A DNA stretch of 34,493 nt. It comes from Armatimonadota bacterium. Lineage in GTDB: Bacteria > Armatimonadota > Hebobacteria > CAIYQO01. Positions 1-34,493 of this stretch are shown in pieces. Every line of letters begins with the position of its first letter. The first letter of the stretch is position 1. The translations under genes and the position numbers were made by a program. The stretch lies in the NCBI GenBank assembly GCA_029553475.1, contig JAKPKV010000183.1, forward strand, positions 1 to 34,493, read 5' to 3'. Under the pieces are notes generated by a model. That model had not been told where the DNA came from. It worked only from the letters and a program-made list of their open reading frames with translations, and did no database searches.

Positions 1-235
1 TTGGATCACGGCGGACCGTCCGAGGCGCTATCGGGAGAGAGAGGGTGAGGACGGCCAACATCGAGCCAGGCCGGCAGCCACCAGCAGGCACGCGCCCAGA
101 CTGTTCGGACAGTTTCTAAAGCCGGCTTGCGGAGGGCAACTCCGCGAGTTCCGGTTGACGCGCGGTTGACGGTCGCTCGTGGAGCCGATATAGTAGCCGG
201 GAAGCATCCGATTCCGTGCCAGGGAGGGGGACGCG
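1..235. other. Leader region with no supported gene
   Basis: I see no convincing coding region here. Every frame of the first 120 bases closes quickly, or reads as arginine/proline-rich shadow sequence. A small palindrome (ACTGT-TCGG-ACAGT, 100-113) and a hairpin (GCGGAG...CTCCGC, 129-145) lie just upstream of the promoter at 166-194. They could be the tail of an upstream gene's terminator or an operator, but neither has a T-run. The 3' end of a gene that starts outside the window cannot be excluded. Confidence 0.5.
166..194 (+). promoter_or_regulatory. Sigma-70 type promoter of the MoxR operon
   Basis: TTGACG (166-171) is followed by a 17-base spacer and TATAGT (189-194), close to the -35/-10 consensus. 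A second TTGACG lies 11 bases upstream (155-160). The predicted start near 201 leaves a short leader of about 35 bases before the TTG start of the MoxR gene, with AGGGAGG in between. Strength and sigma class are inferred from the motif only. Confidence 0.6.
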
Positions 236-1228
236 TTGACTGCCCGTACTACCGCAACGAAAGACGCCGCGGCGTATGTCAATGATCTTACCAAGCGGCT
301 CATTCAGAACATCGAGCTGGTGATTATCGGCAAACGCCAGGTGATTACCAGTGCGCTCATCGCCTTGCTCTGCGAGGGACACGTGCTGCTGGAAGACGTG
401 CCGGGCACGGCGAAGACGGTACTCGCCAAATCCATTGCGCGCTCCATCGGCTGCGCCTTTCAGCGCGTGCAATGTACCCCTGACCTGCTGCCGTCGGACG
501 TGACCGGCGTCTCCGTCTTCAACCAGAAGTGCGGCGAATTCGAGTTCCGCCCGGGCCCGGTCTTCGCCAACATCCTGCTGGCCGACGAGTTGAACCGCGC
601 CACCCCGCGCACGCAATCGGCGCTGCTGGAAGCGATGGCGGAGGGGCAGATCACCACCGATACCTGCACGCGCCGCCTGGCGCGACCGTTCATGGTCTTC
701 GCCACGCAGAACCCCATCGAATACGAGGGCACGTTCCCGCTGCCGGAGGCGCAGCTGGACCGCTTCTGCATGCGGCTGAAAATGGGGTATCCCGACGAGA
801 ACACCGAGGTGAGCATGCTGGAGCGTCTGCGCGTGGCGCATCCGGTGGACTCGCTGCAGCCCATCGCCAGCGTGGACGATATCATGCGCGCCCAGGAATG
901 CGTGAAACAGATCTACGTGCACGAGGAGGTGCGCACCTACATCGTGAAGCTGGTGCGCGCGACGCGCGGGCACGCGGAGATCGCCGTGGGCGCCAGCCCG
1001 CGTGCCTCTCTGGCGCTGTTTCGCGCGGCGCAGGCTGCGGCGGCGGTGCGCGGGTGGGATTACGTGCTGCCGGATTTCGTGAAGCTGCTCGTCCACCCCA
1101 TTCTGGAGCACCGCATGCTGCTGAAGCCGGAGACGCGGTTGAACAAGCGCACGGCGATGGATATCCTCTGGGAAATACAGGCACAGGTGCCGGCGCCGAA
1201 TGTGAAGGATAAAGCATGCCCTACCTGA
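236..1228 (+). CDS. MoxR family AAA+ ATPase
   Basis: A 330-residue MoxR-type AAA+ ATPase, normal length for the family. Visible motifs are Walker A DVPGTAKT (about 54-61), Walker B ILLADELNRA (113-122), sensor 1 in ATQNP (156-160) and the EAQLDRF arginine-finger stretch (171-177). The family acts as a chaperone-like ATPase working with von Willebrand or DUF58 partners. The start is TTG at 236, preceded by a good GGAGG with 8-base spacing. No ATG lies close by in frame. The 3' end overlaps the DUF58 gene by 13 bases, so the pair is almost certainly co-translated. Client protein unknown. Confidence 0.93.
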   Translation: MTARTTATKDAAAYVNDLTKRLIQNIELVIIGKRQVITSALIALLCEGHVLLEDVPGTAKTVLAKSIARSIGCAFQRVQCTPDLLPSDVTGVSVFNQKCGEFEFRPGPVFANILLADELNRATPRTQSALLEAMAEGQITTDTCTRRLARPFMVFATQNPIEYEGTFPLPEAQLDRFCMRLKMGYPDENTEVSMLERLRVAHPVDSLQPIASVDDIMRAQECVKQIYVHEEVRTYIVKLVRATRGHAEIAVGASPRASLALFRAAQAAAAVRGWDYVLPDFVKLLVHPILEHRMLLKPETRLNKRTAMDILWEIQAQVPAPNVKDKACPT

Positions 1229-2439
1229 TCTGGGGTATCGCGGTGCTGATCCTGCTCTTCATCGTCGGCAACACCGCATCCTGGTTGTTAAGCTGGCTGG
1301 TCTATTTCATCGCGCTGCTGGCGCTGGCGGCCATCACCGTGGTGCGGCGGCGGGCGAAGGTGGTCTCGGTCGCGCGGCATGTCTCGCCGACCCAGGCGGA
1401 GATCGGACAGCCGGTGTCGGTGGAGGTGACGCTACGCTGGCAGGGTCCGACCGGCCCGGGCTGGGTACTGGCACGGGACGACATCCCGGACAGTTTTCGC
1501 GCGCTCGGTCCCTGCGGGGAGCTCTTCATCGCCGGCGATGGCGCGGACAGCCATTACGCGTACCGCCTGACCGGGCAGCAGCGAGGCTACTTTCCCATCG
1601 GCCCGTTGCGCCTGTCGGTCGGTGATCTCTTTGGCATGGCGCAGACCAATGTCACCGGTGACGACCACACCTTCCTCACCATCTATCCGAAAATCGTCCC
1701 CATCCCGCCGCTGCGCATTCCCTCCAACCGCCCCATCGGCGATGCCCGCTCGACGAAGCGCATTTATGAAGACACTACGCGCATCGTCGGGGTGCGCGAC
1801 TACATGCCCGGCGACACGTTTTCCAGGATCCATTGGAAAACGACGGCGCGGCTGGGCACGTTGGCGACGAAGATGTGCGAGCCGTCTACCTCGATTGAGG
1901 TCAACATCGTGCTGAACCTGCACTATGGCGATTATCCGCCCATTGATACGGTGGCGGAGCTGGCCTGCACGGCGGCGGCGTCGGTGGCGGTCAGCCTGCT
2001 GGAGCAGAAGCACCTGGTGGGCATGCAGACGAACGGCTATGATGCCATCTGGCAGCACCAGCCGACGCAGGCACCGCTGCCCATCCAGATTCGCCCGGAT
2101 AAAGGTCCGGCGCAACTCGCCGCCATTCTCAATGCCCTGGGCCGCATGCAGCTCTCCGCGACGCCGGCGCTGTCCACCTACCTGACGCAGCTCCACTCCA
2201 CGCTGCCGTGGACGGCCTCCACGCTCATCATCTCACATCACCTGAGCGAGGAAAGCCTGCTGGAGCTGGACGCGCTGAAGAAATCGGGATTTGAAATCGT
2301 GGCGATTATCGTCGGGTCAGGGTCTTACGCGGAGACGGCGCGGATGCGCGCGGCGGCGCTGGGTATTCCGGTGGCGTGGATTCGCACGGAAAAGGAGTTG
2401 GGAACCCTTGAGTTCTGGCAGCCGGGACGATACGCATAG
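1216..2439 (+). CDS. DUF58 domain protein with N-terminal membrane anchor
   Basis: A 407-residue protein. Two hydrophobic segments at about residues 4-20 and 22-42 give a membrane hairpin. A beta-rich middle follows, then the DUF58 signature VGVRDYMPGD (191-200) and RIHWKTTAR (204-212). The C-terminal third looks like a degenerate von Willebrand A fold. DUF58 proteins are encoded beside MoxR ATPases in most bacteria and are thought to be their membrane-proximal partners, often linked to cell-envelope functions. AAGGA upstream of the ATG supports this start. The gene overlaps both neighbours: 13 bases with the ATPase and about 32 with the next gene. Confidence 0.92.
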   Translation: MPYLIWGIAVLILLFIVGNTASWLLSWLVYFIALLALAAITVVRRRAKVVSVARHVSPTQAEIGQPVSVEVTLRWQGPTGPGWVLARDDIPDSFRALGPCGELFIAGDGADSHYAYRLTGQQRGYFPIGPLRLSVGDLFGMAQTNVTGDDHTFLTIYPKIVPIPPLRIPSNRPIGDARSTKRIYEDTTRIVGVRDYMPGDTFSRIHWKTTARLGTLATKMCEPSTSIEVNIVLNLHYGDYPPIDTVAELACTAAASVAVSLLEQKHLVGMQTNGYDAIWQHQPTQAPLPIQIRPDKGPAQLAAILNALGRMQLSATPALSTYLTQLHSTLPWTASTLIISHHLSEESLLELDALKKSGFEIVAIIVGSGSYAETARMRAAALGIPVAWIRTEKELGTLEFWQPGRYA

Positions 2440-4375
2440 CCTGGTGACCGTCACCATCCCGGTGTTGGCGGCGGCGGCGACGGCGCTGCCGGTGCTCTTC
2501 GTCATCACGCGCATGACGCGGCACGGCGGGACGAATCTCTTTCCCGATGTTCTCCTGTTTCTCGCGTACATGTGGGTGCTGTTGTGGGGGACGCTGGCGC
2601 ATGCGCGCCGCTGGCTGATGGCACTGGGGATTGCGGTGAACCTCGCCATCCCCCTGCTGCTCCTGCTGATCTCGCGCAAGGCGGGCGAGGTGGCCGGCGC
2701 GCACGCTGTCGCGCTGCTGCTGCTTTTTGCCATCGCCTGGTATCCGACGGTCATCGTGCAGGAATGCGCGGGGGTGGCGTTGCGGCGGCTGAGCGGCGCG
2801 GATGCGGAGCGACCGATGCCGGCCACCTCTTCGCGGGCGTCCATCATCATCCTCTTCATCATCGGCGCGCTCATCTTCATCGGCGGGGGCGTCCCGACGG
2901 ACGGCGGGGACCATACCACCGTCGCCATCGTCTTCGCGCTGCCGTTCACGCTCTGCGTGTTTGGCCTACTCTCACTGGCGCGGTTGATCCGCAAAGCGCA
3001 CGAGACGCCACAGCAGCCCATCATGATCTCACCGAACTTCCTGCGGCGGTGGATCGCGTTGATGATCGGCGTCTTGCTGATGGCGGCGGTGCTGGCGACG
3101 ATCATGCCGAAAAACCCGCTGCAATCGCTGGTCGCACGCCTGAATCAGTCCGCGCAGGAGCGACAGCGGGAGCGGCCGTCGCAGGAGATCTTTCGCGGCA
3201 CCTCGCGCGTGGGACAGACGACGCGCCGGGACGGCGATGGCGGGCCGCAACCGGATACACGAACAGGCAATCCGGGCAACAGCCCGGATAGGCACCCCGG
3301 CAGCGGCACGGATCACCAACCCGCTCAGCGGAAACCCGGGCAGGGAGGGGAAGAGCGCAAACCGGGAACCGTGCCCGAGACTACCGGCACCCACTCCCCG
3401 CGCGGGAAACCGGTCACCGTCAAGCCCGACTCCGGCGCGGGGAAGGGGGACGGCAAAACAACGGCCCCCGATGCCAAACCGGGGAAGGGAGAGGAAACAG
3501 TCACGCCGCCGGGCAACGAGCAGGGGAAGGGCGGAGACGGCAAGCCTGGCGCTGCCAAGACCGGAAAAGACACGACACCGCGGACGGGCGACGGCAAGGC
3601 GGGCGGACAAGCGGAGAAAGATGCGCGGGCGCCTTCACCACCCGCCGCTGCAGGGCCCAAACCACCGAACGCCTTCCTGTCGCGGGTGAAGGATGCCGTA
3701 CTCAGCCTGCTCCTTTACCTGGCATACCTGGGAGAGCAAGACCCGCCGCCAATTCCGATGGGCAACCCGGTGACGCCGGAGTTGGTCGCCGCCAAGGCGC
3801 AGATGCTGCGGGATGCCGTGCGGGAGAATCCGCTGCGGCTGGTGAAGCTCATCATCATCGGACTGCTGGTGCTCATCGGTTTTGGACGCTTCCTCTGGTA
3901 CCTGTGGGAATGGGCGCGGCGGCGCTTTTTCCATCGTCCGGAGCCGGAGGTGCGGGAGGTGATGGCGCAGTTCGACCCCTTCGCCGATCCCTTCGCGCGC
4001 GAGCATCCCTCACCGGAGGCGCTCATCCACGCGGTGTACGTCACCTTCCTCGCGCACCTGTGGCTGCGGGGCTACGAACGCCAGCCCGCGCAGACGGAGT
4101 TCGACTTCGCCAGCTGGCTGGAGCAGAATACCCCGCTGAACGCGCGTCCCATCTGGACGATCACCCGCGCCTGCACCTACGCCGAATACGCCGAACAGCC
4201 CTTGTCGCCGGAGGAGATGCCGGAGCTGCGCGGCGCTTTGCAGGCGCTGACACAGGATATCCGGGCGCCGTTCACTGACGCGGTGCTGCGCGAGCGCATG
4301 CAAACCTACCGCGCCATATGGGCCGAGCGGGCGGTGGCACAGCGGCATACGGAAGCGCCGGCGCCGGCGGAATAA
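2408..4375 (+). CDS. Multi-TM protein with C-terminal DUF4129, transglutaminase core absent
   Basis: Third gene of the MoxR operon. I chose TTG at 2408 (655 residues) because AAAGGAG lies about 10 bases upstream. The open frame continues back to 2291, but only as arginine-rich shadow of the DUF58 gene. The N-terminal half has several TM segments and resembles the membrane part of TgpA-like proteins. A charged Gly/Pro/Lys-rich linker of roughly 170 residues follows (DNA about 3140-3660), then one TM segment, then a cytosolic DUF4129-like tail (QTEFDFASWL, CTYAEYAEQPLSPEEMPEL). In the usual MoxR-DUF58-TgpA operons a transglutaminase core sits between the TM and DUF4129 parts. I see no Cys-His-Asp core here, so the linker seems to replace it. 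Function unknown. Confidence 0.8.
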   Translation: MSSGSRDDTHSLVTVTIPVLAAAATALPVLFVITRMTRHGGTNLFPDVLLFLAYMWVLLWGTLAHARRWLMALGIAVNLAIPLLLLLISRKAGEVAGAHAVALLLLFAIAWYPTVIVQECAGVALRRLSGADAERPMPATSSRASIIILFIIGALIFIGGGVPTDGGDHTTVAIVFALPFTLCVFGLLSLARLIRKAHETPQQPIMISPNFLRRWIALMIGVLLMAAVLATIMPKNPLQSLVARLNQSAQERQRERPSQEIFRGTSRVGQTTRRDGDGGPQPDTRTGNPGNSPDRHPGSGTDHQPAQRKPGQGGEERKPGTVPETTGTHSPRGKPVTVKPDSGAGKGDGKTTAPDAKPGKGEETVTPPGNEQGKGGDGKPGAAKTGKDTTPRTGDGKAGGQAEKDARAPSPPAAAGPKPPNAFLSRVKDAVLSLLLYLAYLGEQDPPPIPMGNPVTPELVAAKAQMLRDAVRENPLRLVKLIIIGLLVLIGFGRFLWYLWEWARRRFFHRPEPEVREVMAQFDPFADPFAREHPSPEALIHAVYVTFLAHLWLRGYERQPAQTEFDFASWLEQNTPLNARPIWTITRACTYAEYAEQPLSPEEMPELRGALQALTQDIRAPFTDAVLRERMQTYRAIWAERAVAQRHTEAPAPAE

Positions 4376-4378
4376 GCC

Positions 4379-5830
4379 TCACGCGCGATACCAGCGATCT
4401 TCCAGCTCCTCCGGCGTGCGCCCGATGGGATCGGGCGTGAGGCCGGGGAGGTAGCGGGTGGCTTCCTGCAGGATGTGGGCGACGGTGCCATGCACGCCGG
4501 CGACGTGATGGATGTAGGGGCCGCGGATGAACGTGCGCTCCCAGGTCATCCAGTCGTCCACTTCCAGCCAGACGTAGGTGCCCACCGTCTTCGGGCCGGG
4601 CACGCCGCGGCCTTCGCCGAAGCCCAGGTAATATTGCCCGCGCTCCACGTCGAAGCGGGCGATGGTGAGGTCGCCGCCGCGGATGCGCCAGTGGCAGACG
4701 CCGGCGTCGGCGCCGGGCATGATGAAGTGGTCGCCGACCTTGCGGTCAATGCCGTCGTCGGCCAGCGAGGCCGGGAAAGAGCCGCAGTGCCAGAGCAGCT
4801 CCGCCTGGTCGTTGCCGGGGTGGCGGATGGTGAGGTCGGCGAAGAAGGGCGGATTCTCGCCCAGCGTCGCCGCCTGCAGCAGCACCGCCGAGACCGCGCC
4901 GTGCACGTCCACCTCGCAGATGACCGGGATGCCGCACTCGGTGAGCAGGCTGTTGGCATAGCAGGGGTAGATGCCGAACTCCTGCTGGATGGCCGGGAAG
5001 CACTGGATGGCGATGGCGGAGAGGTCGTATCGCGCGATGTACTCTTCCATCACCAGCTTCAGCGCGCCGATGGCGCGAATCTGCTGCTCGTCCAGCGACT
5101 CAAAACGCATGCCGGCGCGCATCTCTTCCACCAGCGCCGCCAGCGCCGGCGTGGGCGCGTCCACCAGCGCGCGCATCTTCGCAAAGACATCCGTGAGGTA
5201 AATCTGCCAGACCTGCAGGTTGAAGCGTTCCAGCAGCTCCGCCTCGTTCACCATCACCGTCCAGAAAAAATCAATGCGCTGGCCGATCTGTCCGATGCGC
5301 AGCGTCCTGAAAGCTTTGACGACGGCGGCGACTTTGATGAAGTCGAGGATGCCCTTGTCCAGCACCGGGTCGTCCAGGCGGCAGTTGGGGAGGTAGGTGA
5401 AGGGGACGCCCAGCCGGTTGAGGATGCGGCTGGTGGCGAAAAGGCCGCACTGGGTGTCGCGCAGGCGGCTGCCGTCCGGCAGCGGCTCCTCGTCGCGCGG
5501 CCCCCACAGCAGGTAGGGCAGTCCCATCTCCCGGCCGAGCAGCGCCGCCACGTCTTCGGTGCCGAAGTTGCAGTGCGGGCAGAAGAGAGCGTTCACCTTC
5601 GCGTGCTTCAGGTGGCTGATCACCTTCGGCAGGTCGTCGTGCGTATGGAGCATGCCGTCGCCGGTGAGTCCTTCGATGTTCACATAGCGCACGCCCAACG
5701 CCTTCAGCCGCGCTTCCACCAGCCCTTTGTAGCGCAGGGCGTCCGCGTGGCTGAAGACGAATTTGCTGATCGGCACCAGGCCGAGGGTGATGCTGTCCAG
5801 ACCGGTGCGGGGGGGCGTTGTGCGCGTCAT
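4379..5830 (-). CDS. L-fucose/L-arabinose isomerase family protein
   Basis: A 483-residue protein of the arabinose/fucose isomerase fold, which interconverts aldoses and ketoses using a divalent metal. Family-type features are CPHCNFGTEDV (84-93), the central IQCFPAIQ (275-282), ICEVDVHGA (304-312, likely metal-binding Glu306 and Asp308), LWHCG (346-350) and the C-terminal HHVAGVHG (441-448). Start: ATG at 5830 with GAGG 7 bases upstream. The frame stays open to 6049, but that extension has no ribosome site and is low-complexity. The gene is convergent with the DUF4129 gene, with only 3 bases between stops. No sugar transporter or kinase sits beside it, so the substrate is open. Confidence 0.85.
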   Translation of the reverse strand: MTRTTPPRTGLDSITLGLVPISKFVFSHADALRYKGLVEARLKALGVRYVNIEGLTGDGMLHTHDDLPKVISHLKHAKVNALFCPHCNFGTEDVAALLGREMGLPYLLWGPRDEEPLPDGSRLRDTQCGLFATSRILNRLGVPFTYLPNCRLDDPVLDKGILDFIKVAAVVKAFRTLRIGQIGQRIDFFWTVMVNEAELLERFNLQVWQIYLTDVFAKMRALVDAPTPALAALVEEMRAGMRFESLDEQQIRAIGALKLVMEEYIARYDLSAIAIQCFPAIQQEFGIYPCYANSLLTECGIPVICEVDVHGAVSAVLLQAATLGENPPFFADLTIRHPGNDQAELLWHCGSFPASLADDGIDRKVGDHFIMPGADAGVCHWRIRGGDLTIARFDVERGQYYLGFGEGRGVPGPKTVGTYVWLEVDDWMTWERTFIRGPYIHHVAGVHGTVAHILQEATRYLPGLTPDPIGRTPEELEDRWYRA

Positions 5831-5986
5831 AGTGATACCTCGTAAGAAACTGTTTTCGCTGATCGCTGAGGCGCGTCCCGTTCCCGACGCGCATACCGGT
5901 CGTGCCTGCGCGGCGCCGTACGTCCCGGCTCCTGCCGCGGTCACACGCGCAGCACGCCCAGCGCCTGGCTGGCTCAACGGAAATAT

Positions 5987-6016
5987 CGTATATTGGTTCG
6001 CTAATCTCGCGAGATT
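5987..6016 (-). promoter_or_regulatory. Candidate promoter and palindromic operator for the isomerase gene
   Basis: On the minus strand TATACG (5992-5987) could be a -10 element. A perfect 14-bp palindrome, AATCTCGCGAGATT (6003-6016), covers the place where a -35 would lie. No good -35 hexamer exists. That fits a repressor site or an activator-dependent promoter. The leader to the ATG would be about 150 bases. The bound regulator is unknown and none is encoded next door. Confidence 0.4.
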
Positions 6017-6088
6017 CCCTGCCGGCGAAAGCATTGCAAGAGTCAGCATTTGCCATCAGTTGTTCGACGAGGGGGATGTTGACTGTTT

Positions 6089-6940
6089 TCAGCTTTGCTG
6101 CGCTTGGCCGGCCAGCGCTTCCAGGCGATCAATGACGGTCTGGATGAGCCAGGCGGGGGTGGAGGCGCCGGCGGCGATGCCGAGCTTTTCGACGCCGGAC
6201 AAATCGGCGAGAGTGATCTCCTCGGCGGTTTCGATGAGGACGGTGCGGGGGCAGGCCCGGCGGCAGATTTCGGCGAGGCGGTTCGTATTGGAGCTATGGC
6301 GGCCGCCGACGATATAAATGGCGTCCACCTGCGCGGCGAGGCGGCGGGCGGCTTCCTGGCGCTCGCGGGTGGCGGAACAGACCGTGTCGCAGGCGGCAAA
6401 ACGCGGGTAGCGGGCGGCGATGGCATCCACCACCGCCTGAAAGGTCTCCTCCGGCATGGTGGTCTGCGCGATGATGCCGGGGGTGATGCCGCCCGGCAGC
6501 GCCGCCACCTCGTCGGGGGAGGCCACGACATGGGCCGGGCCGGGGAAGTAGCCGAGGATGCTCTGTACCTCCGGATGGTTTTCATGGCCGACGATCACCA
6601 GCGTCATGCCCTGTTTGTTGAAGCGCCGGGCGATCCGCTGTGATTTCTGCACGAAGGGACAGGTCGCATCAATAATGCGCAGGCGGCGGGCGCGCAGGGC
6701 GTCAAAAGTCTCCGGGCGGGCGCCGTGGGCGCGAATGACGACGGCATCGCCGTCCACCGCTTCCGGCGTTTCCACCTGGCGGACGCCGGCGGCGGCCAGC
6801 CGCGCGGTTTCCTGCGGATTATGCACCAGCGAGCCGAGGGTGCACACCGCGCAGCCGCCGGCGAGCGCTTCCTCCGCCAGCGCGATGGCGCGGCTGACGC
6901 CGAAACAGAATCCGAGGACGTCGGAGAGGATGATCTGCAT
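6089..6940 (-). CDS. ispH: 4-hydroxy-3-methylbut-2-enyl diphosphate reductase
   Basis: The last enzyme of the MEP pathway, a [4Fe-4S] protein that reduces HMBPP to IPP and DMAPP. It is 283 residues long, normal for the family. The three cluster cysteines are visible as Cys12 (GFCFGV), Cys94 (DATCPFV) and Cys188 (DTVCSATRERQ). Substrate residues appear as His40 (SLVHNP), His122 and Glu124 (NHPEV), Thr160-Thr161 and the SSNTNRL loop (216-222). Start: ATG at 6940, giving the family's usual N-terminus just before the first cysteine. The upstream open frame to 7126 is repeat-derived. Only a weak GAGAG precedes the start. No other MEP genes are adjacent. Confidence 0.95.
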   Translation of the reverse strand: MQIILSDVLGFCFGVSRAIALAEEALAGGCAVCTLGSLVHNPQETARLAAAGVRQVETPEAVDGDAVVIRAHGARPETFDALRARRLRIIDATCPFVQKSQRIARRFNKQGMTLVIVGHENHPEVQSILGYFPGPAHVVASPDEVAALPGGITPGIIAQTTMPEETFQAVVDAIAARYPRFAACDTVCSATRERQEAARRLAAQVDAIYIVGGRHSSNTNRLAEICRRACPRTVLIETAEEITLADLSGVEKLGIAAGASTPAWLIQTVIDRLEALAGQAQQS

Positions 6941-7022
6941 GACACTCTCATCTGCGCGCGGGCGCGGCCATGATGTTCCGTGACACATTGTTCTCCGCTC
7001 TGGTGGGCTGTGCAGCGATAGT

Positions 7023-7170
7023 CCCCCGGATTGAAATCCGGGGCTGGAGAAACGAAGTCCACCTCCGTGGGCCATCCGATCGGGCCGACCAACCGGATAC
7101 CGAGCAACGCGGGCGCCATTTGTCACGGCGCATCATGGCCGCGCGACCAAACGATGCCCCCGGAGGGGGC
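7023..7170. repeat. Intergenic hairpin-rich patch (REP-like)
   Basis: The gap between ispH and the decarboxylase gene holds a near-perfect palindrome, CCCCGGATT-GA-AATCCGGGG (7024-7043). A short CCAC..GTGG hairpin follows within 7050-7062, and GCCCCC-GGA-GGGGGC (7156-7170) lies just after the decarboxylase stop in the other direction. The first has the look of a dispersed extragenic palindrome. The last could act as a transcription stop for the minus-strand gene that ends at 7177. There is no T-run. No coding frame in the patch looks real. Confidence 0.45.
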
Positions 7171-7176
7171 TCTACG

Positions 7177-8193
7177 CTACCCACCGTGCAGCGCTTCCCA
7201 GTCATGAAGGGCTTCCGCGTAATATCTTACACGCGCCTTTTTGTATTCCTGCGTGGAAAACAGCGCCACTGGGGTGGGGAGGCTCACCGCGGCGGCCAGG
7301 CGGGCGAGGATCGCGAGGCACTCCTCGCGCGAGCGGGCATGCACCATGGTGAACAGATTGTACGGCCAGCCGTCGGCGCGAGGGCGCTCGTAGCAATGGC
7401 TCACCTCTTTCGCGGTCGCCAACTGGGCGCCCACCGCGGCGACGCGGTCATCGGGCACGTCCCAGATGCCCATGCCGTTGGCGGTGAAGCCGACTTTGCG
7501 ATGGCGCAAGACGGCGGCCAGCCGCCGCAGGTAGCCGCGGCCGTACAGGCGCTGGACGCCGGCGAAACAGGCGTCCGCGGTCATCCCCGCGCGCGCCGCC
7601 ATTACCGCATACGGCTCCGCGGCGATGGGGAAGGGTTCCTGCAGCAGGCGGATGAGGGCGATATCCGCATGATCGGGCGGCGTCGTGGCCCCTACAACGG
7701 CCTGGGCGGGCGCCGGGGCGCTGTCGCCGCCCACATCGAGCTGTACCGCGAGCTTGAACGTGCGCAGCGCGGGCAGCGGCGCCATGCGGCGGGCGCCGGT
7801 GAGCCGCGCGAGGATCGCCAGCGTCTCGCGCATGCCCAAGCGGCTGTCCGGCGGCAGTGCGAGGGTGAACCACAGGTTGAAGGCGTGCCCCTCGCGGGCA
7901 TAGTTGTGGCTGACGCCGGGGTGCGCGCTGATGACGGCGGCGGCGTCGTCCAGCCGTTCGGGCGGGTATATCGCCGCCGCCAGCACGGAATCGTAGCCCA
8001 GCGCGCGGGTATCGAAGAGGCCGGAGAGCTCGCGGATGAATCCGCCGTCGAGCAGGGATTGCGTCGTCGCCAGCACGTCCGTCTCCGGCAGACCGATTTC
8101 GGCGCCCACTTCGGCGAAGGGGCGCGGCGCGCGCGGCAGGTCGCGCTGCAGCCTGGTGAGCAGTTGCGTCTCGTGAACGGTGAAGTTCGTCAT
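7177..8193 (-). CDS. Fused AhbA/AhbB (NirDL-type) siroheme decarboxylase
   Basis: A 338-residue protein made of two tandem Lrp/AsnC-like halves, each a helix-turn-helix plus a ferredoxin-like domain. Half one (about 1-165) carries SHNY at 95-98. Half two (about 175-338) carries SHCYER at 265-270. These SH-x-Y stretches mark siroheme decarboxylases. The family converts siroheme to 12,18-didecarboxysiroheme, either for heme (Ahb route) or for heme d1 (NirD/L). The two subunits are normally separate or fused as NirDL; this is the fused form. No nitrite reductase or other nir gene is nearby, so heme synthesis is the likelier role. No clear ribosome site precedes the ATG. It lies 35 bases behind the M48/RidA frame and may be transcribed with it. 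Confidence 0.85.
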   Translation of the reverse strand: MTNFTVHETQLLTRLQRDLPRAPRPFAEVGAEIGLPETDVLATTQSLLDGGFIRELSGLFDTRALGYDSVLAAAIYPPERLDDAAAVISAHPGVSHNYAREGHAFNLWFTLALPPDSRLGMRETLAILARLTGARRMAPLPALRTFKLAVQLDVGGDSAPAPAQAVVGATTPPDHADIALIRLLQEPFPIAAEPYAVMAARAGMTADACFAGVQRLYGRGYLRRLAAVLRHRKVGFTANGMGIWDVPDDRVAAVGAQLATAKEVSHCYERPRADGWPYNLFTMVHARSREECLAILARLAAAVSLPTPVALFSTQEYKKARVRYYAEALHDWEALHGG

Positions 8194-8228
8194 AAGAATA
8201 TATAAGCGATAAACGCTCTCGTAATATC

Positions 8229-8687
8229 TTACGCGACTTCAACGATCATGTCAACTTCAATGCAGGCGTCCTTGGGGAGCACGGCCACGCCGACGGCCAC
8301 GCGGGCGTGCGTGCCGGCATCCCCGAAAACGCCGGCGAGGAGTTCCGATGCGCCATTCAGCGCGACGGGTTGATCGGTGAACGTCGCGGCGGAGCTGACA
8401 TAGCCGGTGACGCGGACGATCTGCTTCACCCGCGACAGGCCCACGGCGTCATGCACGATGGAGAGGCAATTCAGCGCGGCCTGGCGGGCGGCGAGCTGCG
8501 CGCGTTCCAATGAGACGCTGGCGCCGACTTTTCCGGTATATTCCGCGGGCAGCGTGCCCGCGACCAGCGGCAGCTGCCCGCAGAGGTACAGCAGGTTGCC
8601 GGTGCGCACCACGGGCAGATAAATGCCGAGCGGTTCGGGAGGGGCGGGCAGGGCCAGGCCCATTTCGGCAAGGCGTTGCAGCGGCAT
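8229..8687 (-). CDS. RidA family protein from internal start
   Basis: The last 152 codons of the M48 frame form a full-length RidA/YjgF protein. It begins MPLQRLAEMG at the usual N-terminus of the ~150-residue subgroup. The body matches the family (GNLLYLCGQLPL, VTGYVSSAATF, NGASELLAGVFG, HARVAVGVAVLP). RidA proteins hydrolyse reactive enamine/imine intermediates. This stretch has its own ideal ribosome site: AAGGAGG (8701-8695) with exactly 7 bases to ATG at 8687. RidA is therefore probably made as a free protein whether or not the longer fusion also exists. Which product dominates cannot be told from sequence. Confidence 0.7.
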   Translation of the reverse strand: MPLQRLAEMGLALPAPPEPLGIYLPVVRTGNLLYLCGQLPLVAGTLPAEYTGKVGASVSLERAQLAARQAALNCLSIVHDAVGLSRVKQIVRVTGYVSSAATFTDQPVALNGASELLAGVFGDAGTHARVAVGVAVLPKDACIEVDMIVEVA

Positions 8688-9761
8688 CGGGTGACCTCCT
8701 TCGACGGGCGCCGCGGCGGGCGCGGGGCCGGCGTGAGCGGATGACGGGTTCAGTGTGCGCGTACCAATCCCGGCGCCGGGCCGCGCCGGCGCGGCTGATG
8801 GGGTGGGGAGGGCGCCCAGCCGCGCCCGCACCAGCTCCCGCGCGGCGCGGTAGGCGGCGTGATCGCGCCATTCGTGCAGATTTTTGATGCGCGTCGCGGC
8901 ATCATTGCGGATGAAGAGCAGATCGTTATAGGCCTGATTGAATCCGACTTCCTCGCCGGGGTCCACCTGGCCTTCCGCCGCGATGAAGCGGGTGATGCGC
9001 GCGCGAATCTCCCCCATGGGGAAGGTGATGACGACCTGCAGCAATACGCCCATGGTGGCGAGATTGAGGTCGGGATTGATGACCAGCGTGAGACGGTCGG
9101 CCGTGACATCCGCCCAGTGCGCCCATTCCTCCAGCGCCAGCACCAGCGGCAGGATCGGCAGGATGAGGATGCGGAGCGCGCCCTCGATCTCCGTAGTGGC
9201 CACGCCGGCGGCCAGCGGCGCCAGCGGGAGATGACCGGCGAAGACATGCCCGACCTCGTGCATGAGCAGCCAGTGCAACTGGCGGTCGTTCGTCTGCGCA
9301 TAGAGCGCCTCGGTCAGGTAGATGGCGTTCCCGGCGCTCATGAGTGCCGGGTCGCCGCCGGGGGTGATGACCACGGTGGGGATGGTCGCGAGGGGCACGT
9401 GCCGGCAGATATCATTCACCATCATCTGCGGGTGTTGGCGCGATTCCGGTACGCTCACGGAACCGCTGGCCGCCAACTGCTTCCAACTGCTGATGAGCCG
9501 GTTCATGCGCGCGAGCAGCCAGCAGTACGGGGCGAAGACCCAGAGCATGGCGGCGCCGAAGAGCACCCAGCCCACGGTGGCGGTTTTCGGATTCAGCGCG
9601 AAGGGGAGGGTGGCGCCGAGCGCGAGGATGAGGATGACGGCATTCCCGATCAGGCCTTTCAGCAGCGGCTCTGTTTCCTGGGGCACGCGCACGTGCGCCG
9701 CCTGAAGGCTGACTTCAGGAGCGGCATCGCGTTTCGCGCCGTAGGGTGTGTTGTCCGCCAC
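8229..9761 (-). CDS. M48-like membrane peptidase reading through into RidA
   Basis: A continuous 510-codon frame from GTG at 9761 (GGAG 7 bases upstream). Residues 1-355 are an M48-type metallopeptidase: two TM segments (about 36-56, 62-84), the zinc motif HEVGH (168-172) and DVTADR (218-223), where the usual third-ligand glutamate is aspartate. A further hydrophobic stretch lies at about 196-210. After a Pro/Ala-rich tail (320-357), the frame continues with no stop into a complete RidA-family protein (359-510). The product may be a real fusion, a membrane peptidase with a RidA domain in the cytosol, or the peptidase may simply have lost its own stop codon. See the internal start feature at 8687. 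Confidence 0.75.
   Translation of the reverse strand: MADNTPYGAKRDAAPEVSLQAAHVRVPQETEPLLKGLIGNAVILILALGATLPFALNPKTATVGWVLFGAAMLWVFAPYCWLLARMNRLISSWKQLAASGSVSVPESRQHPQMMVNDICRHVPLATIPTVVITPGGDPALMSAGNAIYLTEALYAQTNDRQLHWLLMHEVGHVFAGHLPLAPLAAGVATTEIEGALRILILPILPLVLALEEWAHWADVTADRLTLVINPDLNLATMGVLLQVVITFPMGEIRARITRFIAAEGQVDPGEEVGFNQAYNDLLFIRNDAATRIKNLHEWRDHAAYRAARELVRARLGALPTPSAAPARPGAGIGTRTLNPSSAHAGPAPAAAPVEGGHPMPLQRLAEMGLALPAPPEPLGIYLPVVRTGNLLYLCGQLPLVAGTLPAEYTGKVGASVSLERAQLAARQAALNCLSIVHDAVGLSRVKQIVRVTGYVSSAATFTDQPVALNGASELLAGVFGDAGTHARVAVGVAVLPKDACIEVDMIVEVA
8695..8701 (-). promoter_or_regulatory. Strong internal Shine-Dalgarno for RidA
   Basis: AAGGAGG on the minus strand, 7 bases before ATG 8687. 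It lies inside the M48 open frame, where it encodes part of VEGGHP. It is the best ribosome site in this stretch of the window and is the reason to call a separate RidA product. Confidence 0.75.
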
Positions 9762-9867
9762 TTGACACTCCGCTCGTTACGACAAGGCGTATATAGTAAT
9801 AAGATACCATATTCCCACCCTGATCCCTGCCGGGAAGCGCCGCCGCGCCGATTTCGGTATGATCGCG

Positions 9868-10167
9868 CTACGCGGGCAGCTCAATCGGCTCGCGCACCGT
9901 GGGATTTTTCCGGTAGAGCAGGAATGTATGGCCGACCGTTCCCGCCAGCTCGCTGCCGGTTGTTTTCGCGAGGGCGGCGGCGAGGGCGGCGGTATCGTCC
10001 GGCGCGGTATTCAGCACCCGCACCTTGATGAGCTCACGGCGGCGAAACACCTCTTCAGTGGAGGCCACGGTTGCCGCGGAGATGCCCTCTTTCCCGATGA
10101 ACACGACGGGATCGAGGAGCTGCCCGAGGCTCCGCAGCACGCGTTTCTGTTTGCCCTTCAACGTCAT
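9868..10167 (-). CDS. yhbY: YhbY/CRM-domain RNA-binding protein
   Basis: A 99-residue single CRM domain (CRS1-YhbY), normal length. The motif GKEG (25-28) corresponds to the conserved GxxG RNA-binding loop. The N-terminal LKGKQKRVLRSLGQ and the alternating beta/alpha pattern after ELIKVRV fit the family. YhbY binds pre-50S ribosomes and helps their assembly. Start: ATG at 10167 with GGGAG about 8 bases upstream. TATGAT (10190-10185) could be a -10 element but lacks a good -35. It lies 106 bases from the M48 gene and is probably a separate unit or the first gene of that run. Confidence 0.9.
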   Translation of the reverse strand: MTLKGKQKRVLRSLGQLLDPVVFIGKEGISAATVASTEEVFRRRELIKVRVLNTAPDDTAALAAALAKTTGSELAGTVGHTFLLYRKNPTVREPIELPA

Positions 10168-10307
10168 GGTGTTCTCCCGCGCCCATCATACCGCAAATGC
10201 CCCCCGCGCGGCCACTAGCGGGCAGGCGCTGCCATCACGCCCCCCTCCGCCCTCCGCCGTATGTGCCGTTCAGCGCGCAGGGTTGGCGCGTGGCAGCCGC
10301 GGTGGGG

Positions 10308-11636
10308 CTACTCCAGATTTCGCTTATCGAGCACGCGTTTGGCTTTGCCCTGGCTGCGTTCGAGGGTTTGCGGCTCGACCAGCTTGACCTTCACCGAGAG
10401 GCCGAGCACGGAATGGATCTTCTTGGTGAGCAGGTCGCGCAGCACGGTCATCCGGCTGAACGATTCGGAGAACATCCGCTCGGACACTTCTACCCACACT
10501 TCCAGCGTATCCAGCGCCCCCTCGCGGGTGACGACCAGCAGGTAGTGCGGCGAGGTGCCTTCCGTCTCCATCAGCACGTGCTCGATCTGGGTGGGGAAGA
10601 CGTTGACGCCGCGGATGATGAGCATGTCGTCCGTCCGCCCCCTGACGCGGGCCATGCGCGCGGAGGTGCGGCCGCAGGCGCAGGGCGCGGTGGTGACCGC
10701 GGTGAGATCGCGGGTGCGGTAGCGGATGATGGGCAGCGCTTCTTTCCAGAGCGGGGTGACGATCAGCTCGCCGATCTCCCCTTCCGCCACCGGCTCCTCG
10801 GTGAGCGGGTCAATCACTTCCCAGAGGAAGAGGTCTTCGGCGAGATGCATGCCGTCTTTGGCGATGACGCATTCGCCGGAGACGCCCGGCCCGCAGAGCT
10901 CGCTCATCCCGTAATTATCCGTGGCGGAGACGCCCAATTCCGCTTCGATGCGCGTGCGCATGCCTTCCGTCCACGGCTCGGCGCCGAACAGGCCCAGGCG
11001 CAGATGAAGCTGCTTGCCGAGCTCCAGGCCGCGCAAACGGGCCTGCTCGCCGATGTAGGCGGCATAGGACGGCGTGGAAATGAAGACAGTCGTCCGGAAA
11101 TCTTCCATGAACATGAACTGGCGGTCGGTGTTGCCGGAGGAGACGGGCACCACAGTCGCGCCCGCGCGCTCCAGGCCGTAATGCAGGCCGAAACCGCCGG
11201 TGAACATGCCGTACCCGAAGGAGATTTGCGCGATATCGGACGCCACCACGCCGGCGAGCGACACCATCCGCGCCACCAGCTCCACCCAGGTCTCCAGATC
11301 GTTTTTGGTATACCCCACCACGGTGGGTTTGCCGGTGGTGCCGCTGGAGGAGTGGATGCGCGTCAGCTCCGCCGGCGGCACGGCAAAGAGGCCGAAGGGG
11401 TAGGTTTGGTGAAAATCCGTCTTCGTCGTATAGGGCAGCAGGCGGATATCGTCAAGACAGCGGATATCCGACGGTTTTAGCCCCACAGCGTCCATCTTCG
11501 CCCGGTAGTGCGGCACCGCGCGGTAGGTGTAGGCCACCGTCTCCCGCAGGCGCGCCAACTGCTGCGCGCGGATGTCCCCCCGGTCGGCGCATTCCCATGC
11601 CGGGGCCCAGATTTTATGCGTCAGGTTGGTGGTCAT
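10308..11636 (-). CDS. paaK: Phenylacetate-CoA ligase family protein
   Basis: A 442-residue adenylate-forming enzyme that activates phenylacetate or a related aryl acid to its CoA thioester using ATP. Visible motifs are the P-loop-like SSSGTTGKPT (96-105), the family's YGMSE (242-246), IIRYRTRD with the hinge, a CxCGRT-type cysteine pair (PCACGRT) as in PaaK, and the C-terminal QGKAKRV that supplies the adenylation lysine. It overlaps the upstream symporter gene by 4 bases (ATGA), so the two are coupled. The neighbourhood lacks the paaABCDE ring-oxidation genes. That suggests anaerobic-type or indole/aryl-pyruvate-linked use, or detoxification, rather than the aerobic phenylacetate pathway. 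Exact substrate is inferred. Confidence 0.92.
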   Translation of the reverse strand: MTTNLTHKIWAPAWECADRGDIRAQQLARLRETVAYTYRAVPHYRAKMDAVGLKPSDIRCLDDIRLLPYTTKTDFHQTYPFGLFAVPPAELTRIHSSSGTTGKPTVVGYTKNDLETWVELVARMVSLAGVVASDIAQISFGYGMFTGGFGLHYGLERAGATVVPVSSGNTDRQFMFMEDFRTTVFISTPSYAAYIGEQARLRGLELGKQLHLRLGLFGAEPWTEGMRTRIEAELGVSATDNYGMSELCGPGVSGECVIAKDGMHLAEDLFLWEVIDPLTEEPVAEGEIGELIVTPLWKEALPIIRYRTRDLTAVTTAPCACGRTSARMARVRGRTDDMLIIRGVNVFPTQIEHVLMETEGTSPHYLLVVTREGALDTLEVWVEVSERMFSESFSRMTVLRDLLTKKIHSVLGLSVKVKLVEPQTLERSQGKAKRVLDKRNLE

Positions 11637-13216
11637 ATCGTGGCTTTCTCGGGTTCGACGCGTTCCGGCTCGGCGTCGGTGAACGCTTTTGCCACCAGCG
11701 CGGCCGGCGGCGGCGGGGTGAGGAGGCTGACAACGGGGACGACGATGAGCGGCAAGAACATGGTGATGGCGCCGGCCAGCGGCACGCCCGGCTCACCCCA
11801 GAGGAGAAAGAGCGTGAGCGCGCTGGCCAGTCCCACGATGATGCCGGCGAAGACGCCCGCCCGGGTGGTGCGTTTCCAGAAGAGCCCGTAGAGGAACGGC
11901 GCCAGGAAGACGCCCGCCAGCGTGCCCCAGGAGATAATCATCAGGTTGACAATGTAGACCGGACGCAGCAGCGCGATGACCAGCGACGCCGCCACGAAGA
12001 CGATGCACATGGCGCGCATCAGCCCCATCATCCTCTTCTGGTTGGCATCGCGGTTCACGAAGGCGCCGTAGATATCCACCGCAATGGCCGAGCTGGAGAC
12101 GAGCACCAGCGACGACAGGCTGGACATTGAGGCGGAGAAGACCATCAGCACAATCACCAGCACCAGGATCATATTGATGCCGGAATGCGTGATGAAGTGC
12201 GGGATGATGACATCCCAATTGGGATTGCCGTTCTTCGCCGCGGCGATGATGCCCCCGTCGAAGAGGATATTTTTCCCGGCATCAATGGTGAAGGGCGCAA
12301 AATGCGTGAGCGCGCCGCTGTAATAGGCGCCGAAGGACATGAACAGGGCGAAGACGCCGGCGATGATCAGCGCGCGGTTCACGTCCGCCGTGCTGCGGAT
12401 CGAGTAGAATTTCTGCACCATCTGCGGCAGCGCCCACGGGCCGAAACTGGTGATGAGCACCAACGCCACCAGGGTGATCGCCCCCGGCACCATGAACTGC
12501 AGCCCCTGCGGGCCGAGCGGCGCGATCTGTCCCAGGGCCGGCGCGTAGTCGGGGGTGTTCAGCATCGTCCGCGTGGCCGCCGCAAAGCCGCCGCCCCAGT
12601 GCTGGGCCAGCACGTACACGAGGATGAGTACGCCGACGAATTCGACGATGCCGCGAATGAAGTCGCTGATCGCCACCGCGAAGTAGCCCCCCATCACCAG
12701 GTAGACGCCGGTGAGCACGGCGAGAAAGATGAGCGCTTCGTTATACTGGAGGCCGACCGTGACCTGGAAGAGGTAGCTCAGCCCCATGTAGACCGACGCG
12801 GAGTAGGGCACCAAGAAGATGAAGACGACCAGCGCGGCGACCACCTGCAGCGCCGTGCTGCCATACCGCGCGCGCAGGAATTCCGGCATGGTGATGGCAT
12901 TCAGGCGGGCGGTCATCTCGCGCGTGCGGCCCGCGAGCAGCTTCCACGCCAGGATGGTGCCGATGAGGGTGTTGCCCAGCACGATCCACAGGGTGTGGAT
13001 GCCAAACCCCCAGCCCAGCTTGCCGGCATAGCCGATGAAGAGCACGGCGGAGAAGTAGGTGGTGCCGAAGGCGAAGGCGCTCATCCAGGGGCCGAGGGTG
13101 CGGCCGCCGAGGAAGAAGTCGCCAACCGTCTTCGTGCGTTTCATGCACCAGTACCCCACGCCGAGCATCACGAGCACGTAGATGACGACGATGACGCCAT
13201 ACAGCATTGGGGACAT
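11633..13216 (-). CDS. Sodium:solute symporter (SSS family)
   Basis: A 527-residue polytopic protein with about 13 TM segments and the layout of PutP/acetate-type sodium symporters. The first helix is followed by TVGDFFLGGRTLGPWMSAFAFGTTYFSA (about 31-58), the family's unwound first-helix region, and SASMSSLSSLVLVSSS marks a later conserved helix. The 30-residue tail is charged and cytosolic. It sits between an ACT regulator gene (4-base gap) and the CoA ligase (4-base overlap). The natural reading is import of the acid that the ligase then activates. The substrate cannot be read from sequence. Confidence 0.9.
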   Translation of the reverse strand: MSPMLYGVIVVIYVLVMLGVGYWCMKRTKTVGDFFLGGRTLGPWMSAFAFGTTYFSAVLFIGYAGKLGWGFGIHTLWIVLGNTLIGTILAWKLLAGRTREMTARLNAITMPEFLRARYGSTALQVVAALVVFIFLVPYSASVYMGLSYLFQVTVGLQYNEALIFLAVLTGVYLVMGGYFAVAISDFIRGIVEFVGVLILVYVLAQHWGGGFAAATRTMLNTPDYAPALGQIAPLGPQGLQFMVPGAITLVALVLITSFGPWALPQMVQKFYSIRSTADVNRALIIAGVFALFMSFGAYYSGALTHFAPFTIDAGKNILFDGGIIAAAKNGNPNWDVIIPHFITHSGINMILVLVIVLMVFSASMSSLSSLVLVSSSAIAVDIYGAFVNRDANQKRMMGLMRAMCIVFVAASLVIALLRPVYIVNLMIISWGTLAGVFLAPFLYGLFWKRTTRAGVFAGIIVGLASALTLFLLWGEPGVPLAGAITMFLPLIVVPVVSLLTPPPPAALVAKAFTDAEPERVEPEKATI

Positions 13217-13220
13217 AGCG

Positions 13221-13637
13221 TTACAGCTCCTTCAGCTCGTCGGCGGAGACCAGGGCGATGCCTTCATCGCGCAGGATCGCTTCACCGGCATCCAGGTCTT
13301 CCATGCCGAAGGCGATGATGGACTGCACGATGGCGTAGGCGTATTCCACGTTGATGCCGCGGTCGGCCAGGCCGGCCAGCGCGCGGGCGAGGCCGCCCGG
13401 CACGTCCGGCACGCGGGCCAGCGCTATCGGGCCTTCATGCACGGTGAAATGCGCCGCACGCAACGCGTCAACCGCCCGCGCTTCGTCGTTGACGACGAGT
13501 CGCAGGATGCCGAAATCCGCGGTGTCGGCGATGCTGAAGCCGCGGATGTTGACATCGCGCTCGCCGAGGATGCGGGTGACTTCCGCGAGCCGGCCGGCGG
13601 TATTGTCCAGGAACACCGAGAGCTGGGTCACAGGCAT
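13221..13637 (-). CDS. Tandem ACT-domain protein
   Basis: A 138-residue protein of two ACT domains (about 1-70 and 72-138) with the repeated pattern AGRLAEVTRILGERDVNI and PGGLARALAGLADRGINV. ACT pairs bind amino acids or related small molecules and usually control a partner enzyme. There is no catalytic domain. Start: ATG at 13637 with an ideal GAGGAGG site. First gene of the ACT-symporter-PaaK operon. ACT proteins beside PaaK-type ligases are known in several anaerobes, so sensing an aromatic amino acid or its breakdown product is a reasonable guess. The AT-rich leader (13638-13693) presumably holds the operon promoter, but I found no clean -35/-10 pair. Confidence 0.9.
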   Translation of the reverse strand: MPVTQLSVFLDNTAGRLAEVTRILGERDVNIRGFSIADTADFGILRLVVNDEARAVDALRAAHFTVHEGPIALARVPDVPGGLARALAGLADRGINVEYAYAIVQSIIAFGMEDLDAGEAILRDEGIALVSADELKEL

Positions 13638-13692
13638 GGGGCACCTCCTCGCTTGACTTACTTGATATTTACTTAATGCTATTCAACACCGT

Positions 13693-13737
13693 GGGGAGGA
13701 TTCCTCCCCGCGGAGAAAAAATCCGGCGATCTCCGCG
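13693..13737 (-). repeat. Two consecutive hairpins between the ATP-grasp gene and the ACT operon
   Basis: GGGGAGGA-T-TCCTCCCC (13693-13709) is a near-perfect palindrome. Beside it CGCGGAGA (13709-13716) pairs with TCTCCGCG (13730-13737), with a 13-base loop holding six A on the plus strand (T on the minus). They lie just after the stop of the ATP-grasp gene and upstream of the ACT gene. A terminator or an attenuator is possible. The T-run is inside the loop rather than after a stem, so this is not a classical terminator. Confidence 0.4.
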
Positions 13738-13743
13738 CGGAGG

Positions 13744-15153
13744 TCAGGCGTGCAGGCGCGCGATCCGCGGCCAGAGATGCGGGGCGATGCCCGGCGCATC
13801 GGTGGGGCCGTCCGGGGTGATGAGCGCACAGCGCGCCATGCCTGACGGGCGAGGATTGGCTTCCAACAGGAGGGGAAGAAGGCGGCCGTCATCCGCCGCA
13901 TCGAGCAAGAGGTCGAGCCCGATGAGCGCGGGCATGGCAGCGCCGAGCTCCTGCGCCAGCGCGTCAGCGCCGCGCGCGGCGGCCATGAGGAGGCGCGTCC
14001 AGTCATCGTGGGCGGGGGTGAACGGGCGGCCGTCCGCGCGGCAGAGGCGGCGCCAGAGGTCGCCCAGGGCGATGACGCGGCCGCCGCGCCCGGCGGAGGC
14101 GATGCCGTGCGGGCCGGCCAGTTGGGCGTAGCCTGACTCCGGCCAGGCGCGGGCGCCGTCCCAGCAGACGTTGACGCGGAGCACACACCGCGCCGGACCC
14201 GTGTCGGTGCGCGCGTGCACGGTGCCGCGCTCTTCCGTCAGCAGGGCGGCGTCGCCGAGGTGGGCGAGGTGGCGGAGGGCCGCCGCGCGCCGCGCGGGCT
14301 GCCGCAGGTCAAAGCAACCGACCCCGCGGCCCTCGGTGCCGTCCACGGGTTTGATGACGAGGCGGGGGCCGTGCGCGGCGATGAACGCCGCCAGCGCATC
14401 GCGCGCGTCGTCGCCGGCCGGCATGGCCCAGGCCGGGGTCGCCAGGCCGGCGCGCTGCCAGCAGGCGGCGGTCCGGGCTTTGTCGTCGAGGAATGCGGCG
14501 CCGTCGGGCGGATTCAGCAGCGGCACGCCCGGAAGCAGCGCGGCAGCGCGGCGATGGTCGGCATGCTCCCGGCGGAGATCGAGGCCGAGGGCCTGCGCGC
14601 TGGCCGGCGCGAGCGGGGCGGCCAGCGGCGCTTCGTAGAGCAGGTCGCGGTCCACCGCGAAGGTGATGGCGCGCGTCATACGGCCGGCGCGGAACCAGTC
14701 GAGATGTACGCCGACGACGCGCAGCGCCGGCGCGGCAACGCCGGCGTCGAGCAGCAGCGGGTAGAGTTCGTGCGTGATGTGCGGGAACGCGGAAAAGACG
14801 AGGGCATGCGCCGGTCCCGTCAACGGTTGCGGCGCGGGCAGGAGCAGCAGCGGGGGCGCCAGCGGCTCCCCGGCACAGGCGTCACGCGCCAGGTCTATGA
14901 CGCGGGAGGCGGTCGGCGGCTCGTAGAGCCATGACGCGGCGAGGGGGTGATCCGCGTTTTCGGCGGCGGCCCGCAGTGAGCGCAACGCGGTTTCCGCCTG
15001 CGCGCGGGAAAATTCCCCTTCGCGCAGGCGTTCCGCCAGGGCATAGGAAAGGGCGACGCCGAACACCTCCGGGGGGAGATGCTCGGCGCTGACACCCAGC
15101 TCGGCGCCGGCGCGCGCGGCGCCGGCGTGCAGTGCGTCGTTCAGGGAGCGCAT
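13744..15153 (-). CDS. ATP-grasp ligase, substrate unknown
   Basis: A 469-residue protein. The C-terminal half is a RimK/GshB-like ATP-grasp: DDK (223-225) opening the domain, the nucleotide lysine in LVIKPVDGTEGRGVG (265-279, Lys268), Arg326 in VLRVNVCWDG, Asp414 in IGLDLLLD and the metal pair in LLEANPRPSG (Glu431, Asn433). The N-terminal 200 residues form an unrecognised helical and alpha/beta region. Such enzymes join a carboxylate to an amine or similar nucleophile through an acyl phosphate. Its ATG overlaps the stop of the giant gene (TGATG), so translation is coupled and the two products are probably equimolar or in complex. Substrate and product not deducible. Confidence 0.8.
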   Translation of the reverse strand: MRSLNDALHAGAARAGAELGVSAEHLPPEVFGVALSYALAERLREGEFSRAQAETALRSLRAAAENADHPLAASWLYEPPTASRVIDLARDACAGEPLAPPLLLLPAPQPLTGPAHALVFSAFPHITHELYPLLLDAGVAAPALRVVGVHLDWFRAGRMTRAITFAVDRDLLYEAPLAAPLAPASAQALGLDLRREHADHRRAAALLPGVPLLNPPDGAAFLDDKARTAACWQRAGLATPAWAMPAGDDARDALAAFIAAHGPRLVIKPVDGTEGRGVGCFDLRQPARRAAALRHLAHLGDAALLTEERGTVHARTDTGPARCVLRVNVCWDGARAWPESGYAQLAGPHGIASAGRGGRVIALGDLWRRLCRADGRPFTPAHDDWTRLLMAAARGADALAQELGAAMPALIGLDLLLDAADDGRLLPLLLEANPRPSGMARCALITPDGPTDAPGIAPHLWPRIARLHA

Positions 15154-18100
15154 CAGCGTCGGGTAATGGCCTCCAGATAGTCTTCCCCGGCTTTCGCCAT
15201 GTCATGCAGCACGATGCGCGCCTGGGCGCCGACGGCGGCCCAGTCGGGGGTCTCCGCCGCGCGGACGGCGTAGAACTCCTCGCGGATGGCCAGGCGGTCC
15301 CAGAGGCCGATGCCGATGTTCGGCTCGATGAGCACCACGCGCCAGTCGCGGACGTGGCCTTCGCAGCGCTCCTCGCCGTGCTGCAGGATGAAGCGCGCGC
15401 CGGCGCGCTCGCCCGCCGCGTCAAAGCGCGGCTCCACGTCCACCAGGATGCCCTCTTCGGCGAAGATCGGCTGCACGATGAAGTCCAGCATCATATAGCG
15501 CGGCACCGAGTACGGCAGGCCGGTGGCGTCGCGGCCGACGGCGCGGCCGGTTTCCGCCGTGTACTGGTCGGCGGCCACCTCGCCGTAGCGGGCCAGCGCC
15601 GCCATCGCCTTCTCGCCGGCCTCGACCAGCCGCCGCATGAGCAGCTCGCGATGCGCGGGCTGGATGAACTCCGGCTTGAAGATCTCCAGCGTGCCGCCGC
15701 GGCCCACGTTCGTGATGAGCTGGCGGCTGTTCAGCGTGATGGGATGCGACACGTGCCAGGCCTGGGCGGCCGGATCCGCGCTGGAGAAGACCAGGCGGTG
15801 CGAGCCGTAAATGGCGGTGCGCGGGCGGCGGGTGCGGTTCACCACCGCGCCCCACTCCTGGATCTGCCGATCCGTGAACGAGCGCAGGAACTCCTCCGTC
15901 GCCCAGTATTCGGGCGAGGAGATGATGACTTCCTGGATGGCGATGTTGTGCTTCAGGGTGATTTGGTAGGCGAAGTCCACCGCCTCGGCCAGCGCCGCGT
16001 CGTCCGGGGCGCCGTCCTCGCCGCGCAGGGCGAACACCTTCTGGCCGCGCCCGCCGGACTCCGCCGCGTCTTTGAGCATCACCAGCCGGAAGCGCTCGGC
16101 GAATGCGCGCAGGCCGGGGAAGCCGCGGTCGGCGTCGCCGAACTCCAGCGCCGCGCGGGTGGCCGCTTCGCCCAGCTCCGCCGTCCAGGCCGCCAGCCAG
16201 TCAATCTCACCCGGCAGCTGCACGCCCGTCTCGGCGCGGAAGATGTCGGGGTACTTCGCCTTGTCGTAGGTGGTCCAGGTGTGGAAAAGGCTCTGACTGG
16301 AATAGGGCAGGCCGAGCGCTTCCAGGCGCCCGCTGTCGTAGAGCGGATGCCCGTGCATCGGGAAGATCAGGCCGGCGGTCACCGGTTTGGTGAAGTACGC
16401 CGCGACGCACACGCCTTTCGGGCCGACGTGCTCGTCCGCCAGCGCCTCCGCCTGGGCCGGGGTGAGGCCATTGTGCTGCTGCAGGGCGGCGATATATTCC
16501 TCGCGGCTGATGTAGAGATGCGCGTGGCGCACCTGCAGCACCGGGCGGCGCATGGCGTCCAGCGTCACCTCTTCCGCGTGGCGGGAGATGAGGAGGTTGG
16601 CGCCGGGGCGCCCCTGCGCCCGCAGCTCGTTGGCCAGCGCCGGGCCTTCCATCAGCGCCCGCGAGACGTGGGTGCGGCCCACCGGGTAGAGCAGCAGCAT
16701 GTTGACCCGCGCGTCGGCGTTGATGATCGCCGGGTCGAAGGCGGAAAAGAGCCGCGGGAGGGCGAAGCCGTCGTTGCGCATGAAGGCGATTTCCCGCAGT
16801 TTGGTGAAGGCGCGCCAGCGGCGCTCGGCCGGCGAGTCGCCGTTCTCGCCGATGGGCACCGTGCTCCCGTCGCCGTCCATGTCGCCGATGAGCGCCGCCA
16901 ACTGCTCCGGCGTATACTCCCGCAGCTCGGTGAAGGTGAGCGCCAGCGTGCGCAGGTAACGGTATATCGGCGTATAGTGCTCCACTGCCAGTTCGTACAG
17001 CGCCTCGCCCTGCACGTGCGTGAAGCCGTCGCCGCGCGTATACGCCCACGGCCGATACTGGTAGAAGTGGTCGTTGACGAATTCGGCGAAGAAGTCGGCC
17101 ATCGCCCGCCAGACGATGGTCGGATTGTCCGGCGTCACCACGTAGAAATCAATGGTGAGCAGGATGCCGCGGCAAGTGTCGAACAGCTCGGCGAGGTCGG
17201 CCACCTGCGCCAGCAGGCGGTCGCGCTCGGCCTCATCAATCGTCCCGTCGCGCAGCATGGCCGCCACCGTGCCGCCCAGCCGGGCGATATCGCCCGGATC
17301 CTCGTAGCCGCCGCTGATGGCGCGGATGGCCATCATGTCCACGTCGCGCCCGGTCAACAGCGTCTCCGCGTGGGACCGGATGCGCCCCAGGTACTCCGGC
17401 TCCTCGCCGCGGGTGAAGATGTCGCCGCCCAACTCGGCGAGGGAGAGGCGCAGCAGCGCGAGCATGGTGCCGATACGGCTGGTGATCGGCGTGGTGTCAT
17501 CAGCGCCGGCCGCGCGCGCCGCGTCCATCATCGCCGCGAACGGTTTCCCGCTGTAGGCCTCCAGCGCCGCGAGGAAGGCTTTCTCGCGGTCACTCATCCC
17601 CCGGGCGCGGGCGGCGCGCTCCCGCAGGCGCTTGCGGGTGTCAATGGCGACCACCGCCACCTCTTCCGTCGCTTTGTTCGAGCTCTCCACGCCTTTCTCT
17701 TCGCGGAAGGTTTCCGCCGCCGGCACGCAGGCCGGGCAGTAGAGGGCGTCAATGGCCGCCGGGTCGGCGGCGGGGGCGGCGCCGCCCAGCGCGGCGATGC
17801 CCGCTTGGAAAGCGCGGCGCGCCTCCTCCAGCTTCGTGGGCGCGGCGCCCATCAACAGGAATTGCCCGCCCAGCGCCAGCCAACTGGCGAAATCCAATTG
17901 CGCCAGCGGCAGGCCGGCGGCGATGCTCGCCAGCGCGCGCGCGGTGGCCTGTTCCTGCGCCGTCTGCTTGCCGAAGCGCAGCATGCGCTCCTCGGTTTCG
18001 AGGAAGAGCGCCGATTCCTGGTCGGCCTGCAGATCCTGGACGATGGCGGCATAGCGCTCGCGGGCGCCGGCCGCGTCGCCGCCGGCCAGCGCGGCGAGGA

Positions 18101-21100
18101 GCGCCTGCGCGCGGTTGCGCTGGTGGCGCATCTCCTCGCGCCAGCTTTCGATGGTGTCCGCGCCCACGCCCACGCAGCGGTAGAGGGCGTTGCGGCCCAC
18201 CGCTTCGCCGGCGGCGAACCAGCGCATCACCGCCAGGCGGTTCAGCGCGCGATGGCGGGAGCCGGACGCGCCGTCCATGATGATGAGCGCGCTGTGCGGA
18301 TTGCCTTCCAGCATCATGTCGCGCACGCGCACCGGGTTGTCGAGCAGCGCCAGCAGCTCGTCGTGCGGGATGCCGGTGTCGAGCACGTCGCCGCCCTGCA
18401 CCGCCATCTCAAAATTCCCCGCCGGGCCGATGATGCTCAACGCCAGCGCGTGGATATCGCCGCCGATGCGGCTGATGAGCGCCTCCTTGGCCTCCGAGGG
18501 CAGCTCGCGCACCTTCGTCCAGCGCGCCAGCCGCGGCCCGTACACCAGCATATTGGCGGTGATCTCGTTCTCGGTCAGGCCGATCTCCATCAGCCGCCGC
18601 TGTACGCCCATCGCCAGCGGCTCAAGCTGGGTGTCGCTGGTGTAATGCAGCAGGTCGGCGGTGGTGAGCATCATCGGGGAGACCATGCGAATCTCGCCCG
18701 CCGCCTTGCAGCCGGGGAAGAGCGCGCGCAGCCGGGCGAGGCTCTCCTCGTCGTCCTCGCGCACCTGCAGCTCCGCCAGCAGGCGGCTGAGGCGGGCGCG
18801 CAGGCGCGGATCATCGCGATGCTGCCAGAGGCTGTCGAAGCCGTGGAACATCAGGTGCGCCAGGTCCTGCCCGGCGGTGTCCAGGGAATAGGCCAGATGC
18901 TCGCCGGTGCCGGCGAAAAGCTCGTACTTGCGCATCCCCACCGAATAGCGGCCGTCCTGGGTGTTCGGCTTGTACTCCGCCTGCAGCACCACGGAGAAAT
19001 CGTCCTCGCGGATCGCCACCTCGGGATTGAGGCGCTTCGCGTCGGCCAGCGCCTGGTAGGTGAGCCAGACTTTGAAGAAAGTCATGAAACGGTTCACCTG
19101 CTCGCCGCCGACGATGACTTTATGGATGCCCCAGCGCGCCGCCAGGTTGGCGAGCACGTCGAAGGACTCGCGCAGCTCGGGACGGCCGAGCTGGGTCAGC
19201 GCCCGCGCGATGCGCGTCACCTGGAAGACGGGGACGGGCTCGCCGTCGCCCTCGCGCAGCGTGAAGAAGGCGTTCAGCTCGCGCCGCTCGTGCACCAGCG
19301 TCATCGCCCACGCCTCCCACTCGATCTCCGTGGCGAAGGTCCCCCGCCGCGCCAGCAGGTACTCGGAGAAGGCGACGATGCCCTGGTGCAGGTGGTCGGG
19401 CACGCCGAGCTGCCGCAGTTTGGTGGCGCGGGTGAGGATGAGCACGAACTCCAGGAAGAGGCCGTCCTTCGGCACGCAGTAGCCGCCGTACCCCTCGCCG
19501 CCGGGGCGGATGAGGCGGTCCTTGCGGAGGCTCATCTGGTCGCCCAGGTCTTCGATGTCGCCGCGGCCCACCGCGTTGACGAGCAGGCTCATGGCGTTCG
19601 AGTAGGCGAAGAGGGCGACCATGGAGGCGTTCTCCCCGGTCTTGATGACTTCGGGCTCGGTGAGGCTGTCGAACATCTTCACGTTCTTGTTGATGAGGCC
19701 GTAGACGCGGCGGCCGACGCGCGAGCCTTCCCGGTCGGCGCCGCCCACCCACTGCGACCATTTTTCCACCGACTCGCGCTCGTGGGTGCCCAGGTCCACG
19801 CGGCTCGGCGTGTAGAGCTGATTGAAGCGCTTGTTGCCGCCGGCGGCGCGGTAGTAATACAGCGGGTGGAGCGTCAGGTGATGCAGCCCGTGCGCCAGCA
19901 GCGTCTCGCGGCGGGCGGTGGTGAGGGCCAGCCGGGTGTGGTTGCGCAGCCACTCGACGGCGCGGGCGGCAAGCTGCAACGACGGGTCGGCGGCGTCCAT
20001 CTCGCGCAGCGCCATCTCGCGGGCGGCGAAGTGGGTGAAGGCCGCCAGATCGTCCGCGTAGTCCGGATTGGCGAGGACCAGCGCCCGAATGGCCGCCGCC
20101 TCATCGGCCTCCGGGTGGGCGGCCAGGTAGGCATCCACCTGCGGCAGCAGCTCCAGGTCGTTGCGTTCGTAGACGGCGTGAATCGCCCGCGCCTGCGCGT
20201 CCGCGGCGCGGGACGCGAGCAGTGCATCCACCAGCGGGGCATCCGTCCCCGTCTCCAGCCCGACGTGCTCGCCCAGCACGGCCATCAGGCTGAGCTGGCG
20301 CGCGATGATCGCGTTGCCGGCGATGATGCGGCCGATGGCGGCCCCTTCCGGCAGGCGCTCCAGCGCCATCAGCTCTTCCACTTCCGCCCACATGCCCAGC
20401 TCGCGGATGAAGAGCGCGCCGAGTTTGGTGATCGTTTCGCGATACGCGGCCATGCGGTCGCGCACTTCGCCGTCGAGGTCGTGGGCGCGAATGACGTTGC
20501 CCAGCGCCATGGACTCTTCCAGCCAGGTGCGCACGTAGCTGTCGCTCATGCGCGCGGACTGCGTGGTGAGCACGTGCAGGGTGGGGAGGGCGCGGCGCGG
20601 CAGGTGGGCGATGGCCGCCAGCCGTTTCGCCTCCGCGCGCACCGCGTCATCCAGCGCCGGCGCCGATTGCAGCACCGCCAGCGCCTCCGCATATTCGGTG
20701 GTGCCGTTCGCCCGCGCCTGCTTCGCGATGGCGACCACCAGGCAGTGCGGGTGATCGTTCTGCAGGTTCTCCAGGATGATCGCGCGCAGCGTGTCGTAGC
20801 GGGAGAGGCCCTCTCGTTCGGCGCGCAGGTGGATGGCCTCGGCGAAGGTGCGATAGGCGAAGGCGATCATCGCCGCCAGCGCGCCGACGCCCTCCGCCAG
20901 GCCGTGCGCGGCCACCGCCGCGGCGCGGGCGGCGTCCGGGCCGGCCAGCCGCGGGTCGGTCCGCGCCAGCCATTCGCGAGCCAGCGCCACGTGCTCGCTG
21001 TCCATCACGTTCTCGATGCCCTTCGCCCAGTGGTCGGCGAACTGCTCGCGGAAGGTCTCTTCGAGAATCTGCTGGTCAATCACCGTCTCGGTGACTTCCA

Positions 21101-22493
21101 CGCCGTCCACCACCAGCACGCGCTCCTTGATGAAGAGCGGGATGGCTTCCACCCAGTGGTCGGCGTATTGCAGCCAGGCGTAGTCGGGGCTGGCATACAT
21201 GCGGTGCCCGCCCTCGCGCGCCAACTGCTTCAGGTTTTCCGGCTTGCCGAGATAGGGTTCCTGCAGCTCGTTGATGCGCACCATCAGGTGCGATTCCAGC
21301 GGGGCGAGGCGCTGGCTGAGCAGCACGAAGGCGGCGGGGCGGCGGGCGGCGGCGAGCAGCGCCTCGCGCAGGTCGCCGCAGCGGCCCAGCAGCTTTTCCG
21401 TCTCCGCCATGATGGCGCTAGGGGTGGCCGCCGGCGTGTGGCCCTCGCGCTCGGCCTTCAAGGCGGCATCAATGCGCGCGCGCTGCTCATCGAGGATGGC
21501 GTCTTCCAACAGCTCCAGCGCGCCGATCACCGCGGTCTTCGGCGCCTCGTGCGCGCCCTGCAGCATGGTGCGCAGGCGATCGGCGGGCGGGGCGAGGCGC
21601 GGCGTCCCCACGCAGGCGGCCACCAGCGCGCCAACCTTGCCGCGAATGTCATCGCTCAACTGCACGTAGCCGGCGTTGGCAAACAGCAGCGACTGATTGT
21701 GGAACGCGCGGCTCATGCGGCCGAAAATCAGCTCCTGCCCGCGGGCGCGCACGTCCGCCACGATGCGCTCGCGGTTCTCGCGCTCCGTCGCGTAATCGTA
21801 CTGGGTGACGATGTCGTGCAGCAGGACGCGCTTCTCGTCGGGGTCAATATCCGCCGCGAAGATGTCAATCACCGCCTTGCGGTCGTAGGGCAGATCCACC
21901 CGGCGCTGGCCGAGGAACCAGCTTTCCCAGCGCACTAGCTCTTCGGCGTCATGCTCCGCCGCGGCGCGGCGCAGGTAGAGCCCGGCGAGGCCGCCCGCGT
22001 CAACGTCGGCGGTCAGCGCCGCCTGCACCGCCCGCCGCGTATCAGCCGGGAGCGCGCGATAGCGCTCGTGCACCGCGCGCAGCGCGGCGCGTACCGATCC
22101 GGTCTTCACCGCGGTCAGCGCGGCGACCCAGGCCAGCGCCAGCGCCGCGACGGAGGCGATGCCCGGCGCGGCATCCGCCGCCAGGCCGGCCGCGTCCACC
22201 TCGATCGGGGCGCGATGCCCGGCGTAGAGGGCGAGGGGATAGGCGCCGTCGCCCGCGCCGTCCAGCCAGGCGGCGGCCAGCGCCAGCGCCTCCAGGTGGG
22301 CGGCGTCCAGCGCCAGATCGCTGCTGACCCGGTCACCGGTCAGGGTCAGCGTGCCCGCGCCGGCGGGCGCGCCGGCACGCCGGCAGGCACGGCTGACGCC
22401 GCCGTCACCGGGCAGCGCGCGGGTGAGCAGCGCGAAGGGGAGAAATTCATCAAGCCGAGCGGCGGGGGGGACGGCGATCTGGGTCAAACTCAT
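15153..22493 (-). CDS. Giant 2446-residue protein with C-terminal ATP-grasp-like region, family not recognised
   Basis: By far the longest gene here and not one I can name. There is no signal peptide or TM segment, so it should be cytosolic. Residues 1 to about 1000 look mostly helical. A central part holds striking conserved-looking stretches such as GGNKRFNQLYTPSRVDLG, GYGGYCVPKDGLFLEF and ALIIMDGASGSRHRALNR. One CPAC motif lies about two-thirds along. Near the C-terminus VMLKDAAESGGRG (Lys2141, glycine-rich loop 2146-2150), IQEVI (Glu2188, 47 residues on), TNVGRGG and VLIEPNIG (Glu2390, Asn2392) follow ATP-grasp order and spacing. The start ATG at 22493 has no clear ribosome site. It overlaps the ATP-grasp gene (TGATG) and is divergent from an AraC regulator. 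Coding is intact for 7.3 kb. Confidence 0.85.
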   Translation of the reverse strand: MSLTQIAVPPAARLDEFLPFALLTRALPGDGGVSRACRRAGAPAGAGTLTLTGDRVSSDLALDAAHLEALALAAAWLDGAGDGAYPLALYAGHRAPIEVDAAGLAADAAPGIASVAALALAWVAALTAVKTGSVRAALRAVHERYRALPADTRRAVQAALTADVDAGGLAGLYLRRAAAEHDAEELVRWESWFLGQRRVDLPYDRKAVIDIFAADIDPDEKRVLLHDIVTQYDYATERENRERIVADVRARGQELIFGRMSRAFHNQSLLFANAGYVQLSDDIRGKVGALVAACVGTPRLAPPADRLRTMLQGAHEAPKTAVIGALELLEDAILDEQRARIDAALKAEREGHTPAATPSAIMAETEKLLGRCGDLREALLAAARRPAAFVLLSQRLAPLESHLMVRINELQEPYLGKPENLKQLAREGGHRMYASPDYAWLQYADHWVEAIPLFIKERVLVVDGVEVTETVIDQQILEETFREQFADHWAKGIENVMDSEHVALAREWLARTDPRLAGPDAARAAAVAAHGLAEGVGALAAMIAFAYRTFAEAIHLRAEREGLSRYDTLRAIILENLQNDHPHCLVVAIAKQARANGTTEYAEALAVLQSAPALDDAVRAEAKRLAAIAHLPRRALPTLHVLTTQSARMSDSYVRTWLEESMALGNVIRAHDLDGEVRDRMAAYRETITKLGALFIRELGMWAEVEELMALERLPEGAAIGRIIAGNAIIARQLSLMAVLGEHVGLETGTDAPLVDALLASRAADAQARAIHAVYERNDLELLPQVDAYLAAHPEADEAAAIRALVLANPDYADDLAAFTHFAAREMALREMDAADPSLQLAARAVEWLRNHTRLALTTARRETLLAHGLHHLTLHPLYYYRAAGGNKRFNQLYTPSRVDLGTHERESVEKWSQWVGGADREGSRVGRRVYGLINKNVKMFDSLTEPEVIKTGENASMVALFAYSNAMSLLVNAVGRGDIEDLGDQMSLRKDRLIRPGGEGYGGYCVPKDGLFLEFVLILTRATKLRQLGVPDHLHQGIVAFSEYLLARRGTFATEIEWEAWAMTLVHERRELNAFFTLREGDGEPVPVFQVTRIARALTQLGRPELRESFDVLANLAARWGIHKVIVGGEQVNRFMTFFKVWLTYQALADAKRLNPEVAIREDDFSVVLQAEYKPNTQDGRYSVGMRKYELFAGTGEHLAYSLDTAGQDLAHLMFHGFDSLWQHRDDPRLRARLSRLLAELQVREDDEESLARLRALFPGCKAAGEIRMVSPMMLTTADLLHYTSDTQLEPLAMGVQRRLMEIGLTENEITANMLVYGPRLARWTKVRELPSEAKEALISRIGGDIHALALSIIGPAGNFEMAVQGGDVLDTGIPHDELLALLDNPVRVRDMMLEGNPHSALIIMDGASGSRHRALNRLAVMRWFAAGEAVGRNALYRCVGVGADTIESWREEMRHQRNRAQALLAALAGGDAAGARERYAAIVQDLQADQESALFLETEERMLRFGKQTAQEQATARALASIAAGLPLAQLDFASWLALGGQFLLMGAAPTKLEEARRAFQAGIAALGGAAPAADPAAIDALYCPACVPAAETFREEKGVESSNKATEEVAVVAIDTRKRLRERAARARGMSDREKAFLAALEAYSGKPFAAMMDAARAAGADDTTPITSRIGTMLALLRLSLAELGGDIFTRGEEPEYLGRIRSHAETLLTGRDVDMMAIRAISGGYEDPGDIARLGGTVAAMLRDGTIDEAERDRLLAQVADLAELFDTCRGILLTIDFYVVTPDNPTIVWRAMADFFAEFVNDHFYQYRPWAYTRGDGFTHVQGEALYELAVEHYTPIYRYLRTLALTFTELREYTPEQLAALIGDMDGDGSTVPIGENGDSPAERRWRAFTKLREIAFMRNDGFALPRLFSAFDPAIINADARVNMLLLYPVGRTHVSRALMEGPALANELRAQGRPGANLLISRHAEEVTLDAMRRPVLQVRHAHLYISREEYIAALQQHNGLTPAQAEALADEHVGPKGVCVAAYFTKPVTAGLIFPMHGHPLYDSGRLEALGLPYSSQSLFHTWTTYDKAKYPDIFRAETGVQLPGEIDWLAAWTAELGEAATRAALEFGDADRGFPGLRAFAERFRLVMLKDAAESGGRGQKVFALRGEDGAPDDAALAEAVDFAYQITLKHNIAIQEVIISSPEYWATEEFLRSFTDRQIQEWGAVVNRTRRPRTAIYGSHRLVFSSADPAAQAWHVSHPITLNSRQLITNVGRGGTLEIFKPEFIQPAHRELLMRRLVEAGEKAMAALARYGEVAADQYTAETGRAVGRDATGLPYSVPRYMMLDFIVQPIFAEEGILVDVEPRFDAAGERAGARFILQHGEERCEGHVRDWRVVLIEPNIGIGLWDRLAIREEFYAVRAAETPDWAAVGAQARIVLHDMAKAGEDYLEAITRR

Positions 22494-22541
22494 CGGTTCT
22501 GGCAGGACCGGGCAGGCGGTCCAGCTCCTCTCGTGCGATGT

Positions 22542-22557
22542 GTGCCGAAATCGGCAC
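22542..22557. promoter_or_regulatory. Palindromic operator or leader hairpin at the giant gene's start site
   Basis: GTGCCGA-AA-TCGGCAC, a 7-bp perfect inverted repeat with a 2-base centre. It lies directly at the predicted transcription start of the giant operon (about 22558), so a bound repressor would block the promoter. In RNA it would be a 5' hairpin. Its core CCGATTTCGG recurs in the yhbY-M48 gap (9848-9857), which may be chance. Confidence 0.4.
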
Positions 22558-22564
22558 CGTGAAC

Positions 22565-22593
22565 AGTATAGACGCGGCGGCGGAACCGGTCAT
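22565..22593 (-). promoter_or_regulatory. Promoter of the giant protein / ATP-grasp operon
   Basis: On the minus strand ATGACC (22593-22588), 17 bases, then TATACT (22570-22565). The -10 is good and the -35 matches at four of six positions, as expected for an activator-helped promoter. Predicted start about 22558, with a leader of about 65 bases to the ATG. Confidence 0.5.
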
Positions 22594-22602
22594 TAGATAT
22601 TA

Positions 22603-22630
22603 TTGCCAATCTATGGTATGATCTTGCCAA
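22603..22630. promoter_or_regulatory. Paired TTGCCAA repeats, likely AraC-family binding site
   Basis: TTGCCAA occurs at 22603-22609 and again at 22624-22630, in the same orientation and 21 bases apart (two helical turns). This is the usual geometry for an AraC-family dimer. Seen from the giant operon the repeats fall at about -45 and -66, right for activation. Seen from the regulator gene they cover its likely -10 (TATGAT, 22617-22622), right for self-repression. Confidence 0.5.
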
Positions 22631-22652
22631 CTTACCGACGGAGGATGCGCGC

Positions 22653-23543
22653 ATGCCAGACCGGTCCCCGCTCTTTTCCCCGCTGCCCGAGCTGCGGCGG
22701 CGGTGCCGGAGACTCGCGCGCGCGGCGAAAGACTATACGCTGGACGGCCATCGCCTGACGATCCATGATATTCGCATCCATCAAAAGCGCGAGGGGAAGG
22801 CGACGCTGGAGCACGTGCATTCTTTCTACGAAGGGCACGTGCTGTTAAGCGGCGTGGGCCGCTACGCGATGGGGGAGCCGCAAACGCTGAGGCCGGGCGG
22901 CGCGCTGCTGCACGGGCCACATACGCCGCATGCCTGGGCGGCGTCGGATGTCTCCTGCGTGCGCCTGCTCGTCTGGTTCGGCCTGGAGCCGACGATTCCC
23001 GCGCCCCGCCCCGCCGCCTGGCCGGAATGGCCCGATCTGCTGTGGGATCTGTCGCTGCTCTTCGCGGACGCGGCGGCGACAGCGCCCGGCTGGCAGACCC
23101 GCGTCACCGCTCGCCTTTCCGTGGTATTTTCCCGCCTGCTGACGATCATCAATTGGCCTTCCACGCCACAGCCGGTACGGGAACCGCAGCCGCACCTGGT
23201 GACGATGGTGGACCAATTTCTCCAGGATAATCTGGCGCGCCCGTTGACGCTGGACGACATCGCCGATCACGTGAGCATCAGCCAGCGCACGCTGTGCCGG
23301 CAGTTTCAGCACCGCACCGGCGCCACGGTGATGGAGCGGCTGGAGACCCTGCGCATGGATCGCGCGGCCGCGCTGCTGGCGGAGACGGAGGCCACGCTGA
23401 AAGAGATCGCCGAGGCCATCGGCATGACGGACGCCTCCTACTTCTGCCGGCGCTTCCGCCAGCATTATCACGTGACGCCGAATACCTACCGGCAGGATGT
23501 CGGGGCGCGCGCGCGTCGCGAGGAACGCACGACGACGGTGTAG
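22653..23543 (+). CDS. AraC family transcriptional regulator
   Basis: A 296-residue regulator. Residues about 30-100 are a cupin-like sensor with His54, His56 and His93 in the expected beta-barrel positions (LEHVHSFYEGHVLL, PGGALLHGPHTPHAW). Residues about 182-285 are the double helix-turn-helix of AraC (LTLDDIADHVSISQRTLCRQFQ and LKEIAEAIGMTDASYFCRRFRQHY). Proteins of this shape usually sense a small sugar or metabolite and bind direct repeats. Start: ATG at 22653 with GGAGG about 8 bases upstream. It is divergent from the giant operon, with a 159-base shared region, so that operon is its most likely target along with itself. The ligand is unknown. Confidence 0.9.
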   Translation: MPDRSPLFSPLPELRRRCRRLARAAKDYTLDGHRLTIHDIRIHQKREGKATLEHVHSFYEGHVLLSGVGRYAMGEPQTLRPGGALLHGPHTPHAWAASDVSCVRLLVWFGLEPTIPAPRPAAWPEWPDLLWDLSLLFADAAATAPGWQTRVTARLSVVFSRLLTIINWPSTPQPVREPQPHLVTMVDQFLQDNLARPLTLDDIADHVSISQRTLCRQFQHRTGATVMERLETLRMDRAAALLAETEATLKEIAEAIGMTDASYFCRRFRQHYHVTPNTYRQDVGARARREERTTTV

Positions 23544-23548
23544 TCGGC

Positions 23549-24667
23549 TCAATCATATGTCGGCGTCCCCAGGCTGCCGAACCACCAGCCGAGCATGCCG
23601 GCGATGACCGGCAGGTTGCCGCCGAAGACGACGGTGTTCTCCCAGGGGAGATGGAAGGCGGCGAGCAGGCCGGCGAGGGCGACGGTGGCGCCGATGCAGG
23701 CGCCGATGAGCAGGCTGGGGGCGCCGGGCCATTCTTCATCCAGCGCAGCGATGATGCCCAGCGCGATGACGGTGAGCCACATGCTGGCCACCGCGGTGAC
23801 CAGGATGATGAGCGCGTACGGGTAACTGCGCGGACTGCCGCGGTCGCTGGCGCTGACGCTCGACCAGATCATCACGCGCTCGAAGGGCTGGATGATGCGC
23901 CCGTAGCCCAGGGCGAAGAAGGCGAGCAGGATGCCCGCCGCGGTGAGGAAGACGCGCAGCCAGGGGAGGGCGAGCAGGCCGAGCTCGCTCTCGGCGGGGC
24001 GCACCAGCAGCGGCCCCACCAGCACCAGCCCGCCGGCGATGAGCAGCGGCAGCGTCAGCCGCCAGCGCGTCGCGCGCTCCTCGCGCAGCATCTCCTCTTC
24101 CGGCGACGGCTCGATCTGCAGCTCCACCTCGCCAGCCAGTGCCGCGCGCGCCTGCGCCAGCCGTGCCGCGGCGTGCTCGTGCGCCGGGGCGGCGGCGACG
24201 GCGTGCTCCAGCGCCTGAATCCCTTCCTCCAACCGGCCGACGGTGAGGTAAAACTCGCCCATCAGCGCCCAGGCGGGCGCGCAGCGCGGGTCGCGGCCGG
24301 TGATCTGCCGCAGGATATGCAGCACGTCGGCCATCTCCCGCCGCCAGTAGGCCATGCGCGCGGTGAGCAGCTCGCGTTCCTGCGGGGGCAGCTCGGCATA
24401 CGGCTCCGGCATCGGCAGCGTAACGCCGGCTTTCCAGGTGGCGACGGCGTAGGCGTAGGCTTTCCGATCGGGTCCGCTCACGGTCAAGTAGGCGTTGAGG
24501 AGGCGGAGGAAACGCCGGTCGGTGAGCAGCTGCAGCACCGGCACGGTGGGGCGATAGCGCGCGACCGCCCGGCGAAACGCCGCGTCTACCATCGTGGCGG
24601 ACGCGTCGCGGCGGATATTGAGCAGCGTGTAATAATTCGCGGGTGGGTGCGTCGCCGTGCGCGCCAT
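23549..24667 (-). CDS. Degenerate J-domain / TPR membrane protein
   Basis: A 372-residue protein. The N-terminus (about 11-75) is J-domain-like: NYYTLLNIRRDASATMVDAAFRRAVARYRP, then a helix ending DRKAYAYA. The HPD tripeptide needed to stimulate DnaK is missing; the loop reads RPT. Residues about 113-175 look like TPR helices (CAPAWALMGEFYLTVGRLEEGIQALEHA). The C-terminal 165 residues hold four to five TM segments. It is therefore a J-like, probably DnaK-independent, membrane-anchored adaptor. It starts 12 bases after the xseB stop and is likely transcribed with it. It converges on the AraC gene with 5 bases between stops. Function unknown. Confidence 0.7.
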   Translation of the reverse strand: MARTATHPPANYYTLLNIRRDASATMVDAAFRRAVARYRPTVPVLQLLTDRRFLRLLNAYLTVSGPDRKAYAYAVATWKAGVTLPMPEPYAELPPQERELLTARMAYWRREMADVLHILRQITGRDPRCAPAWALMGEFYLTVGRLEEGIQALEHAVAAAPAHEHAAARLAQARAALAGEVELQIEPSPEEEMLREERATRWRLTLPLLIAGGLVLVGPLLVRPAESELGLLALPWLRVFLTAAGILLAFFALGYGRIIQPFERVMIWSSVSASDRGSPRSYPYALIILVTAVASMWLTVIALGIIAALDEEWPGAPSLLIGACIGATVALAGLLAAFHLPWENTVVFGGNLPVIAGMLGWWFGSLGTPTYD

Positions 24668-24679
24668 GCTGCTTCCTCG

Positions 24680-24922
24680 CTACTCGCGTTCCAGCGGCTC
24701 CAGGCGGATGTCGCCATCGGCCAACTCGACCAGCCGCTCCAGCGCGCCGGCCGCGTCCGTCAACCGCGCGCGGCAGTACCGCTTCAGGTGCGCGGCTTCC
24801 GTCACCAGCGCCAGCGCGTCGTCCAGCGGCACGTCGGTGCGCTCCAGCGCGGCGGCGATCTCCTCCAGCCGGGCGAGCGCCTCCTCAAAACTCCGCGGTT
24901 CCGGGTCCACGCGTTCCTCCAC
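24680..24922 (-). CDS. xseB: Exodeoxyribonuclease VII small subunit
   Basis: An 80-residue, mostly helical protein matching XseB: SFEEALARLEEIAAALERTDVPLDDALALVTEAAHLKRYCRARL. The small subunit assembles with XseA to degrade single-stranded DNA. I chose GTG at 24922 because AAAAGGAG lies 6 bases upstream and the length then equals the family norm. The frame stays open to 25072, but that part is a leader overlapping the divergent promoter. No xseA is in the window. Confidence 0.88.
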   Translation of the reverse strand: MEERVDPEPRSFEEALARLEEIAAALERTDVPLDDALALVTEAAHLKRYCRARLTDAAGALERLVELADGDIRLEPLERE

Positions 24923-24942
24923 GAAAAGCTCCTTTTCAGTAC

Positions 24943-24970
24943 TTGGCGAAATTTGGTCGTATGGTATAAT
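24943..24970 (+). promoter_or_regulatory. Promoter of the glycosyltransferase gene
   Basis: TTGGCG (24943-24948), 16 bases, then a perfect TATAAT (24965-24970). The leader to the ATG at 25093 would be about 115 bases. The region also serves as the upstream sequence of the divergent xseB gene. Confidence 0.6.
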
Positions 24971-25092
24971 ATGCTGACAATGCGGGGTCGCGACGGCGGA
25001 TTCGCGCCGGACGCGCCCCGTTTGACCCATGCGCTCATACCTTTCGCCCCTCACCGGGCGATTCCTGCTCACCGCGAGGATGCACGGAGCCC

Positions 25093-26271
25093 ATGCTGAA
25101 TATTGCCCTCTTTTCCGAGTGTTATCACCCGATGCGCAATGGCGTGGTGGTGTCGGTCGCCTCCTTCGCGCGCGTGCTCACCGAACTCGGCCATCACGTG
25201 ACGATCTTCACCGTCCGCCATCCCGACCAGGTTGGGGCGGAGGACGGGGTGATCCGCTTCCCGTCCATCACCTTCCCGATGCGCGTGCGCTACCCGCTGG
25301 CCATTCCCATCGCGACCGGCGCGGCGCGGCGCCTGCTGGCGGAGGTGCCCTTCGACGTGGTGCACTCGCACTCGCCGATGCTCATGGGCCACGCGGCGAT
25401 TTCCTACGCCCGCCGCAAGCGCCTGCCGCTGGTCTTCACCTATCACACGCTGATTGAAGAATACTCGCATTACGTGCCACTGCCGCAGCACTGGGTGAAG
25501 CGCCGCGCCGTGCACCTGAGCCGCTATTACTGCAACACCGCCGACCACGTCATCGCCCCCACGCGCCACGTCGCCGAGCGCCTGCGCCGGTACCAGGTCA
25601 CGAAACCCATCTCCATCATTCCAACGGGCATTGACATTGATCTCTTCGACCTGGTGCCGGACCGCGACCTGCGCGCGCTCTACCAGATCCCGGCGGACGT
25701 GCCGCTGCTGGCCTACGCCGGCCGCATCGCGAAGGAAAAGAATATCCCCCGCGTGCTGACGATGTTCCGCGACGTCCTGCGCCGAGAGCCGGATACGCAT
25801 CTCTTGCTGCTGGGCGGCGGCCCGTACGAGCAGCCCATCCGCGAGCTGATTGACCAGCTCGGCATCGGGCACCGCACCCGCATGACCGGCTTCGTCACCC
25901 GCGAGCAGATCGTCCAGGGCCTGCGCGGCGCCGACCTGTTCGTCTTCGCGTCCCATACCGAAACTCAGGGGCTAGTGCTCGGCGAGGCGATGGCCTGCGC
26001 GACCCCGGTGGTGGCGGTCTCCGCCGATGCCCCGCGCGAGTTACTCGACGACGGCGTGGAAGGCTACCTGGTGCCGGACGAGGACGGCCCGTTCGCCGAG
26101 GCGGTGCTCACCCTCGTGCGCGACCGCGCGCTCTGCCAGTCGCTGGGCCGCAACGCCCGCGCGCGGGCCGATGCGGTCTCCGCCCATCGCTGCACCGCGG
26201 AGTTGGTGAAGGTCTACGAGCAGGAGATCAGTTATCGCCACCCCCCGCGCAGGCCACTGCTGCCGCTGTAG
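25093..26271 (+). CDS. GT4 family glycosyltransferase
   Basis: A 392-residue GT-B fold enzyme. The N-terminus FSECYHPMRNGVVVSVASFARVLTELGHHVTIFT is the acceptor-side start typical of GT4 enzymes that glycosylate diacylglycerol or phosphatidylinositol. The nucleotide-sugar half shows YAGRIAKEKNI, LLLLGGGPYE and FVFASHTETQGLVLGEAMACATPVVAVSADAPRELLDDGVEGYLV, with the E-x7-E motif. Retaining transfer from a UDP- or GDP-sugar onto a membrane lipid is likely. Start: ATG at 25093 with GGAG 5 bases upstream. It stands alone between xseB and rpsU. Acceptor and sugar are not deducible. Confidence 0.88.
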   Translation: MLNIALFSECYHPMRNGVVVSVASFARVLTELGHHVTIFTVRHPDQVGAEDGVIRFPSITFPMRVRYPLAIPIATGAARRLLAEVPFDVVHSHSPMLMGHAAISYARRKRLPLVFTYHTLIEEYSHYVPLPQHWVKRRAVHLSRYYCNTADHVIAPTRHVAERLRRYQVTKPISIIPTGIDIDLFDLVPDRDLRALYQIPADVPLLAYAGRIAKEKNIPRVLTMFRDVLRREPDTHLLLLGGGPYEQPIRELIDQLGIGHRTRMTGFVTREQIVQGLRGADLFVFASHTETQGLVLGEAMACATPVVAVSADAPRELLDDGVEGYLVPDEDGPFAEAVLTLVRDRALCQSLGRNARARADAVSAHRCTAELVKVYEQEISYRHPPRRPLLPL

Positions 26272-26299
26272 CGGTGCGCCGCCGCCTGCCCCATCACCA

Positions 26300-26328
26300 T
26301 TGACATTCCGCGCGCGCCTGCCTATAAT
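26300..26328 (+). promoter_or_regulatory. Consensus sigma-70 promoter of rpsU
   Basis: TTGACA (26300-26305), exactly 17 bases, TATAAT (26323-26328): both hexamers and the spacing are perfect. It is the strongest promoter in the window, as expected for a ribosomal protein gene. The leader is about 80 bases. Confidence 0.85.
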
Positions 26329-26416
26329 GATGCCCGCGAGGGCTATCTGCTCGCGCGCCGCACAGCAGTACACTGGGCCGCGGAGAACGCCGTACGGGGA
26401 AGGAGTTGAGAATTCG

Positions 26417-26605
26417 ATGGTGCATGTCGAGTTGAAAGATGGCGAATCGCTCGATAGCGCGATCCGCCGCCTGAAGCGGCTGGTGCAGAACGCGGGCGTG
26501 ATGGAAGAAGCCCGCCGGCATGAGCGCTACGAAAAGCCGAGTGAGCGCCGTCGCCGCGTGGCCGCGGCCGCCGCCCGCCGCAAACGCCCCTCCTCCGGCG
26601 ACTGA
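26417..26605 (+). CDS. rpsU: Ribosomal protein S21
   Basis: A 62-residue basic protein: MVHVELKDGESLDSAIRRLKRLVQNAG then RHERYEKPSERRRR and an Ala/Arg/Lys tail, the S21 pattern. S21 sits on the 30S platform near the anti-Shine-Dalgarno and helps initiation. Start: ATG at 26417 after AAGGAG; the open frame extends upstream to 26300 but that includes the promoter. It is transcribed alone, with its own promoter and terminator, just ahead of phoH. The presence of S21 argues against Actinomycetota. Confidence 0.95.
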   Translation: MVHVELKDGESLDSAIRRLKRLVQNAGVMEEARRHERYEKPSERRRRVAAAAARRKRPSSGD

Positions 26606-26614
26606 CGCGCGTCC

Positions 26615-26652
26615 GATGAGGCCGCACCCGCGGCCTCATCCGGTGCTCTTTT
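26615..26652 (+). terminator. Rho-independent terminator after rpsU
   Basis: An 11-bp perfect stem (GATGAGGCCGC, 26615-26625, with GCGGCCTCATC, 26630-26640) and a 4-base loop, followed after eight bases by TTTT (26649-26652). A good intrinsic terminator, though the T-run is short and displaced. Confidence 0.7.
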
Positions 26653-26701
26653 CCGCCGACGCACCGCTGCCGCGCGATCCCCCTCTCCACCGCCGCCGCA
26701 C

Positions 26702-26732
26702 TTGCGCGCATCCTCCCGCGATCGCGTATAAT
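26702..26732 (+). promoter_or_regulatory. Probable promoter of the phoH operon
   Basis: A perfect TATAAT (26727-26732) lies about 50 bases before the phoH start. The nearest -35 is TTGCGC (26702-26707) with a long 19-base spacer, so strength is uncertain. It lies after the rpsU terminator, which fits a separate unit. Confidence 0.5.
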
Positions 26733-26782
26733 AAAGAACGGCGCATCCCGCACACCCGCGCCGGTGAAAGGAGCCTGCATTC

Positions 26783-27796
26783 TTGCCAGACGTGGATCGG
26801 TCATTCTCGCCGTCGGAGACCGCGGCGGCATCCCGCGTGATCCGCACCGTCCCCTTTGCCAGTCACGAAGAAGCGATGGCGGTCCTCGGACCGCGCGACG
26901 GGCATCTCCGCTTGATGGAGCGCGCCTTTGATGCCGCGCTGATCCTGCGTGACACCACGCTGGAAATTCACGGCCACGTGGAGACCGTCCAGCAGATCGT
27001 CTCCCTCATCGAGGAGTTCATCCACCTCGTTCGCCGCGGGCATCACCCCACCAACGACGAGGTGCGCTACGCCATCACCGCGCTGCGGGAACAGCGCGCC
27101 GCGCCCGACACGGCCGTCTTTGCCGAAGTCATTCTCACCTCGCATCGCGGCAAGCAGATTCGCCCCAAGACGGCGCACCAGCGCGAGTTCACGCAGGCCG
27201 TGCGCGCACATGATCTGGTCTTCGCCATCGGGCCGGCAGGCACCGGCAAAACCTACCTCGCCGTGGCCCTGGCGGTCGCCGCCCTCAACAGCAAGCGCGT
27301 GCAGCGCATCATCCTCACCCGCCCGGCGGTGGAAGCCGGCGAGCGGCTGGGCTTTCTGCCCGGCGACCTGCAGGAGAAAATCAACCCGTATTTGCGCCCG
27401 CTGTATGATGCCCTGTATGATATGATGGAGATCGAGAAAGTCGAGCGTCTGCTGGAGAAGAAGATCATCGAAATCGCGCCGCTCGCGTTCATGCGCGGGC
27501 GCACGCTCAACGACGCGTTCATCATCATGGATGAAGGGCAGAATACCTCGCCGGAACAGATGAAGATGTTCCTCACCCGCATGGGGTTCGGCTCGCAGAT
27601 GGTCGTCACCGGCGACATCACGCAGATTGACTTGCCGGACGGCCAGCGCTCCGGCCTGGTCGAGGTGCGCCGCATCCTGGAAGCCGTGGATGACTTGCGT
27701 TTCGTCCTCTTCGATGAACGCGACGTGGTGCGCCATCCGCTGGTGCAGCGCATTGTGAAAGCCTACGATGCCGCGCCGCGAGGAAAGAAGGCATGA
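26783..27796 (+). CDS. phoH: PhoH family ATPase
   Basis: A 337-residue PhoH-like protein. An N-terminal KH-like part (about 25-110) precedes a P-loop ATPase with Walker A GPAGTGKT (150-157), Walker B FIIMDEGQN (246-254) and VTGDITQIDLP (about 273-283). PhoH proteins are ATP-dependent, RNA-associated helicase-like enzymes, commonly encoded with ybeY. Start: TTG at 26783 with AAAGGAG 9 bases upstream. The stop overlaps the pgpH start by 4 bases (ATGA). Confidence 0.93.
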   Translation: MPDVDRSFSPSETAAASRVIRTVPFASHEEAMAVLGPRDGHLRLMERAFDAALILRDTTLEIHGHVETVQQIVSLIEEFIHLVRRGHHPTNDEVRYAITALREQRAAPDTAVFAEVILTSHRGKQIRPKTAHQREFTQAVRAHDLVFAIGPAGTGKTYLAVALAVAALNSKRVQRIILTRPAVEAGERLGFLPGDLQEKINPYLRPLYDALYDMMEIEKVERLLEKKIIEIAPLAFMRGRTLNDAFIIMDEGQNTSPEQMKMFLTRMGFGSQMVVTGDITQIDLPDGQRSGLVEVRRILEAVDDLRFVLFDERDVVRHPLVQRIVKAYDAAPRGKKA

Positions 27797-29973
27797 AGAC
27801 ACGACCGGCATGGCACGCGCTCGCGCGACAGGGCACGGCATTCGCCCGGCGCACGGGCTGGCGCGCCGCGGTGAAACCGCTGCTCGGGCTGGTGATGGTC
27901 GCCGCGCTGACCACGCTGATCTACGCCCACCTGGACTATTACCAGGTCGGCGCGGTGCTGGAGCAGTTCCGCCCCGGCCTTCCCGCCCCGCATGAGATCC
28001 GCGCCCACCGCGACGTCACCATCGTGGACCTGGACGAGACCGCCCGCCTGAAAGCCAAGCGCGCGGGGGAAGTGCCCCCGGTCTACGAATACGACCGGAC
28101 GGCGCTGGAAGAGGCCAAGAGCGACCTGACCCTGCTGTATGACGCCTTGTTCATCGCGACGGAGGAACATGACGCGCTGCTGCGCGACAAGCATTTTTCC
28201 GCCGCCACCATCGCGCGCGCGCGACACCTCCCCCCCCGCGCGCAGGCCGGCCTGCGCGCCGTCACCCATCACGTGCTGGAGGCGGTCATGGCGGCGGAGT
28301 CGCGCCTGGAATATGAAGCGATGGAACAGCGCGCCGTCAACCTGCTGCGCGCCCGCCTGCCGGAGCCCGATGTCGTGACCCTCGCTGTGCAGGTGGTGCG
28401 CGGCGTGCTGCGTCCCACGTGGATGGTGAACGAAACGCTCACGGAAAAGGCGCGCGAAGCCGCCCGCGCGACGGTGGAGCCGGTGACGCAGTCGTATCGG
28501 CGCGGCCAAGTGGTGGTGCGGAAGGACGCCATCCTCACCGGCACGCTGCTGCAGCAGTTGAAGCAAACCGGCCTGCTCACCCCCGCGCCCATCACCCGCG
28601 TCGCGCCGATCGCCGCCCTCATGCTCCTCGGCGTGCTGGCGCTCGGGCTCTATCTCCGCAACCACTGCCCGGCCGTCTACGCCCGGCACCGCACGTTGCT
28701 GCTGCTCGCGATGCTCATCATCGCCTCCGTCGGCGCGCAGATGCTCTTCGGCGCGAACCAATCGCTGGAGACGCCGGTCAGCCTGATCGCGCTGCCCGCC
28801 GGCGCCATGGCCATTGCCGGATTACTCGGCGTGCAGGCCGCGATCGTCTCCACGCTGTTCATGGTCGTCATCGCCGGGCTCACCGCGCACCACCAGTATG
28901 CCGTCGTGCTGCTGGCCGCCGGCGCCTCGCTGGCGGGCATCATGGCCATCGGCGCCATCTGGCCGGCCAGCCGCCTGGTGCCCGCGGTCATCACCCTTAT
29001 CGTGACGGACTTCCTGCTGCTCATCATCGCCACCGGCCTGCTCCCCGGCGTCGCCGCGGCGACGCTGCTCGTCCACCTCGGCCCGCTGGCCCTCACCGCG
29101 GCCGCCGGCGGACTGGGCGCGACGATTGTCGCCGCCGGCGCGATCTACATCCTGGCGCGGCCCTTCAGCATCACCACCGCCTACCGGCTGATGGAGCTGG
29201 CCAATCCCAACGAGCCGCTGCTGCGTCGCATGATGGCGGAAGCCCCCGGCTCCTATCATTCCAGCGTGATGGTGGCGAATCTCGCCGAGGCCGCCGCCGA
29301 CGCCATCGGCGGCGACATGCTGCTCGCGCGCGCCGCCGCGCTCTATCACGACATCGGAAAATTGAAGCGTCCGGCGTTTTTCGTCGAGAATCAGGCGCCG
29401 CTGGGCGTGGAGAACGTCCACCTGCGGCTGTCGCCGAAACTCTCCTATCTCATCCTCATCAGCCACGTGCGCGATGGGGAAGAGCTGGGCAAGAAAGCCC
29501 ACTTGCCCGAGGAAATTCTCACCATCATCCGCGAGCATCACGGCACGTCGCTGGCCGCCTATTTCTATCATCGCGCGCTCAGCGAAGCCGGCGACCAGCC
29601 CGTCTCGGAGTTTGAATTCCGCTATCCCGGTCCCCGTCCCAGTACCCGCGAATCGGCGGTGGTGATGCTGTCCGACTCGGTGCAGGCCTCGGTGAAAGCG
29701 CTGAAGGAGCCGACGCCCACGCGCATCGCGCACATGGTGCGCGACATCATCGAGAGCCGGCTGGCGGACGGCCAGCTCGATGACTGCGGCCTCACCCTGC
29801 GCGATCTGCGCGTCATCGGCGAGGTCTTTACCAGTATTTTAAGTGGCCTGTATACTTATACGCGCATCGAATATCCGGTGTTGAACGCGGAAGGGGCGCG
29901 CGAGCGTGGCTATTCTCATACAGAATCAACTCCGGCGCCGGGTGGCGCGGACGCTGCTGCGCCGCGCCGTTGA
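27793..29973 (+). CDS. pgpH: 7TM-HD family phosphohydrolase (PgpH-type c-di-AMP phosphodiesterase)
   Basis: A 726-residue protein with the PgpH layout: an N-terminal TM helix, a long extracytoplasmic 7TMR-HDED domain (about 60-275), seven TM segments (about 275-460), and a cytosolic HD domain with SYHSSVMVANLAEAAADAI and YHDIGK (His519-Asp520), then further HD histidines (SHVRDGEELGKKAHLP, IREHHGT). PgpH hydrolyses c-di-AMP, so its presence suggests the organism uses that signal. It overlaps phoH by 4 bases and ybeY by 68 bases. The c-di-AMP activity itself is inferred from family. Confidence 0.92.
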   Translation: MKTRPAWHALARQGTAFARRTGWRAAVKPLLGLVMVAALTTLIYAHLDYYQVGAVLEQFRPGLPAPHEIRAHRDVTIVDLDETARLKAKRAGEVPPVYEYDRTALEEAKSDLTLLYDALFIATEEHDALLRDKHFSAATIARARHLPPRAQAGLRAVTHHVLEAVMAAESRLEYEAMEQRAVNLLRARLPEPDVVTLAVQVVRGVLRPTWMVNETLTEKAREAARATVEPVTQSYRRGQVVVRKDAILTGTLLQQLKQTGLLTPAPITRVAPIAALMLLGVLALGLYLRNHCPAVYARHRTLLLLAMLIIASVGAQMLFGANQSLETPVSLIALPAGAMAIAGLLGVQAAIVSTLFMVVIAGLTAHHQYAVVLLAAGASLAGIMAIGAIWPASRLVPAVITLIVTDFLLLIIATGLLPGVAAATLLVHLGPLALTAAAGGLGATIVAAGAIYILARPFSITTAYRLMELANPNEPLLRRMMAEAPGSYHSSVMVANLAEAAADAIGGDMLLARAAALYHDIGKLKRPAFFVENQAPLGVENVHLRLSPKLSYLILISHVRDGEELGKKAHLPEEILTIIREHHGTSLAAYFYHRALSEAGDQPVSEFEFRYPGPRPSTRESAVVMLSDSVQASVKALKEPTPTRIAHMVRDIIESRLADGQLDDCGLTLRDLRVIGEVFTSILSGLYTYTRIEYPVLNAEGARERGYSHTESTPAPGGADAAAPRR

Positions 29974-30370
29974 CGAGACGCTGCGCGCGGAGGGACGCGC
30001 GCCGCGCACCGTCGAAGTGAGCATCGCGCTGGTAGACGATGCGGCGATTACGGCGTTGAATAGCCAGTATCGCGGTCAACCCGGTCCGACTGACGTGCTC
30101 GCATTTGCACAGGATGATACGCCGGCCGCTCCCGGGGTGCCCGTGTTGCTGGGCGATATCGTCATTGCATTGGATACCGCCGCCGCGCAGGCGGCCAGTC
30201 ACCGGCGCACACTTGACGAGGAGGTGTGCTGGCTGGCCATTCATGGAACATTACACTTACTGGGGTATGATGATGCCACTGCCGAGGGTTTTGCGGAGAT
30301 GGTCCGAAAGGGGACGCGCATCTGGGAACGGCTCTTCCCCGACGCCGCCCCCCCCACACACGGCGCCTAG
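29906..30370 (+). CDS. ybeY: YbeY endoribonuclease, third zinc ligand altered
   Basis: A 154-residue YbeY, which takes part in 16S rRNA 3' processing and 70S quality control. The body fits (GPTDVLAFAQDD, LLGDIVIAL, EEVCWLAIHGTLHLLGYDD). The canonical three-histidine metal site H-x3-H-x5-H reads His113, His117 and Asp123, so the third ligand is aspartate. Start: GTG at 29906 after GGAAGGGG; it lies 68 bases inside pgpH, an unusually long overlap that suggests tight coupling. The next gene also overlaps its 3' end. Confidence 0.88.
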   Translation: MAILIQNQLRRRVARTLLRRAVDETLRAEGRAPRTVEVSIALVDDAAITALNSQYRGQPGPTDVLAFAQDDTPAAPGVPVLLGDIVIALDTAAAQAASHRRTLDEEVCWLAIHGTLHLLGYDDATAEGFAEMVRKGTRIWERLFPDAAPPTHGA

Positions 30371-31085
30371 AGGCACGCTGTCGAGTTTTGGCCGCGCCTT
30401 CGAGGGATTGTCGCACGTGATGTGGACGCAGCGCCACGTGCGCGTGCAGCTCATCATGGTCGTGCTGGTGCTCATGCTCGCCTATTACTACAAGCTTGAC
30501 GCCAGCAAAGTGCTCTTCGTGGTCTCCGCCATCTGCCTCGTGCTCCTCGCCGAGTTCTTCAACACCGCCATCGAGGTGGTGGTCAATATGGTGACCGAGG
30601 CCTATCATCCGCTGGCGAAAATCGCCAAAGACGTCGCCGCCGCCGGCGTGCTCATCGCCAGCACGTATGCCCTCATCGTGGGCGGCACGATCTTCCTCAA
30701 CAGCGAAAACCTGCTGCGCCTCTTCGCTGGCGTGTCGCCGCTGACGCAGCTCGTCGAGCCGCACCCGGTGGTCGTGCTGCTCATGGGCATCCTGGTGCTG
30801 AGCATTATCGTCGCGCTGTCGAAAATCCGCGTCGGGCACGGCACCATCCTGCGCGGCGGGGCGGTGAGCGGCCATACCGCGGTCGCCTTCCTGCTCTTCG
30901 CCTTCATCGTGATCAACAGCAAATATAACCTGCTCATCTCCACCTTCGCGTTCTTGCTCGCCTTCCTCGTCGCGCAGAGCCGGGTCGAGGGAAAGATTCA
31001 CACCCTGCGCGAGGTGCTCTGGGGCGCCACCGTCGCGATCCTGTTCGCCCTGCTGCTGGTCTTTTTCGCCGGGCGCACGCCCTGA
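30273..31085 (+). CDS. DgkA-type lipid kinase fused to PAP2 phosphatase
   Basis: About 270 residues, two domains. The first is diacylglycerol/undecaprenol kinase: FGRAFEGLSHVMWTQRHVRVQL, then EFFNTAIEVVVN and AKIAKDVAAAGVLIAS with the family's acidic and KD residues, in three TM helices. The second is a membrane PAP2 phosphatase: VSGHTAVA (the SGH motif) and SRVEGKIHTLREVLWGA (Arg and His of the third motif). The conserved DgkA N-terminus requires a start upstream of about 30380. The nearest conventional starts are ATGATGATG (30267-30275, GGGG in front) inside ybeY, or a CTG at 30378 behind AGAGG. I give 30273, with the start uncertain. The likely role is recycling lipid carrier phosphate. 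Confidence 0.8.
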   Translation: MPLPRVLRRWSERGRASGNGSSPTPPPPHTAPRGTLSSFGRAFEGLSHVMWTQRHVRVQLIMVVLVLMLAYYYKLDASKVLFVVSAICLVLLAEFFNTAIEVVVNMVTEAYHPLAKIAKDVAAAGVLIASTYALIVGGTIFLNSENLLRLFAGVSPLTQLVEPHPVVVLLMGILVLSIIVALSKIRVGHGTILRGGAVSGHTAVAFLLFAFIVINSKYNLLISTFAFLLAFLVAQSRVEGKIHTLREVLWGATVAILFALLLVFFAGRTP

Positions 31086-31111
31086 CCGGCGCGCGGCGTG
31101 CGCCACCGGTC
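31084..31111 (+). terminator. Weak hairpin after the phoH-dgkA operon
   Basis: GACCGG (31084-31089) pairs with CCGGTC (31106-31111), with an inner GGCGC..GCGCC stem. It begins at the stop codon of the DgkA/PAP2 gene. There is no T-run, so it may protect the 3' end or mark a Rho-dependent stop rather than act alone. Confidence 0.3.
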
Positions 31112-31145
31112 CGACACACAACGACGGGCATCCGCGCCGGACCTG

Positions 31146-31173
31146 TTGCGCCGGGCGGGCAACCTGGTATACT
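31146..31173 (+). promoter_or_regulatory. Extended -10 promoter of the CorC-type pair
   Basis: TTGCGC (31146-31151), 16 bases, TATACT (31168-31173), preceded by TGG as in extended -10 promoters. The predicted start is about 20 bases before the ATG at 31200. The gene has no clear Shine-Dalgarno, so this leader is short and weakly equipped. Confidence 0.6.
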
Positions 31174-31199
31174 GAACGTATCGGCTGGCGCCGACGGTA

Positions 31200-32480
31200 A
31201 TGACGATATTTGATTGGCTATTGCTGGGCGTGGTCGTGCTGCTGATAGGGATCAGCGGCATCTTCGCGGCCGCGGAAATCGGCATCCTGTCCGTGAACCG
31301 CTTTCGCACGGTGCAGCTAGCGGAGAGCGGCGCGCCTCGCGCGCGCCTGCTGCAGCGCCTCCTCCAGCAGCCCGCGCATCTGCTCACCGCGATTCTCGTC
31401 GTCATCACCGGGCTCAATTTCGCCAACGCGGTGCTGGTGACCTACTGGCTGCACCTCAGGCTCGGGCTGCCGGCCTGGGTCCCCTTTGCCGGCCTGCTGC
31501 TGCTGGTGCTCATCTTCGCCGAGCTGCTGCCCATGGCCTACGCCGCCGCCAACCCGGAGTTGGTCGCCACCCGCCTGGCGCCGGTCATGCACCTGGCGAC
31601 GCTGGTCCTGCGCCCGTTCATCACCGCCGTCACCGCGTTCGCCCACCTCCTCATCCGCCTGCTGGGCGGCATCCCCCGGACGCGGCCGCTGGTCACAGAA
31701 GAGGAGGTGCTGACCATCGTGGAGATGGAAACGGAGCGCGGCACGCTGGAAGAGGAAGAAAAAGAGCTCATCAAGAGCATCTTCGAGTTCAGCGATACCA
31801 TCGTGCGCGAAATCATGGTGCCGCGCATTGATATCGTCGCCGCCGCCGACACCCTGCGCATCGGCGCCGCCATCGCGATGACCGTTGAGCACAAATACAG
31901 CCGGCTCCCGGTGTATCAAGGCAGCCTCGATCATATCATCGGCACGGTCCACGCGAAGGATATGCTGCCGTTCCTTTTCCGCGATGAACTGACGGTTTCC
32001 GTACGCGATGCCATGCGCCCGGTAGCTTTCGTGCCGGAGACGAAGCGCGTCAGTGAGCTGCTGCGCGAGTTCCGCGAGACGAAGCAGACGCTGGCCATCG
32101 TGCTGGACGAGTACGGCGGCACCGCCGGGCTGGTGACGGTGGAAGATCTGCTGGAAGAGATCGTCGGGGAAATCTACGACGAATATGACGTGGATGAGCC
32201 GCCGCCGATCGAGTGGCTGGACGCGCGCACCGTGTGCGTGGATGGCAAGCTGCCCATTGACGATCTCGGCGATCTCCTCGGTCGGGCGATGCCGGAAGGC
32301 GAGTATGACACGGTGGGCGGCTTGCTCTACAGCCGTTTTGGCGATGTCCCCACGCGCGGCGAGGCCGTGGAGATTGACGGCTTCCACTTCATCGTCGAAC
32401 GGCTGGACGGTCACCGCATCACCCGCGTGCGCATTGTGCTGCCCCCGGACATCGAGCGCCGCGATGGGGAGGCGCCCTGA
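31200..32480 (+). CDS. CNNM/CorC-type (HlyC) membrane protein, first copy
   Basis: A 426-residue protein: DUF21/CNNM membrane domain with about four TM segments (1-190), a hinge SIFEFSDTIVREIMVPRIDIVA, a CBS pair (about 210-335, with YSRLPVYQGSLDHIIGTVHAKDML and LAIVLDEYGGTAGLVTVEDLLEEIVGEIYDEYD), and a C-terminal CorC_HlyC domain (about 340-425, DGKLPIDDL...YDTVGGLLYSRFG). CNNM/CorC proteins are linked to Mg2+ efflux and sensing; the hemolysin name is historical. The stop overlaps the next gene by 1 base. Confidence 0.92.
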   Translation: MTIFDWLLLGVVVLLIGISGIFAAAEIGILSVNRFRTVQLAESGAPRARLLQRLLQQPAHLLTAILVVITGLNFANAVLVTYWLHLRLGLPAWVPFAGLLLLVLIFAELLPMAYAAANPELVATRLAPVMHLATLVLRPFITAVTAFAHLLIRLLGGIPRTRPLVTEEEVLTIVEMETERGTLEEEEKELIKSIFEFSDTIVREIMVPRIDIVAAADTLRIGAAIAMTVEHKYSRLPVYQGSLDHIIGTVHAKDMLPFLFRDELTVSVRDAMRPVAFVPETKRVSELLREFRETKQTLAIVLDEYGGTAGLVTVEDLLEEIVGEIYDEYDVDEPPPIEWLDARTVCVDGKLPIDDLGDLLGRAMPEGEYDTVGGLLYSRFGDVPTRGEAVEIDGFHFIVERLDGHRITRVRIVLPPDIERRDGEAP

Positions 32481-33784
32481 TGGAGCCCGGCTGGCAGCAG
32501 GTGGTGACGATTGGCGCGGCCATCCTCGTGCTGGCGATTTTCACGCTGGTGCAGGCGGCGCTGGTCAGCATGGATCCCGTGCGGCTTCGCCAGCTCGTTG
32601 ACGGCGGCAACCGCACCGCCATGCTCATCGAGCGCATGGTCGCGCGCCCAGAAGAGCTACTGACCGGGCTGGTGGTGGTGATCAGCACGCTGGTGCTCCT
32701 CGTCGCGAATCTCGCCACGCGGATCGCGGCGGCCGCTCTTCCCCCGCCGGGGGCGATCGTCGCGGTCCTCGGCGTGCTGTTACTGTTGCTCATCGTCGGC
32801 GAAATCATCCCCCGCACCATCAGCATCCACTTCGTCGAGGGTATCGCGCTGCGCACCGCGCGCGTTGCCTACGTGCTCAACTTCTTCTTGCGCCCCGTGG
32901 TGGCGGTGCTCACCTGGATCAGCCGCGGCTTGCTGCGGTTGCTCACCGCCGTGCGCCTGCTGCCCGGGCGCGTATACGCCGTGCCCACCGCGTTCAGCCC
33001 CGAAGATATCAAGCAGTTGCTCACCATCGGGGAGCTGGGCGGCGAGGTGGCGGCCAGCGAGCGCGAGATGATCTCCGGAGTGATCGAGTTCGCCGAAACC
33101 GCCGCCGGGGAGATCATGGTGCCCCGCACGGCACTGGTGGCGCTGCCGGTCGAAACGGGGCTGGAAGCGGCCATCGGCGTCTTTCTCGAATCTGGGCATT
33201 CGCGCATCCCGGTCTACGAGGACAGCGCGGACAATATCCTCGGCATCCTCTATATCAAAGATTTGCTGATACATTTAAAAACCTCCCGCGACGCCGGCGC
33301 GGCGCTGCCGGTCATCCGCGAGTTGCTGCGTCCGGCGTCGTTCGTGCCGGCGAGCAAGAAGAGCGACGCGCTGCTGCGCGAGATGCAGCGCCAGCGCGTG
33401 CACCTGGCCATCGTCGTGGACGAATACGGCGGCACTGCCGGCCTCATCACCATCGAGGACCTGCTGGAAGAGATCGTCGGGGACATCATTGACGAATACG
33501 ACACCGAACGGCAGGACATCGTCACCACCCCCGACGGCGCCGCGCTGATCTTCGGCGGCACCAGCCTGGACAAAGTGCATGACACGCTGGATATGCCGTT
33601 GCCGGCCACGGCGGCCGACACCATCAGCGGCCTGGTGATGGAATCACTCGGCCACATTCCCCAGGTGGGCGACCGCGTCGTCATCAATGGCGTGGAATTC
33701 GTCGTCCTGGAAGCCCGCCAGCACCGCGCGGAGTTGCTGCGCGCCACCGTGCTGCGCGATGATGAGCACACGCCCCCCGCGTGA
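32480..33784 (+). CDS. CNNM/CorC-type membrane protein, second copy
   Basis: A 434-residue paralogue of the gene before it with the same order: DUF21 membrane domain (about 1-195), hinge VIEFAETAAGEIMVPRTALVA, CBS pair (HSRIPVYEDSADNILGILYIKDLL, LAIVVDEYGGTAGLITIEDLLEEIVGDIIDEYDTE) and CorC_HlyC end (LDKVHDTLDMPLPATAADTISGLVMESLGHIPQVGDRV). It begins at the last base of the first copy's stop. The N-terminal halves are more diverged than the CBS halves. The pair may form a heterodimer. Confidence 0.92.
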   Translation: MEPGWQQVVTIGAAILVLAIFTLVQAALVSMDPVRLRQLVDGGNRTAMLIERMVARPEELLTGLVVVISTLVLLVANLATRIAAAALPPPGAIVAVLGVLLLLLIVGEIIPRTISIHFVEGIALRTARVAYVLNFFLRPVVAVLTWISRGLLRLLTAVRLLPGRVYAVPTAFSPEDIKQLLTIGELGGEVAASEREMISGVIEFAETAAGEIMVPRTALVALPVETGLEAAIGVFLESGHSRIPVYEDSADNILGILYIKDLLIHLKTSRDAGAALPVIRELLRPASFVPASKKSDALLREMQRQRVHLAIVVDEYGGTAGLITIEDLLEEIVGDIIDEYDTERQDIVTTPDGAALIFGGTSLDKVHDTLDMPLPATAADTISGLVMESLGHIPQVGDRVVINGVEFVVLEARQHRAELLRATVLRDDEHTPPA

Positions 33785-34119
33785 CGACCCGGTACAATTA
33801 GGGATTAGGGATTGGGCGCGCGCTACAGGCGGTTATCCTGATACGCACACGACAACGTAACGACCCCCTAACCCCTAACTGTAGCGGGTCGTCACGATGT
33901 ATCTTGCTCTGCGAACCGACCGCTGGTAGGGAACGCCCTCCGTGGCGTTCCGGGGCGCACGTTGGCACACCGGGTGGAGCTACGGGAACCGGAACGCCAC
34001 GGAGGGCGTTCCCTACGATGGACGAGACAAGGTGCAACGTGACAACCCGCTACACCTAACCCCTAACCCCGACCAGCGGTCGGTGCGCAGAGCACGAGAC
34101 AGCGTGACGACCCGCTACA
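33785..34119. repeat. Nested inverted-repeat element with a recurrent TGTAGCGGGTCGTCACG unit
   Basis: A 48-base arm (33880-33927) matches the reverse complement of 34072-34119 at 44 positions. Inside it lies a second, perfect 28-bp inverted repeat. A third, diverged copy of the outer unit sits on the minus strand at about 34054-34020. A short one overlaps the CorC stop (33796-33781). Telomere-like CCCTAACCCC runs (33865-33879, 34055-34070) and their complement (33799-33818) flank the copies. There is no transposase and no coding frame. It is likely a miniature mobile or REP-type dispersed element. Confidence 0.75.
33926..34016. repeat. Perfect 28-bp inverted repeat, each arm itself a hairpin
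   Basis: Arms 33926-33953 and 33989-34016 are exact reverse complements around a 35-base centre. Each arm contains GGAACGCC-CTCCGT-GGCGTTCC, an 8-bp stem with a 6-base loop. It can therefore fold as one long cruciform or as two small hairpins, like a BIME pair. It is nested inside the larger 33880-34119 element. Confidence 0.85.
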
Positions 34120-34156
34120 TGACGTCACTTCCCCCGCGTACCGGCGGCGCCGCGGC

Positions 34157-34378
34157 TCACCACCACCCGTAGCGCGGCGCGACGTATGCCAGATACCAAA
34201 ACACCGTCACGATGGCGATGAAGATGCCCAGGAGGCGGATGGGGCGCAGCTCCGCGGGGGGCGCCGCGGGATCAACCCGCCGGCCGCGGAAGACGGCGAG
34301 GAAGGTGCGGGGCGAATAGACGGCCCACCCCGCGAGCAGCAGTTGCAGCGCCAGCGTGAGTTTCAGTAGGAGTGGCAT
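34157..34378 (-). CDS. Small two-TM membrane protein
   Basis: A 73-residue protein with two hydrophobic segments (about 3-20 and 46-68), joined by a basic stretch FRGRRVDPAAPPAELRPIRLLGI. The pattern resembles small DUF6199-like membrane proteins, but the match is only by general shape. The ATG at 34378 lies 16 bases inside the end of the histidine kinase gene, so it is probably coupled to it. Function unknown. Confidence 0.6.
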   Translation of the reverse strand: MPLLLKLTLALQLLLAGWAVYSPRTFLAVFRGRRVDPAAPPAELRPIRLLGIFIAIVTVFWYLAYVAPRYGWW

Positions 34379-34493
34379 ACGTACGTGGTCTCCTCAAGGG
34401 CCCGCACGGGCAGGAGCAGGGTGACGGCGAGTCCGCCGTCGGGGGGGCAGTGGGCGTGGAGTTCGCCGCCGTGGGCTTTGACGAACTGGTAGG
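34363..34493 (-). CDS. Histidine kinase, C-terminal end only
   Basis: The last 42 codons of a gene that begins beyond the window. The peptide reads YQFVKAHGGELHAH, then PPDGGLAVTLLLPV. This is the G2-box end of an HATPase_c domain (usually HGG-x-...-GxGxxFxxxLP). It ends at TGA 34365-34363, overlapping the small membrane protein by 16 bases. Input domain and partner regulator lie outside the window. Confidence 0.75.
   Translation of the reverse strand, partial: YQFVKAHGGELHAHCPPDGGLAVTLLLPVRALEETTYVCHSY

Follow-up and report, generated by a model that had tools for sequence, protein, structure and literature searches.

The main finding of this study is that, in a bacterium of the phylum Armatimonadota, a gene for an M48-like putative membrane peptidase runs without a stop codon into a complete gene for a Rid1-type protein, which keeps a strong ribosome site of its own. 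The window, by which we mean the whole stretch of DNA analysed here (34,493 nucleotides), is one contig of a 5.27-Mb genome that is distributed over 194 contigs and estimated to be 99.5% complete. We favor, with a probability of about 0.6, a reading of the sequence in which an M48-like gene ahead of Rid1 lost its stop codon, the spacer between the two became a linker, and the locus now gives both a fused and a free Rid1 product. The mechanism is ordinary, while the pairing is unusual. The features on which the argument turns are all on the minus strand.

9768..9773, minus strand: GCGGAG, moderate ribosome site of the long frame (-6.3 kcal/mol)
8796..9761, minus strand: residues 1-322, the M48-like part (a putative membrane peptidase), which starts at GTG and matches Pfam M48 (PF01435) at the cut-off
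9246..9260, minus strand: HEVGH zinc/catalytic motif, residues 168-172, placed by alignment and intact in the window copy
9093..9110, minus strand: DVTADR motif, residues 218-223, placed by alignment, in which Asp takes the place of the Glu found in the majority of M48 homologues
8688..8795, minus strand: Pro/Ala-rich linker, residues 323-358 (36 residues), 80% G+C, without codon periodicity
8695..8701, minus strand: AAGGAGG, Shine-Dalgarno sequence of the internal Rid start, seven bases ahead of the ATG at 8687
8229..8687, minus strand: complete Rid1-type protein of 152 aa, ATG start (PF14588, E 4.5e-21)

Together, these features form a single open frame of 510 codons (510 aa) that runs from a GTG start at 9761 to a TAA stop ending at 8229, with the M48-like part first, then the linker, and then the complete Rid protein as residues 359-510. 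G+C content at codon positions 1/2/3 is coding-like in the M48 part (0.69/0.45/0.85) and in the Rid part (0.75/0.47/0.82), with equal phase, and both parts are therefore read in one frame. A preliminary description of this DNA had claimed that the peptidase frame meets no stop before Rid, and that Rid begins at its own methionine with AAGGAGG seven bases ahead of it. Both claims are borne out: the frame is continuous, and the methionine is residue 359 of the long frame, with the A of its ATG at 8687.

Rid proteins are small metabolite-repair deaminases that form trimers. That the downstream part is a complete member of this family is clear from its match to PF14588, which covers residues 5-148 of the 152 residues of the free domain with 75.6 bits, and from a Ribonuc_L-PSP match of 51.2 bits. 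The label "RidA" originally given to it has to be revised, however, since the RidA-subfamily model TIGR00004 gives 42.9 bits, far under the NCBIfam cut-off of 106.25; the protein is of the Rid1 type, which PF14588 fits. In all 13 aligned Rid sequences, two residues are invariant: Arg487 and Glu502 in the numbering of the long frame, or R129 and E144 in Rid numbering. They lie 15 residues apart, a spacing shared by R105 and E120 of RidA (PMC4433059). According to the relevant part of the same source, the arginine is essential in RidA and retained in Rid1-3 (PMC4433059). Among the best matches of solved structure are 9bk9 (PA0814, E 2.2e-28) and 9bkb (ACIAD3089, E 4.3e-18), proteins of Pseudomonas aeruginosa and Acinetobacter baylyi that are both assigned to Rid1 in the portion of PMC5619798 that deals with them, and with which the window protein shares the conserved arginine and glutamate. 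These two are free small proteins, whereas the window Rid1 has an M48-like part in frame ahead of it.

The upstream part is a divergent member of peptidase family M48. It scores 20.4 bits against PF01435 when taken alone, just above the cut-off of 20.3, and 19.8 bits within the fusion. All 16 members of the M48-part alignment match PF01435, and the profile made from this alignment finds the HtpX homologue 3cqb in the PDB (E 4.6e-8); an HExxH motif and a profile match to the family are both present. With HtpX-like M48 peptidases, the window part thus shares HEVGH, hydrophobic segments and the 3cqb match; it differs from them in its score close to the Pfam cut-off, in an Asp in place of Glu at the ADR motif, and in its C-terminal Rid domain. 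The Glu is the third metal ligand in M48 peptidases, and the position, three residues before the conserved ADR, holds Asp in the window and in 5 of 15 homologues and Glu in the other 10. Its hydrophobic segments lie near residues 32-59, 65-84 and 190-214, which points to a membrane protein. The catalytic part of HtpX is cytosolic, and by comparison the catalytic part and the Rid domain would both lie on the cytosolic side. As a separate observation, Arg replaces the first His of HExxH in 10 of the 16 aligned M48-like sequences (L025, L027, L028, L029, L031, L032, L038, L040, L041 and L047), which may be inactive peptidase relatives distributed over Armatimonadota. A two-row structure prediction was uninformative (mean pLDDT 34).

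Fifteen homologues, picked among the matches to the M48 part and aligned with it, have their C-termini at or close to residues 320-345 of the long frame, where the linker begins, and none continues into a Rid domain. G+C content in the linker is flat across codon positions (0.83/0.81/0.78). Because the M48 homologues end there and periodicity is lacking, the linker resembles what an M48 tail and the intergenic spacer behind it would become once the stop was lost, and the joining of the two through stop loss looks like the simplest reading. An open linker is by itself not improbable at 80% G+C. An assembly or sequencing artefact is a rival reading, in which one base gained or lost near the very G+C-rich 3' end of the M48 gene conceals the stop of what are really two coupled genes. 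In its favor are the G+C content of the linker, its lack of periodicity and the fragmented state of the genome. In the +1 frame, moreover, the linker contains a single TGA, at about residue 337, and the one congener compared has the same CTGAACC at this place. We consider such an artefact unlikely, as M48 homology and periodicity stay in frame to about residue 316-322, which leaves only some 60 bases for the error, and as no break is seen in other window frames, including one of 2446 codons.

In the stop-loss reading that we prefer, an M48-like membrane peptidase gene would once have lain just upstream of the Rid1 gene, and after loss of its stop codon the former spacer, ribosome site included, would now encode the linker. 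Initiation at GTG 9761 would give a 510-aa membrane-bound M48-linker-Rid1 protein, while initiation at ATG 8687 via the retained AAGGAGG would yield Rid1 on its own (152 aa), which would probably make up most of the Rid product. The predicted anti-Shine-Dalgarno pairing at the internal site, -12.4 kcal/mol, is the strongest among 158 in-frame internal ATGs, and this level is attained at 5 of the 7034 internal codons when every type of codon is counted, in a comparison set of 13 window frames that we chose. Because of this rank, and provided that translation of the mRNA follows the prediction, free Rid1 is probably made from the internal site, and more efficiently than the fusion, which is probably made too. 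The site appears to be older than the fusion, because the Rid start of the congener has a pairing of -7.9 kcal/mol, weaker than in the window but at a level attained by only 5 of the 158 window ATGs, and because the free-standing Rid1 of a genome of the same family (G002) reaches -12.1 kcal/mol. A dual product and a lost stop, which had been put forward as two options, are compatible and probably both true, in view of where M48 ends, the absent periodicity and the strong internal site; each is thereby supported in part.

Trimers are the form in which Rid proteins assemble, and fused and free chains could therefore combine in the trimers presumed here. A retained free form would be useful because the Rid part of the long frame is the single PF01042/PF14588 match in this 99.5% complete genome. 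A further step, in which the dual-output locus is kept so that membrane M48-Rid1 and free Rid1 in mixed trimers place a deaminase beside a quality-control peptidase in a ratio set by the internal site, strikes us as rather improbable. The stop loss could also be real but without consequence, with essentially free Rid1 alone mattering and the fused tail tolerated. This would agree with a linker that looks non-coding, with the free Rid1 of G002, a genome that does without this M48 gene, and with the Arg found at the first zinc His in 10 of 16 sequences, by which catalytic constraint on the peptidase family is not uniform. We regard it as very unlikely nonetheless, given that the window copy retains both HEVGH and an intact frame.

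On whether the fusion is kept, the comparison rests on a single congener, the Armatimonadetes MAG UR.bin144 (L003/L020), which is 78% complete and whose contig begins inside the linker. All 32 linker codons present on that contig are open, with no indels relative to the window. Identity between the two linkers is 60% at the nucleotide and 44% at the amino-acid level, compared with 87% and 93% for Rid, and the congener linker has almost no periodicity either (G+C 0.66/0.59/0.53). Half of the linker changes, 19 of 38, are at third positions (binomial P 0.025), and 18 codons are nonsynonymous, which is not significantly few (P 0.12); 56% of the runs of a neutral simulation end with the congener linker still open. 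A linker that is open and free of indels, together with a weaker Shine-Dalgarno sequence, in the only congener is what might be expected if the fusion were the main selected product, with Rid1 tethered at the membrane beside the peptidase and the internal site a relic. The openness and the changes fit neutral drift, however, the Shine-Dalgarno sequence in the window is near-perfect, and no second Rid protein was found in the genome as a soluble source, which together make a selected fusion quite unlikely. We claim no conservation of the fusion, because the congener contig starts after the M48 part and because chance alone would often leave the linker open (P about 0.56); a comparison of orthologous loci for a stop, as had been proposed, thus gives one congener open over 32 codons and leaves conservation unproven. 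Elsewhere in the 78% complete congener genome, a search for such an M48 part found none, and the sequence with which the congener contig opens does not recur, so that no neighboring contig could be linked.

In G002, a free Rid1 gene lies between a CNNM/HlyC-type gene and ispH, and there is no significant match to the M48 part of the window, though other M48 genes are present; weak matches in G001 and G002 (E up to 10) were judged from their frames to be due to chance. G006, which belongs to the same class, has an M48 homologue that ends in a stop of its own and follows a CNNM/HlyC pair plus a gene for a cytidine deaminase; Rid1 was not found there. That both adjoin the same gene pair weakly suggests that the M48 and Rid1 genes were once neighbors. 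Among 291 Armatimonadota genomes, 129 have matches to the M48 part and 57 to the Rid part, and by-eye comparison of the two match tables places both on one contig only in the window and in G019. The latter is not a fusion: Rid, a cobalamin adenosyltransferase-like frame (named by eye, with no profile) and an ordinary M48 follow one another as separate genes. We also followed the upstream frame at 16 of the 17 Rid1-like places with E below 1e-15, G219 being left out because a contig end cuts it. Twelve close within 72 codons and that of the congener reaches the contig edge at 32, while frames of more than 100 codons occur in the window (363), G040 (451) and G033 (112). The G040 frame lies antisense to a gene for an MFS transporter and was rejected as a second fusion. 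The junction of the window looks like a lineage-limited stop loss.

None of 414 matching plasmid records covers over 80% of the fusion query, viral contigs gave no fusion match, and the congener was the only match among genome contigs. The preliminary description knew of no M48-RidA fusion, and the literature that we searched on RidA/Rid-family fusions with M48 or other peptidases, including Armatimonadetes, likewise gave no report of one. Rid-domain fusions with other families have been screened for, with no M48-Rid pair given in the part of the paper that treats them (PMC4433059). Rid domains are known in fused proteins, as in the tandem Rid-Rid fusions (3x-RidA) that this source describes (PMC4433059). 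In 3x-RidA, the partner is another Rid domain, whereas here it is a putative membrane peptidase.

The predicted internal start has a parallel in Cas11b, which likewise begins at an internal in-frame start within a longer frame, that of Cas8. In an archaeal type I-B system, Cas11b has been described as a separate protein made from such a start (PMC11899642). The difference is that the internal start of Cas11b is demonstrated, whereas that of the window is predicted from sequence and its product would be a formerly separate gene. If both products are made, the locus would represent a young gene fusion in which the ribosome site of the downstream gene still works, in a pairing for which we found no report in the literature searched, and would imply that a fusion can arise without loss of the free protein. 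If it reflects drift or an assembly error, its relevance is mostly to annotation, where automatic gene callers may predict a single long gene and overlook free Rid1.

The surroundings of the locus yielded several minor observations. The same-strand neighbors are a YhbY-like gene upstream and, downstream, a siroheme-decarboxylase-like gene followed by an IspH-like gene, the latter named by eye from its likeness to a LYTB-family gene of G002. The siroheme-decarboxylase-like protein (window 7177-8193), which we take to be AhbA/AhbB-like, has two AsnC-type units in one chain. In the gap between Rid and this gene, 24 bases are identical between the window (8201-8224, minus strand) and the congener (L021, 561-584), although 46 of 152 rid third positions differ; this element occurs once in each of the two genomes and is absent from G002. 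Since the siroheme-decarboxylase-like gene has no ribosome site (+1.9 kcal/mol) and TATATT lies just before its ATG, a leaderless promoter or an operator is possible. Further along, the 2446-codon frame is a single open frame at 15153-22493 (minus strand). Finally, 7TM-HD and paired CNNM/HlyC genes at 27793-33784 form a cluster common to G002 and partly to G006, which is adjoined by Rid1 in the former and by the M48 homologue in the latter.

Follow-up and report, generated by a model that had tools for sequence, protein, structure and literature searches.

A giant protein with a nucleotide-sugar dehydrogenase-like core and its ATP-grasp partner in Armatimonadota and the Latescibacterota group

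UDP-glucose and GDP-mannose dehydrogenases (TIGR03026, PF00984), which include UGDH, WecC and Cap5O, are the closest described relatives of the giant protein analyzed here. In human UGDH, Cys276 forms a thioester that is stabilized by Lys220, Asp280 holds water, and the E161Q mutant was crystallized with a thiohemiacetal trapped (PMC3184952). The giant shares the order and motifs of the central domains of these enzymes, including the catalytic Lys, Asn and Cys and the C-terminal nucleotide-sugar Arg motif, but it is 5-6 times longer, has no detectable NAD domain, carries a Ser in place of the PE[RF] Glu and contains an insertion of ca. 110 residues that splits the central domain from the UDP-binding segment. 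Its score in a single-sequence scan was far under the family cut-off (TIGR03026, E 2e-12, 46.4 versus 189.8 bits). The product of the adjacent gene shares its core and catalytic Lys, Arg, Asp and Glu-x-Asn residues with ATP-grasp carboxylate-amine ligases such as D-Ala-D-Ala ligase, RimK and ATPgrasp_ST (PF14397), and the C terminus of the giant also resembles this region of the partner. The partner differs from known ATP-grasp ligases in falling under every curated cut-off, in having its own N-terminal domain and in going with the giant, with one exception. Genes like those of the fucokinase and galactokinase (GHMP) salvage enzymes adjoin the ligase or giant gene in most relatives, but no nucleotidyltransferase was found beside these kinases and the pair studied here has no adjoining kinase.

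Each recognizable domain of the giant belongs, as judged from profiles, to a known superfamily. The open-access literature on ATP-grasp proteins with nucleotide-sugar dehydrogenases, on Latescibacterota and on giant proteins yielded no description of the architecture, of NAD-domain loss in a protein of this size or of the near-obligate ligase partner. What emerges is a large, conserved family of proteins and a system of two genes, neither of which is covered by the annotation libraries used here.

Gene organization and regulatory region

The window is a 34,493-nucleotide stretch of Armatimonadota DNA. The 7.3-kb giant gene, the overlap of its stop codon with the ATP-grasp start and the 159-bp gap to the divergent AraC-family gene all lie where the original prediction placed them:

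13744-15153, minus strand: ATP-grasp ligase gene, 469 aa, near-obligate partner of the giant (ORF, profiles, co-occurrence)
15155-15151, minus strand: TGATG stop/start overlap from giant to ATP-grasp gene, one shared base
15153-22493, minus strand: giant gene, 2446 aa (ORF, homologues, dN/dS)
22603-22630, plus strand: probable AraC operator, direct repeat TTGCCAA-N14-TTGCCAA with 21-bp spacing, conserved in the genus
22653-23543, plus strand: AraC-family gene, 296 aa, cupin-like N-terminal domain, divergent to the giant (ORF, Pfam)

A Shine-Dalgarno-like GGAGG for the ligase gene occurs inside the last codons of the giant gene. The giant is a genuine gene: its GC content by codon position is 0.73/0.47/0.92, dN is far below dS, which indicates purifying selection, and homologues of full length occur in both bacterial groups surveyed. 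Comparison with the copy of the same-genus relative, found on contigs of Armatimonadetes bacterium UR.bin144, gave a dN of 0.09, a dS of 0.65 and a dN/dS of ca. 0.14 over 819 codons. Antisense to the giant lies an ORF of 2268 aa (15132-21938, plus strand). It was rejected as a gene because its codon-position GC is the mirror of that of the giant; it is a high-GC shadow that is open to mis-annotation. No structured RNA was found between positions 13000 and 25000.

The assignment of the divergent gene to the AraC family was borne out by the C-terminal double helix-turn-helix (HTH_18, E 2.9e-22); the AraC_binding domain scored 20.7 bits against a cut-off of 21.1. The regulator had been thought to belong to the system, which does not hold. 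A close AraC homologue adjoins the giant in the window's genus only, and no other giant lineage has an AraC protein of this kind; a 28%-identical AraC protein near one distant giant (G348, L117) was left out of this count. We therefore rejected AraC as a core member and regard its gene as a genus-level accessory, the minimal system being the giant and the ATP-grasp gene.

The other genome of the genus retains the AraC gene and the conserved gap, whose length is the same. Conservation within the gap is highest in a block that contains the TTGCCAA-N14-TTGCCAA repeat, of which each of the two genomes has a single exact copy. A 21-bp spacing is the usual geometry of AraC half-sites. The giant has a promoter-like -35 element (22593-22588), and the putative operator lies ca. 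10 bp upstream of it, a position that would be compatible with activation of the giant by AraC. This exact and unique repeat in both genomes lends indirect support to the proposal of a small-molecule switch.

Domain anatomy and a proposed ATP-driven reaction

Regions and residues of the giant are as follows (all on the minus strand):

20004-22493: residues 1-830, predicted mostly helical with low to moderate confidence
19434-19841: residues 885-1020, catalytic central domain of NDP-sugar dehydrogenases (profiles, alignment)
19803-19805: Ser897, invariant, at the place of the PE[RF] Glu
19641-19643: Lys951, invariant
19629-19631: Asn955, invariant
19476-19478: Cys1006, invariant
18909-19106: residues 1130-1195, sugar-nucleotide-binding C-terminal domain with the motif AEYKPNTQDGR (profiles)
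18948-18950: Arg1182, invariant nucleotide-sugar Arg
16824-18896: residues 1200-1890, helical by prediction, with a conserved SAL-DG-SG motif near 1401-1411
15156-16766: residues 1910-2446, probably a second ATP-grasp module, on moderate evidence

The giant had been described as matching no named family. This was wrong for about 310 residues, the dehydrogenase-like core, and probably for about 530 more at the C terminus. Profile comparisons identify residues 885-1195 as the catalytic domain plus the UDP-binding domain of an NDP-sugar dehydrogenase. The PF00984 match of the whole giant in a single-sequence scan was weak (23.2 bits, cut-off 25.4). A 20-member giant alignment put the assignment on firm ground: its profile detected the dehydrogenases 3g79 (E 2e-9) and 4r16 (E 3e-8, with the UDP-binding segment covered) in the PDB. 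When hhalign was run with 12 dehydrogenases of this phylum as reference, the core aligned over 237 columns with a probability of 99.2% (E 9e-20), and the four remaining segments of the giant stayed at noise level. The K-x(2-3)-D-x-R motif of the UDP-binding domain is present in the second segment aligned with 4r16 and the UGDH profile. Lys951, Asn955, Cys1006 and Arg1182 are invariant among the 20 homologues, and the acid four residues after Cys1006 is Asp, or Glu in a second subfamily.

The hhalign match starts at reference residue 143, which is the end of the NAD domain of the reference, and continues through the catalytic and UDP-binding parts. Upstream of the core neither an N-terminal NAD-binding Rossmann domain nor a GxGxxG motif could be aligned by profile-profile comparison. 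The stretch where the NAD domain would be expected, residues ca. 650-875, is predicted to be helical (AlphaFold pLDDT ca. 60-88). The PE[RF] catalytic Glu is absent from all 20 homologues, which have the invariant Ser897 instead; from the alignment and the family motif we read this position as that of human UGDH Glu161.

The 469-aa partner is, by profile evidence, a true ATP-grasp protein, as originally predicted. Its profile matched 25 PDB chains at E ≤ 0.01, nearly all of them ATP-grasp ligases and with D-Ala-D-Ala ligases at E 1e-7, and the conserved Lys, Arg, Asp and Glu-x-Asn are intact in the family alignment. The score against ATPgrasp_ST was 27.8 bits (cut-off 31.4). Moderate evidence points to a second ATP-grasp module at the C terminus of the giant. 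The 20-member alignment shows no variation at Lys2141, Arg2233, Asp2337, Glu2390 and Asn2392, which correspond to the Lys, Arg, Asp and Glu-x-Asn of ATP-grasp enzymes, and hhalign of this region against the partner family gave E 1e-4 with a probability of 58%, with all other segments of the giant at noise. Pfam matches were weak, to ATPgrasp_ST in 3 of the 20 members and to GSH-S_ATP in one.

About two thirds of the giant, ca. 1600 residues, match nothing and are largely helical by prediction. Searches for relatives outside the giant family found none for residues 1-830, whose invariant motifs include GRMSRAF, DHWIEAIPLFIKE and HVLTT, and none for residues 1200-1890. AlphaFold models of both halves, built with 7-8 sequences, were poor (mean pLDDT 51 and 46), and a Foldseek comparison of the C-terminal half with PDB folds returned nothing reliable. 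The domain calls therefore rest on sequence profiles, which may miss an NAD site of unusual sequence, and the models were used solely for the helical character of residues ca. 650-875. The statement that the giant lacks NRPS/PKS, kinase and transport motifs agrees with Pfam and NCBIfam scans, which gave such readings no support; they were rejected.

An NAD-less dehydrogenase active site that is co-inherited with an ATP-using ligase suggests that the two proteins probably join some group to a sugar acid using ATP instead of NAD. The anatomy of the giant fits an enzyme that keeps the acyl-cysteine half of UDP-glucose dehydrogenase but has ceased to use NAD. Our main reading is an ATP-driven, NAD-independent ligase system that acts on an NDP-sugar acid with the old active-site Cys as acyl carrier, to which we assign a probability of roughly 0.35. 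In the scheme we infer, which extends to enzyme activity, substrate, product and complex formation as well as to thioester and amide chemistry, the giant and the ATP-grasp protein would be one enzyme system with a sugar acid on a nucleotide (or a sugar 1-phosphate) as substrate. The core would keep the acyl-forming Lys, Asn and Cys and the nucleotide-sugar Arg after loss of the NAD domain. The C-terminal ATP-grasp-like module would convert the sugar carboxylate to an acyl phosphate, and Cys1006 would receive the acyl group as a thioester, as known in UDP-glucose dehydrogenase. Release by an amine, not by water, would give an amide, and the absent hydrolytic Glu would favor such transfer. The partner ligase may add or prepare the amine-bearing group, with AraC switching the operon in the window's genus. 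This agrees with the expectation of a biosynthetic or modifying system.

The most specific form of this scheme, a rewired NAD-free dehydrogenase site at which the fused ATP-grasp module and the ligase charge a sugar acid on the ancestral Cys for transfer to an amine, is doubtful as a whole; if true, it would imply that two bacterial phyla make sugar-acid amides or conjugates of a class not known before. The chemistry, if true, would show a way from a redox enzyme to an acyl transferase driven by ATP, with the covalent intermediate retained, and would point to a sugar-acid conjugate new to science in Armatimonadota and Latescibacterota. The proposal can be tested directly, thanks to the near-strict pairing and the catalytic cysteine.

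Another possible, if tentative, reading is that the dehydrogenase-like core is a noncovalent platform for a sugar nucleotide, with a helical scaffold and two ATP-grasp modules ligating onto the bound nucleotide sugar or glycan. The missing NAD domain and the large unmatched, mostly helical part of the giant would fit this, but Cys1006, Lys951 and Asn955 are invariant across ca. 30% identity, which binding alone would not require. It is unlikely that the giant is still a dehydrogenase with a diverged or separate NAD domain, oxidizing an NDP-sugar to a uronate that one or both ATP-grasp modules then amidate. The retained Lys, Asn and Cys are consistent with such an enzyme, as is the acidic residue that follows Cys (Asp, with Glu in the second subfamily), whereas the lack of an aligned GxGxxG or NAD domain upstream, the helices predicted in its place and the replacement of the catalytic Glu by an invariant Ser argue against it.

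Co-inheritance of giant and ligase

A sensitive survey covered 291 Armatimonadota genomes and 64 genomes of the Latescibacterota group. Six of the 291 have the giant, and exactly the same six have the ligase, adjoining the giant in each case (0 of 285 without giant); in one of them (G001) the contig end falls within the ligase gene. The giant was found in 20 of the 64 Latescibacterota-group genomes; a genome of 1.6 Mb (G296) has only a fragment. The ligase is present in 19 of these 20 carriers, 18 from the search and one (G348) from BLAST of its locus, and in 1 of the 44 others, G297 being the sole genome of the 64 with ligase but no giant. A profile search of giant-less genomes, run with no positive control alongside, was empty.

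In 16 of the 25 pairs the giant and ligase genes are direct neighbors, and in five genomes (G350-G354) they overlap by 4 nt in the style of an ATGA junction. In five others (G061-G065) they lie on separate contigs with different neighbors; as both are retained, the functional link outlasts the physical link. The giant and ligase trees broadly agree and their pairwise distances correlate with r 0.80. In one genome (G336, L154:2071-2100) the genes found on either side of the pair in relatives are separated by only 28 bp and both giant and ligase are cleanly absent, as expected if the pair is gained or lost as a unit. Giant and ATP-grasp gene are thus a real dedicated unit, as had been proposed. 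Counting how often giant, ATP-grasp and AraC genes stay together, as the original prediction suggested, gave near-strict association for the first two and an adjoining AraC gene in one genus only.

The giant of the window groups with the Latescibacterota type (47% identity) and is only 30-32% identical to other Armatimonadota giants, which suggests that its lineage acquired the pair horizontally. A pattern-based scan of 85,000 species revealed no close relatives outside Armatimonadota and the Latescibacterota group except on one Gemmatimonas-labeled contig. The giant encoded on this contig (CAMAVQ010000010.1, titled Gemmatimonas phototrophica) is of the Latescibacterota type, and the genome is likewise grouped with the Latescibacterota set; the public label looks wrong.

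A defense, toxin or immunity function in place of metabolism is very improbable. The patchy occurrence in Armatimonadota (6/291) and the horizontal history would suit it, but PADLOC gave no match for giant or ligase of either subfamily, synteny is stable in the Latescibacterota group, and neither plasmid matches nor viral contig relatives were found, for which reason a phage or plasmid origin was also rejected. That giant and ligase are unrelated neighbors co-transcribed by chance is hardly credible. Their location on different contigs with differing surroundings in five genomes would suit it, but even these genomes have both, one genome (L154) lacks exactly both between the same flanking genes, and Fisher tests of co-occurrence, counting genomes as independent despite kinship, gave p ca. 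1e-12 for Armatimonadota and 4e-14 for the Latescibacterota group.

Two giant genes are interrupted, by an in-frame stop and a frame change (L003:6848-6958 and L004:16507-16510), through assembly error or decay. One genome (G255, L052:13891-15081) has small ORFs between giant and ligase, one encoding a HEPN-domain protein, that look like an inserted HEPN/MNT-type pair.

Sugar kinases and other neighboring genes

The GHMP kinase that adjoins the pair in most relatives is fucokinase-like in Latescibacterota-type loci (NCBIfam E 1e-38) and galactokinase-like in second-type loci (E 3e-44). Sugar phosphorylation by fucokinases and galactokinases is at the anomeric position, a hint, and no more, that a free sugar is where the pathway begins. 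Nine genomes keep the fucokinase-like gene in the absence of the giant, and relatives of the galactokinase-like type are more widespread in the phylum; a kinase as strict third member was rejected. Its association with the pair is suggestive because two unrelated kinase subfamilies occupy the same place. The adjoining kinases of two kinds speak for the ATP-driven scheme, and the persistence of the fucokinase-like type without the giant and the lack of a kinase beside the pair in the window speak against it.

Downstream of the ligase (10308-13637, minus strand) the window encodes a protein with a pair of ACT domains, a sodium:solute symporter and a PaaK-like AMP-ligase, apparently an operon for aryl-acid uptake and activation, which elsewhere does not accompany the pair. 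Two copies of a siroheme-decarboxylase/AsnC-type domain (NirDL-like) are encoded at 7177-8193 (minus strand), with no obvious heme d1 cluster around. The product of 8229-9761 (minus strand), a protein of 510 aa, combines two unusual companions: a YjgF/RidA-like domain at the C terminus and, nearer the N terminus, a weak match to M48 peptidases.
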